The translations under genes were made by a program, and so were the position numbers. Source: Strigamia acuminata (Eukaryota > Arthropoda > Chilopoda > Geophilomorpha > Linotaeniidae). Taken from it: a stretch of 60,000 bases of DNA. The stretch spans positions 9,461,601 through 9,521,600 of the forward strand of contig OX442324.1 in NCBI GenBank assembly GCA_949358305.1, given 5' to 3'. Positions 1 through 60,000 of this stretch are shown piece after piece. Under the pieces are notes generated by a model. It was not told where the DNA came from. It saw only the letters and a list, made by a program, of their open reading frames with translations, and did no database searches. Each line of letters starts with the position of its first letter. Position 1 is the stretch's first letter.

Positions 1-105
1 GTATCGATTTTCCGGGCGTTTTGACGAAGGAGTGACCACTGACCGGACCACGAGACGTTAGGCCTAATTTCCAACGCGTGGTAGATCGCCAATCAACCTT
101 CAAAA
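1..105 (+). other. CopA 5' leader (internal, 5' LTR outside window)
   Basis: Untranslated stretch before the CopA gag-pol start codon. The end of the 3' LTR of this element (TTTCCCAAATACAACA) is not found here, so the 5' LTR and primer binding site lie before the window. The start codon sits in the context CAAAAATGGCGG, with A at -3 and G at +4, which favours initiation at position 106. Confidence 0.6.
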
Positions 106-3100
106 ATGGCGGACAGAGATGCGATGAGGATCGAAAAGCTGGAGGATGAAAACTACGCCACGTGGGCGTTCAAAATGCGAGTATTCCTGAAGAAGTCGGA
201 ATGGTGGACGGTCATCGTTGACGAAGCACCAGTGAACGGAGCAGCGGCGGCGAGGAACGCGTGGCGTGGCAAGGACGAAAAAGCCATGAACGCAATCGTC
301 CAGGCCCTGTCGCCAGCACAGACAGTGTACGTGATAAACAAAGACACGGCACGCGAATGCTGGGAGAAATTGGAGGAAATCCACCGAGGGCGAGCGCGCC
401 AAAGACAGACTATTTTGCGCCGAGAGCTGACCAAAACGAGGTGGGAAAAAGCTGAGACGGCCACGAAGTTCCTGCAACGTGTGGAGTCGACGGTGAACCA
501 GTTACGAGCTGTTGGCGGCGAAATTTCGGAGCAAGAGGTGGGAACTTTAATAATACAAAACCTGCCAAAACCATACCACAGCATCCAGAGAGCGTTTGAC
601 ATGTGCGACGAAGATGAAGTGACGATGGTCAAGCTGCGGCACATGATCATACAGGAGGAATCGCGACAAACTGGAGACGATGAAGTGGTCGAGAAACTGC
701 ATAAAGTGAACCTGTCCAGCCGCACGAAGAACAACTATCGGGGCGGCGAACGGAACGGTGACCACGACGGAAAACGAGACCTGAAAAACGTAAGATGTTT
801 CAATTGCCAGAAATTCGGGCACATGGCCAGAAATTGTCGCAGCCAGAAGGAGAGCGAGGGACGACGCGATAACAATTCCAAGCAGTCGAGAGGAAATGCC
901 AAGAAGGAACAGCAGCCAGACGCCACCGCCAGGGCTGTGAAAGACAGACCAGAGTTTGCATTTCAGGTCAGAATCGACCAAACGGAAGGACGGCAGTGGA
1001 ACCTCGACTCCGGAGCGACGAGGCACATGACGGCGAACAGGGACTTTCTCGAATCGTTCGTGGCAGATGACGGAAGTCGAAAGGTGACGCTGGCAGATGG
1101 GCGCCAAATCCCAATCATGGGCTGCGGAAACGTGAAATTCATTACGAACGACGCTGACTTGATCGCGAAGGAGGTATTATACATTCCTGATTTAAATGAC
1201 AATTTGATTTCGGTGCCAAAACTCGACGACGCGGGTTTACTCGTTGCTTTCGGAAGCGGGAAGTGTACGATATCGAGCGGGGACCGAGTGATAATGACTG
1301 CTACAAAGATCGGGGACGTGTATAGACTGAACGTGGAGACCGTGGTGGCCGCGCAGGCGAACACGTGCCAACAATCGACCGAGATCGATGTGTGGCACAA
1401 CCGAATGTGCCACTTGAACACGGGAACACTGGCGAAAATGCACGAAACGGGTGCAGTTTACGGTTTGGGGCCAATACAGAAGGACGGGCGGGCATGCGAC
1501 GAGTGTGCAGCCGGGAAGATGGCCAGAAAACCATTCAAAACGATCGTGAGCGACCAATCGACCAAAATATTGGAACTCGTGCACATGGATCTGTGCGGGC
1601 CGCTGACGGAGACGATTGGCGGCAGCCGATATTTGTTTTTGCTAATAGACGACTTCAGTCGCAAAATGTTTGTCTATTTTATTAGGTCGAAGTCGGACGT
1701 TTTCGAGAACTTTAAGGAGTTTGTGGCGGCTGTGGAACGCGAAACCGACACGAAACTTAAACGTATCCGATCCGACAACGGAGGCGAGTTCGTGAACCAC
1801 GAAATGGGCGAGTTCATGAAGTCGAACGGCATCCACCACGAGCTTACGGTGCCATTCTCACCTGCCCAAAACGGCATCGCTGAACGCGGCAACAGAACGC
1901 TGATGGAGGCAGCACGCACGATGCTGACGGCGGCGGCTTTGCCTTCGAAATTCTGGGCGGAGGCAGTCGCGACGGCCGCACACGTGCGCAACAGATGCTC
2001 GACAAGAGGAAACGGGGACAGGATTCCACAAGAACTTTGGAGCGGACGGAAGCAGCAAGTTGGCTATTTTCGAACATTTGGCTGTGCTGCGCAGATGTGG
2101 ATCCATAATTCCAAACGAAAGAAATTGGACGCGAAGTCGAAACCTGTCATTTTTATGGGTTACTGCGTCAACAGAAAGGGCTACCGAGTCTACGACCCGA
2201 AAACTGAGAAGCTAGAGCCGACACGCGACTTGAAATTCAACGAGGCGAGATGGGGCGGAGAAATGCTGACTTCGCCTCAGGGTTCGAATTTCGTGTCGCC
2301 GTACGACGCCGAACAAGAGACCGGGGAGCAGACAACAGACAATCCAGAGCCCAACGAAACGGACAACGGTGCCACCGAAGACGAGGAGTCCACCACTGGA
2401 AACGGAGACGGAGACGACGAAGAAGCTAACGAAAACACGACAACACGCAAATCAAAGCGCATCAAGAGGAAGCCAGACCGACTGGTGGTGCAGCCAAGAG
2501 GCGCCACTTACTGCAAGAGCGTGAAGCACGTCGAGCCAAACACCGTGGTCCAAGCACAGGACTCTCCGGAACACAAGAAGTGGGAAAGCGCGATCCAGGA
2601 GGAACTGAAATCTCACGAGGAATTCAAGACGTGGAGACTGGTGAAAAGAGCCGTTGCAACAAATGTGCTGAGGTCAAGATGGGTTTTTAAAATCAAAAAG
2701 AACCAGCAGGGCGAGATCGAGCGTTACAAAGCCAGATTGGTGGCCGTCGGATGCGGACAACGGCCGGGACTGGATTACGAGGACACATACTCACCTGTAA
2801 TGCGACTTGCGAGCCTGCGACTACTTCTAGCCATTGCTGTCCAACAAAATTGGCGAGTACGACAATACGACGTGAAAACAGCGTACCTGCACGGGAAACT
2901 GCTTGAGAAGGTGTACATGGAGCAGCCACCCGGGAACGAGGAACGAGACCGAGAAGAGTGGGTGTGCGAGCTTCTAAAAGCCATCTACGGACTCAAACAG
3001 GCCGGACGCACATGGTACCTGACACTCGACAAAATACTCAGAAAAAATGGATTTCGGCGACTATACGCGGATGAAGGCGTGTACGTGCTCAACAATCAAA

Positions 3101-4008
3101 GCGGGACAACAATATTGGGGATTTTCGTCGACGACATGCTGAACGTGACGTCAAATATCGGGATCGAAGATTGGACGGCGGACTTGCTGAGAAAATCGGT
3201 CGAAATCAAGGATTTAGGCACACCAACGAGAATTTTGGGGCTTGACGTGGAATGCGACATCGAAAATGGATCGATCACCGTGTCGCAAGAAGCCTATATC
3301 GAGGAGGTGTTGGAAAGTTTCCAGATGGGGCCATGCAAACCAGTGTCGACGCCGATGGTCAAACACGACCAACCGAAGCCCGAAGACGACGTAAATCCAG
3401 ACGAGGTGCCGTACCAGAGCCTGATGGGGTCGCTAATGTACCTCGTGCAGGGAACGAGACCGGACATCGCTTACGCAACTCACTACCTGTGCCGATACAA
3501 TCACAGCCACGGATTGTCCCACTGGAAGATGGGAAAGAGGATTTTGCGTTACCTGAAGGGGACGAAGGGGAAGAAGTTGCGATTCGTACGAAACGAAGAA
3601 CAGATGACGGGATACGTGGACGCGAGCTGGAATTGCAACACCGAGGATGCAAAATCGACAACCGGATTTATTTTTCTACTTGCAGGGGCCGGCGTAGTAT
3701 GGAAGTCATCGAAGCAAACGTGTGTCGGGATGTCGAGCTGCGAATCCGAATTCATCGCCATTAGCGAGGCGGTAAAAGAAGGACTTTGGCTCAAGAAATT
3801 TCTGGAAGAGCTGGGGCTGAACGAATTGATGGGGGACGCTGCGAGGCTGTACACCGACAGCGAGTCGGCCGAGATGTTGGACGAGGTCGAGAACGGAGAA
3901 GTGGAGTTGCTGCACGCGGGAACCGACAAGATGGTCGCGGATATGCTGACGAAGGCGGTGACTTTGCAGAAGCAGTGCTGGTGTTCAAAGATGTGTGGAC
4001 TGGATTAA
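106..4008 (+). CDS. CopA Ty1/copia gag-pol polyprotein, single intact frame
   Basis: A 1300-residue Pseudoviridae polyprotein in one frame. In order: a UBN2-type Gag; a CCHC zinc knuckle at about 231-244 (CFNCQKFGHMARNC); an aspartic protease with LDSGAT at about 300; an integrase with an HHCC-type pre-integrase region and catalytic D495, D557 and E593 (35 residues between the last two); a reverse transcriptase with FVDD at about 1007-1010; and RNase H. In RNase H the acidic residues D1172, E1213, D1251 and a final D near 1279 (VADMLTKA) are present. The segment between TDSESAEM and the final motif is unusually short and lacks the usual H-x-D-x-R-x-H block, which suggests an in-frame deletion. 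The acidic linker between integrase and RT has no MBD-like module, unlike CopB and CopC. No stop or frameshift is seen, so the element may be recently active. Confidence 0.95.
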   Translation: MADRDAMRIEKLEDENYATWAFKMRVFLKKSEWWTVIVDEAPVNGAAAARNAWRGKDEKAMNAIVQALSPAQTVYVINKDTARECWEKLEEIHRGRARQRQTILRRELTKTRWEKAETATKFLQRVESTVNQLRAVGGEISEQEVGTLIIQNLPKPYHSIQRAFDMCDEDEVTMVKLRHMIIQEESRQTGDDEVVEKLHKVNLSSRTKNNYRGGERNGDHDGKRDLKNVRCFNCQKFGHMARNCRSQKESEGRRDNNSKQSRGNAKKEQQPDATARAVKDRPEFAFQVRIDQTEGRQWNLDSGATRHMTANRDFLESFVADDGSRKVTLADGRQIPIMGCGNVKFITNDADLIAKEVLYIPDLNDNLISVPKLDDAGLLVAFGSGKCTISSGDRVIMTATKIGDVYRLNVETVVAAQANTCQQSTEIDVWHNRMCHLNTGTLAKMHETGAVYGLGPIQKDGRACDECAAGKMARKPFKTIVSDQSTKILELVHMDLCGPLTETIGGSRYLFLLIDDFSRKMFVYFIRSKSDVFENFKEFVAAVERETDTKLKRIRSDNGGEFVNHEMGEFMKSNGIHHELTVPFSPAQNGIAERGNRTLMEAARTMLTAAALPSKFWAEAVATAAHVRNRCSTRGNGDRIPQELWSGRKQQVGYFRTFGCAAQMWIHNSKRKKLDAKSKPVIFMGYCVNRKGYRVYDPKTEKLEPTRDLKFNEARWGGEMLTSPQGSNFVSPYDAEQETGEQTTDNPEPNETDNGATEDEESTTGNGDGDDEEANENTTTRKSKRIKRKPDRLVVQPRGATYCKSVKHVEPNTVVQAQDSPEHKKWESAIQEELKSHEEFKTWRLVKRAVATNVLRSRWVFKIKKNQQGEIERYKARLVAVGCGQRPGLDYEDTYSPVMRLASLRLLLAIAVQQNWRVRQYDVKTAYLHGKLLEKVYMEQPPGNEERDREEWVCELLKAIYGLKQAGRTWYLTLDKILRKNGFRRLYADEGVYVLNNQSGTTILGIFVDDMLNVTSNIGIEDWTADLLRKSVEIKDLGTPTRILGLDVECDIENGSITVSQEAYIEEVLESFQMGPCKPVSTPMVKHDQPKPEDDVNPDEVPYQSLMGSLMYLVQGTRPDIAYATHYLCRYNHSHGLSHWKMGKRILRYLKGTKGKKLRFVRNEEQMTGYVDASWNCNTEDAKSTTGFIFLLAGAGVVWKSSKQTCVGMSSCESEFIAISEAVKEGLWLKKFLEELGLNELMGDAARLYTDSESAEMLDEVENGEVELLHAGTDKMVADMLTKAVTLQKQCWCSKMCGLD

Positions 4009-4179
4009 TATTTTTCGTATTTCATATGTCTTGCAGCAATGTTATATTCCTTGATCTTTTATTATTCGATTGTATTAGTGTATTTCTGTTATTACTTGCC
4101 CATTTTTAGTTTTTAGTAATGTCATTCATTGATTTTGTATTTGTTTGTTTTTACACATTGACCAGGTGAAGAAGGTGTA
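4009..4179 (+). other. CopA 3' untranslated region and polypurine tract
   Basis: AT-rich stretch between the gag-pol stop and the 3' LTR. It ends in the purine-rich AGGTGAAGAAGGTGTA directly before the LTR, the expected place for the plus-strand primer. Confidence 0.55.
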
Positions 4180-4406
4180 TGTTATAATCGTGTGTGTCAC
4201 CAGGCCGAATATGTATAAATCCCGAATGAGGGTCTCCGACCGCTAGGGGGAGTTGGTTGTATTTTCGGGTCACGGAGGATGACGTGACGTAAAAGTGACT
4301 TCCGGTCACTTGTTCTTCTGGAGACGCGTGCTCTGTATATGCCGTGCGAATAAAACCCCTCATATCTTTTCATCCGAAGTTATCCAGTCTTTTCCCAAAT
4401 ACAACA
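4180..4406 (+). repeat. CopA 3' LTR
   Basis: About 227 bp that start TGTTATAATC and end AATACAACA, so with TG...CA ends. It contains a TATA-like GTATAAAT near 4210 and AATAAA near 4350 (GCGAATAAAACCCC). The size fits copia LTRs. Boundaries come from the preceding purine tract and the terminal dinucleotides, because the partner LTR is outside the window. Confidence 0.65.
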
Positions 4407-5524
4407 ATGTGCACCGCCACAACTAGGGTTGGAAATTGGTAATGAATAAATAAAGTCATTTATTCGCCAAGGTTCCGCTTGCGAATTATATTAAATTCGC
4501 GATGTTGTGAGTTTAATAAATTAACTCAATAAATTGTATTCAATTTATTGTTACGAATTTGATTCGTCATACAGTGAAATAAGTCTCGTGACTTACTTCG
4601 GTTGTTAACTTGTTGCCAAGTTTAAACAATTAAGGTTTTTTATCAACTACAACATATAATAAAGGTTAAACATCGCAACACACAATTGCCGTCAAAGTTC
4701 GCCTTGCTGAGCAGAACAGTATCGCGCGTGCCCTAAATAACAGTGCGGTGAGAGACGGCACTGGTATTCAGGGGGATATAGCCCGCAGTTCTGCACAACA
4801 GAATTAATCACCCGAGATACTACTCGTAAGTAGACTGCTTTGGCACCATCACCGAAGAGATATAACATTCCCAAACACATAGTGCTACTGGCGGTAACTG
4901 CATGTTTTGCATGCAGACTGCTTTGGCACCATCAGGTGATGGAGTCAATCTCTTGCAGTAACAGTGCTACTGACGGTTACTAAATACTTTGGTATCACAC
5001 GTGATTCTATTGTCCGACCACGAGGATACTTATGCGGGAGGCTTTCTCCTCGGCAAGACCGTTTGACGGAAACATTAACAGTCCGAACTTCGCCTTCAGT
5101 TGACGGGGGTTGCATGGCTCAGCAGAGCCATGCTATGCATGGTCCGGTAGGACCATGCCCTGAGTGAGAAACGGTTATTTGACATGCGGAACATACCAAA
5201 TAACCAGAAAACAGAACTAACTAACTTCCTGTTGTCAGGGAGTTTTATACTTGGTGGGATTAAGTTCCACCAATCTCGTACCGCAGGAAGTGGATACGGG
5301 GATGCAACTTCAGATTATGCTAATCCTTTAGCAAAACCGGATCTGGATACTCAGGACCGGAAATGGATACCGGGGACACATTCCCAAGTTACACATTTTA
5401 ATCCTTTAATCCGCATGGTCACATTTCCAAGAATGTGACCAATTCTTTCTTCCAATCTTTCAATACAATAATATAACTTTATATTATTGTCAAGTTAAAT
5501 AATCTAAACCAATATATTAAATAC
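4407..5524. other. Degenerate LTR-like intergenic DNA, target of GypA
   Basis: No coding region is recognised. The stretch contains two copies of CTGCTTTGGCACCATCA (near 4836 and 4920) and two perfect tetraloop hairpins (5112-5158). Its last part resembles the 45489-46962 LTR in layout: a TTTTATACTTGG TATA-like site, GG(A/G)CC-rich blocks, then AT-rich TTAATATATT and a GCGCC-TCT-GGCG motif after the GypA insertion. I infer an old relative of the LTR-E LTR; the alignment is weak. Confidence 0.35.
5112..5158. other. Two adjacent 9-bp-stem tetraloop hairpins
   Basis: GCATGGCTC-AGCA-GAGCCATGC (5112-5133) is followed after three bases by GCATGGTCC-GGTA-GGACCATGC (5137-5158). The stems differ by paired changes that keep full complementarity. 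Confidence 0.75.
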
Positions 5525-6102
5525 TGCTACGCGTACAGGCCGTCCCGATCAACGGACGACCCGTATCGCGTAATTCGGCTATAATTCGGATAAAAGTTGC
5601 TAAATTTCGTCCATAGATGGCGTTGGCAATCGATTACATCATTGCCTCGTCACTGGACTTATCAATTAGTTAAAGGGGGTAACAGGAGCTTTCCTGTGAA
5701 GTGAATCCGCCCAAGTTTGACAGTTCTCTTCCGGCTCTCACTTGAGAGTGAACTCAAATCCCTCCTATCCAATGTCAGCCTGTTCTTGGCTGGCTGCAGA
5801 AATTGTTATTAATTTAATCACCATTTAATAGTTTCAGATTGCATCTCAATTCAGAGTGTCACTTATGATTTATAATTAGAGTTTATATAATTTATATAAT
5901 TTATGTAGTTCATTATTTGAGTTTAAGAATTGTGCCAATGTAAACAGAGTAAACTCATCCATTTGAAAGAATAATCAAACAGCTTTGCTGTCTGGTTAAA
6001 TAAAAACTAGATTGAATTTAAACCTAATTAAAATGACTCTTTATTTCCTATCAAATCCCAGTTGTGTGGGTAGCCTCAAGTGGGCCTAAATCCCACATAA
6101 CA
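5525..6102 (+). repeat. GypA 5' LTR
   Basis: Starts TGCTACGCGTACAGG and ends CCCACATAACA; 578 bp, matching 13360-13937 by eye without a difference. It includes TAGATGGCGTTGG near 5614, a motif shared in related form by the GypB LTR (CAGATGGCGCTGA). Confidence 0.95.
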
Positions 6103-6105
6103 AAG

Positions 6106-6120
6106 TGGTGGAGATTGCGG
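6106..6120 (+). promoter_or_regulatory. GypA primer binding site
   Basis: TGGTGGAGATTGCGG starts three bases after the LTR, as expected for a tRNA primer whose 3' end is ...CCA. GypB has the near-identical TGGTGGAGATGCGG. I do not assign the tRNA. Confidence 0.6.
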
Positions 6121-7196
6121 TTTCCCCAAACACTGCCCCAAAATTAAAATAGAAAAACCCAAATTTGAAAATTTAATAAAAAATAGTCAAAATTTGTGAA
6201 AATTCATTAAAAATTTGCAAAATTAGGTTAAGAAATCAAAATCTAGAGTTGAAAAACTCAAAAATTGGCAAAATTAGAGTTAAAATTGGTGAAAATTAGC
6301 TTTAAAATTGATTGAAAATCTTATAAAATTTAGAAAGAGCCCAACCTAATTTGAATATGCATGACTCACTGCAAGAAATGATAGGAAAAATAAGAGTGAC
6401 TCATTGTAAATAGAGTCAATTAGAGTTAATGAAGTTAAAAGTAGAAAAGCTAAATAAAGCAATTGAATATTTAATTGGATGACTTTACAGTTGGTGTTGT
6501 TTGATTTAATAATTGAATGAAATTTGAATTTGTGAATTGTTTATGATGAAATTGTTTATTTGATAAAGAATTTATTTATGGTGTTTTTGATAAAATTGAG
6601 AATTAATAGAGAGAAATTACCTGAATTTGCTAATGAATAGTTTTGAATCTCAGAATATTTTGTAAATTGTTCATTGATAAAGTGTTTTGATGGAATTGAA
6701 TATTAATAAGATATATTGTTCAGATTTATTAGTGAATTTGTTTCTTTTTCGGGGGATTTTGTAAAGAATTACTAATAAAGAGTTTTCTTGAATATTTACT
6801 AATGAAAATTTTGACAATTTTGAAAAATGACCGTGAAAATTTGATTGTTTTGATATTTTGAATTATATAAAGATAATGACTATGAAATTGAATTGTTTTG
6901 AAGTGGATTGTTTGATAATTGATTGTTTTTCAGGATATTTTGTTGAATATTTACTGATAGTTATTTAGTGTTTTTTATAAATGACCGTGAAAATTGAATT
7001 GTTTAATTATTGAATTTATTTCAGAAAGTGAAAGTGTTTGTTTTGTGAAAAGTGTTTATCTATAAAAAGGAATTTGCTCTAATTCAAAGGATTGTGCCTT
7101 CTCTACATTTAATAAATCATTGCGGACTCTAAACGTTACGCGTTTTCAAAATACGTAACGGATTACCTGCTCTCAGGTGTTAAGAAAGAAGAGGAG
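6121..7196 (+). other. GypA leader, with AUG-less Gag extension at its end
   Basis: About 1 kb of AT-rich leader with no AUG-initiated ORF of note. From 7116 the gag reading frame is already open (ATC ATT GCG GAC TCT AAA CGT) and matches the GypB leader in protein sequence, although no in-frame ATG occurs. Confidence 0.5.
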
Positions 7197-8621
7197 TTGG
7201 AAGAAGAGACAGCATTGAGCGTCAAGGTGACTGAGCGAAAGAGGAAGCCAAAACCCAAAGAGGAACTTAAAACTCAAAAAAGGGAAGGTGAAACCCCGCA
7301 ACAGCACCTTATACGAGTTGTTAGTGCTGATCTTCAAGCTGAATTGTTTCCACACGAGGTGGAGCAATTAGGAGAACTATTGATACGGGAACAGAGTGAT
7401 CTAGACGACGCAGACGAGAAGGACATTTTCCAAGACGTTGAGGAGCAACCAAATTTAGAACTTTCATATTTGTGTATTAATAAAGAACAATCTCCAATTA
7501 AGATGGCTAATGCTTCGCCATCGCCAGAAATGTTGGCAATACAAACAGTATTACAAAATTTAGTGGTTAATAGAAGAAATCCAGTTGATTTTGATCCAGC
7601 CACTGGAAATATCGACACATGGTTAATTGGATACGAAGATACGATTGCCGATGATACTGAAAGAATTAAACATCTGTCAATTGTGCTGAAACATTCTGCA
7701 TCATCGTGGTATTTAGACCAACTTCCATTACATCCGACTAGAACTTGGACTGAATGGAAAGATGCGTTGAAAACAAAATTTCGACGACAAATAACAGCAA
7801 TTTTGGCGAAATTACAAGCAATGCAGCACAAGGACGGAACAGCTTTGGAACACATGCAGAAAATATTAAAGGAATGCTCTTATGCAAGACCGTCGTTCAC
7901 GGAAGATCAAAAGATATTTCACGTGTTTCAAGGACTGAAGAAGGTGATCAGAGATAAATTAGTAGCCAATTACCCAAAGACGTTGGACCAATTAACATCA
8001 CAACTTGGATTGTTGGAAGCCCACGCATTCAATGAGGATCCTGCAGAAGTTTTACTAACCCTACTGCAAAAAGCTGTTGATACAACAGGTGAGGTGACAC
8101 CGAGTTGCTTGGTAGAACCGAGCGACGTCAATAAAACAAAAGACGAGTTGTTAGCAGAGGTCAAAGTGCTAAGACAACAGCAGCAGTTTGGGGACGTTCA
8201 ATATGCAGAGGTCACTCCAGTCTTCTACCAAAATCAATGGTATACGCCACATCCAAACCAGGCCCAGTTCTATAATAGAGGAAACTTTAGAGGACGACCT
8301 GGACAACAACGTGGATGGTGGAATAACAACAGTAATTGGAACCAAGGTAGAGGATGGAATAATAATAAAGGTCAAAACAGAGGCAATTGGAATAATCAGT
8401 GGAATAATTCTGGCCAAGGATTCCAACAACAACAACAGCCACAACAGCAATGGAATCCACCGCAACAACAACAACAAGGTCAAAGACAGGGGAATCCAAA
8501 TAACCAAGGTCACCCACGAAATCCAAACTATAAGGGTAAAAATTTCATTGAAAATTACCAAGGAGGCCGAGGTCAACGAGGAGCCCCACGTGGTGGACCA
8601 GCTAATCAATCGGGAAACTAG
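7197..8621 (+). CDS. gag: GypA Gag
   Basis: Structural capsid protein of the retrotransposon; 474 residues are counted from a TTG codon at 7197. The first ATG is at residue 103 (7503, context AAGATGG), and the frame is open upstream to 7116 without any ATG. A retrotransposon gag (capsid) domain spans about 115-300 and closely matches the GypB Gag. From about 340 to the end the protein is rich in N, Q, G and R with RGG-like steps; it replaces a CCHC knuckle, which is absent, and probably binds RNA. The frame ends in TCG GGA AAC TAG, a frameshift site. The true N-terminus is uncertain: AUG at 7503, or a non-AUG start upstream giving an N-extended Gag. Confidence 0.9.
   Translation: MEEETALSVKVTERKRKPKPKEELKTQKREGETPQQHLIRVVSADLQAELFPHEVEQLGELLIREQSDLDDADEKDIFQDVEEQPNLELSYLCINKEQSPIKMANASPSPEMLAIQTVLQNLVVNRRNPVDFDPATGNIDTWLIGYEDTIADDTERIKHLSIVLKHSASSWYLDQLPLHPTRTWTEWKDALKTKFRRQITAILAKLQAMQHKDGTALEHMQKILKECSYARPSFTEDQKIFHVFQGLKKVIRDKLVANYPKTLDQLTSQLGLLEAHAFNEDPAEVLLTLLQKAVDTTGEVTPSCLVEPSDVNKTKDELLAEVKVLRQQQQFGDVQYAEVTPVFYQNQWYTPHPNQAQFYNRGNFRGRPGQQRGWWNNNSNWNQGRGWNNNKGQNRGNWNNQWNNSGQGFQQQQQPQQQWNPPQQQQQGQRQGNPNNQGHPRNPNYKGKNFIENYQGGRGQRGAPRGGPANQSGN
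8612..8621 (+). promoter_or_regulatory. -1 ribosomal frameshift site, GGGAAAC-TAG
   Basis: The heptamer G GGA AAC lies in the gag frame directly before the TAG stop and fits the X XXY YYZ rule. The pol frame is -1 to gag and open from 8606, so a slip here joins gag to pol. GypB has the same heptamer and stop. Confidence 0.8.
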
Positions 8622-11600
8622 AATGGCCACAAAGACGGAAAAACAAGAAGAAATTCAAAAAGAAAAAATTAGAAATCATTGAGCTGAACGCCACAGATGA
8701 ACTTTTGCAGATTCCAGTAGTAGTGAATGGTTTGGAAGTCACTGGTGTCTTGGATTCCGGAGGTTATCGCAACATCATTAATGAAGATTTGGTAAGAACT
8801 CTGCAGCTCAAATACCAACCATGTCCACATGTTCGACTTAGAGTTGTAGATGGTTCATTGATAACCCCAGTAGGAAAAACCAGGATTACCATTGATGTGG
8901 GACAACAACAACATACCATTGAAGTGCTGATTGTCAGTGGATTTGGCAACCATTTACTGCTTGGAGATAATTTTTTGAGATCTGCAAGGTGCCAGCTCGA
9001 CTATGACCAACAGAAGATCTTTGTAGGGCCAAAAGATAAACAACAAGAAGTTTTCCCAATGTCAAAGAATTACACTGAACAAAACTATATTGCGCGAGTT
9101 TTAAAACCAATAACGATACCAGCTTTACATGAATGTGTAGTACCAATAAAGATAGCAAAGAAAGTTGATGACGAATTGTTTGTAGAACCATTGAGTGGAG
9201 TAATCGATCGATTTGGTGTGATTTGTTGCAAGACATTGACTAAATTCAGAAAAGGTGAAGGAGTTCTGCGTGTTGCGAATCCAACTAAAAAGACAATCTA
9301 TTTAAGAAAAAACTCAGCAGTTGCAAAAGCATTTTACGTGATTGAGTCTGGCTTGTTAGATGAAAAAAGAGCTGATCAATTTGACTTTAGCAAGGCCATG
9401 GCAAATGAGAATATGACACCAACTCAACAGGAATTGATGCGACAGCTGCTAGAGAAGAATTCGGATAGATTTGCAACATCTGACAGTGACTTAGGCAGAG
9501 CACAGGCAATAAAACATCGTATTGATACAGGAGACTCTCCTCCAATCCACTTGCAACCTTATAGACGATCCATTAAGGAAAAAGAAATCGAAGAGGCTGA
9601 AACAAAGAAGTTACTTGAACAAGGAGTAATTAGAGAATCCGAGAGCCCATGGAGTGCACCAGTACTACTCATTAAGAAAAGAGACGGCAGATGGAGATTT
9701 TGCGTTGATTGGAGACGTTTAAACGCAGTAACGAAGAAAATGGTTTATCCCTTACCACGTATCGACGACACCCTAGATCAACTAGCGGGTGCGAAGTATT
9801 TTTCGATGATGGATCTCATTCAGGGATACCACCAAGTCGAAATAGACGAACAAGATCGTGAAAAGACAGCGTTCACGACGTCAAGCGGACATTATGAATT
9901 TAATGTCCTCGGAATGGGATTATGTAACAGCCCAGCCGCCTTTCAAAAATTGATGAATAAAGTGCTTGGGAACCTCTTGGGAAAGGTATGCATAGCGTAC
10001 CTCGATGATTTAATAATATTCTCGAAGACATTCGAACAGCACCTCGTGGATGTGGACGCAGTTTTTGAAAAGCTCAGAATGGCAAACCTGAAAGTTAGGC
10101 TGAGTAAATGTACGTTTGCCACCGACACCATTCGATACTTAGGACATGTGGTTGATGCTGATGGAGTTTCACCAGATCCCAGGAACCTGGAAGCAGTCGC
10201 GAAGTTTCCATTTCCTGTGAACGTTAAACAACTACGTGGTTTTTTAGGACTCTGCTCTTATTACCGAAAATTCATCAAGGGATTTGCAGACATTTCTAAA
10301 CCTCTGGTGAATCTCACTAAAAAGGACGAGAAGTTTGACTGGGGACCACCCCACGATACAGCGTTCATCACACTCCGAAATGCATTAATAACAGTACCGG
10401 TGTTGGCGCATCCAGACTTTGCACAGCCATTCATAGTATCAACCGACGCAAGTGCGTATGGAATGGGAGCCATTCTGAAGCAAAAGATCAACAACCAGGA
10501 GCGAGTTGTAGCGTATGCAAGCAAACTGATGAGCACAGCGGAACAAAACTACACCGCCACTGAAAGAGAGTGTCTCGCTATAATGTTTGCAGTACAGAAA
10601 TTCAGACCTTACTTGTACGGACAGAAATTCCAAATAATAACCGACCACCAACCCCTCCAATGGCTGAAGTCAGTCCGAAACCCCAATGGACGTTTAGCCA
10701 GATGGGCATTGCAATTAGTAGACTTTGATTTCGATATAGTGTATAAAAGCGGCAAAAAGCACACAGACGCCGATGCACTAAGTAGGATACCAGACCAGAT
10801 GAGTGAAGAAGAAATAAAAAAATTACCTTCGCTTTTCTTGGAAAATTTGGACCTCCCTGCACAACAGAGGATGGATCCCAAACTACTGGACCTAATTACA
10901 GCAGTTGAAAACCTAGAGCAACTTCCAAAGAAGAGGAGACGACCGCTTAAGCAGTACGTGCTCCACGAGAAAACGTTATTTAGGAAGAAAAACTCTTCAA
11001 GTTCCCTAAATACAGAAGGATTATTGCTAGTAGTTCCGAAACAACTCCAGAAGGATGTATTGCATGAAATGCACGACGGATTACTAGGAGCTCACTTAGG
11101 TTTGGCAAAAACATGGAAACGAATAAGAACAAGATTCTTTTGGACAAGAATTTACACTGACGTTAGAAAATACGTCTTGTCCTGCCAAAACTGCGCAAAA
11201 GCAAAATCGATGACAACTCCAGCCAAAGGACTAATGCAACCGTGGTCAACCGTCTCAAAACCATTCGAGCGGATTGGAATGGACACACTTGGACCTTTCC
11301 CATTGTCAAAACTAGGAAATAAACACGTTTTCGTTGTGACTGATTATTTGTCAAGATCTGTGATTGCAAGAGCTGCACCAGTAGGAACAGCTCTAGAAGC
11401 AGCAAAGACTTTGGTTTATGAAGTGATTCTTAAGGAAGGCAGCCCAAGAGAAATTTTAAGCGACCGTGGAACGGAATACAGGAACCAAATGATTGAAGAA
11501 GTATCTAATTTATTCAAAAGTTTGCATAAAACAACGTCAGGATACCACCCAAGGACCAATGGATTAACAGAAAGGTTTAATGCGACATTCGCAAAAATGT

Positions 11601-12436
11601 TGCAAAGTTATGTTAATGATGATCACACCGATTGGGATGAGTTCCTGCCATTTGTCCTGTTTTCCTACAACACGGGAGTTCATGAAACAACAGGTTACAC
11701 ACCGCACTATCTTCTTCGAGGATATGATGTGGATTTGACAATAGATGTTAACCTAAATCTGCCCCAAAAAGAGTTCACGTTACGCACATCAAAATTCATG
11801 CAACAGGCTAGGAAGATTGCAAATGAACGACTTCAAAAGCAGTCTGAGAAAAGTAAGAAAAGATTCGACAAAGATAGAGTCAACAAAGAATTCGAACCAG
11901 GCGAATTAGTCTATTTGAAGACCATAAATAGGAAAGTTGGCCTGTCAGAGAAGCTTTTACCTCAATTTTCCGGCCCCTACGAGATTGTGCGACGAACAGC
12001 TCCAAATGACTATGAAATTATCAATTCCACACGAAAGAAAAGTGATATTGTTAACGTAGAAAGGTTGAAACCGTATAAAGCAAGAATTGAAGAAGACATA
12101 GATGAAGCTTTGAAAGAAATGCCAGAGAAGAAAGTGAAATTTGCTGAAAAAGTGAAAAAAATCAGTAAAAAAGGAGAAATTGTAGTTGGAAAAGTGAATA
12201 AACCAACAAAAACAAAGCAAATCAAGGCAAAAGAACGTTACATCGATGATAGTGAACAAATTTCCCTCAAATCATTGTTTGAACCGCAAACAGAACTCGA
12301 AAACACTGGAAAACAACTTAAAAATCCGCCACTAGATGGCGCGAATACGCAAAACGACGACTATCGTTTGCGCAAGCTCAGACCGAAGGCGAGAAAATCC
12401 TACCGCCATTGCTACTCCACATTTTCGCCAAGGTGA
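8618..12436 (+). CDS. pol: GypA Pol (protease, RT, RNase H, integrase)
   Basis: Enzymatic polyprotein in the -1 frame to gag; the first codon after the slip is CTA at 8618. The frame has no ATG before the protease, so it needs the frameshift. Counting residues from 8705: protease with LDSGG near 17; RT with YLDD at 432-435 and the PLPRIDDTLDQL region; RNase H with STDAS and TDHQPLQWL; H2C2 zinc finger with HDGLLGAHLG and CQNC; integrase with D860, D920 and E956 (35 between the last two); and a GPY/F-like module (FSGPYEIVRR). The lysine-rich C-tail ends in RKSYRHCYSTFSPR. No breaks are seen. The N-terminal linker is very basic (RRKNKKKFKKKK), perhaps for RNA or nuclear targeting. Confidence 0.95.
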   Translation, partial: LEWPQRRKNKKKFKKKKLEIIELNATDELLQIPVVVNGLEVTGVLDSGGYRNIINEDLVRTLQLKYQPCPHVRLRVVDGSLITPVGKTRITIDVGQQQHTIEVLIVSGFGNHLLLGDNFLRSARCQLDYDQQKIFVGPKDKQQEVFPMSKNYTEQNYIARVLKPITIPALHECVVPIKIAKKVDDELFVEPLSGVIDRFGVICCKTLTKFRKGEGVLRVANPTKKTIYLRKNSAVAKAFYVIESGLLDEKRADQFDFSKAMANENMTPTQQELMRQLLEKNSDRFATSDSDLGRAQAIKHRIDTGDSPPIHLQPYRRSIKEKEIEEAETKKLLEQGVIRESESPWSAPVLLIKKRDGRWRFCVDWRRLNAVTKKMVYPLPRIDDTLDQLAGAKYFSMMDLIQGYHQVEIDEQDREKTAFTTSSGHYEFNVLGMGLCNSPAAFQKLMNKVLGNLLGKVCIAYLDDLIIFSKTFEQHLVDVDAVFEKLRMANLKVRLSKCTFATDTIRYLGHVVDADGVSPDPRNLEAVAKFPFPVNVKQLRGFLGLCSYYRKFIKGFADISKPLVNLTKKDEKFDWGPPHDTAFITLRNALITVPVLAHPDFAQPFIVSTDASAYGMGAILKQKINNQERVVAYASKLMSTAEQNYTATERECLAIMFAVQKFRPYLYGQKFQIITDHQPLQWLKSVRNPNGRLARWALQLVDFDFDIVYKSGKKHTDADALSRIPDQMSEEEIKKLPSLFLENLDLPAQQRMDPKLLDLITAVENLEQLPKKRRRPLKQYVLHEKTLFRKKNSSSSLNTEGLLLVVPKQLQKDVLHEMHDGLLGAHLGLAKTWKRIRTRFFWTRIYTDVRKYVLSCQNCAKAKSMTTPAKGLMQPWSTVSKPFERIGMDTLGPFPLSKLGNKHVFVVTDYLSRSVIARAAPVGTALEAAKTLVYEVILKEGSPREILSDRGTEYRNQMIEEVSNLFKSLHKTTSGYHPRTNGLTERFNATFAKMLQSYVNDDHTDWDEFLPFVLFSYNTGVHETTGYTPHYLLRGYDVDLTIDVNLNLPQKEFTLRTSKFMQQARKIANERLQKQSEKSKKRFDKDRVNKEFEPGELVYLKTINRKVGLSEKLLPQFSGPYEIVRRTAPNDYEIINSTRKKSDIVNVERLKPYKARIEEDIDEALKEMPEKKVKFAEKVKKISKKGEIVVGKVNKPTKTKQIKAKERYIDDSEQISLKSLFEPQTELENTGKQLKNPPLDGANTQNDDYRLRKLRPKARKSYRHCYSTFSPR

Positions 12437-13359
12437 ATGCGAGCTTCTTGCGTGAACCAAAGCTTAAATTTTGATATTTATTTGTTGTGTCGTGAATTGA
12501 ATTGTGTTTTTTGAGGTTTGTGAACATATTTTAAGTGTTTTAGTATGATTTTGAGTTGAAATATTAGGTTAAAAGTGTATAAAATACCAAACTTTGCAAA
12601 ACGAAACAAATCGCGATCTTCGTTCATTCGTGCTGATAATTTTCTTAGACTTTGGATTAATTTTAATGAATAGGAAAATATGTTAGAAATGTTATTTTAC
12701 ATAGTATTAGCAGATAAAAATTGGTTTCAGTAAGATTAAAATTCTTAATAATGTTAAATTTGATGACATGAAAATCCGAGGTCGCGAGGCGAAGTAATTA
12801 ATGCGAATTTAGTGAAGTTTATCGTAATTTGAATAAAACTGATTATGTGAATTGTAAATAAATTTTCAAACACAAAAATTTTGTAAATGTTCTAGGATTT
12901 AGAGAGTTGATGTTTTAGAAGAGAATTCAAATTTTTAAAGAAAATAATGAAAACCAAAAACAAATTTATTTTTTGAAAAGAGTTAAATTATTTTATGAGA
13001 ATTTATTGTGAAATTTAAATGTTGTATTTTATTTATGAAGGTTTATTGTAAAAATGGATGAAATAATTTGGGTAATTCAATTTTGAACTTTAGTTTTTGT
13101 ATGTTTTTTTTACATAATAGTTAAGTTGGAAATTATGATTGAATAGTTTTTTTTTGAAAACTGTAATGAATGTAAGAATTATTGGATTCAAAACAGATTA
13201 AGATTTTTCTTTTGTATGTACATTAATCTAAAAGGGAGTAAAAAGAGATGTAAATTGTTTTATTTGACACTATGAATTGAGATCTAATATTTGGTAAAAA
13301 AAGAATTGTCTTCATCCGAAATTTAATTTTAGAGACCAAAATTACGCAAAAAAGGGAGT
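12437..13359 (+). other. GypA 3' non-coding region and polypurine tract
   Basis: About 920 bp of very AT-rich DNA without a coding ORF, in the position where GypD carries its protease ORF. It ends in the polypurine tract GCAAAAAAGGGAGT immediately before the 3' LTR. Confidence 0.75.
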
Positions 13360-13937
13360 TGCTACGCGTACAGGCCGTCCCGATCAACGGACGACCCGTA
13401 TCGCGTAATTCGGCTATAATTCGGATAAAAGTTGCTAAATTTCGTCCATAGATGGCGTTGGCAATCGATTACATCATTGCCTCGTCACTGGACTTATCAA
13501 TTAGTTAAAGGGGGTAACAGGAGCTTTCCTGTGAAGTGAATCCGCCCAAGTTTGACAGTTCTCTTCCGGCTCTCACTTGAGAGTGAACTCAAATCCCTCC
13601 TATCCAATGTCAGCCTGTTCTTGGCTGGCTGCAGAAATTGTTATTAATTTAATCACCATTTAATAGTTTCAGATTGCATCTCAATTCAGAGTGTCACTTA
13701 TGATTTATAATTAGAGTTTATATAATTTATATAATTTATGTAGTTCATTATTTGAGTTTAAGAATTGTGCCAATGTAAACAGAGTAAACTCATCCATTTG
13801 AAAGAATAATCAAACAGCTTTGCTGTCTGGTTAAATAAAAACTAGATTGAATTTAAACCTAATTAAAATGACTCTTTATTTCCTATCAAATCCCAGTTGT
13901 GTGGGTAGCCTCAAGTGGGCCTAAATCCCACATAACA
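13360..13937 (+). repeat. GypA 3' LTR
   Basis: 578 bp, same start and end as the 5' LTR, and followed by the target duplication ATAC. Confidence 0.95.
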
Positions 13938-14251
13938 ATACTTATTTAATATATTGAATGTTATTCATTTAATTCCGTATTTCGAATTTACCGCTGATTT
14001 GCGATAGCGCCTTCTAGTGGCGACATACCGCATTGACGAATGCTGTTTTAGCAGACGAAATCTTGTATTTTTGGCCGTGATACTTTGATATCACGAAGTA
14101 ATGTTAATTAATATTTATTAATATAACAACTTTGCTTCTGAAACATCATAAATAACTTTATTCAGGACTCTTATCAGTTTTACAAGCAAATACAGTAAAA
14201 TTACCGTCATAATGGCACAATAGGCATTTATAGCCATATTAATTTGTCACA
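13938..14251. other. Right flank of the GypA insertion; AT-rich, LTR-like
   Basis: Continues the interrupted 4407-5524 sequence. It holds GCGCCTTCTAGTGGCG near 14008, recalling GCGCCGTCTGGCG near 46911 in the LTR of LTR-E. No gene is seen. Confidence 0.35.
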
Positions 14252-14894
14252 GCGTGATGAACACCGACCACGTTTACGAAGTGAATTCGAGCTACAAAAG
14301 TATCGAGTCGCCATTCTATGATGGAAAAAAAAAATTAAATGTAAACAAACAAAATAAAAACTTTAATATACAAGAAACGTACAATTCCACTCAACTTTGT
14401 TTCAAATTTTATTTATTGGATCATTGAAAATAAACAGTAGTGTTGTGCACTGTACGCTTAAGTGTATACCGGCGATGCGTAGTTTTGTGGTGGGGATTTG
14501 CCTCGATAATTGATCTTTTCTCTTTGTTTGCAATATTTTTTTGGCCTTTTTTGTTGATTTTTCGGTTTGAAATTGTTTTTTTCCGGTGTAATTTAAGTGG
14601 TGGAAGGTTGTTGGCGTGTGTTGAGGGTAATTTTGGCGGTTTTTGGGTCGGGATTAGTGTTTTCTGCGATTTTTGATCGGTATTTGGGGTTTGATGCAGC
14701 GGATAGCGCATGCGAATCGCCGTCGACCGTAGCATTAGCAATTGCAACGTGCCGCGCTATGCCACACAATGTGCCGCCGCGATAGGCCATCGAATCCGAA
14801 TGTGTGTGATGCGAAACGCGAGTACGCGCGCGGAGAACGCGCGGCAATGCTAGCAACAGGAGCGCAACTGCCCAAGAAATTGCTCAACAATAAA

Positions 14895-15025
14895 AGGCAC
14901 GTGGAAGCACGTGCCTGAAACAATAGGCACTTCAAATAAAGTTATTGTTAAAAAACGGGCTTGAAAACCAACAATTACACAATAATTAAGGGGCAAGAAA
15001 TGAACTTTGCTGCAATGCAAAGTTC
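14895..15025. other. Two perfect small hairpins in the tandem unit
   Basis: AGGCACGTG-GAAG-CACGTGCCT (14895-14916) and GAACTTTGC-TGCAAT-GCAAAGTTC (15002-15025). Both recur in each full unit at +1686 and +3372. Confidence 0.75.
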
Positions 15026-15395
15026 TCAAAATACAGAGAAATGAAAGTTACACTTGTATAAAGAATTGACAATGTTTGAAACCAATAAAAACTACAAAAA
15101 CACACTTGTAAAAAACCCAAAACAACCCCCAGAATGAATTATTTGACTCAAATTAACCCTAAAACGGTCTTGGAGGTCGTGCAGACGACAGAGTCGGATC
15201 GGAAGGTTGCTAAAACCTGACGCCAAAACTAGCAATGGGACAGCTAGTTAGAAAACAGCTTTTTCATCAATCATGAACGCTGAAAACCTCAGCCAGGGGT
15301 AGAAAATGATGGAGAGAACGTTTTCGCCATCTAAAACGGTCTAAAACGGGTCTAAAATGCCTAAACCGGCGCCTGGAACGTGGCGCAGTTGTTGG

Positions 15396-15686
15396 GTCAA
15401 ATATTGTCAAAAATCAGTGGAAATTTGTCAAATACTGGCAAAAATCTGCTGAAATTTGTCAAAAATTGCCAAATTTTGGCGCAAGTTACGTGAGGTTTGC
15501 GCGCATCCAACTATGACAAAAAATCCATGCGTGTGCATGCGCGATTTACTGGCGCGTTGGAAGCGTTAAAATAAATTTTTCCAATATCTAACACAATTTG
15601 CACCGAATTATGGCAATTTTTGACAAATTTACATGGATTTTTGCCAGTATTTGACAAATTTCCACGGATTTTTGACAATATTTGAC
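15396..15686. repeat. 75-bp inverted repeat inside each tandem unit
   Basis: Arms 15396-15470 and 15612-15686 are reverse complements with about six mismatches, around a 141-bp loop. The arms are built from TGTCAAA/TTTGACA steps (for example TCAAATACTGGCAAAAATC against GATTTTTGCCAGTATTTGA). A third, direct-oriented relative lies at about 15776-15865 and could compete for pairing. The same structure occurs in the units at +1686 and +3372. Confidence 0.85.
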
Positions 15687-18600
15687 AAATTCCAGACAAA
15701 TTTCAGACAAATTTCAATTAATTTTTGAAATTTTATGAGAAATTTCAGCAAATGTTTGAGGATTGAGGAAATCTTCTGAAATTTGTCAAATATAGGCAAA
15801 AATCTTCTGAAATTTGTCAAATACAGGCAAAAATCTGCTGAAATTTGTCAAAAATTGCCCAAATTCCGTGCAAGTTTTGCAAGTTTTGCGCGCATCAAAT
15901 CGTATGCGCGCCTATACTATTGCACGAGCGCATTGACGCGTCATGAACACCGACCACGTTTACGAAGTGAATTCGAGCTACAAAAGTATCGAGTCGCCAT
16001 TCTATGATGGAAAAAAAAAATTAAATGTAAACAAACAAAATAAAAACTTTAATATACAAGAAACGTACAATTCCACTCAACTTTGTTTCAAATTTTATTT
16101 ATTGGATCATTGAAAATAAACAGTAGTGTTGTGCACTGTACGCTTAAGTGTATACCGGCGATGCGTAGTTTTGTGGTGGGGATTTGCCTCGATAATTGAT
16201 CTTTTCTCTTTGTTTGCAATATTTTTTTGGCCTTTTTTGTTGATTTTTCGGTTTGAAATTGTTTTTTTCCGGTGTAATTTAAGTGGTGGAAGGTTGTTGG
16301 CGTGTGTTGAGGGTAATTTTGGCGGTTTTTGGGTCGGGATTAGTGTTTTCTGCGATTTTTGATCGGTATTTGGGGTTTGATGCAGCGGATAGCGCATGCG
16401 AATCGCCGTCGACCGTAGCATTAGCAATTGCAACGTGCCGCGCTATGCCACACAATGTGCCGCCGCGATAGGCCATCGAATCCGAATGTGTGTGATGCGA
16501 AACGCGAGTACGCGCGCGGAGAACGCGCGGCAATGCTAGCAACAGGAGCGCAACTGCCCAAGAAATTGCTCAACAATAAAAGGCACGTGGAAGCACGTGC
16601 CTGAAACAATAGGCACTTCAAATAAAGTTATTGTTAAAAAACGGGCTTGAAAACCAACAATTACACAATAATTAAGGGGCAAGAAATGAACTTTGCTGCA
16701 ATGCAAAGTTCTCAAAATACAGAGAAATGAAAGTTACACTTGTATAAAGAATTGACAATGTTTGAAACCAATAAAAACTACAAAAACACACTTGTAAAAA
16801 ACCCAAAACAACCCCCAGAATGAATTATTTGACTCAAATTAACCCTAAAACGGTCTTGGAGGTCGTGCAGACGACAGAGTCGGATCGGAAGGTTGCTAAA
16901 ACCTGACGCCAAAACTAGCAATGGGACAGCTAGTTAGAAAACAGCTTTTTCATCAATCATGAACGCTGAAAACCTCAGCCAGGGGTAGAAAATGATGGAG
17001 AGAACGTTTTCGCCATCTAAAACGGTCTAAAACGGGTCTAAAATGCCTAAACCGGCGCCTGGAACGTGGCGCAGTTGTTGGGTCAAATATTGTCAAAAAT
17101 CAGTGGAAATTTGTCAAATACTGGCAAAAATCTGCTGAAATTTGTCAAAAATTGCCAAATTTTGGCGCAAGTTACGTGAGGTTTGCGCGCATCCAACTAT
17201 GACAAAAAATCCATGCGTGTGCATGCGCGATTTACTGGCGCGTTGGAAGCGTTAAAATAAATTTTTCCAATATCTAACACAATTTGCACCGAATTATGGC
17301 AATTTTTGACAAATTTACATGGATTTTTGCCAGTATTTGACAAATTTCCACGGATTTTTGACAATATTTGACAAATTCCAGACAAATTTCAGACAAATTT
17401 CAATTAATTTTTGAAATTTTATGAGAAATTTCAGCAAATGTTTGAGGATTGAGGAAATCTTCTGAAATTTGTCAAATATAGGCAAAAATCTTCTGAAATT
17501 TGTCAAATACAGGCAAAAATCTGCTGAAATTTGTCAAAAATTGCCCAAATTCCGTGCAAGTTTTGCAAGTTTTGCGCGCATCAAATCGTATGCGCGCCTA
17601 TACTATTGCACGAGCGCATTGACGCGTCATGAACACCGACCACGTTTACGAAGTGAATTCGAGCTACAAAAGTATCGAGTCGCCATTCTATGATGGAAAA
17701 AAAAAATTAAGTGTAAACAAACAAAATAAAAACTTTAATATACAAGAAACGTACAATTCCACTCAACTTTGTTTCAAATTTTATTTATTGGATCATTGAA
17801 AATAAACAGTAGTGTTGTGCACTGTACGCTTAAGTGTATACCGGCGATGCGTTGTTTTGTGGTGGGGATTTGCCTCGATAATTGATCTTTTCTCTTTGTT
17901 TGCAATATTTTTTTGGCCTTTTTTGTTGATTTTTCGGTTTGAAATTGTTTTTTTCCGGTGTAATTTAAGTGGTGGAAGGTTGTTGGCGTGTGTTGAGGGT
18001 AATTTTGGCGGTTTTTGGGTCGGGATTAGTGTTTTCTGCGATTTTTTATCGGTATTTGGGGTTTGATGCAGCGGATAGCGCATGCGAATCGCCGTCGACC
18101 GTAGCATTAGCAATTGCAACCTGCCGCGCTATGCCACACAATGTGCCGCCGCGATAGGCCATCGAATCCGAATGTGTGTGATGCGAAACGCGAGTACGCG
18201 CGCGGAGAACGCGCGGCAATGCTAGCAACAGGAGCGCAACTGCCCAAGAAATTGCTCAACAATAAAAGGCACGTGGAAGCACGTGCCTGAAACAATAGGC
18301 ACTTCAAATAAAGTTATTGTTAAAAAACGGGCTTGAAAACCAACAATTACACAATAATTAAGGGGCAAGAAATGAACTTTGCTGCAATGCAAAGTTCTCA
18401 AAATACAGAGAAATGAAAGTTACACTTGTATAAAGAATTGACAATGTTTGAAACCAATAAAAACTACAAAAACACACTTGTAAAAAACCCAAAACAACCC
18501 CCAGAATGAATTATTTGACTCAAATTAACCCTAAAACGGTCTTGGAGGTCGTGCAGACGACAGAGTCGGATCGGAAGGTTGCTAAAACCTGACGCCAAAA

Positions 18601-19427
18601 CTAGCAATGGGACAGCTAGTTAGAAAACAGCTTTTTCATCAATCATGAACGCTGAAAACCTCAGCCAGGGGTAGAAAATGATGGAGAGAACGTTTTCGCC
18701 ATCTAAAACGGTCTAAAACGGGTCTAAAATGCCTAAACCGGCGCCTGGAACGTGGCGCAGTTGTTGGGTCAAATATTGTCAAAAATCAGTGGAAATTTGT
18801 CAAATACTGGCAAAAATCTGCTGAAATTTGTCAAAAATTGCCAAATTTTGGCGCAAGTTACGTGAGGTTTGCGCGCATCCAACTATGACGAAAAATCCAT
18901 GCGTGTGCACGCGCGATTTACTGGCGCGTTGGAAGCGTTAAAATAAATTTTTCCAATATCTAACACAATTTGCACCGAATTATGGCAATTTTTGACAAAT
19001 TTACATGGATTTTTGCCAGTATTTGACAAATTTCCACGGATTTTTGACAATATTTGACAAATTCCAGACAAATTTCAGACAAATTTCAATTAATTTTAGA
19101 AATTTTATGAGAAATTTCAGCAAATGTTTGAGGATTGAGGAAATCTTCTGAAATTTGTCAAATATAGGCAAAAATCTTCTGAAATTTGTCAAATACAGGC
19201 AAAAATCTGCTGAAATTTGTCAAAAATTGCCCAAATTCCGTGCAAGTTTTGCAAGTTTTGCGCGCATCAAATCGTATGCGCGCCTATACTATTGCACGAG
19301 CGCATTGACGCGTGATGAACACCGACCACGTTTACGAAGTGAATTCGAGCTACAAAAGTATCGAGTCGCCATTCTATGATGGAAAAAAAAAATTAAGTGT
19401 AAACAAACAAAATAAAAACTTTAATAT

Positions 19428-20002
19428 TGTCACGTGTACGAACCGTGCCAATTGATGCGCGATTCGTAGCACGTAATTCGAATCATTATTAGGTTAAATG
19501 TTGCTAAATTTCGGCCACAGATGGCGCTGACGGTTGGATTCCGTCATCGCCATGTGATGGACCGATCAATTCAATTATGGGGTTTATGGCAGATTTGCTA
19601 TAAATAAGGAGCCCGCACTAAGACAGGTCTCTAATCACTTTGCTTTTCAGAATCTAGAGAGTCTAATGTCGCCTCAATAAAGAGAGCGGCTGCCGACTAT
19701 AAACTGCAACAATTGAACCCAAATTAAGTTATCACACAGTAGTTCATAACCCAATTAATAAAGGTTGTACATTTGACAAATGTAAGAAGTGACAGTTTAT
19801 CCAAAATAACATTCTGAACTGTTTTGAGAATAAATGTAACTGAGTTTAAAAGGGATCGAACAAACTTCGTTTGTCCGGTCAAAATAAAACTGAATTGAAT
19901 TTAAACATAAAAACCAATCTCATCCTTTCCTGTCACACTCACTAAAACCCCAATTAAACATAGTTGCGTGGAAACCTGATTAGGCCCGGAATCCACGTAA
20001 CA
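19428..20002 (+). repeat. GypB 5' LTR
   Basis: Starts TGTCACGTGTACGAACC and ends ATCCACGTAACA. It contains the TATA-like GCTATAAATAAGG near 19599, AATAAA near 19676 (CCTCAATAAAGAG) and CAGATGGCGCTGA near 19518. Confidence 0.95.
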
Positions 20003-20004
20003 AA

Positions 20005-20018
20005 TGGTGGAGATGCGG
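20005..20018 (+). promoter_or_regulatory. GypB primer binding site
   Basis: TGGTGGAGATGCGG lies two bases after the LTR and is nearly the same as in GypA. The tRNA is not assigned. Confidence 0.6.
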
Positions 20019-20964
20019 TTCTTTCCCCGGGACCAAAAGTAGAATAAAAACCCCGAAAATTAGAGCTAAAATTATTGAAATTGTAAAATTTAAAGTAAAA
20101 TGAGTGAAATTAGAATTAAAAACCACATAAAATTGGCAAATTTAGCTTAAAAATAGCTTTGAAAATCATATAAAATTTAGAGAAATCCTAACCTAATTTG
20201 AATATGAGTGACTCATTTGTGAAATTGATAGGAAAGTGAGAGTGAGTCATTGCTAATGAATAAATAGGTCAATTAGATTGAAAATTGGCAAAGTCTAAAA
20301 AATAAAATAAAACAGAATAGAAGTTTTGAATGTTTAGATTGGATGAATTTGCATTTGAGTGTTATTTACTGTGATATTTGACTTTGAATTGAATTGATAT
20401 AGTATTATTGATTGAATTTTGATAAAATTAAATGAAAGTGTATAGTAATGAAGAATTTAATTGTGAATGTAAGATAAAATTGAATAATAATAGAGAATAT
20501 ATTGTTTATATTTATTAATGAATTTATTTTCTTTCCAGAGCATTTTTGTAAAGTGTTATTAATAAGAAATTTTTCCTTGAATATTTGCTAATAATAGTTT
20601 TGATGAAATTTTGTAATTATGACCGTGAAAATGAATTGTTTTTGATATTTTTGTAAAAAAATAATGACCGTGAAAATATTTTTTTTTTGTCTGAATTCTT
20701 TTGTTGAAATTTTTGAGATTTAATTGTTAAGATTGAATTGTTTAATTATTGGATTGTTCTAGTATTTTGAAATATTTCTGTGAAAATTGAAGTGTTTAAT
20801 CACTGATTTATTTTTCAGAAAGTGAAAAGTGTTCTGTGTGCTAAAGAGTTATAGTGTTATTTATAACTGGAAAAGTGAATTAAAAGTGCTTCAAGTCAAA
20901 GGAGTGTGTCTTCGAATTTAATTATTTAACAATTGCGGAATCCAAACGTTATAACTTTTCACAA
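20019..20964 (+). other. GypB leader with AUG-less open frame
   Basis: AT-rich leader. The gag frame is open from 20884 with no ATG; protein similarity to GypA starts around ATT GCG GAA TCC AAA CGT (20932). Confidence 0.5.
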
Positions 20965-22398
20965 GTGGTAACGGATTATTTGTTTTCATCAAAAGATCCG
21001 GGAGAACTTGAATCACTGGATGATAAGGTGACTGACCGGAAAAAGAGATCAAAATCCAAAGGAGAAGAAAAAATTCAAAAAAGGGAAGATTTTGAAACCC
21101 CGGAACAGCGCCATAAAAGGATAATCGATCCAAGTGTGTACAATTTGTTGTTGCCTGACGAAGCTACGGAATTAGGCAATCTCCTGGATAAAGTGCAAGC
21201 AAATTTGGACGACGCATTTGAGGACGCAACTGACAATATTGAGGACCAAAAGGAATTAATTCAACCAATATTGGCAATTAAAAACGAACAATTTCCAGAT
21301 AATATGGCAAGTGTTTCACCAGAACTAGTAGCGATACAAACGGTGTTACAAAATTTAGTGGTCAATAGAAGGAATCCAGTTGACTTTGATCCAGCCACAG
21401 GGAATATTGACACATGGTTAATCGGATATGAAGATACAATAGCCGATGATACTGAAAGGATTAAACACCTGTCAATCGTGCTGAAATCTTCCGCATCATC
21501 GTGGTATTTAGATCAACTTCCGTTGCATCCGAATAGAACATGGACACAATGGAAGGATGCGTTGAAGACTAAATTTAGACGACAAATAACAACAATTCTG
21601 TCGAAATTACAGGCAATGCAGCACAAAGATGGAACAGCTTTGGAACATATGCAGAAAATATTGAAAGAGTGTTCTTATGCAAGACCAGCATTCACTGAGG
21701 AACAAAAGATATTTCATGTGTTTCAAGGACTTAAAAAGGTGACTAGAGATAAATTAGTAGTCAATTTTCCAAAGACATTGGATCAATTAACATCTCAACT
21801 TGGACTATTGGAAGCTCATGCATTCAGTGAGGACCCTGCAGAAGTTTTACTAACCCTACTGCAAAAAGCTGTTGATACAACAGGCGAGGTGAAACCAAGC
21901 TTGTTAGTTGAACCGAGCGACGTCAATAAAACCAAAGACGAGTTGTTAGCAGAGGTCAAAGTGCTAAGACAACAGCAGCAGTTTGGGGAAGTTCAATATG
22001 CAGAGGTTACTCCTGTCTTCTATCAAAATCAATGGTACACACCACATCCAAACCAGGCCCAGTTCTACAATAGAGGCAACTTTAGAGGACGATCTGGACA
22101 ACAACGTGGATGGTGGAATAACGATAATAGGAACCAAGGAAGAGGATGGAATAATAACAAAGGTCAAAACAGAGGCAATTGGAATAATCAGTGGAATAAT
22201 TCAGGTCAAGGATTCCAACAGCAAAATCCACAACAGCAATGGAATCCACCACAAGGACAAAGACCACAGGGGAACCCAAATAACCAAGGCCATCCATTAA
22301 ATCCAAATTACAAAGGTAAGAGATATGATCCAAATTACCAAGGCCGAGGAAATCGGGGAGCCCCACGTGGTGGACCAATTAATCCATCGGGAAACTAG
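20965..22398 (+). CDS. gag: GypB Gag
   Basis: Capsid protein; 477 residues are counted from GTG at 20965. The first suitable ATG follows about 110 residues later (MASVSPELVA, 21304). The capsid region is almost the same as in GypA (shared FDPATGNIDTWLIGYEDTIA). The C-terminal third is N/Q/G/R-rich with no CCHC knuckle. The frame ends TCG GGA AAC TAG, the same frameshift signal as GypA. The N-terminal 100 residues are less conserved than the capsid but keep VTDYL and basic KRSKSK-type clusters, which supports translation of the AUG-less extension. Confidence 0.9.
   Translation: MVTDYLFSSKDPGELESLDDKVTDRKKRSKSKGEEKIQKREDFETPEQRHKRIIDPSVYNLLLPDEATELGNLLDKVQANLDDAFEDATDNIEDQKELIQPILAIKNEQFPDNMASVSPELVAIQTVLQNLVVNRRNPVDFDPATGNIDTWLIGYEDTIADDTERIKHLSIVLKSSASSWYLDQLPLHPNRTWTQWKDALKTKFRRQITTILSKLQAMQHKDGTALEHMQKILKECSYARPAFTEEQKIFHVFQGLKKVTRDKLVVNFPKTLDQLTSQLGLLEAHAFSEDPAEVLLTLLQKAVDTTGEVKPSLLVEPSDVNKTKDELLAEVKVLRQQQQFGEVQYAEVTPVFYQNQWYTPHPNQAQFYNRGNFRGRSGQQRGWWNNDNRNQGRGWNNNKGQNRGNWNNQWNNSGQGFQQQNPQQQWNPPQGQRPQGNPNNQGHPLNPNYKGKRYDPNYQGRGNRGAPRGGPINPSGN
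22389..22398 (+). promoter_or_regulatory. -1 frameshift site, GGGAAAC-TAG
   Basis: Same heptamer, stop codon and -1 pol frame as in GypA. The conservation between diverged elements supports use as a recoding site. Confidence 0.8.
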
Positions 22399-24770
22399 AA
22401 TGGCCACAAAGACGAAATAACAAAAAGAAAAGAAGAAAAAGGAAATTAGAAATTATCGAGTTACACGCTATGGATGAACTTTTGCAGATTCCAGTAGTAT
22501 TAAATGGTATGGAAATTACTGGTGTCTTGGATTCTGGAGGTTTTCGTAATATCATCAGTGAAGATTTGGTGAGAACTCTGCAGCTCAAATATCAACCCTG
22601 CCCAGGTGTTCGATTGAGAGTTGTGGATGGCTCATTGATAATCCCAGAAGGGAAAACCAGGATTACCATTGATGTTGGACAACAACAACATACCATCGAA
22701 GTGTTGATTGTCAATGGATTTGGACGACATTTACTGCTGGGAGATAATTTCTTAAGATCTGCAAAGTGCAAACTCGACTACGACCAACAGAAGATCTTTG
22801 TAGGCCCAAAAGATGAACAACAAGAAGTTTTCCCAATGTCAAAGAATTATACTGATGTAAATTACATAGCCCGAGTTTTAAAACCAATAACAATTCCAGC
22901 ATTACATGAATGTGTAGTTCCAATAAAAATTGCAAAGAAAGTAGATGATGAACTATTCATAGAACCACTCAGTGGAGTAATTGACCGTTTTGGAGTAATT
23001 TGTTGCAAAACATTGACTAAATTCAGAAAAGGTGAAGGAGTTCTGCGAATTGCAAATCCAACTAAAAAGACAATCTATTTAGGGAAAAACTCAGCAATTG
23101 CAAAGGCCTTTTATGTAATTGAGTCTGGCGTGCTTGATGAAAACAGAGTTAATCAATTTGACTTTAGCACAGCCATGGCGAATGATAACATGACGCTATC
23201 ACAACAAGGGCTAATGTTGCAGTTGCTGGAGAAGAATTCAGATAGATTTGCAAAAACTGACAATGATTTAGGCAGAGCTCACACGATTAAACATCGAATT
23301 GATACTGGAGATTCTCCTCCAATCCATTTACAACCTTATAGACGATCGATTAAGGAAAAAGAAATCGAGGATGCTGAAACAAAGAAGTTACTTGAGCAAG
23401 GAGTCATTAGAGAATCTGAGAGCCCATGGAGTGCACCAGTACTACTCGTCAAGAAAAGAGACGGCAAATGGAGATTTTGTGTTGATTGGAGACGGTTAAA
23501 CGCGGTAACAAAGAAAATGGTTTATCCCTTACCACGTATTGATGACACCCTAGATCAATTAGCGGGTGCGAAGTATTTTTCAATGATGGATCTCATCCAG
23601 GGATATCACCAAGTCGAAATAGACGAACAAGATCGTGAAAAGACAGCGTTTACCACGTCTAGTGGACATTATGAGTTTAATGTCCTTGGAATGGGATTAT
23701 GTAACAGCCCAGCCGCCTTTCAAAAATTGATGAACAAAGTGCTGGGTAACCTCCTGGGAAAAGTATGCATTGCATATCTTGATGATTTGATAGTGTTTTC
23801 AAAGACTTTCGACCAGCACCTCGTCGATTTGGAGGCAGTTTTTGGAAAGCTTAGAACAGCGAATCTCAAAGTTAAGCTGAGCAAATGTACGTTTGCGACA
23901 CACACCATTAGATATCTCGGACATGTGGTTGATGCTGAAGGTATTTCACCGGATCCCAGGAACCTGGAGTCAGTAGCTAAGTTTCCAATTCCTGTGAACG
24001 TTAAACAACTACGTGGTTTTCTTGGATTATGCTCGTATTACCGGAAGTTCATCGCTGGTTTTGCGGACATTTCCAAACCTCTGGTGAATTTAACCAAAAA
24101 GGATGAAAAGTTTGATTGGGGACCACCCCACGACAAAGCATTCCACACGCTCCGAAATGCATTAATAACAGTGCCGGTGTTAGCGCATCCAAACTTTACT
24201 CAGCCCTTCATGATTTCAACTGATGCAATGGTTTATGGTTTAGGAGCAATTCTTAAACAAAAAGTCAACAACCAAGAGCGTGTTATCGCGTATGCAAGTC
24301 GTTTAATGAGCACAGCTGAACAGAACTACACTGCAACTAATAGGGAAATGTTAGCCATCATTTTTGCAATAGAGAAATTTAGACCGTACTTGTATGGACA
24401 GAAATTCCAAATTATCACCGACCATTCTGCCCTCCAATGGCTGAAAGGAGTCCGAAATCCAAATGGACGTCTCGCCAGGTGGGCGCTGCAACTAGCTGAG
24501 TATGATTTTGAAATATTTCATAAAAGCGGCAAGAAACATACAGATGCCGATGCTTTAAGTAGGATCCAGGAAGAATTAAGTGAAGAAGAAATAGAAAAAT
24601 TACCTTCGCTTTTCTTAGAAAACTTGGACCTCCCTGTTGAACAGAGGAAGGATCCCAAACTACTGGACCTCATAACAGCGCTAGAAAACCAAGAGCAACT
24701 TCCAAGAAAAAGAAGACGACCACTAAAGCAGTTCGTTCTTCAAAACAAAACATTGTTCCGGCCCTTATGA
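22395..24770 (+). CDS. pol: GypB Pol, truncated: protease, RT, RNase H
   Basis: Pol in the -1 frame after the shift site. It contains protease (LDSGG), RT (YLDD in the AYLDDLIVFSK region) and RNase H (STDAM, TDHSALQWL). In this element an ATG (22470) also occurs a few codons before the protease. The frame stops at TTC CGG CCC TTA TGA, just after the conserved KTLFR, because about 989 bp present in GypA (about 10979-11968) is missing. The lost part holds the integrase zinc finger and all three catalytic acids. The junction TTCCGG matches the native sequence before GPYEIV, so the deletion probably used short homology. Protein from this frame could still reverse transcribe but cannot integrate. 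Confidence 0.9.
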   Translation, partial: LEWPQRRNNKKKRRKRKLEIIELHAMDELLQIPVVLNGMEITGVLDSGGFRNIISEDLVRTLQLKYQPCPGVRLRVVDGSLIIPEGKTRITIDVGQQQHTIEVLIVNGFGRHLLLGDNFLRSAKCKLDYDQQKIFVGPKDEQQEVFPMSKNYTDVNYIARVLKPITIPALHECVVPIKIAKKVDDELFIEPLSGVIDRFGVICCKTLTKFRKGEGVLRIANPTKKTIYLGKNSAIAKAFYVIESGVLDENRVNQFDFSTAMANDNMTLSQQGLMLQLLEKNSDRFAKTDNDLGRAHTIKHRIDTGDSPPIHLQPYRRSIKEKEIEDAETKKLLEQGVIRESESPWSAPVLLVKKRDGKWRFCVDWRRLNAVTKKMVYPLPRIDDTLDQLAGAKYFSMMDLIQGYHQVEIDEQDREKTAFTTSSGHYEFNVLGMGLCNSPAAFQKLMNKVLGNLLGKVCIAYLDDLIVFSKTFDQHLVDLEAVFGKLRTANLKVKLSKCTFATHTIRYLGHVVDAEGISPDPRNLESVAKFPIPVNVKQLRGFLGLCSYYRKFIAGFADISKPLVNLTKKDEKFDWGPPHDKAFHTLRNALITVPVLAHPNFTQPFMISTDAMVYGLGAILKQKVNNQERVIAYASRLMSTAEQNYTATNREMLAIIFAIEKFRPYLYGQKFQIITDHSALQWLKGVRNPNGRLARWALQLAEYDFEIFHKSGKKHTDADALSRIQEELSEEEIEKLPSLFLENLDLPVEQRKDPKLLDLITALENQEQLPRKRRRPLKQFVLQNKTLFRPL

Positions 24771-24774
24771 AATT

Positions 24775-25206
24775 GTGAGAAGAACAGCACCAAATGATTA
24801 TGAAATTATCAATTCTACAAGAAAGAAAAGTGATATAGTGAATGTAGAAAGGTTAAAACCATATAAGGAGCGAATTGAAGAGGAAATAGATGAAGTTCTG
24901 AAGGATATGCCAGAAAAGAAAGTGAAATTTGCTGAAAAAGTGAAAAAAATCAGTAAAAATGGTGAAATTGTGGTTGAAAACACAGAAAAACCAGTGAAAA
25001 CAACAAGAATCAAGCCAAAGGAGCGTTATATAGATGATACGGAACAAATTTCATTGAAATCGCTATTTGAATCACAGCCCACGAACGAAAATGATAAAAA
25101 CCAACTTAAAAATCCGCCACCAGATGGCGCAAACACAAAAAACGATGATTTCCGGTCGCGCAGACTCAGACCGTTGAAACGAAAAGATTATCGTCATTGC
25201 TACTAA
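24775..25206 (+). pseudogene. GypB remnant of the Pol C-terminus (GPY/F module and tail)
   Basis: About 143 residues in a shifted frame, matching the end of GypA Pol from RRTAPNDYEI to RKDYRHCY. It is separated from the RNase H part by the out-of-frame integrase deletion and has no start signal of its own. Confidence 0.85.
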
Positions 25207-26372
25207 AGTTCTTTGCAACGGTGAACGCAGATAATAGCGTGACCCGAAACAAAGTCTTCTTCTGATTATTTGTTGATAAATTGTGTTAAATTGTGTGTTA
25301 AAAGGTTTGTGTGCATGTTGTGAATGTTTTTAGGTGATTTTAGAAATGAATTGTGACGTTTTTAACGTCCTTATGAACGAATTTCGTGAAATAAAATTCA
25401 TCGCCATTTTCCTCACTTGTGTCGAATATTAATTAGGTGAAAACATTTTGGACTAAATCGTAAATAGTTGAGGATTAAATTTAATAAAATATTGTTGTGA
25501 AATAAAATAATTTTAGAATATGAAAGGAATTAAGATAAACAATGGTGCGAATGGCTGGGAACGTGAAAGGACCCATCGCAACCTTCGCCATCTGCACTGA
25601 ATTTCATTGGGTTTATTAAATAGGATAAAAATTAGAAATAATCGAGAATTAATAGTAATGACACGAGTGTTCGAAGGACGCGATGAAAGTAAATAATTGC
25701 GAATTTTGTTGAAAATGAATAAATTTGAATTGATTTTGACAAACTGTAAATATTTTATGATGAAATTTTTTGATAAATTTGAGGTAAATGTTTCACGGCA
25801 TAATTTTGAGTGAATGTAAATAAGAGTTAATTATTGTAAATAATTGAAGTGAGTTGATGTTTTAACGGTATTGTTAATTTTAAAGAAAATTAGAGAAATA
25901 GGAAAAATATTTTTTGAATTTGTTTATTCCCACTTTGAAAATTGTTAAGAGTTGTAATTTATTATGAAAATGCTTGTTTGTAGTGTGAATGATTTTGAGT
26001 GTTGTGCAAAAATATGAATTTTGATTTTGATAATTTAATTTTGACAAAGTTTTCTTTTGACTTATGTTTTTTTTTGTTAGACTTTTCAAATATGTAAAAA
26101 TAAACAATAGAAAAGCAAAATTGTATTGGTGATATTAAGATAGTTGAGTTGAATTACTTTATGATTTGGTTGGAATAGTAACATTGGAATAAAAGGGAGT
26201 GAAACCAACTCCAGAATGATTTAAGTTTGAATAATAACTGTGAAACAACTGAGTGATAACTTATGAAAGGTAGAAATAGCCGAACATTCATTAAGAATGT
26301 CCGATTTGAAAAGACACCTGTCTGGTAGCGAAATTTGTATTTTGGGGTCCAAAACACAGCAAAAAAGGGAGT
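25207..26372 (+). other. GypB 3' non-coding region and polypurine tract
   Basis: About 1.2 kb of AT-rich DNA. It begins with GGTGAACGCAG, a motif also found right after pol in GypA and GypD. It ends with the polypurine tract AGCAAAAAAGGGAGT before the LTR. No ORF of note is seen. Confidence 0.7.
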
Positions 26373-26947
26373 TGTCACGTGTACGAACCGTGCCAATTGA
26401 TGCGCGATTCGTAGCACGTAATTCGAATCATTATTAGGTTAAATGTTGCTAAATTTCGGCCACAGATGGCGCTGACGGTTGGATTCCGTCATCGCCATGT
26501 GATGGACCGATCAATTCAATTATGGGGTTTATGGCAGATTTGCTATAAATAAGGAGCCCGCACTAAGACAGGTCTCTAATCACTTTGCTTTTCAGAATCT
26601 AGAGAGTCTAATGTCGCCTCAATAAAGAGAGCGGCTGCCGACTATAAACTGCAACAATTGAACCCAAATTAAGTTATCACACAGTAGTTCATAACCCAAT
26701 TAATAAAGGTTGTACATTTGACAAATGTAAGAAGTGACAGTTTATCCAAAATAACATTCTGAACTGTTTTGAGAATAAATGTAACTGAGTTTAAAAGGGA
26801 TCGAACAAACTTCGTTTGTCCGGTCAAAATAAAACTGAATTGAATTTAAACATAAAAACCAATCTCATCCTTTCCTGTCACACTCACTAAAACCCCAATT
26901 AAACATAGTTGCGTGGAAACCTGATTAGGCCCGGAATCCACGTAACA
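26373..26947 (+). repeat. GypB 3' LTR
   Basis: 575 bp, matching 19428-20002 by eye throughout, and followed by ATAT and the rest of the tandem unit. Confidence 0.95.
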
Positions 26948-27322
26948 ATATACAAGAAACGTACAATTCCACTCAACTTTGTTTCAAATTTTATTTATTG
27001 GATCATTGAAAATAAACAGTAGTGTTGTGCACTGTACGCTTAAGTGTATACCGGCGATGCGTTGTTTTGTGGTGGGGATTTGCCTCGATAATTGATCTTT
27101 TCTCTTTGTTTGCAATATTTTTTTGGCCTTTTTTGTTGATTTTTCGGTTTGAAATTGTTTTTTTCCGGTGTAATTTAAGTGGTGGAAGGTTGTTGGCGTG
27201 TGTTGAGGGTAATTTTGGCGGTTTTTGGGTCGGGATTAGTGTTTTCTGCGATTTTTGATCGGTATTTGGGGTTTGATGCAGAGGATAGCGCATGCGAATC
27301 GCCGTCGACCGTAGCATTAGCA

Positions 27323-27776
27323 AGTGCGCGCGCAAGTTAAATGTGTACAGGACTGTGAGAAAATAAAACGTGTGTGGAAGAGTAAATGTTCTTTGGTGAT
27401 CGCCATGAGTTCGTACTTTGTCGTGGGCGCGAAATGTGTGTGATATATATGCTACTATGCGTGATGTAGCGCCGTCAGCGCGTTTCAGCACGCGATGTAG
27501 CGCCTTGAGCGCGTCCAAATGCGTACAGGTGTTCGACAGATGTGCCAGGGCTTCACGTGCATACACGAAACATAAACATGAAGAAAACAGAAAAAACCGT
27601 TGTGTGTGATGTTTATAAAGACACATTACACAAAGAATACTACTCTTCATACAAAAAGCAATAAACTTTATACATATTGCAATAAACTTACAAAATGGTA
27701 AAAATAAAATACTGGAAAACATGGCCTTGAATAATAGTGGAAAACATGGCGTACTGCCTTGAATACCCCCTTGAAT
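27323..27776. other. No gene seen; short GC-rich repeats
   Basis: Unique sequence after the tandem array breaks off. It has GATGTAGCGCC twice (near 27462 and 27494), each near a GCGCG-rich patch, and GGAAAACATGGC twice just before the next element. Confidence 0.4.
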
Positions 27777-28810
27777 ACGTCGCACCGCATCATCTCGCCT
27801 CACTTCCCGTCTTGGAAATAAATAAACGCCCCGGCGTTTATTCGAGGCAATGTCCAACTTGGGCTTTCATTCGCGCCTCACATCCCGCCTTGGTAATAAA
27901 TAAACGCCCCGGCGTTTATTCGAGGCACATCACCCACACCTCCCCGGCGTTCAAACGAGTAGCTGCGGGTATTTGACCCCGGTTTTTATTCTTTCAAATT
28001 GTCGTGTGTTTTCAAAGTTCTTAATTTGTTCAAAAACAAACAAAATGGCTATTTGTTGATTTTTAATTGATTTTATCGATTTCTGTTCGTTTTTTGCTGG
28101 TTTTTAATCGATTTTTCTGTATTTTTGATCAATTTTTGCCAATTGTAATCGTTATTTGTCATTCTGAATTGATTATTGTCAGGTTTCAGTCGATTTTTGT
28201 CGATTTCTGATCAATGTTTATACATTTCTTATCATTTTGTGTAGATTTCTGTTGAATTTTAATCATATTTCTTCGTTTTTATTCAATTTTTGTCCCATGC
28301 TCCGCGATCAGTTCGAATAATTGACACCATACTGTGCTTTTACTCATATTCAAGATGGCGTCGCAAACTCAAGGTCGAATTCCGCTGAATTCATTTATTG
28401 CGACTGTTTGCGCTCCATACATGCGAAAAGGATTATGGGAAAAATCCTCAATGCAGGTCATTTTGGTGTCAAATGAGCGAGGAAGGCTGGAGATAAGGAA
28501 AATTGGTGAAATTTCAAAAAAAAGCTAAACAATCAAAATTTACATGAAGCTCAATTTTTCTAACTGGAAATGCATGTATCGTCAATTTCGGGATATTTTA
28601 GGGGTGAAATTGACTGGGAAGGGACCCCCACATACCCCATGCGTCAACGCGCGCGTTGACGAAATTCAAATCCAGGTTTTCACACAGCCCCACGTTATTT
28701 TCGGGTTCCAATTGCCGTATTGCCGTATTGCCTCAAATAAACGCCGGGGCGTTTATTAATTTTCATTAATTTTCCAGACCGGAAATGAGGCGAGGTGATG
28801 CGGTACGATG
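27777..28810. mobile_element. 1-kb element with terminal inverted repeats (non-autonomous DNA transposon-like)
   Basis: The left end (27777-27849) and the right end (28729-28810) are reverse complements apart from small differences: CCGCATCATCTCGCCTCA on the left against CCGCATCACCTCGCCTCA in the complement of the right. Each end carries a 22-bp palindrome, AATAAACGCC-CC-GGCGTTTATT (27821-27842) or its complement (28736-28757). The left end is partly duplicated (27874-27927) with another palindrome at 27899-27920. The inside is AT-rich with no transposase ORF. No target duplication could be fixed, so the superfamily is unknown. Confidence 0.7.
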
Positions 28811-28961
28811 CAAAATTGCGAGATGTAGTTTGCTTTATTTGTTAAAACAAATTAGGCGTCACTAATTCACCTGTATTAGGGTTTCAATGTGTGAAATTTC
28901 AAAATTTATCGGTTCCGTCAAAACGCCATTGAAAAGTTACATTTTTATAACGTTTCAATGA

Positions 28962-29105
28962 TGAAAACGGCCATTTTTGATGAAAAACAGCCATTTTTTA
29001 TAGAAAAAACGACGAAGAAAGCCATTTTCACTATGAAAAATGGCTGAAAATGACCATTTTGACGAAAAACGGCCATTTTTACTACGAAAAATGGCTAAAA
29101 ATGCC
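28962..29105. repeat. Degenerate minisatellite of GAAAAACGGCCATTTTT units
   Basis: Repeated steps of GAAAAACGGCCATTTTT and GAAAAATGGCT alternate on both strands, which gives local fold-back potential. The rest of 28811-29399 shows nothing recognisable. Confidence 0.6.
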
Positions 29106-29417
29106 ACTTGAGTGAGTGCAAGTACATTTGGTGATGTACTATCGCGAGCGCGCGCGTTTTTGTGCAGTACAATGTGCTGATTAAACCAACAGCATTATAG
29201 AGTGATTACATTGTTCATTTGTGTTTTTAAGTTACAAAATGGTACAAAATCATAAAATAAACTTGTAAAGTGCAATTTCTGCGGATTGATCAAAATCCGC
29301 AAAATCCGCCGCAAAATTGCGAACAGGGGATCAGCATATAGGCAGCCGTAATGTTAAAAATGGGGTCCCTTTCGCACTCCGCAAAATCCGCATGCGCGCC
29401 ATAAGGTTACGTCGAAA

Positions 29418-30827
29418 AATACAGGGAGCCGAGAAAAACTACAGAACTGGAGTGCTTAGCCGTAATATGGGCCGTTCGGAAATTTCGCGACTACCTAGAG
29501 TATACGAATTTCGAAGTGCAAACCGATCATCAAGCATTAAGCTGGTTGATGAAGTTAAAAGAGCCGTCCGGCAGACTCGCCAGGTGGCAACTAGAACTCA
29601 TGGCGTGCGACATAACAATAACATATCGCCCCGGAAAATTCAACCAAGTAGCCGATGCGTTATCAAGAGCCCCGGCGTCCGACCCCCATGGTCCGGACGA
29701 CGACGGCGAAGATGATTCGCGTCTCCTTTATTGTCCGACGCCCAGACGAATTTGGCGCCTCCGTAAAGCGAACGAATTGCCCGTGATGGAGCCCGCTGAT
29801 AAAACTTTTTGTGGTTTCTGGACTCGAACGTACCAGCCAGCTGGAACGACCGACGCGACGACGGAGGCAGCCCCTCCCGTCGTCCAAGAGGCCCCGAAAA
29901 CCCTACTGCGAGCCTTCACGGCCACAATAGAGCAGAAAACGCAATACGCGCCGCCAACAAGACTCGAGTTCATCGAACATCAGGCGACCGACGCCAAATG
30001 TCAAATAATGACTCGATTCCTAGAAAAAGGGAAATATCCGGTCGACATGACAAACCCTCATCGCAGAAAACAATTTGCTAAGGAAGCCACCAGCTACCTG
30101 ATAGACGACGGGTTGTTACTAAAATACCACCCGACGTTTCAGGATGATCTTAGCGGAGCGGGAAACGCGATAAAAGTGGTGGTGCCTGTCTCGCTACACA
30201 CCCGATTGCTGTGGCTGATGCATGGGCACCCACTCGCTAGCCACGCCGGCATAGCAAGGACATTGTACCGCGTGAAGCAGATTTTTTTTTGGCCCGGAGC
30301 CCGCCAGAAAATAACGAAATTTATTCGTCACTGCTCCCGGTGCCAAGCATGTCGACCTCGCGACAAAGTGGCCAGAAACACAATGTCTCTCGGCCCCTAC
30401 GCTCCCTTTGACTGTTGGAGTGTTGACTTGATGGGCCCCAAGCCCACAACAAGCAACCACAACATGTATATACTTGTAATTATGGACGTAGCGACCCGAT
30501 GGCCCGAATTATACGCCCTCGCGAAGCCCTCGGCGGAAAATATCGCCGAGTGTCTTTACGACGTGGCGTTGCGATTTGGGTTTCCACGGAAGCTCATTTC
30601 CGATAACGGGCCCCAATTCAGGTCCAAAATATACAAGGAGTTCTGCAAGAAATTTAAGATGGAGATTTCAAACACCTCCACTTATAATCCTCAAACGAAC
30701 CCCGTAGAAAGGCTAAACAAAGATGTGAAATACGCTTTGACAGTGTTCACCGACGTACACAACCGGTGGGATGAGTATCTACGTGAGATAGCGTTCAGCA
30801 TTCGCTCCACCGTGTCAAGAACTAAGA
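29418..30827 (+). pseudogene. GypC Pol fragment: RNase H end and integrase
   Basis: Upstream of 29440 the matching residues (GAEKNYR) lie in another frame; downstream TELECLAVIWAVRKF follows, so there is a frameshift at about 29440. RNase H continues with TDHQALSWL and VADALSR. The integrase has an H2C2 finger (HPLASHAG, CSRCQAC) and a core with VDLMGP, SDNGPQF and NPVERLNKD. The third motif supplies the catalytic E. A second frameshift falls near 30828, after SRTKNA, where the frame moves to the next segment. The coding capacity before RNase H is lost. Confidence 0.85.
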
Positions 30828-31577
30828 ATGCCGTGGGACCCACGAGTTGCGGAGGCAGTGAATGTACTGGACCCCGCCAACCCACACGAGTACGTATGTC
30901 GTTTGGAACAGACAATTTCCGACACATATCAGCACCTAATGACTCACATCTTTGACCTACGGGAAAGAGTCGCAAAAAAAGAAGGAGAATTGGATTTCAC
31001 GAATTTCAAGGTCAACGACCTGGTGTGGAAGGAAACACACATATTATCGAATGCTGCGAGGGGCATCGCCGCGGGTCTGGCCGACAAAAGGGACGGACCC
31101 TATGTAATTGTGGCAGAACACGGCGGCAACGCCTACCAATTGCGCAGATTATCAGATAATAAAAATTTCCAGTCGATCAACGGCCGGGAATTAAAACCAT
31201 ATTTACCAGAATTTCGCCAAGAAATATGGCTGGAAGGTCAGACGCACAGCGGCCAAGGTGGCACAGTGGTCGACACGTTCCAAAATAACAAAGAAATTGG
31301 CGAAGAAGCAAACGAAGATGACGAATTTTTCGACGCCGAAACCCACCCCGCAGATGCTCCAGGTCAAGCGGAGCAAACAGTCTCGGAGAGGGAGGAAGCA
31401 GAAGAAAATACTTCTGAAAAAGAAAAAACAAAATTAAAGGGAGTAAACAGTACCGCAACATCGGAGATGAGCGACCAAGTGGGAGCCGATACCACTCGTG
31501 AGCAAAAACACAACCTTCGACCACGAAAATCGAAGAATCCGTTCATCCAAGACGGAAAAATCACCTGGAGAAACTAG
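30828..31577 (+). pseudogene. GypC Pol C-terminus after a frameshift
   Basis: 249 residues continuing the integrase C-terminal region: a GPY/F-like module (DKRDGPYVIVAEHGGNAYQL) and an acidic, lysine-rich tail. It is displaced in frame from the preceding segment, and its first ATG only reflects the frameshift. It could be one inactivating indel or, less likely, recoding. Confidence 0.8.
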
Positions 31578-31979
31578 AGAGAAATAAAAAGGTCAAGATA
31601 TGTGATTGCAGCGTCGTAAAGTTGAAGAAATTCACTTACGAGAGCTGCAACGCATGTCGAGACATAAAAATTCGGCTAAGTCCGAACTTCGTCATCAGTT
31701 ATCACCGTCAATATCAAAAAGCGAGATTGCATGACGTATCGGTCAAAACCCCGTAGCGTAACATGCGCACGGCTCGATCGCATACGTCGTCCCCGTAGCT
31801 CCACGCTCACACGGACAAGTCTCGTACCGTACGAGATGCGTCCGTGACCCAAAATCCTCTGCGCCGGCCAGTTTCCGTTTCCGATTGTTCGCTGAGACGA
31901 AAGCACGCGTTTTGTAACCTTCCTCCCTGAAAGTGACCCAAAACCTCTTTTTCTCACAAATAATCTTTAGTTTTCTTGA
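31578..31979 (+). other. GypC spacer between pol and ORF3
   Basis: No convincing ORF. It ends in a pyrimidine-rich stretch with AATAATCTTTAG, a possible 3' splice site nine bases before the ATG at 31980. Confidence 0.4.
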
Positions 31980-34900
31980 ATGGCCGATCGACGCAACCCG
32001 AGAATTGACCCCGACGCCTCGTCCTCCAGAGACGAGAGCGAAGGATTGGTCCTCGAGGCGGAGGAAGAAGATTGGGATGAGCCGGAGCAACAGCTACAGG
32101 TAACATAAGATCTTCCCGTAAGATCGAAAATGTAATCCGCCGACATCCGACACCATGTCGGATTGTGGCGCGTGATAACTTGACTGATGAATCTTTTTTT
32201 TGTATTTCTTTTATTGATTTTCGGTAGAATCGGAGCTCGGGCGCGGAAACCATTTTCGTACTCGAAGATCTCCGATCTCCAAACCCAGACAAAGGAACTG
32301 TTTGCCAAGATGGCGTCGCTAAAACTTAGAAAAAAATTAAAACCTTAAAGTAACGTTGAAACCTCGTAATAAATTAAATACGAGTAGAAAAACTTCAATA
32401 AAAACAACCGATTCTTTTATATTACGCGACGTTGTTTTGAGCGGACCTCCTGAATCTAAAAAAGGTAGCAAGAGAAAGACTGAGCTACACCAGCGGCCAA
32501 CCACCGCGGACCTGCGAATAATCAGGACAGAGAGGAGCGGCCACAACCGAAAGAAATTTTGGTGTCACCGCCGATCTCACAATTTTTATTCCAAATATTT
32601 ATAAAAAGGGCATAAAAAATTAAAATGTATTTAATACTTCAGATCGACCCGCTACAATCATGGGACGCCCTGCCGTCTACCGTGCCCACCAAGGGCAACA
32701 TCTTCCGGCTAGCGATGCCAGAATTTATCCGGCTAGCTTATCCTGAGGAGGACACCGATGTCTGGGCCCTGAGATTACGCTACTCCCGAGCGATCGAAGA
32801 ATTCTTTGACCGATCGAGGACGCTGGTCGAATGTTTGCCCAGGCAAATACGAGAAAGGGTGGAGCCACGGATCGATCCCGACTTCGATCCGTCGAGCCCT
32901 ATTTTTTCGGAGCTACTGCGAGCTCGGTACGGCGGTACCGAGGCGGACGAGCGCACCGGCCTTCGGTGGCGCAACGCCGCAACGCCAGAAGAGCGGAGAC
33001 GAATCGTCCGCGAGGAAATCGCTCACCTAGAGCGAACGGCAACCAGTGCCGCGACACGAACCTTGGAGCGGAATGGTTTCTCGACAGGAGAAATTAGAGA
33101 ATGGTTGCGAGAAGCCCGCGAAGACCGCCAAGCAACACCGTGGGTGCCGCCCGTTGGCTTCGTCGCCACTCAAGCCGAAATGTGGCAGCTGCATCGAGTC
33201 GGTATCCTTCAGAGCGGCACACGAGTCAGGAGGCTGAAGAGACAGGCCTCAAGCTCAAACAGCGGCCCCGCTCCGAGTAGGCAGGCCCTTTCCACCGAGG
33301 AGAGCGGCCCGTCGACGAGCGGGACGCAACCCGGCCATTCGAACAGTTCCGACTTAAGAATTCAAACGGTCACCCAGTCGGGAGGCCTGCGCTCCATCGT
33401 AATAGTACCCGCCTCGTCCCACGAATTACGGATAAATCCAGAAGCCGGACCTTCCAACTCGTGGAGCGACCAGGTCGACGAACAGGAGAGACAAGCGGCT
33501 ACCACAGCCGCGCCCTCTCTCTTCCTAGTGCGTACCGTCCGGCCGTCGGACGAAGAGTCGACCATGTTCGACCAAGCGGAACCCCTGTGCAAAACCCGAA
33601 GAAACTCGATAACCCCTTCGTACGTCAAAACCGCCAACACTAGGCGCAACCGGAAGAGCAGAGCTCGCCGCAGGCAGAGAATGCAGACCCTGCTAGCGAA
33701 ACTCGCCGCCGCCGAGAAGAGGCCGACCGCCGCCGGTAGTTTGGACTCGCCAAGAGCCGAACCCGCAGCCGTGTCGTCCTCCAATCGGAAGAAGGGACCC
33801 GAAGGATGGTGCGAAACCATCGAAGAAAAGATGGATCTGGACGAAGAAATAGAGCCGGAAAAGCCCATGTCCCGCAGAGAACTGGCAGAGGTACTCACCA
33901 GCGCCTTCCGCGGGTTCTCCGCAAACCGACCGACATCCTCCGCAAGCCAAACCGTAGCTGCGCCGTCCGCGCCGACCTTCCATCCTGTCCAACCGAGCTG
34001 GCCGCCTCTCCTTGAGGCCCCACCGCCAGCCATAACTAGATGGGCGCCCCCTGGAAGCATGCGACCAGGCGAGGCGTTCCTAGAGTGCGTTCCCCACCAA
34101 CCACCAGGACTATGTCCCCCGCCGGTTCCCCCGCCGACCCGGCCACCGAGGCCGGATCGCGACGCCATGTGGTATGAGGAGAAGGAGCGCGACGCTCGAA
34201 ATCGCCGAGAGGCAGCAAACCCCACTTTGGGAGAGCTACAGGCCCACCAGGCCGAATGCGAACACCCCGCTACCGCCGAAAGAGCCTTGACCCAGGCAGA
34301 CGCCGCTCAGACCGAGCACATAAATTGGGCGATAGCGCAAATGCGTAACCTGTCCGCCACCTTCTCTGCGGATCCAAACCGCGCCCTGCCATTCAACAGA
34401 AGCAGTCTAAACGCCGAGGTGACGCGAGTAATGTCTGAAATCTTGTCTCCCGCCCTCTTTCTGGACGGCCGACAGTCGATGGCCGCCTGGACCATCGTGG
34501 ATCGAGAAGGCGTATTTTTGAATAGAGTCCTTTATCAACTTTGGGCCGAGTTTACGCCAGCCGCGGCCGACCTCCGGTTCGAGCTGGCCCGCTCTATGGA
34601 AAACCCGAATTTCCAGTTCGCAAAATTGCGCTCGATGGCATTCCGCTACAGGAACCCAGGTGTCCACCCGACGTTACTGCGAAAAGTCGCCGAAGAGGCG
34701 CCCGCTGAGAGGGAAGCCGCCCGCCCCGTCGTGGTGGCCGAGGCAGTTCCTCCCGAGACCGCCACCCGGAGTTACACCCCAACTCCAAGGCCGGTATTCC
34801 CGAAGGAACGAAGGACGAGTAAGCGACCGAACCTGGTCCCGAAGCGATCGCGCAAGGGGCCTCAAACTCCACCGCTGCCATCGCCCTCGCCGCCTTCTAC

Positions 34901-35447
34901 GAGCATGGACGCCCTGTCCATAGAGGAGAACACTCCACCACTGGAGATTCCACTACCGCCGTCTCCCCCGCCACTGCCTCCACCGGCACCTGCGCCGACC
35001 CAGCTCTATCTACGACTGGAAGTAGAATATCCGAATTTACAGATGTCGGAGACAACGCGCCGAGCGTTATTGGCCACTCACCGCCAAGGTGAATCGTTCC
35101 TGCAATGGATGGCGAAGGAAATCAGGTTGACCAACGACCCGATCCTTCATCAACGACTCCAGCGGGCTCACCGAGAGCCCCTCACACCGCCGGAATCGCA
35201 TCGGATGCGTCGATGTCCCGGCCGCTTCCCCGCTTCGACCCAAATCTGGGTACATGAAAGAAGAAGCAGCACGGACGGACCTCCCGGCCACGCTCAATTC
35301 TTCATTAACGAATCGGAGAATCCAGCGAATCTGACCACGTCGCTGCCCGATGGCCTTCCTCCGCCACCGCCAGCCGTTAATCTCCCAATCCTACGTCCCC
35401 GCGGAGGGAAGTTGCCCGCTATTGCGCTGAGGGACCAGATAGGGTAA
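31980..35447 (+). CDS. GypC ORF3, probably spliced, function unknown
   Basis: A 940-residue open frame (32625-35447) lies between pol and the LTR. I propose a two-exon gene: exon 1 at 31980-32099 (40 codons from ATG, beginning MADRRNPRID, acidic end), donor CAG-GTAACA at 32100, acceptor ATACTTCAG ending at 32642, and exon 2 at 32643-35447. Both splice points are in phase 0, giving about 974 residues. I do not recognise the protein. It has no visible signal peptide or membrane segment, so it is not a typical env. The N-terminal part is Arg/Glu-rich and probably folded. The middle is Ser/Arg-rich and low in complexity, and from about residue 440 proline-rich stretches dominate (PPPPP near the end). 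It could be an accessory or Gag-like protein, or less likely a captured host gene. Confidence 0.55.
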
Positions 35448-35470
35448 TCGCCCCGATCGATGATCGAAGC

Positions 35471-35483
35471 TGGGGGAGGGACG
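35471..35483 (+). promoter_or_regulatory. GypC polypurine tract
   Basis: TGGGGGAGGGACG directly before the TG start of the LTR. Confidence 0.6.
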
Positions 35484-36301
35484 TGTGGTGACCCCGCGGG
35501 TGGTCGTCCCTCCAGTGGACGCCATCCGCATGAGTCACTAGGAAAGGTCAGTTCCCTCGCGTTGGCTCCGCCTTCCCCCCCTGGGAAGCGCGTGCCCCGA
35601 GGGGGTGAGGTGATGCGTGGACGGCCCCCATTGGCCGAGCCAGGCCCCTCACCCTGGCCTATATCAGGTAGAGTTTCGCGCCCTACAAGCAGAACTTACA
35701 CAAACGACACCAAGAACACAGCAACTACCTCACCGTCAGGCCAACTCCACCAAAAGTTAGGATTGATCGAGGACCGCTGATTCCAGTGCAACTGTAACTC
35801 TCACGAATTTACACTGTGTGTTATTTCCCCGCGAAAGCAGGAAAATAACCCTTGTGGATTCACACAGAATAACCGACCCCCGGTTATTCCATCTCGAAGT
35901 GTCCGAGCGCCCTGTAAGAAACTCCACGTTTCTGGTCAGAGCCTTGAGACGCTAAAACTAACCCCTAGACGACAGGCACGGATAGAAGACTCGAAAGAGC
36001 ATTCCACCGCGTCCGTGGACGACGAATCCGTGACGAATTAACGACAACTCGAGACGCCGCCTTTGTTCCGCCGACCACGCGGAACCGACGACGCCATCTT
36101 GGGAAACCCTTTGTTCGACGCTGACCACGTCGACTCTAGTTTTATACTGAGTGTATTTTAAGGCCTCCAAGCCTACTGAATAAATTACTTGTTCATTTAC
36201 ATACATTTGGTATTCATTTGGGTAATTTACATATTTAGTAAGATCACAGGTAAAGTAGTACACGTTAGCACATTAAACCTATCACCAGGTAGGACGCGAC
36301 A
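35484..36301 (+). repeat. GypC 3' LTR
   Basis: About 818 bp, starting TGTGGTGACC and ending GGACGCGACA. It contains a TATA-like CCTATATCAGG near 35659 and AATAAA near 36180 (CTGAATAAATTAC), in the right order for U3-R. It is GC-rich at the start. The 5' LTR is missing. Confidence 0.7.
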
Positions 36302-36309
36302 GTATTCTC

Positions 36310-36592
36310 TGTTGTTTCCAAGATGGCGCCGCACAGATGTGCTCGCCTCTTCAGTGTATTTCAACTTAGAAATGATTCTCCATGTAAGTTATTAGTTATT
36401 AAATCATGTTTTTATCTTTTGTTAAACCTGTTTGGTTTATATAACGGCATATAAGTGCTAGTGCACGGCCGTTTTTGGTCTGAATTATCGGTCTGGTTAA
36501 TTCCGATAATCGTAGCCGCCATTTGCGATTCGTCCACTCGTTTTTCCTTAGTTTGCACGATAATTCGTGCCAGTTTTTCGTCCTCTGCTACA
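36310..36592 (+). repeat. CopB putative 5' LTR
   Basis: About 283 bp from TGTTGTTTCC to CTGCTACA. It includes the TATA-like GTTTATATAACGG near 36437 and CCAAGATGGCGCC near the start. The left boundary is inferred from the TG and from the preceding GypC LTR end. The right boundary is fixed by the primer site. Confidence 0.5.
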
Positions 36593-36594
36593 GT

Positions 36595-36612
36595 TGGTAG
36601 CAGAGGATGGTT
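36595..36612 (+). promoter_or_regulatory. CopB primer binding site for initiator Met tRNA
   Basis: TGGTAGCAGAGGATGGTT is complementary to the 3' end of eukaryotic initiator methionine tRNA (known family practice in copia elements). The LTR end just before it, CCTCTGCTAC, is complementary to this site. Confidence 0.85.
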
Positions 36613-37583
36613 GGCTTTCCAACACAGCACGCGAATTTCCACTAATTTATCGCTAAATTTCGCGAATTTCGCGATTTTCGGCGATAATTTTATATTTTCA
36701 GCTCCCGACGATTTGCCACGACGATTCTACGACGTGACAACGTTCTCCTCGCTACCAGCTACGTTCTCAAACGTGGGACAACGTTTTGACACGGGAAAAT
36801 CGTCGTTTTTTGCCGATAATCGGAAATTTGCGCGGGATTCGCGAAATTTCCGAGTTTTCTTTTGTTTATTTGTAGATTTCGACGATTTAAAGTTTACGAC
36901 GACGGTTTTGAACGTCCAGCAACGTTTTCACACACAAAGTGTGATCATTTTCGTCGTTAACCCGGAAATTTACGCGGGTTTCGCGAATTTTCCGAATTTA
37001 TTTTGTCTTTTTCAGATTTTCACCGATTTGACAACGTCCAAGCGACGTTATCAACCAGAAACGGGTCCAACCCACTGTATTGCACCCCGGTGTGCGTACA
37101 GTACCGACGATTTCGCAATTCGACGATTTTTGATCGATTTCCGCGTTTTCTACGCGTGGTTGCGTGTTGCGACGAGCACCGCAACAGATTCATCAATTTC
37201 GCCTTCCTATTGCTTTTCAGATTTCGTTATTATATTGTTATTTTTAAGTCCCCATTTTTGGAGAGGGTCCCTTAGTATCGATTTTACCCTTAGTCCAGTC
37301 GGGCTCGTGAAATTTGTATTCTGTGTTGAGGCTATCCCTGCGCCACCTAACGTTTCCGTGGCCCTAGGCGGTTTGCAAAGGGCGTTAGGGGGATACTCAG
37401 CACAGGTTATCAAGGCAATTGTAGCATTGCCTCCCCGTCGTGGTTTCCGCTTTGACAGTGCTTCGAGTGATTTGTGCGACGATACGTGTGTGCTTCTCCA
37501 CAGTGCTCCGTTCTTCGAAATACGACCGCCCGTACCACTTCTAAAGCCACGATATTTTTCACGTTTGTGTTTGGACACCGATC
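36613..37583 (+). other. CopB leader with diverged tandem repeats
   Basis: Several imperfect repeats, each with a CGCGAATTT(T/C)CG block followed by a T-rich stretch and (T)TTCAG or TGTAG, then GA(T)TTCGACGATTT-like DNA. They are spaced roughly 110-140 bp apart. Each has the form of a 3' splice site. A long frame passes through them but looks incidental. Confidence 0.5.
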
Positions 37584-38651
37584 ATGCAGAAGTCTTCCGA
37601 ACTTTCGATGACGCGTGTACCCATACTTGCCGTAGGAAACTACGAGATGTGGGCGCGCAGTATGAAGATGCTGTTGAAGTCCGAATCTTTGTGGCATCAT
37701 GTCACAGAAGAGGACGAAGAGGAAATTAAAAAGACTGCCGATCCGAAGGAATTGAAGAAGCATAAACGCCGCAAAGATAAAGCGCTTGGTTTGATTTACG
37801 GTTTTGTCTCCGAACCCAAGAAATCAGCGCTGGATAACTGTAATACGCCAAAAGAGGCGTGGGATACGCTGGCCAAAATCTACGCGCCCAGCTCCCGTGC
37901 CAGAAAAGCGGCTTTACGGCGTGAATTCCTCGGACTGCGATTGGAAAAGGGGGAAGAGATGGCTGATTTTCTGGGACGTGTGGATTACCACGTCCAGAAA
38001 TTGAAAGACATTGGCGAGAAGACGTCAGAAGATCACCACGCGTACCAGTATCTGGATTTGCTACCCCCCGAGTACTCGCAGGTCTCCTTCTCGATCTACC
38101 ATTGGGAAGACGACAAGTTTAAACCCCAAACAGTGTCCGAACAACTCCTGTCGGAATACATGAGACAAGGAGCGTATACGTCTCGCGATCACACCTCGAC
38201 ATCTTCACAGGCTTACGCGACGGATCAAACTCGCTCTCGCTCCCGGAATCGACCGCTTTCCTCGATTAAATGTTTCAACTGCGACCAAATGGGACATTAC
38301 GCGAATAAGTGCCCCGAACCTCGAAGAAGTAGGAATTCCAATCCTTCTGCGTCACTCCAACGCCCTTCGAGAAGTAAAAGTTGCAATCGGGGAAAGAACA
38401 AGTCCAACAAATCCAATGATGGTCGTCCGAGGGGCAGTTCCCAAGCTAGGCGTGATGCTAACTTCTTTGTAAACGCACCGCCACAAATCACCGAGATGCC
38501 TGCTGCTCATTTTATGCAGAGCCATGAATGGATCGTCGATTGTGGCGCGACAGATCACATTTCCCACGTCGCGTCATGTTCCCGAAAAAGAATAAATCCT
38601 CGTCGTAAAGAATTCCTTCTTTGTCACAATATGCCTGGATATCCGGTTTAG
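37584..38651 (+). pseudogene. CopB Gag with start of protease, cut by inversion junction
   Basis: Native sequence spans 37584 to about 38578. It has a UBN2-type Gag of about 220 residues (EMWARSMKMLL, KEAWDTLAKIY), a CCHC knuckle (CFNCDQMGHYANKC) and the beginning of the aspartic protease (VDCGATDHISH). After HISHVAS the frame runs into an inverted pol fragment and ends in unrelated residues at 38651. The start ATG at 37584 begins a frame without earlier stops in Gag. The Gag part could still be made; Pol cannot follow. Confidence 0.85.
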
Positions 38652-41100
38652 AACGTAAACGAACGCCGGGTTTCGGGAAATAATAAACATCGATCTTGAC
38701 TTGGCCCGGAACTTGATCTTTGCGTAAATGTTCCTCTCTTCGCCAATTGCTGCACGGGTTGTTTCCTCCCACCGAGCGCCATTTGTAAGATGTGGCACCC
38801 GTTTCAACAAGAATGGGCTGCTCTGCAGTGCGAGTCGGTGCGGAGCCCCTCCTGGCGGTCACGAGTCTTGTTGGAGATCCCGGTGGCGTATTGGTCGGAG
38901 TGCCAGTCGGTGTAGTGCCTGTCGAATTATCTGGATGCAATGTCGGTAATATTAAATCGGCCATCACATCGATTGGTGGCATCGCTTGCGCACCCAATAC
39001 CGGAGATTGTCGACCAGGTGGAGGCGATTGGATACCCGGTGGTGGAGCGCGCGGAGGCGCGGAATCGTCGGAGTCATAATCTGACGAGTCTGGATCGTCG
39101 GAGTCAGGACCTGTCGACCATGTCGAATATTGGATCGTGTCGTCAAATTTGACATGAGTCGGTGGCGTAGTAGATGCACGAGGTCCGGGTTGGAAAGACT
39201 CTTCGAATGTCGTTTGGGAAGGGCGCTGAGAGCGAGGATAGGACTGTCGTTCATCAATCTTCACGTGGATCGACTCCACGACTTTGTTGTCGACGGGGTT
39301 CCAAACACGATATCCTCGAGTTCCCACCGCGTAGCCGACTAAAAATCCTTCCCAGGCGCGAGGCGCCAACTTGTTGCGTCCCGGAGCGGTGTAATGGACC
39401 CAACATTTCGATCCGAGTCGACGCAGATGACGAACAGAAAGAGCACGCTGCCGCCATAGAATATACGGCACTTCATTCTTAATACGGGAATGTGGGCAGC
39501 GGTTCTTGATGTAGGAAAATGAAACGGCAATTTCTGCCCATAGTTCTTCGGGAAGTTTCGTCTCATCCAACGTCGCCCGCATGAAGTCGGCCATCGTCCT
39601 GTTAATGCGTTCGGCCGTGCCGTTCATCTGGGGGCTCGCTGGATTCGTGCGTTGTCCCTGAATTCCACTTTTACGTAGGTAATCCATAAACTCGTTCGAC
39701 ATAAACTCCCCGCCTTGATCAGTTCGAATGGCCTTAACCCGCGTGTCTGCGACGCGTTCGATGCGAGAAACGAAATCCTTAAAGCATTCGAAAGTCTGAG
39801 ATTTTTGAGCCAGCGGGAACATCCACGTGTAACGCGTTGCGTCGTCGATTATGGTAAAAATGTAACGAGCACCGCCAAAAGAGTTGACTGGATGTGGTCC
39901 CCAGAGATCCATGTGGAGAAGGTCCAACGCCTTTGACGTCATCGGGTGTTCGTCGGGCTTGTGTGATGCCCCGGTCGATTTGGCCACCCTGCAGTGATTG
40001 CAGGTCAATTCCTTCGCGACTTCAGCCGGTTCGATGCCATAAACCTGGTCGTTGGCTGCTAGAAGTTTCATCGCGTTGGTATGTAGATGGCCAAGTCGAC
40101 TATGCCATATGCCGGTCGCGTCCTTTTTAGCAGTTGGAGCTGCGACCTTCTTCTGATTGACTTTAGGAGGAGGTGTTTTCAAGGACGGGATTGTTTGCAA
40201 TCCTTCGGCAAAGGTTTGTGAAGGGGAAGGAGCGGTAGGATTGGCTTGTGTAGGTGAGTTAGGGACAGGTGTAGGAACGGGAGGAGATTTCGGAACAGGA
40301 AGAGATTGCGTTTCCTGTGTTAAGGGAGGAAATTCTAATCGAAAATCTGTCAATGCACGTTCCTTCGGCTTCTTTCTAGGTTTGGGAACCTTTACAAAAT
40401 CTTCCTCAACGGTCACTAATGTCTGTACTGGAGGTGGAGATTGCGAAGTCGAAATCACATTTGTCACCGAAGTCACCGGTGGAGATAAGCCATCCACATA
40501 GTAAAGTCCACCCTTCTCTTTGGCACGTAGAACAGAATGTTGGATGTCGGACTTGAAAACGTTTACTTCACCTTTGTAGACATGGATATGGAATTCATTT
40601 TTATCGATTTTCGACACCGAAATTAGATTAGCTTCGAAGTTCGGCGCGTAGAATACATCTCGGAGATTCACTACACAAAGGCATTCATCAATGTTCGTTT
40701 GGATTTGGACCGTTCCTTTCCCAGTCACTTGCGAGGTGCCTTGGCCGAGTTCAACATCGAATGGTACAACTTTCACGAAGTCCATAAACCATGACGCGAC
40801 GTGGGAAATGTGATCTGTCGCGCCACAATCGACGATCCATTCATGGCTCTGCATAAAATGAGCAGCAGGCATCTCGGTGATTTGTGGCGGTGCGTTTACA
40901 AAGAAGTTAGCATCACGCCTAGCTTGGGAACTGCCCCTCGGACGACCATCATTGGATTTGTTGGACTTGTTCTTTCCCCGATTGCGACTTTTACTTCTCG
41001 AAGGGCGTTGGAGTGACGCAGAAGGATTGGAATTCCTACTTCTTCGAGGTTCGGGGCACTTATTCGCGTAATGTCCCATTTGGTTGCAGTTGAAACATTT
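38268..41100. repeat. 311-bp inverted repeat within CopB
   Basis: 38268-38578 and 40790-41100 are reverse complements with only a few differences. Both encode the CCHC knuckle to the protease start. They flank 2.2 kb of inverted pol. The inner junctions lie at CATG (38575-38578 and 40790-40793), and outside 38268 and 41100 the sequences diverge at once. Confidence 0.9.
38579..38750 (-). other. MBD-like domain in CopB Pol
   Basis: About 57 residues with the methyl-CpG-binding-domain pattern: NWRREEHLRK, then IDVYYFPKPG, RLRSKPDIQAY and LFFFG near the end. This matches the MBD family pattern W-x-R-E...RK...DVYY-x-x-P-x-G...RSK...Y...FxF. Confidence 0.75.
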
Positions 41101-41178
41101 GTGGGCCATTAAATCAAATAAGGTGAGTCCAATCCTGATTTTAGTCTTTTGCATTACTAGCACAAATTGTGCCGCCAT
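38579..41178 (-). pseudogene. CopB Pol fragment, inverted: protease, integrase, MBD-like domain
   Basis: The minus-strand frame is open from 41178 to 38512; native sequence runs from about 41100 (CCHC) to 38579. In order: knuckle, protease (VDCGATDHISH), pre-integrase motif (WHSRLGHLHTNAM), integrase with HMDLWGP, RTDQGGEF and NGTAERINR, and a proline-rich linker. An MBD-like module follows at residues 811-867 of this frame. RT and RNase H are absent, because the fragment stops inside the linker at the inversion junction. The first residues (before AHKCFNC) are not Gag-like and belong to flanking DNA. Integrase catalytic acids are present, but the element is not functional. Confidence 0.85.
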
Positions 41179-41570
41179 GTTTTATTGCAGTGGAAAAACA
41201 TAACATAAAAAACGTACACCTGGTTTGAGATTATTTTCCCCAAAAAAACTATCGGGAGAACAAATCAATGTCACAGGTAGTTGATTTGTCCTGTACAGTG
41301 CTAAAACATAAACAATTCAAAATACAGAACAAGTTCTTAACTAAAAATGCAGACGACAATTAGAGAAATCATTATATAGAGATAAATCAGTTGCGGTACA
41401 TACACACGCAATTTATAAAAACAATAACAACTGATTTACAATTTCGGGGCAGAATACAATGAAAAACTAATCGCGTAACAATCGCGCTAAATCGGAAACG
41501 TGCGAAGTAATCTCTCCATCGTAAATCGGAACTGACTGTGACAACACTTGTCCCTAAACTTTACATATCA
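41179..41570 (-). repeat. CopC putative 3' LTR (minus strand)
   Basis: On the minus strand, the polypurine-like CCAGAGGGGGTAT (41571-41583) is followed by TGATATGTAAAG, taken as the LTR start. A TATA-like TCTATATAATG lies near 41370-41380. The far boundary is not fixed; no matching 5' LTR was found near 45100-45480. Confidence 0.45.
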
Positions 41571-41592
41571 ATACCCCCTCTGGACAACTTTG

Positions 41593-42333
41593 TCACAGAT
41601 TAAAGATATGACCACATAGTTCGGTTAAACGTGGTCGGGCTAACCACTTGGTTAACAAATCGGCCACGTTCAGTTTTCCAGGAACGTGCCGTATGTCAAA
41701 GACTTTGTTCTCATACAAATCGCAAAAATAATGGAAGCGAACCTCAATATGTTTGTTCGCTTTGTTTTCCACGCGGTTTTTACTGTACTGTATTGCTGCC
41801 GTACTATCGGCCAGGACACAAGGTTGTAAATTCCCAAAGTAGTCGAACATAACCGACATGTTGAAGAGTCTCTTAAGCCATATCAGCTCCCTGACGCCAT
41901 CAACGATGGCTACAAACTCAGACTCCATCACGGATAACGTGGTCATCTTCTGCTTCCTGCACGACTACGAAACCGGAACACCGCCCAGGAAAACTACATG
42001 ACCTCCGAAACTCCTTCGTTGGTCTACATCAGTAGCGTATGACGCATCGGTAAAAACCGTTAGCAAAGCGCTTTTGCATCTCGAGAGATCAATACAATAA
42101 TCCTCAGTACTTTTCAGGTACCTGAGTACCTGCAATAACATATTAATATGTCTCTGAGAATGTCGCTCGTTGTATTGGGAGAGCACAATGGTGGAAAATA
42201 GTATATCTGGTCTGGTTCGCGACGCCAAAAACAGAAGACTACCAACCAGCGATCTATAGAAGAACACGGTGTCAAGTTGTTCATCCTTTTTCACCCCCAT
42301 TATCATTGTACCTACAGCTCCAGGTAAATGAAC
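41593..42333 (-). pseudogene. CopC RNase H region with in-frame stop codons
   Basis: Continues the CopC Pol frame beyond a TAA (GSH-stop-VHLPGAV). It carries YRSLVGSLLFLASRTRPDI, TDASYATD, and after a TAG (probably a changed TGG in VSW) MESEFVA, ADSTAA, HIEVRFHYF and VADLLTKW. Domain order and the catalytic acids are conserved; only two nonsense codons break the frame. Confidence 0.85.
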
Positions 42334-44397
42334 TTAATGCGACCCATCGATTTTAAAATGGTTGCATAGTCTCTCGATATATTTGCGCTGATGCACTAAA
42401 ATCTTGCCATTCACACGCGTAAACTCTATGCCTAGCAAAAGGGTCACTGGCCCAAGGTTTACCATTTGGAAATGGTCTGCTATCCAGGACAGGACATCTT
42501 TCTCAATCTTTTCGTTGCGTGAAAAGATGACTAAGTCATCGACATACACGACTAAAACTACATCTCTGTCCATACAATAAACGCAGTTAAAACCAGGGAC
42601 CGGTTTAAATCCTATGTGCAGCAGTCTGTCGTGCAACTTTTCGAACCACATACGGCCCGACTGATGCAGGCCGTATAAAGCTTTGTAAAGCTTCCAGCAC
42701 TTGCCGACATTCTGTGGCATTTGAAACCCCTTTGGAATTCCCATGTATTGGACTTCGTCCAAGTCTCCATAGAGATATGCGGCTTTTATATCCGCATATG
42801 TGTCTCTCCAGTTCATGAGGACAACCAACATGCAAAATAACACCAAGATAACAACAAAATTCACCACCGGTGAGAACACCTCGGTAAAATCTATACCCGG
42901 TCGCTGTTTGAAACCTTGGGCGACCAGTCTCGCTCGATGACGTCTTATTTCCCCGGTATTATCTCGCTTGATCTTATAGATCCATTTGCTGCCTAGCAAC
43001 TGTTGGTCTTTCTCACAATCAACCTCTTCATATACCTTTCGTTCATTAAATATGTCAATTTCTTCTTGCATTGCGCCAACCCATTCGGACTTTCGCTCGC
43101 CTTTTATAGCCTCCTCGTAGGTGTTGGGCTCAAGCGCACAACAACCCGCAAAACCCGCAAATGGGTTCGGAAGTTCTTCATTTTGAGTTTTCCCTGAGAA
43201 ATCGAACAGATCTGCCTCAAAGTCGTATCCGTTCTCTTGGCACCAATGCAATGCCTCAATTCTGCTGCGGAGCCTTTTCTTGTTCGGCGCCACATAATGC
43301 GCATAGGTTGTCCCAGCATCCCTTCCTGTTTGCCTAATATATGGTTTGATATCCCAATCATTCATGTTCAATTTCAACAAAGGAACACCCCTAACTGCTA
43401 CAGCCTCTTGACCCCCTCTTACGTTTGGAGAAGCTAACAGTGCTTCTTGGAAAATCTCTTCATCATCACTGACTTCGTCAGTTGGTTCTCCAGTAAATTC
43501 AATCAGTTTTGGTTTCTTAAAAACCAGGGGTTTAGGGGATGTTGGTAATGGGGGCTTACCAAGTGTCAAATCCACAGCTGGTGGAAGCGGCTTTAAAACA
43601 GGTGGCACGGCGTGTTGAACAGGTAAACCCTGAATTGGGGGAACTTGACCTGGAAAAATTTGACCTAGTATAGGAACAGGTGCTAACCTCACTGGTGTTG
43701 GTGCTTCGTCATCTGACTCAAGTCCCAAGTCACTCACATTAAAGTATTCAAAACTTTGTGCCTGTTCCTTTCCGTTTTTAGGAATGTGGTTCCCCTTCTC
43801 GTGCCAATATTCATTTTCATTAACGGTCACGTGTTTTGACCCAAAAATCTTATTCCGTGCTGGATCCCATATGCGATATCCCTTTGTGTCGGTACAGTAA
43901 CCTACAAGGGCTCCAAGCCAAGCTCTTGGCTCTAATTTGCTATGTCTTTGTTGGGCAGGGATATGTGTGTAACATTTTGATCCAATGCATCTTAAATGCC
44001 TAACTGAAGCCCTTTTGTTATAAAATACATTATAGGGAGAACGATTGTTCAATTTCGGATGTGGGTATAAGTTCTTAACATAAACGAGGGTTACTGCTAA
44101 CTCTCCCCACAATCTCTTGGGAAGTTCAGACTCAATTAACATCGCTCTCACCCCCTCTAAGATTAAGCGGTTGGCCCGCTCTGCGACAGAATTCATTTCG
44201 GGCGAATAGGCATTCGTCCGCTCGCATTTAATTCCTTCTTGTTGGGCATAATCTTCCCATTCCTTGGATACGAACTCACCCCCTCTGTCAGTTCGTACCG
44301 CTTTGACCTTTTTAGACGTTGTGCGTTCAATCTCTCTTTGCCAAATCTTGAAAATCCCTAATACATCACTTTTCTTCTTCATGATGTATATCCACAA
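42334..44397 (-). pseudogene. CopC Pol: integrase (partial), MBD-like domain, RT
   Basis: A 687-residue open frame. It starts inside the integrase core: the first catalytic D is missing, RTDRGGEF and NSVAERANR supply the second D and the E. A proline-rich linker follows (about 230-300), then an MBD-like module (346-402), then RT with KARLVAQGF-type motifs (HRARLVAQGFKQRPG), KALYGLHQSGRMWF and YVDD at 618-621. It ends at a TAA before RNase H. Upstream, the CCHC knuckle, protease and integrase N-part are deleted, and the frame overlaps the end of Gag out of frame. The catalytic RT core is intact. Confidence 0.85.
43192..43362 (-). other. MBD-like domain in CopC Pol
   Basis: Residues 346-402 of the frame read NDWDIKPYIRQTGRDAG, then HYVAPNKKRLRSRIEA, and end LFDFSGK. 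The order W, RQTGRDAG, Y..P, RLRS[RK].E and FDF is that of MeCP2/MBD-type domains. Confidence 0.75.
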
Positions 44398-45073
44398 CTC
44401 CCTTTTGTTGCGGTTTTTGCGGATTCATCGCATAAGCACCAGATGCAGATGCGTCCGGCGGTGCAGTCCCACCATGAGTCCTATTGTACTCAGCAAGGAG
44501 CCTTTCTTTGACTTTGGCCACTGTAAAGTCGGCTTTGTCCCAGTGGTACACAATGGATTTCAACGCCTCGTATTCAGGCCCGAGGAAATCCAAATATTGA
44601 AACGCGATTTCCTTTTCTGATAACGTAATGTCGACATTTTTCAATTCTACCGCCTTCATGTCCACCCTGGAAGTGAACACGACCATGTCGTCCCGTGGAA
44701 GCATTTGGAGTTGTAAAAACTCCCGGCGTAGCCTGGCTTGTCGCGCCATCGTAGTGGGCTGATACGCTGTTTTCAATGCGTCCCACGCCTCCTTTGCTGT
44801 TTTGTGTGCGACAGCAACTCCTTTCTGGGCTTCCGTACAGCCGAGACAAATGGAGGAACGTGCACGGGATTCACGTGCTTGAAAATCACGGTTTTCTTTC
44901 GGGGAGGCCGTCACGGCCAATGGTGGCTCGGTTCCAACCACGTGAGACCAAACGCCTTGATGCTCCAAGTAAAGCTGCATGTCGACAGCCCATGAATCAT
45001 AATTACTGCCATCAAGTTTGCGAATGTTTGCATTAAATGGCTTGGAGAAATCCTCCACCACTTCACTAGCCAT
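44366..45073 (-). pseudogene. CopC Gag, truncated before the zinc knuckle
   Basis: UBN2-type Gag: KLDGSNYDSWAVDMQLYL at the start, KEAWDALKTAY, RREFLQLQM, and FLGPEYEALKSIVYHW. I take the start as the ATG at 45073 (MASEVVEDF), with eight more residues possible to 45097. After AYAMNPQKPQQKG the frame reads a few residues of the joined integrase in the wrong frame and stops at 44366. The knuckle and protease are lost in a deletion whose junction is near 44390. Confidence 0.85.
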
Positions 45074-45488
45074 TAGAAAAATTCGTAGCACAAACACAGC
45101 ACTAAATAAACACTTTCACTTGGTAAATCACACCAAAAATGCACTTTTCCCCAACCAAAATGAAGGAGAAAAATCACAAACTGCCCGTGGACTGATCTCA
45201 CTAAGTGAGATGAAAAACTCCAATACAGTATTTCCCAAGTTCCGACCGGTGCACCTGGGCCCGCGGGACACTTGGTGGTTGCGCAGTTACACTTCACGTT
45301 GTGACGATTCTACTTTTGGCTGATTTATTAGCCATTTTAAGAGATAAATCGGTCGGAACAAGACGTTGTTAAGACTAACAACAACCTAACCGAGATAAGC
45401 TACGAAATGTGCGCTAAATGAATAAAACAACGAAATGATACAAACTTACGGTTTTACTTGCTTGTTTCTACGAATACAAATGGTTCGG
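45074..45488 (-). other. CopC leader or flank
   Basis: No recognisable LTR match to 41179-41570 and no clear primer site. It contains an inverted repeat ATCTCAC-TTAGT-GTGAGAT-like hairpin near 45200. Nothing else is seen. Confidence 0.3.
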
Positions 45489-46962
45489 GGTTCTGGATAC
45501 GTGTAAGCGGCGGCTACACTGGTTGAGGATCCGGGCGATGCACGAAGGGTACGGCTGACTTTGCGGCATCGTCACAAATAACGCTACGGAGACGTATTTG
45601 GTCCGCAGCTCGAATATCTAATAATACGAAGAGTCCTTCGTATGGAAAGGAATATTCTGTAGAATATTCCAGGTCAAATAAATACAAAGTGATTAGTGGA
45701 ATACAACAAATGAATTGTTGTATAAATATTAATGGGGCGGGGACAGTCACGACAGTCGACAGGACCGTCGCGGGAGTTGTTGAGGCTCCATCCGCCAGCA
45801 TGCCTTACGACGACAAGATCTCGTGATCAGGCGCCGAGTATTTGTTTGTACGCTTTTAGTCGCTATCGGTGGTACCAACCACCAAGTAAACATTCCTATG
45901 GACTTGCCAATTACAGGATTACCAATACCTGGGTATTTTATTTAGCACAGTATTTGTAATACCGTTCACGGGATACCGACCCGGAGTGTACGATGGGGCG
46001 GGGACCGTCACGACGGTTGAGGGAACCATCGCGGGAGGATTTGACTCCTCCATCCGCCAGCATGCCTTACGATGACGGGGTCATTAGACCGAGCACCGGG
46101 TAAAATATTAATCAGCCACTGCTGTTGGATTACCATTATCCAGGTAGTTATTTAACGCAACATCTTCACGGATATTGCTCACGGGCTACCAACCCGGCGT
46201 GTTACCTGTGCATTAGGCCTTTACCGACTTTTAACGTGCGGAAGGACCGATCGCAGAAAGACAGGAACCTGCGAGGGCTATTTACAACAGCCATCCTGCA
46301 GCGGACTGAGGCCAGTTAGCTGAGGGACCTACTTTCATTTAGCAAGGTCGTACTGTATACGACCGTTATATTAAGCCACCGTACGAAATCCTACTGCCCC
46401 TTAGAGCAGCTGGCTAACGTTACGGGACCATTTGGTAACCGGAGTTAGTCTTCCCGAAATGACGCTACAACGACAATATCCAGTCGGATGAGAGTCGAGG
46501 GGGCCTGATGTGTCGGTAAGAAAGAGAGAAATCAAACGATAACCAACAATACATACAAACATACAGAAAACAAGCCAGGGGGCTGGTAGAAAACCAGAGC
46601 TTATATAGTTCCTGAGAACAATCAGATTGGCGACAGCCAATCAGGTGCCTGGATCGACGGATTCGTGGATCACTAGTCCGGACCTAATAGAGACTGGGGT
46701 TCGGACCTAATATGGAATTGGGTCCAGAAGGGTCCGATTGGTCCCCTTCAACAAGTAAATATAAAATATAATATTGATTCGGTAGAATCAATTGTTTAAG
46801 TAAATAATACTTTATAAGGTTTAATAAATATCTAAATATTTATTCACGTCATATTAGCAATTAAATACAATTCTGGTAATTCAATCGAATTACCCGCTTT
46901 TTAATCAAATAGCGCCGTCTGGCGATAAATCTGGGAAAATACGGTTTTATAACCGTCACACA
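45489..46962 (-). repeat. LTR-E 3' LTR (minus strand), about 1.5 kb
   Basis: On the minus strand the purine tract CCACCGGGGGA is followed by TGTGTGACGG (LTR start at 46962). The other end is set by the direct repeat of 45489-45620 with 51402-51533. It contains a TATA-like CTATATAAGC on the minus strand near 46601, a diverged tandem duplication (45732-46215) and a perfect hairpin GGAATATTC-TGTA-GAATATTCC (45649-45670). Confidence 0.6.
45732..46215. repeat. Diverged 260-bp tandem duplication in the LTR
   Basis: TGGGGCGGGGAC(A/C)GTCACGAC begins copies at 45732 and 45992. Both share ATCCGCCAGCATGCCTTACGA and end near ACGGG(A/C)TACC(G/A)ACCCGG(A/C)GTGT. Confidence 0.75.
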
Positions 46963-47930
46963 TCCCCCGGTGGCAAACATAAGAGTTTACCAACTCTATA
47001 TTTGTCATCCGAAAGTTACTTCTTAAACTTAAGATATTCACCGAGATTTTTATTGAATTATTTTAATCCAATATGTGCTCTATTAATTTTATTCAAAACT
47101 AATCACACTAATTTCTTTCAAAAACTCATAACACAATTGACTAATTGGTTTTCCTGTACGACACTTCTCCTGGTTGCTAAGCAACAGATTGAATTCTTCA
47201 GAACACGTCATTCATGTTCGTCAACCACTCGATTTCAATTGAAACCTTACTCTACCGATCTAATTCAAATATAAATATATTTACTCTAAGATCTGTAACA
47301 GCTCAAACGAAATTTTGATTTTAATAAAAATCAAATCATAATTCTTTCGTTTCTTAATATCCCAAGCCTCGACCGAGACTTGAATTTTACTTTATCTGGG
47401 GACCTCTTACACAAATAACTAGACTATTGTCTAATTACTACAAATATTTATTTGTAGTCGTGTAACCTAACTCGTATTTTATTTTCTTCTAGAAAACAAT
47501 ACCAATTTATTCTACGAGCGTAAAATATATTTGTTCCGAAATAAAACTTCTTTTATTTATCATCATTTCTAGAATCCTAGAATTTTGTATCCGATTTAAA
47601 CTATCCCCCGGTAGTGTGATTTATTAATCACTACACCGCTTAAAGTATTTATCTAAATACCACACAAGTTTTTATTAAAAACTTTTTATTCTATTGAATA
47701 AATTCAACTTTTATCAACCGAAGCTTTATTCACAGTTCCGGTGATCGAGATTTATTTAAAACCTTTTGACTTTGGTGGGATAATATTTTATCCCCCGGAT
47801 CTAGCATTTTGCTTCGGACAAATTAGAAACGTTTGTTTCAAGTTTATCCACTTTTATTAAGAATTTCAGTTATGAAACTCGTAAGACTGTTTTGTAATTA
47901 ATTACTAAATAGTCTTTTATAGGTTCATCT
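46963..47930 (-). other. LTR-E 3' interior with repeated PPT-like motifs
   Basis: No ORF. ATCCCCCGG (CCGGGGGAT on the element strand) occurs at 46962, 47604 and 47790, and again at 50039. The first copy abuts the LTR and is the likely true polypurine tract. Confidence 0.55.
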
Positions 47931-49112
47931 TTAGATTTCACCAAATAAAGCTTCATTGTTACGGATTACCTTATAAATTTTCTTTAAACAATGAGTTGGC
48001 ACTCTTTGTTTGCGTAACAGATAGGTACTATCTCTAGTGAGATTGTCAAAAAATAGTGCAACCGCACTTTTGGAGGTTAAATAACCTTGTAAATTCCACA
48101 TTCTATAGAATCGGTATATGAAGGAATACAGACTCTCTGAGTCTCGTTGTTTTGTTAAAATCAACTGTACTGTTCTTTCTAACTGTGTTGTTACAAATTG
48201 TTCGCGGAACAGGTATTCGAATATTTTCCAATTGAAAATTTTATGTTGATTTTCACAAAACCAATTCTGAGTAAAGTGTAACAAATAGCTTGGAACACAT
48301 TCGTGAACCATTTTTTGTAGCGGCATATAATTAATAGATGCCACCTTCCTGATAAATGCGAGGAGTAGCTCGCTCTCCTCGGCTTTTAGTGAATACTTTT
48401 GGAAAGTACTCTGCCCCTTTTGCAACAATGTATACACACTTTTCACCATGTTAATGTATTCATCTGAAGACAATCCAAAGTGAGGTGATCGCGAACGCGA
48501 TCTAAAATTATTTTGCAAAACACTACAATCGCGCACATAATTAGCAATTCGTACGTTCTTGTTTGTTACATTAGTAACTACATCTTGAGTATCGTTCAAG
48601 GATGATTCGGGTGAAGGTAAATGTCTATGAGCCCAAACGGGATCAAGATTTGCTTTCTGTCGATACCGACTAATTGGTGTCGAAGGAGTCGAACCTAATC
48701 GTGGATCGTTAGATCCATAATTAGCGGAAGAACGAGATCTAGATCTAGATCCTTTAAAAGGTAGTTTATTTAACATAACAAAATCCACCATTTCGACGAT
48801 TGATCGGAATTGGTTTGGATTCAAACCATAATCAGTACAAAATAAAAGTCCTGTCGGACCTAAATGTGATCCATCCGATGGAAGATTTCCTTCCACAGGA
48901 GAATTTAGTTCAGTCTGAACCAAGTTAGGATCTATAATTCTGATCGGTTCCGTTGTTTCATTCGAAACACTATTACCGACCACGTGGTTTACTATTTCCT
49001 CTACTAATCCAGTTTCGTTAGAAACTGGCACAAATCCGGTTAAACTTATTCTACCGGTCAAACAAGTTCTTTCCTTACCGCGTGTGTTCATCGAGTGCTG
49101 GTTACTAGTCAT
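47931..49112 (-). CDS. LTR-E Gag-like protein
   Basis: About 393 residues from ATG at 49112; the frame is open to 49238 but has no earlier ATG. An AG splice-acceptor-like site (TTTTTCAATTTTAG) ends three bases before the ATG. The N-terminal half is low complexity with an SR run (GSRSRSRSS, FRSRSRSP). The C-terminal half (about residues 245-393) is helical and resembles retrotransposon gag capsid domains: LLLAFIRKVASINY, WKIFEYLFREQFV, LILTKQRDSESLYSFIYRFY, LFFDNLTRD. There is no zinc knuckle and no protease. The frame is intact in spite of the missing pol, which suggests selection or youth. The capsid assignment rests on pattern, not on a close match. Confidence 0.55.
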   Translation of the reverse strand: MTSNQHSMNTRGKERTCLTGRISLTGFVPVSNETGLVEEIVNHVVGNSVSNETTEPIRIIDPNLVQTELNSPVEGNLPSDGSHLGPTGLLFCTDYGLNPNQFRSIVEMVDFVMLNKLPFKGSRSRSRSSANYGSNDPRLGSTPSTPISRYRQKANLDPVWAHRHLPSPESSLNDTQDVVTNVTNKNVRIANYVRDCSVLQNNFRSRSRSPHFGLSSDEYINMVKSVYTLLQKGQSTFQKYSLKAEESELLLAFIRKVASINYMPLQKMVHECVPSYLLHFTQNWFCENQHKIFNWKIFEYLFREQFVTTQLERTVQLILTKQRDSESLYSFIYRFYRMWNLQGYLTSKSAVALFFDNLTRDSTYLLRKQRVPTHCLKKIYKVIRNNEALFGEI

Positions 49113-49552
49113 AACTAAAATTGAAAAATAAAATTTCCGAAGTCTGAGAGATAACGATGAAGTCGTAACGTTCAGGAAGGTTGCAAACGAAGCAGTGGTT
49201 ACACTATTTCGAATGGAAGTATGGGTACTTCGATACACCTCTCTGATTGGTTGATTGTCAAACGTCAGTCTCGCGAGACTCTAATCTCATCTGAGATTGG
49301 TGGAAATCACTATTTTCGTGGAACCTAAATCTTGTCAGATTTCAGGGTTATGACGTAGTCACCAAATAAAATGGATACTTTTCCAAGTATTTTAAAATAT
49401 CACCAATTTTATTAATAAAAATGGTAACCTTTACGGGATTTTTAAAGTATTAAAAACCACAATTTCACAAGTACGTTGAATCGATTGAATCGACGGCTTT
49501 GCTGAATTCCGTTCTTTATTTGAATTTATCAAATAATAAATTTCAGTTTTAA

Positions 49553-49816
49553 CTAAAACTTACTAACTTGATTTTTACAAAATCTAGTAATTTTTTTACT
49601 TTTTATCCCATAAAAGCACGTTGAATCATTTGATTCGGTAGCTTTACGGCAAGTAACGAAAAATTTCGAACGCAATTCCGTGAAAAAAGTGAAGGAATGC
49701 ACATTTTTTAATGTATTTGTCTCTGTTAAGGCGGTATACAAGGTTTCTTGTATCTCCTCCCCCTCCGTTTCTTCAGAATATTCTTTAGAATCTTCTGAAA
49801 AACTGGATTCGAACAT
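49553..49816 (-). CDS. Small acidic ORF in LTR-E, uncertain
   Basis: 87 residues from an ATG at 49816. It begins with an acidic stretch (FSEDSKEYSEETEGEE) and has a Lys-rich, Cys-containing end. There is no recognised domain. It lies upstream of the gag-like ORF on the same strand, so it may be a leader ORF or chance. Confidence 0.25.
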   Translation of the reverse strand: MFESSFSEDSKEYSEETEGEEIQETLYTALTETNTLKNVHSFTFFTELRSKFFVTCRKATESNDSTCFYGIKSKKITRFCKNQVSKF

Positions 49817-51401
49817 TATTTAAATATTCTGACATTATTAGGCATAAATAATTATATGCTTTCTAGTTTATTCAAACTTTCAAACAAGATTAGGTATTTA
49901 TACCTAACCGATCGTTTTGACGTTGTCTACGAATTCTTTCGTTGGACGTCATGTTGTTTTTCTACGTGTTCGATTGAAACTACGGTAAATCGATGAATTG
50001 GGGGCGGACACGAACGTATCAAAGTCAGCTTAATCTTCATCCCCCGGTGGTAAAATTTTAAACTTTACCACGTGGTAAATTTAATATTTCACCGTAAAAT
50101 CCATTTTTTCAAATGAAAAAAAAATTGTAATGGAAAGTTCCTTATTTACGTTGTAAATATCCTGGAAATTTCATCCTTTATTTCGAGAATGAAGAATAAA
50201 GTTTTATTCCTTTTCTACACCAAAATCGTTTGATTTTGCAATTCGCAAAATTTACTATTTTCTTTAGAAAATAAGAATTCAAAGAATGCAACGTTAATTA
50301 CAAGATTAATGTAAACATGATTAAAATTTGGATAAATTTCAACTGAAATTTTTCCAGTTAATCGTATCATTCGATTTATTTTAATAAACCGAAATAAATA
50401 TTACTCTTATTTTTAGGTAAATCCAGATTTATTTAGTCAAATAAACCGAATTCACGATGATTGAATTGTTAGGCAACAATTCAGGAAAGTACGCCTGGAA
50501 ACCTGGCGGCTTCTCACCTGACCGCGTGTTTTATTGTAACTACGACGGAAAATCATCGTTGTCCAGACGGACAAAACAACGTCGAATTCGGATTGGATTC
50601 TCCAATTCCCGTGATAGGATTTTTAGGCCTTACCACATGGTAAAATAATTATTTTATACCATCGTTCGAATTTTCTGCAGAAAATACATTTAGAAGTGAA
50701 TACTCTCATCGTTCTTAGGATTTCAATCACAAGAACAAAATTGGATACTTTAGAAATAAATAAATAAACTTCGTACGAAACTTACTTTAAATTCGAACTC
50801 GAATTCTTTTTAGGAAATTAAACTTTCTCGTTTTAAGCCTGTCCACGCGTTCGATCGTAACGGCGACGATTAGACGTTCACGGAACGGGCAAAACAACGA
50901 TAAGCTCGGATTGGAGTTCAAACATTCCGTGTTGAGATTTTTAGGCCTCGCCACGTGGTAAAATAATCATTTTACGGCGAATTCGAATTTTCAGCGGAAA
51001 ATTACAAATAAAGATAAAAGAAAATACCTTCGCTTGTGATTTTAATCACGAGAGCAAAATAAACACATTCAGAGAGAACTAAATTTCGATTGAAACTTAT
51101 TTCCACGGGAAACTTAATTATAAGTCTTCGGTAAGTCTGAGGAGAGCGCACTGAAACGTTTGGTTCTCGGTGGCTTCTCGGCAAAACACCCGTTGCTGGG
51201 CAACCGTAGTAGCAAAAGTCTTCGCTAAATTTGAATAGTATTCTATCCAAGGAATTTGGTTTTAAAGACTTAAAACCAAAAGGTGATTAACACATTTGAA
51301 AATTAAAATGTAAATCAGGTATGTAAAGCAATTTATCGAAATAAAATATCTTTTATTCCATTGAATCAACTTTTCCGTTGTTTTATTTAATCAAATAAAA
51401 T
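49817..51401 (-). other. LTR-E leader region with diverged internal repeats
   Basis: AT-rich, with no convincing ORF. Segments at about 50510-50745 and 50830-51065 are diverged direct repeats: TTTTTAGGCCT(T/C)(A/G)CCAC(A/G)TGG, then GGTAAAATAAT(T/C)ATTTTA. A third relative near 50040-50090 includes CCACGTGGTAAA. Confidence 0.5.
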
Positions 51402-51533
51402 GGTTCTGGATACGTGTAAGCGGCGGCTACACTGGTTGAGGATCCGGGCGATGCACGAAGGGTACGGCTGACTTTGCGGCATCGTCACAAATAACGCTAC
51501 GGAGACGTATTTGGTCCGCAGCTCGAATATCTA
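51402..51533 (-). repeat. LTR-E 5' LTR fragment
   Basis: 132 bp (GGTTCTGGATACGTG to CGAATATCTA) matching 45489-45620 by eye; the LTR stops where the GypD LTR begins. Confidence 0.75.
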
Positions 51534-52036
51534 CGTGGATAAATCACCACTGTTTACCCACGTGAATAACTTATATTTGACTATGTCTTATCAAAGACTA
51601 ATTGCATTTATTTAACTGACTTGACTTGGGGTGTAAATAAGAAGGACTCATTGTGTAGGTTTAAATTATACAAAATATATTTATTCGATTATAAAACATA
51701 AAGCATAAAGCAATTTCAATTAATAATAAACTTAAGAATAACTTAAGACTAAACTAAAACTATCTTAATTCTATGAGCATGAATAACACTAAATTCTATC
51801 ACATTAAAACCTTGAGATGCCACAGCAATAACTGCTTGTCAACCTCTCTGTCTCTCTAAGTCAAACCCAGACTTATATAGGTTTAGACTGTTCTATTGAT
51901 GATTGATAGGTAAACTAATTACCTCATTCGCTTAAGGCGAACTCTATTGAGAATTTACTGAATTAATTCGGCTCAAATAAGTACGGAAACGTGGTGGCGA
52001 CAACTGGCTTACAGTGTGCTCGCCAACCGCGTAACA
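51532..52036 (-). repeat. GypD 3' LTR
   Basis: About 505 bp. On the minus strand it starts TGTTACGCGGTTGGCG after the purine tract, has a TATA-like CCTATATAAG near 51880, and ends ...TTATCCACGTA. The related LTRs end CCACGTAACA and CCACATAACA, so the last bases seem altered or lost at the junction with LTR-E. Confidence 0.75.
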
Positions 52037-52050
52037 GCCCCCTCCTTTAG
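52037..52050 (-). promoter_or_regulatory. GypD polypurine tract
   Basis: CTAAAGGAGGGGGC on the minus strand, directly before the LTR start. Confidence 0.75.
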
Positions 52051-52516
52051 CTTTTTGGACCCCAAAAACAATATACTAAATCTAATCAATAACGTGTTAT
52101 TCATTCTCTTTGGATGTGTTATCCATGCTCATTCACAATAATATACACTTCAAATTAAAGATAAATTAAAACAAATTCACACTCTGAAATTCAGAATATC
52201 GTTTCAAGTATTACAAGATACACTTTCAAAAACAACACTTTTTGGTATTTTTACATGCTTATAATAATTTTTTTTTTTCTTTTACTGTTTTCCTATTTTC
52301 TATACAAACTAATAATTCAAAGAAATAATGCATTACATTCAATGTAAATGAAAAATGAAAACAATTACAAAATCAAAAAAAATAATATCAAATTCAAAAT
52401 AATGAAAGAAATACAATGTCTCTGCTCGCTCCAGTATACCTGGGCTCACATCATTGACAAAACAATGAAACAAATAATACAAAAAAAATAATATACACAC
52501 AACACTTAATGTCCAA
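52051..52516 (-). other. GypD spacer between Ulp1-like ORF and polypurine tract
   Basis: AT-rich non-coding DNA with A- and T-runs; no ORF. Confidence 0.6.
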
Positions 52517-53878
52517 TTAAGGCTGGTTTTCCTCCTTTTCGAATGGGATCAACTTCTCGTGTAAGATCTCGTACACTATACGCTGGCGCAAATCGATGGG
52601 ATGGCCATGGCGCATGTTGTCCCTGTCTTCGATATATCGGCGGGCAAAGTATAAGATAGTGGGCCCGCAGCTATCGCCGTCAAGCTGTTGCATGCGGGGC
52701 GGGTCCCACTTCTCATAGCCCCGTGGAAACACCATTCCAGCTCCGACAATACAATTATGCACTCGCTCCCAAGCAGGGCAACTAAAAGTGAGAACCCCGC
52801 TCGGATCGTAAAGCGTTACCTGTGTTGGAAATTTGGTCCAATCGACCACAAACAATTGCCAGTGATCGATTTCTGGTATCGGGAAAATCCAAACTGACTT
52901 CCCATAATGGTCATGGGTTTTCTTCATCCATCGCCTCGCCTCTGGGAACCGCTTAGAGTCCAATATCATCTCGACAAAATCATATCTGACTGCCCATACT
53001 CGTTCGTTAAATTTTGCGAGCATCCGCAAATAATGGTCAATCACACTTGGATGAACCCAAGCCCTTTCACCTGGCGCAAGATGTCCAAGAGACGCCATTT
53101 CACTGTTGGTTATTATTATGGACGGGTCATCTGACATGGTGATCGCTGTTTCGTGCTTTGGTCGGTAACTTAAAGCTACTGTCGCTTCCAACGCCTCCAT
53201 CTGTTGGTTTCCTTGCAACCGAACGCGATAAAGCACCAATTCCTTGGGCAAAATCACACATGGGTCCAATTTGGATTCCCTGCGCCCGAGTACTGTCGCT
53301 CGTTGGATGTTGCGACGAATCTTAGCCTCGTGTTGCAACAGCTTATCTGCTGCTCGAAACCATGCTTCGAACACCAAACGTCCATCAAGGCCTTTCAGAC
53401 CTTTTTTCCTCACTTCTTCAGTCATACAGCGCTGCTCTAATCTTAGTTCGCCAAGGCGCTTTTCATTCCGAGAAATTGTTTTCTTCGCCTGCTTCTGAAT
53501 GACCTGAAGCCCTTTATCGGTGAATGCGCGTTTCTCCGCTGTATCCGCAGTTCGTCTTCTTTGCAGACAACGCTTACGCCGCGCTATTTTGTTTAGCTGC
53601 ACAGTTGTCAATGGTGCATCATACTCTTTAGGCCGCGCACCAAGCTCCTTTCGTTCGGAAAATGGGCGTTTAAATGTTACTAGCTCGGACAATGGTTTAA
53701 TAGGAATCGTTGCAATGTCTTCCTCCTCAGCCAAGACATCCAAATGCTCCAACTCTGAATTCCTATCATATAAATCGAACATCTGGGTTGAAACCCCCGA
53801 ACACACGGAAATATTGTCGTCTTCGTCTGAGCTGTCTTTCACGTCCATCCGACTAAATTTTCCCGTCATATCGTCCAT
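52517..53878 (-). CDS. Ulp1/SENP-like (C48) cysteine protease, third ORF of GypD
   Basis: 453 residues from an ATG at 53878, intact to a TAA. The C-terminal third is a Ulp1-type peptidase. Catalytic H339 (EIDHWQLFVVDW), D358 (TLYDPSG), Q398 and C404 (QLDGDSCGP) are all present, with Q six residues before C as in Ulp1. Family members cleave SUMO or related ubiquitin-like modifiers; the substrate here is unknown. Residues 1-60 are acidic (SSDEDDNISVCSG could bind SUMO, a guess). Residues 95-200 are basic and probably helical. The ORF lies between pol and the polypurine tract, in the env position, where GypA and GypB have nothing. Minus-strand TTATTTTTGCACATATTAG ends six bases before the ATG and looks like a splice acceptor, so expression from a spliced RNA is likely. 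It could be a captured host or transposon gene. Confidence 0.85.
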   Translation of the reverse strand: MDDMTGKFSRMDVKDSSDEDDNISVCSGVSTQMFDLYDRNSELEHLDVLAEEEDIATIPIKPLSELVTFKRPFSERKELGARPKEYDAPLTTVQLNKIARRKRCLQRRRTADTAEKRAFTDKGLQVIQKQAKKTISRNEKRLGELRLEQRCMTEEVRKKGLKGLDGRLVFEAWFRAADKLLQHEAKIRRNIQRATVLGRRESKLDPCVILPKELVLYRVRLQGNQQMEALEATVALSYRPKHETAITMSDDPSIIITNSEMASLGHLAPGERAWVHPSVIDHYLRMLAKFNERVWAVRYDFVEMILDSKRFPEARRWMKKTHDHYGKSVWIFPIPEIDHWQLFVVDWTKFPTQVTLYDPSGVLTFSCPAWERVHNCIVGAGMVFPRGYEKWDPPRMQQLDGDSCGPTILYFARRYIEDRDNMRHGHPIDLRQRIVYEILHEKLIPFEKEENQP

Positions 53879-54441
53879 TCAAGTCTAATATGTGCAAAAA
53901 TAAATTAAATTCATTAATTAAAATTCAATAATGGCCAATACAGTTCATGTTCACAATCAATTTGTCTAAATTTCATTAGATTTCTAACTTTATACAATAT
54001 TCAAATTATTTCATCTAAACCAATTAAATATTCATAGCTATTTCTATTAAATTTCAAAATTAAATGCTAAGTTAACATTTCGAAAAATGTGCTAAGTTCA
54101 CTTTATTCGCTGGAAAAATGGCGATAGATTCGTTTCGTTTCGTTCACTTTCGGGACTTTTATTAATATCTTCCAAAATCCATGAACAATGTCTTAAATCT
54201 CTTCAAATCATCAAGTAAATTCAAGTTATTCTTAGTTCACTGCAAATAACTTGCGTTCGCCTCAAAAAACAAGAAAATACAACATCAAAATCACATCACG
54301 TCTCGCCTACGTTCATTTCAACTTTCGTCAAACAAAAGTACCTACTTTCACCAAAACTACACAAAATCCTCGTCAATCACGTCTCGAATAACAGCAATTC
54401 CCTTTGCTCACTGCAAATAACTTGCGTTCACTCAAGGAAAG
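53879..54441 (-). other. GypD spacer between pol and Ulp1-like ORF
   Basis: 563 bp, AT-rich. After pol it carries GAGTGAACGCAAGTTATTTGC-like DNA, twice (near 54240 and 54415), related to the post-pol motif of GypA and GypB. It ends with a splice-acceptor-like AG at 53885. Confidence 0.5.
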
Positions 54442-57400
54442 CTAGTAAAATGCAGTGTAATCCTGGCGTGGTTGCGATCTAAGTCGTCGTGACCGGAAAT
54501 CACTTTCAGCAGGACGTCGCGCATGCGTATCAGCGCTAACAGCACTTGCGACACCTGGTGATGGTTTCTGCGACCGATTCTTCTTGTTTTCGTCTGGCGA
54601 CGACTTTAGCAACTGATTTTGCTTGCTTTTCTCATCTTCTTCTTTCACTCGACGTTCCTCAATTTCTTTCGGCCCGTAGAGTGCCTTCAATCGTTCCCTC
54701 TCAGTTGGAACCGGGAAATCCGACGTTTTGTTTTCAGATTCAAAGAGTGATTTTAATGATATCTGGTCCTCGTCAGTAATAAACCTTTCCTTCGCACCTA
54801 ATTTAGGCTTATCTCGCGAATCATCGTCCTTCTTCACAATTTCCGCATTTTGATCGTCTTTTTGCGAACTTCCTTGCACTTCATCAGAAAATGTTACTTT
54901 CTTCGGTGGTAAATCCTGCAGAATAGTTTCTGGAATTTCCTCTCGCGGCTTATATGGTTTTAAACGCTCAACATTGACAATACTAGTTTTCTTTCCTGAT
55001 GAATTCCTTACTTCATAATCGTTTGGCGCTGTGCGTCTAACTATTTCATATGGTCCAGAAAATGGCGGCAGGAGTTTTTCGCTTAACCCTATTTTCCTAT
55101 TCGGGGTTTTCAAGTAAACTAATTCCCCTGGTTCGAATTCCACCACAATTCTGTCCAAATCAAATCTTCTCTTGCTCTTTTCACTCTGCCATTCTAGTCT
55201 TTCGTTGGCAATTTTCCGCATCTCCCGCATAAATCTAGAAGTGCGAAGAGTGAATTCCTTTCGAGGAAGGTTCAAGTTCACATCCACACTCAAATCAACT
55301 TCATAACCTTTCAACAAATAATATGGGGTATATCCAGTTGTTTCATGGACTGCTGAATTATAGGAGAAAATGACAAATGGTAAAAATTCATCCCAATCTG
55401 TGTGATCTTTATTAGTATAACATGTCAACATTTTGGCAAACGTTGCATTAAATCTTTCCGTCAACCCGTTGGTTCTTGGGTGGTATCCGGAAGTAGATTT
55501 GTGCTGGGATTTAAACAGTGCTGATACCTCATTAATCATTTCGTTCCTGTACTCCGTCCCCTGATCGCTGAGTATCTCGCGTGGACTTCCCTCTTTGAGC
55601 ATTACCTCGAATACCAGAGTTTTCGCTGCTTCCAACGCTGTACATGCTGGAGCCGCTCTAGCGATGACTGCACGCGATAAATAATCAGTGATGACAAAAA
55701 CAAATTTATTTCCACTATTTGAAACTGGAAAGCTTCCTAACGTGTCTATACCAATCCTCTCAAACGGTCTTGAGATCGTCGACCAAGGTTGTAATAAACC
55801 TTTTTGTGGAGTGGTCATTGACTTACTTCCTGCGCAATGTGGACAACTGAGAACGTAATTCCTTACGTCCCTGTATATCCTCGGCCAAAAGAATCTTACT
55901 CTAATTCTTTTCCACGTCTTATTTAGGCCGAGATGAGCACCTACGAGCCCGTCATGCATTTCTTCTAACACTTGCTTACGTAAATGCTGCGGTACTACTA
56001 AAAGGTTTCCTTCCATGTTTAGAGAATTGTAACTTTTCTTTCTAAACAACGTGTTATCCAGGAGAACGAACTGTTTTAAAGGACGTTTCCTGTTTCTTGG
56101 AAGTTGCTCAATGTTCTCCATTGCGGTGATGATCTCCAAAATTTTCTCGTCCTTACGCTGTTCGACAGGTAAGTTGAGTTTTTCGAGAAGTAGTAAGGGA
56201 ATAATTTCTTTTTCTTCCTCACCAATCTCTTCTTGGATTCGGCTAAGAGCATCTGCGTCCGTGTGCTTCTTGCCTGACTTATGCATCACATCGTAGTCAT
56301 AATCTACCAGTTGTAAACTCCACCTGGCCAACCTACCGTTGGGATTTTTCACCTTATTCAGCCATTGTAACGCAGAATGGTCTGTCACAATTGTAAATTT
56401 CCTACCGTAAAGATATGGTCTGTACTTGTTAATGCCGAATATTATGGCTAAACACTCTCTTTCCGTAGCTGTGTAATTCTGTTCCGCTGTACTTAATAAT
56501 CGACTGGCGTAACAAATCACATGTTCTTGCTTGTTAATACGCTGCTTCAGAATTGCACCGAGTCCATAGGCACTTGCATCCGTAGACACAATGAATGGCT
56601 CTGCAAAATTTGGATGTGCTAAAACTGGTACCGTGACTAAAGCTGTTCGTAAGGCCTTAAAAGCTGTTTCCTGTGGTGGTCCCCAATCAAAAGCTTCATC
56701 TTTACGAGTCAAGTTGGCTAATGGCTTAGATACGTCCGCAAATCCTGGAATGAACTTACGATAATACGAACATAAACCCAAAAACCCTCTCAACTGCTTT
56801 AAATTTGTTGGTTTTGGAAATTTAGCAACACTTTCCAAATTACGTGGATCAGGTGACACTCCATCAGAATCAACAATGTGGCCTAAATATTTGATGGTAT
56901 TAGTACCAAACGTACATTTGCTGAGTTTAACCTTCAAGTTCGCCAAACGCAGCTTGCTGAAGACAGCATCGAGATCCTGAAGATGCTGATCAAATGTTTT
57001 CGAAAATATAATAAGGTCGTCAATATAAGCTATACAGACCTTGCCAAGAAGATTACCAAGCACCTTATTCATCAGTTTTTGAAACGCTGCTGGGCTATTA
57101 CATAATCCCATTCCTAGGACATTAAACTCAAAATGTCCGCTTGAAGTGGTAAACGCTGTTTTTTCACGATCTTGTTCATCTATCTCGACTTGATAATATC
57201 CTTGGATAAGATCCATCATCGAAAAATACTGGGCCCCTGCCAGTTGGTCCAATGTATCGTCAATTCTGGGCAGTGGGTATACCATTTTCTTTGTGATCGC
57301 GTTTAACCTCCTCCAATCGACACAAAATCTCCATTTACCGTCTCTTTTCTTGATGAGTAGTACTGGTGCACTCCATGGACTTTCTGATTCCCTAATGACT

Positions 57401-58476
57401 CCCATCTCAAGCAACTTTCTGGTCTCTTCTGCCTCTACTTCTTTTTCCGCGATTGAACGTCTATAAGGCTGCAAATGTATTGGATCATGGTCCCCCGTAT
57501 TAATTTTGTGTTTAAATGTTGTTACTCTACCTAAGTCTTTGTCTGTGGCTGCAAATCTATCCTGGTTCTTTAGAAGTAACTGCTTCATCTGCTCTTGTTG
57601 GCTTTTGGTCATCTTATCTTTAGCAATCGAGGAGTCAAAGTCAAAGCAATGCACTGTCAACTCAACCGCTTTGGTTGAGGAGTCAGTGCAATACACTTGC
57701 TTCTCATCCAACAACCCAATTTCGATAATGTAATACGCCTTACCAATTGCAGATTTCTCCTTCAGAAAGACTGATTTGTTTGTTGGATTAGCCACACGCA
57801 GAACTCCTTTACCATACTCAAAATTTGTTAATGTTTTACAACACAAAATTCCAAACCTATCTATTACGTTTCCTAGAGGTTCCATAAACATTTCTGTGGT
57901 TAGCTTTGTATTTAAATAAACTGGTATAACGCATTCATGCATTGGTGGAATTGAAATATTCTTCATCACTCTGGCGACATAACTCTGGTCCGAAAATGAT
58001 CTATTTATTGGAAAAACTGCTTCTTCTACTCCACTAACATTGTTCCGGCCCACAAAGATTTTTTGTAAATCATAATCGACGACAGTCCTCGTCGACCTCA
58101 TGAATGGATCCCCCAATAAAAGCTGATGATGAAATCCTGACACTATTAACACTTCCACTCTATAGGTCAGTTTTCCAATTGCAATGTTCATTTTTGTTTT
58201 ACCCACTGGAACTACCAAATCCTTTCCTATCCCACGTAGCCTAATGTTAGGGCTGGGTGAATAATCCAATTGAAGGGCTACTGCCACTTCTTCGCTTAGC
58301 AGGTTTCGTTTGGCTCCAGTGTCCATTACCGCTTTTATTTCCATTTCTTTTACAATTACTGGGATTTCCAACAATGACTCCGATACCTGAACGTCAATTA
58401 TAATTATCTTACTCTTCTTCTTTTGTCTTTTCCTTTTCTTTGGGTAGCAACAATTTCTCTGTGGCCGTCCAACTAG
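54442..58476 (-). CDS. pol: GypD Pol (protease, RT, RNase H, integrase)
   Basis: The frame is -1 to gag and open through the gag stop; the 1310 residues counted from TTG at 58374 have no ATG start, so it relies on frameshifting. It has protease (VMDTGAKRNLL), RT (PLPRIDDTLDQL, then YIDD in AYIDDLIIFSK), RNase H (STDAS, TDHSALQWL), H2C2 finger (HDGLVGAHLG, CPHC), integrase core (GIDTLGSF, LSDQGTEY, TNGLTERFN) and a GPY/F-like module (FSGPYEIVRR). The tail beyond it is longer and more charged than in GypA and ends RQDYTAFY. The N-terminal linker has a strong basic cluster, PKKRKRQKKKSK, which could be a nuclear localisation signal. No breaks are seen. Confidence 0.93.
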   Translation of the reverse strand, partial: LVGRPQRNCCYPKKRKRQKKKSKIIIIDVQVSESLLEIPVIVKEMEIKAVMDTGAKRNLLSEEVAVALQLDYSPSPNIRLRGIGKDLVVPVGKTKMNIAIGKLTYRVEVLIVSGFHHQLLLGDPFMRSTRTVVDYDLQKIFVGRNNVSGVEEAVFPINRSFSDQSYVARVMKNISIPPMHECVIPVYLNTKLTTEMFMEPLGNVIDRFGILCCKTLTNFEYGKGVLRVANPTNKSVFLKEKSAIGKAYYIIEIGLLDEKQVYCTDSSTKAVELTVHCFDFDSSIAKDKMTKSQQEQMKQLLLKNQDRFAATDKDLGRVTTFKHKINTGDHDPIHLQPYRRSIAEKEVEAEETRKLLEMGVIRESESPWSAPVLLIKKRDGKWRFCVDWRRLNAITKKMVYPLPRIDDTLDQLAGAQYFSMMDLIQGYYQVEIDEQDREKTAFTTSSGHFEFNVLGMGLCNSPAAFQKLMNKVLGNLLGKVCIAYIDDLIIFSKTFDQHLQDLDAVFSKLRLANLKVKLSKCTFGTNTIKYLGHIVDSDGVSPDPRNLESVAKFPKPTNLKQLRGFLGLCSYYRKFIPGFADVSKPLANLTRKDEAFDWGPPQETAFKALRTALVTVPVLAHPNFAEPFIVSTDASAYGLGAILKQRINKQEHVICYASRLLSTAEQNYTATERECLAIIFGINKYRPYLYGRKFTIVTDHSALQWLNKVKNPNGRLARWSLQLVDYDYDVMHKSGKKHTDADALSRIQEEIGEEEKEIIPLLLLEKLNLPVEQRKDEKILEIITAMENIEQLPRNRKRPLKQFVLLDNTLFRKKSYNSLNMEGNLLVVPQHLRKQVLEEMHDGLVGAHLGLNKTWKRIRVRFFWPRIYRDVRNYVLSCPHCAGSKSMTTPQKGLLQPWSTISRPFERIGIDTLGSFPVSNSGNKFVFVITDYLSRAVIARAAPACTALEAAKTLVFEVMLKEGSPREILSDQGTEYRNEMINEVSALFKSQHKSTSGYHPRTNGLTERFNATFAKMLTCYTNKDHTDWDEFLPFVIFSYNSAVHETTGYTPYYLLKGYEVDLSVDVNLNLPRKEFTLRTSRFMREMRKIANERLEWQSEKSKRRFDLDRIVVEFEPGELVYLKTPNRKIGLSEKLLPPFSGPYEIVRRTAPNDYEVRNSSGKKTSIVNVERLKPYKPREEIPETILQDLPPKKVTFSDEVQGSSQKDDQNAEIVKKDDDSRDKPKLGAKERFITDEDQISLKSLFESENKTSDFPVPTERERLKALYGPKEIEERRVKEEDEKSKQNQLLKSSPDENKKNRSQKPSPGVASAVSADTHARRPAESDFRSRRLRSQPRQDYTAFY

Positions 58477-58482
58477 TTTTTC
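58473..58482 (-). promoter_or_regulatory. GypD -1 frameshift site, GAAAAAC-TAG
   Basis: Gag ends TCG AAA AAC TAG. The position and the -1 pol frame match GypA and GypB, but the heptamer G AAA AAC departs from the ideal at its first base. Confidence 0.6.
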
Positions 58483-59822
58483 GAATTTTGGGCCTTCGTT
58501 TGTCCCTGAGGATTAGGGTTTCCATCTTGCTGTTCACCTCTTCTCCTCTTTTTATTCCACTTCCAGCTGTTACTTCCACCTCTTTCCTGTTGCTGTTGTT
58601 GCTGTTGTTGTTGTTGCCTGGGTGGATTGTAAAACTCACAACTGAAATGATGATAACATCCGCATGAACGGTTATTAGAATTATTACTATTGTTAGTGTT
58701 ATAATTATTGTAATTAGGATTAAAGCCTTGTCTACCGCCTCTACTTCTACCTCCTTGATTATACTGTCCCCTATTCCTTATTGGCGCATACCACTGATTT
58801 TGTATCAATATCGACTCTTCATCCAGCAAATCCACTGACTCTGCTTCTAACAATCGCTGTTTTAACTCAGCGACTTCCGCTAACAATTCAGCGTGGGTTG
58901 GTTGGGTCCCCACAGTTCCACTCAGTTTACCTGCTGTTACCGGGATCGCCTTCTCGTCCACGATTTTTTTAAACGCCGCGAGTAGAACATCTGCTGGGTC
59001 TTTTACTTTATGACTTTCGAATAACTTAATTCTCTCTTCCATATCCGCCAAAGTCTTCGGGAATACAGTAATCAACATTTTTTGCATTTCCGGCTTCAAT
59101 CCTTGAAAAATGTAATTAATCTTCAAATTCTCAGGTAATTCTGGTCGCGCATAAGCACATTCGGCCAAGACCTTCTTCATAAATGCATCGGCTTTACCAT
59201 CTGAATGCCTCATAAAATGAAGAGTGTTCAATACATTTTCCTGGCTTTTCCTGAACTTCTTTTCGATTTGTGGCTTCCATTCTGTCCAAGTCCAGGTTGG
59301 ATTCGTTTTATATTGTTCCACAAACCATGCCAGTCCGTCAGTCTTAAGGGCTAACGGCAATTGCTTCACTCGTTCATCATCTGATGCTATTGTAGCTTCA
59401 TAAGCCACAAGCCATTGGTCAATGTTACCTTTTTCCGTATCATAACAAACAACTTCGCGCTTTTGTATCAAAATACCCTTGAGAAGATCAGTTAAAACTG
59501 TTGTTGGATCCGCCATCTTGGATACAGTTCCTTTTGATGTGGATTCCTTTAATTTTACTGGTGTTAACAATTCAAATACTGATTGAAAAGACTTTGATTG
59601 CGCAAATTTTAATGGGGTTGCAAAAACAAGTTTATCATCCAATGTGGAAGTATTTTGCTCAACCTCCTTTGTTCCAGGTTCCGACTGTGAAGTTGTTTTT
59701 CTTTTCCTAAACGCTACTTTGGAATCATCCACTGTGCTTACTAATTCTCTTTCTAATTCTTGATTCTTTAAGTCCAGTAGATTATCCGTTTGCGCCTGTG
59801 ATAACTTAACTGGCTGATCCAC
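58473..59822 (-). CDS. gag: GypD Gag
   Basis: 449 residues counted from a GTG at 59822; a TAA lies four codons upstream. The first ATG is residue 103 (59516, context AAGATGG), where MADPTTVLTDLL starts the capsid-like part. That part resembles GypA (YDTEKGNIDQWLVAYEATIA against FDPATGNIDTWLIGYEDTIA). The C-terminal third is N/Q/G/R-rich with a Cys/His patch (SCGCYHHFSCEF) that is not a canonical CCHC knuckle. As in GypA and GypB about 100 AUG-less codons precede the ATG. Confidence 0.9.
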   Translation of the reverse strand: MDQPVKLSQAQTDNLLDLKNQELERELVSTVDDSKVAFRKRKTTSQSEPGTKEVEQNTSTLDDKLVFATPLKFAQSKSFQSVFELLTPVKLKESTSKGTVSKMADPTTVLTDLLKGILIQKREVVCYDTEKGNIDQWLVAYEATIASDDERVKQLPLALKTDGLAWFVEQYKTNPTWTWTEWKPQIEKKFRKSQENVLNTLHFMRHSDGKADAFMKKVLAECAYARPELPENLKINYIFQGLKPEMQKMLITVFPKTLADMEERIKLFESHKVKDPADVLLAAFKKIVDEKAIPVTAGKLSGTVGTQPTHAELLAEVAELKQRLLEAESVDLLDEESILIQNQWYAPIRNRGQYNQGGRSRGGRQGFNPNYNNYNTNNSNNSNNRSCGCYHHFSCEFYNPPRQQQQQQQQQQERGGSNSWKWNKKRRRGEQQDGNPNPQGQTKAQNSKN

Positions 59823-60000
59823 TGTTAAGCCTTAAATTATAACTTCACTTTATTCACAGACCGCTTTAGTAACTCACAACTTTCACTAAACCTGAAACAA
59901 ACTTATGCACAATTAATTAACACTATTAGTCACTAATTCAAAGTAAATTTCAACAAAATCAAAACAATAAATTATTTTCTGAAAAATAATCAAAATTGAT
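59823..60000 (-). other. GypD leader (continues past window)
   Basis: AT-rich leader upstream of gag on the minus strand; no LTR or primer site is reached. Confidence 0.6.

Follow-up and report, generated by a model that had tools for sequence, protein, structure and literature searches.

We describe in Strigamia acuminata an LTR retrotransposon of the Ty3/gypsy type, GypD, whose third open reading frame (ORF3) encodes a SENP/Ulp1-like protein and has been lost repeatedly; Ulp1 domains in other mobile elements were already known, and it is this third-ORF gene of an LTR element, with its repeated loss, that is new here. ORF3 is a captured, putatively enzymatic third ORF that stands at the same place across families and is under selection. 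Among the literature matches listed, a set that lies largely outside subscription journals and outside Repbase, we found none that describes an LTR retrotransposon with a separate Ulp1/SENP ORF.

The third ORF of GypD and its SENP/Ulp1-like domain

The window, by which we mean the whole stretch of 60,000 nucleotides that was analysed, contains GypD in reverse orientation, with the following features given from the 5' to the 3' end of the element.

58473..59822, minus strand: gag ORF, named from its position and from the same layout in GypA and GypB
54442..58374, minus strand: pol, with the Pfam domains aspartic protease, RT, RNase H and integrase in this order
53879..54441, minus strand: pol-ORF3 spacer of 563 nt, found in GypD copies with and without ORF3
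53885..53910, minus strand: U-rich tract ending in AG, 6 nt 5' of the ORF3 ATG; a weak candidate 3' splice site
52517..53878, minus strand: ORF3 (ulp), SENP/Ulp1-like protein of 453 aa, intact frame from ATG to stop
53126..53878, minus strand: N-terminal region of ORF3, with an acidic start and then a basic Arg/Lys-rich stretch
52550..53125, minus strand: predicted catalytic domain, C-terminal, residues ~252-443, from the SENP1 profile match and alignment
52037..52056, minus strand: polypurine tract before the 3' LTR; the same tract precedes the LTR in the L017 copy
51533..52036, minus strand: 3' LTR, last few bases missing

The first-pass annotation had placed an intact third ORF between the pol of GypD and its polypurine tract, where errantiviruses carry env, and this is borne out at 52517-53878 (minus strand, 453 codons). 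From the end of pol at 54442, the window copy continues with the 563-nt spacer, ORF3, AT-rich DNA, a purine-rich tract, AAAGGAGGGGGC, that directly abuts the start of the 3' LTR at 52036, and the LTR itself. The element has the Ty3/gypsy order, that is, gag (by position only, since the ORF at 58473..59822 gave no Pfam match) followed by PR-RT-RNaseH-INT, with a GPY motif in the integrase as read by eye, and other GypD copies display 100% identical LTRs and a 4-bp TSD. Insect errantiviruses, as described in PMC12992720, have gag, pol and a third ORF before the 3' LTR in the same order; their third ORF is env, whereas that of GypD is SENP-like, and a Pfam search of the element and its relatives gave no env match. 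The N-terminal region of ORF3 had no match in Pfam. The candidate 3' splice site passed a loose test in 5 of 7 related sequences, as did 8-10% of shuffles, and no splice donor for an ORF3 mRNA was identified; in the full-length copies compared, the spacer or part of it stands before ORF3, and no retrocopy of a spliced ORF3 message was noticed among them. The window also holds a 435-codon frame beyond the GypD 3' LTR (47931-49238, minus strand), with a sub-threshold Retrotrans_gag match (E 0.6), and a proline-rich open frame of 940 codons (32625-35447, plus strand).

The claim that ORF3 encodes a C48-type protease with H339, D358, Q398 and C404 was confirmed: the four residues are present in the window ORF3 at these positions and, together with W274 and W340, are invariant in 12/12 aligned rows (5 GypD and 7 distant ones). 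From the phmmer alignment and from structural work on SENP1, we take the two tryptophans to be those of the SENP1 substrate tunnel. ORF3 alone scored below the cut-off of Pfam PF02902 (18.1 bits vs 20.7, E 0.0026). A phmmer search against PDB matched residues 248-444 to human SENP1 chains (E 9e-9), and a profile of the 12 ORF3 sequences found SENP1 at E 1e-12, with SENP5, SENP2, SENP3 and yeast Ulp1 behind it. On these SENP1 matches the domain is SENP/Ulp1-like, and by homology and the His-Asp-Cys/Gln set the predicted catalytic domain is of the Peptidase C48 (SENP/Ulp1) type. The Pfam C48 model recognises 3/12 ORF3 relatives at E<=0.01, which fits with the absence of ORF3 from the 29 matches of a family search of the genome. 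A search of IMG/VR viral contigs for ORF3 relatives gave 21 pattern matches, none of which was confirmed.

Human SENP1 and the SENP1 of the host (L001) are the closest named structures and have the catalytic set in common with ORF3. The host gene is interrupted and agrees at 53-65% with human SENP1 in its three main pieces; over the aligned domain, ORF3 stands on a long branch, at 31% to the human and 26% to the host protein. In a small tree of the ORF3 clade, host SENP1 and the genomic Ulp1s L003-L006, a 92/90 split put ORF3 and SENP1 together, apart from L003-L006; as the ORF3 branch is long (1.77), long branches meet among the others and outside rows are few, a closer relation of ORF3 to SENP1 than to L003-L006 is only a lead. 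The sequences L006-L010 represent a separate repeat, whose open frame of 1,075 codons includes an Ulp1 domain and which has six rows with the same family-search score; L006, the one of these included in the tree, is not close kin of ORF3. In L003 an Ulp1-like domain precedes a Cys-rich segment that resembles PHD, which recalls a Ginger1 family with Ulp1 and PHD described in PMC2836005.

Age, position and selection of ORF3 across families

The genome searched comprises 237.5 Mb in 157 contigs, with TTAGG repeats at one contig end, a telomere type that points to an arthropod other than Drosophila. A DNA search with ORF3 gave at least 43 matches (the best 40 of 70 candidates scored), including at least 15 full-length copies of 87-100% identity, the window copy among them. 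Eleven of the 15 are open from ATG to stop and L019 is open with an ATA start; L023 is broken by a single stop, and L012 and L024 by frameshifts. A protein search extended the set to at least 95 matches, which fall into four deep lineages and reach as low as 37% identity (the best 93 of 452 candidates scored). At least 74 of these matches are full-length (from residue 1-3 to residue 447 or beyond), 66 of them without a stop by hand count: 13 at 92-100% identity (12 stop-free), 10 at 46-50% (10 stop-free), 41 at 41-42% (37 stop-free) and 10 at 37-40% (7 stop-free). The remaining protein matches, among them one at 56%, are fragmentary or broken. All these copy counts are lower bounds because only the best candidates were scored.

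In 13 of 14 distant loci (L046-L059), pol sequence was found upstream of ORF3, on the same strand and within about 1 kb; in L051 and L059 it is a short C-terminal piece only, the elements at L046 and L053 are broken, and the 2.5 kb read at L056 contained no pol match. Across the eight distant loci where the pol alignment exceeds 600 aa, identity to the window element is 64-76% for pol and 35-50% for ORF3, so that over the long term ORF3 has changed faster than pol. Unrooted trees were compared for ORF3 (17 rows) and for the RNase H-integrase region of pol (10 rows), which have 9 rows in common. Both 9-row trees contain the groups L050+L057, L049+L052+L054 and L047+L048+L058, each with support of 100/100. 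They conflict inside the last group, where pol joins L047 with L058 (99/98) and ORF3 joins L047 with L048 (83/85), and they also differ in the order of three deep lines, at which the support of pol is 54/36. The common main groups fit one old acquisition followed by mainly vertical descent, with some possible exchange of ORF3 inside the L047/L048/L058 group. A recent acquisition by GypD alone is ruled out by the four deep ORF3 lineages and by the main groups common to the ORF3 and pol trees.

These data also bear on the idea that ORF3 belongs to a distinct DNA transposon, bearing Ulp1, which inserted into the window copy. Ulp1 domains do occur in Ginger1 and MULE elements, according to PMC2836005 and PMC13317346, and in other repeats of this genome. 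Against such nesting, four deep lineages agree in the place of ORF3, and the other genomic Ulp1s compared (L003-L006) are not close kin of the ORF3 clade. A search of positions 49000-60000 for inverted repeats of at least 30 bases found none. Since ORF3 occupies the same place in distant families and the ORF3-less copies that were read are internal deletions and not empty sites, we rejected this explanation, which we regard as extremely improbable.

ORF3 evolves under strong purifying selection. The median dN/dS was 0.060 (range 0-0.17; 67 pairs with dS >0.05 among 13 copies, a set that leaves out the frameshifted L012 and L024). With 12 indel-free copies (49 pairs), the coding frame gave 0.065; the same alignment gave 2.3 and 4.3 when read in the remaining two forward frames and 1.5, 0.15 and 3.9 in the reverse frames, and we take the low reverse value to be that of the frame whose third positions coincide. 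The purifying selection for which the first-pass annotation had proposed a check is thus found, with a dN/dS of about 0.06 in frame and values far above this in the other forward frames. The differences between the window copy and L017 are distributed as 30/12/127 over the three codon positions. The C-terminal ~310 codons of pol, variable tail included, gave 0.25 (34 pairs, 9 copies). In the closest pair of copies, L011-L013, the N-terminal dN/dS was 0.57, on few changes. The view of ORF3 as a functionless passenger, a piece of a host gene picked up by chance, would agree with its repeated deletion without visible cost to copy number (see below), but it is at odds with a dN/dS of 0.06, with open frames at 35-56% protein identity and with invariant catalytic residues; on the selection tests we ruled it out, and consider it very improbable.

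Recent mobility and repeated deletion of ORF3

Copies carrying ORF3 have jumped recently. The 5' LTR of the window copy lies beyond the window and has been rearranged at a solo-LTR-like insert, and for this reason other copies were used for dating by LTRs. Among copies with an open ORF3, the LTR pairs are 100% identical in L017 (518 bp), L020 (518 bp), L014 (507 bp), L019 (519 bp) and L018 (over the 309 bp compared), and 99.6% identical over 517 bp in L021. An LTR of L016 is split by an insert of 1,043 bp (TG..CA, with AATT duplications), and the two parts of this LTR are 100 and 98.3% identical. Duplications of 4 bp can be read at the flanks (e.g. CTAT, GTAT and ATAT). The insert in the 5' LTR of the window copy is a copy of that in L016, with 96% identity; two GypD copies, that of the window included, have this solo-LTR-like sequence of 1,043 bp (TGTCACG..CGTGACA) in the region of their 5' LTR (L041:2645-3687 and L042:405-1447). 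Copies without ORF3 are young as well, as judged by the LTRs of L061 (100% over 519 bp), L062 (99.4% over 503 bp) and L031 (100% over the 295 bp aligned).

The window contains two relatives of GypD, GypA and GypB, and a tblastn search with eight ORF3 proteins matched only 52517-53878, so that both are without ORF3.

22470..26011, plus strand: GypB pol and post-pol region; ORF3 deleted at ~25979-26011 by comparison with the ORF3-carrying L050
8705..12436, plus strand: GypA pol, with no ORF3 downstream; it groups with the ORF3 carriers L050+L057 (100/100)

GypB is 96% identical to L050 over 1,213 bp up to position 2854 of the latter, and 92% identical over 952 bp from position 4380 on; GypB lacks the 1,525 bp of L050 in between, with the whole of ORF3, and has 31 unaligned bases in their place. 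GypB is, on this alignment, a deletion derivative of an ORF3 carrier. For GypA, the loss of ORF3 is the simpler but not the sole reading because the trees are unrooted. Thus, the earlier statement that GypA and GypB lack ORF3 holds, but it loses its value as evidence of a recent acquisition, since GypB has suffered a deletion and the pol of GypA lies among those of carriers.

Within GypD itself we found at least four deletion classes, given here by ORF position, plus a more diverged case (L066).

4 to 1139: GypD ORF3 deletion in L031-L034
-41 to 1231: GypD ORF3 deletion in L037-L039 and L062
~6-11 to 1239: GypD ORF3 deletion in L065 and L067
-124 to 1387: GypD ORF3 deletion in L060, L061 and L063

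Most junctions display short matches at their borders (a GGAATGG-like stretch, or TTT), and several keep remnants of the ORF3 3' end. On the basis of these short matches we take the classes to be internal deletions, by template switch or microhomology, that then spread. We also considered retrocopies of spliced RNA and rejected them, because the junctions are mostly short border matches, unlike GT-AG introns. The last ~32 codons of ORF3 mostly stay open in the deletions of L032, L033, L037-L039, L062 and L065-L067. The deletions of the -124 class and of GypB remove these codons, which are therefore not required.

A search with pol (the best 35 of 6,992 candidates scored) yielded 34 GypD loci, 29 of which have a full-length open pol. 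When the listings were joined by hand, ORF3 was kept in 10/29 (eight open, ATA start included, one with a frameshift and one with a stop) and missing from 19/29. Thirteen of the 19 were read as sequence, and one of these 13, L064, is known only to have no ORF3 sequence within ~1.6 kb downstream. The other six were classified from search listings: three have the ORF3 3' tail only among the DNA matches listed, and three have the spacer end of the -124 class and are absent among the ORF3 DNA matches listed. These results show that several sublineages deleted only ORF3 and kept jumping with an open pol. The first-pass annotation had proposed to check whether ORF3 is present in all GypD copies, and with 10/29 open-pol loci it is not; it had also held that copies lacking ORF3 with clean boundaries of a separate transposon would speak against a third ORF. 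Copies without ORF3 do exist (19/29), but the junctions that were read are internal deletions.

Two explanations of the role of ORF3 can be weighed here. If ORF3 were a maturation protease for Gag or Pol, it would resemble the adenovirus-type cysteine proteases, which mature their virions, and the element does encode a cysteine-protease domain; but its pol already has a retroviral-type aspartic protease, and 19/29 open-pol loci are without ORF3, so we think this role quite improbable. A function in transfer between cells or tissues, such as env has in errantiviruses, with loss of ORF3 leaving purely intracellular retrotransposons, we likewise judge improbable. The position of ORF3 is that of env, and its loss in amplifying sublineages parallels the loss of env in endogenous retroviruses, which a study cited in PMC5408684 is, by its title, said to report. 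Nevertheless, the Pfam search of ORF3 and its relatives matched C48 only, and we know of no fusion role for a SENP-type domain.

Possible function of ORF3 and related systems

That ORF3 is old and selected, yet dispensable in cis for many copies, would be expected of a function that is trans-acting, shared or conditional. Our best guess, based on sequence, is that it may be a deSUMOylase-like counter-defence or host-adaptation protein. In the mechanism that we propose, a SENP/Ulp1-type gene would have entered the ancestor of a Ty3/gypsy clade and become its third ORF, in the position of env. ORF3 would be translated from its own mRNA, probably spliced, and its protein might enter the nucleus by means of the basic N-terminal region and there cleave SUMO, or a related ubiquitin-like protein, off host or element proteins in trans; SENP-fold enzymes can also act on other ubiquitin-like proteins. 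Such cleavage would ease SUMO-dependent silencing or restriction of the family, and the copies without ORF3 would live off carriers in the same cell. We give an even chance to the joint proposal that the old SENP/Ulp1 third ORF of this gypsy clade acts in trans and eases SUMO-dependent silencing or restriction. That the clade has a diffusible SUMO isopeptidase which disarms SUMO-dependent silencing and serves as a common good exploited by cheater copies that have deleted the gene is possible, although we put it forward as a tentative and rather doubtful proposal. The absence of ORF3 from many young copies also fits a niche role, e.g. in tissue or cell-to-cell spread.

The SENP-type chemistry, the basic N-terminal stretch, whose character is conserved, and the need for SUMO in fly piRNA silencing make a SUMO-silencing antagonist the most attractive reading. 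In flies, SUMO conjugation is reported, in PMC8733420 and PMC7272611, to be required for piRNA-guided silencing, and in yeast, according to PMC8585004, Ty1 RNA rises when the SUMO-conjugating enzyme or two SUMO ligases are lost. In the same paper Ty1 RNA is also up in yeast ulp1 mutants, and Ulp1 knockdown in flies raises R1/R2 RNA (PMC7676866). Because Ulp1 both matures and removes SUMO, the yeast and fly data do not settle in which direction an added SENP-like enzyme would act.

The main rival to the SUMO-silencing antagonist is that ORF3 strips SUMO or a ubiquitin-like tag from the Gag, integrase or pre-integration complex of the element itself, thus protecting particles or integration. It draws on the same anatomical evidence, and a product made common by co-packaging or a shared cytoplasm fits the existence of ORF3-less copies; the basic N-terminal stretch, which suggests a nuclear location, would argue against it, and we consider it unlikely.

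Returning to the SENP-like third ORF as such, it has parallels in other mobile elements. LTR elements of bdelloid rotifers, according to PMC5408684, carry after pol an enzymatic ORF3 that is not env and is gained and lost by lineage, as here, and that is described as expressed from spliced messages; these ORF3s are a GDSL esterase and a DEDDy exonuclease, i.e. other enzymes in another host phylum, and the text of PMC5408684 makes no mention of Ulp, SUMO, OTU, peptidase or cysteine protease. Orchid Ty3/gypsy elements with an AlkB-type m6A demethylase ORF (PMC9289625) likewise have a fixed host-type regulatory enzyme that is proposed to act against host surveillance; it is a plant 2-ODD RNA demethylase for which in vitro activity was shown, whereas that of the GypD ORF3 is predicted from sequence. 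NeSL and Utopia (PMC4640811) resemble GypD in that a retrotransposon encodes a Ulp1-like cysteine protease, but they are nematode non-LTR elements with the domain N-terminal in an element protein, and not in a separate ORF after pol. As in GypD, Ulp1 domains have become fixed in Ginger1 and in MULE/KIU, to judge from PMC2836005 and PMC13317346, the latter of which discusses KIU alongside the VANC anti-silencing proteins; in the same sources Ginger1 and KIU are DNA transposons, the Ulp1 domain lying at the C-terminus of the transposase in Ginger1 and in a different gene of the element in KIU.

If our reading of GypD is true, it would add to the enzymatic third ORFs of LTR elements, with an accessory gene that is kept by selection while being repeatedly lost in cis. 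SUMO conjugation joins piRNA target recognition to heterochromatin in flies, and to our knowledge few animal transposon products have been proposed to act against this SUMO step of silencing. A conserved, selected SENP-like ORF in a young, multi-family gypsy clade is a concrete candidate for such a product, for which the natural ORF3-deleted copies of the same families provide built-in controls.
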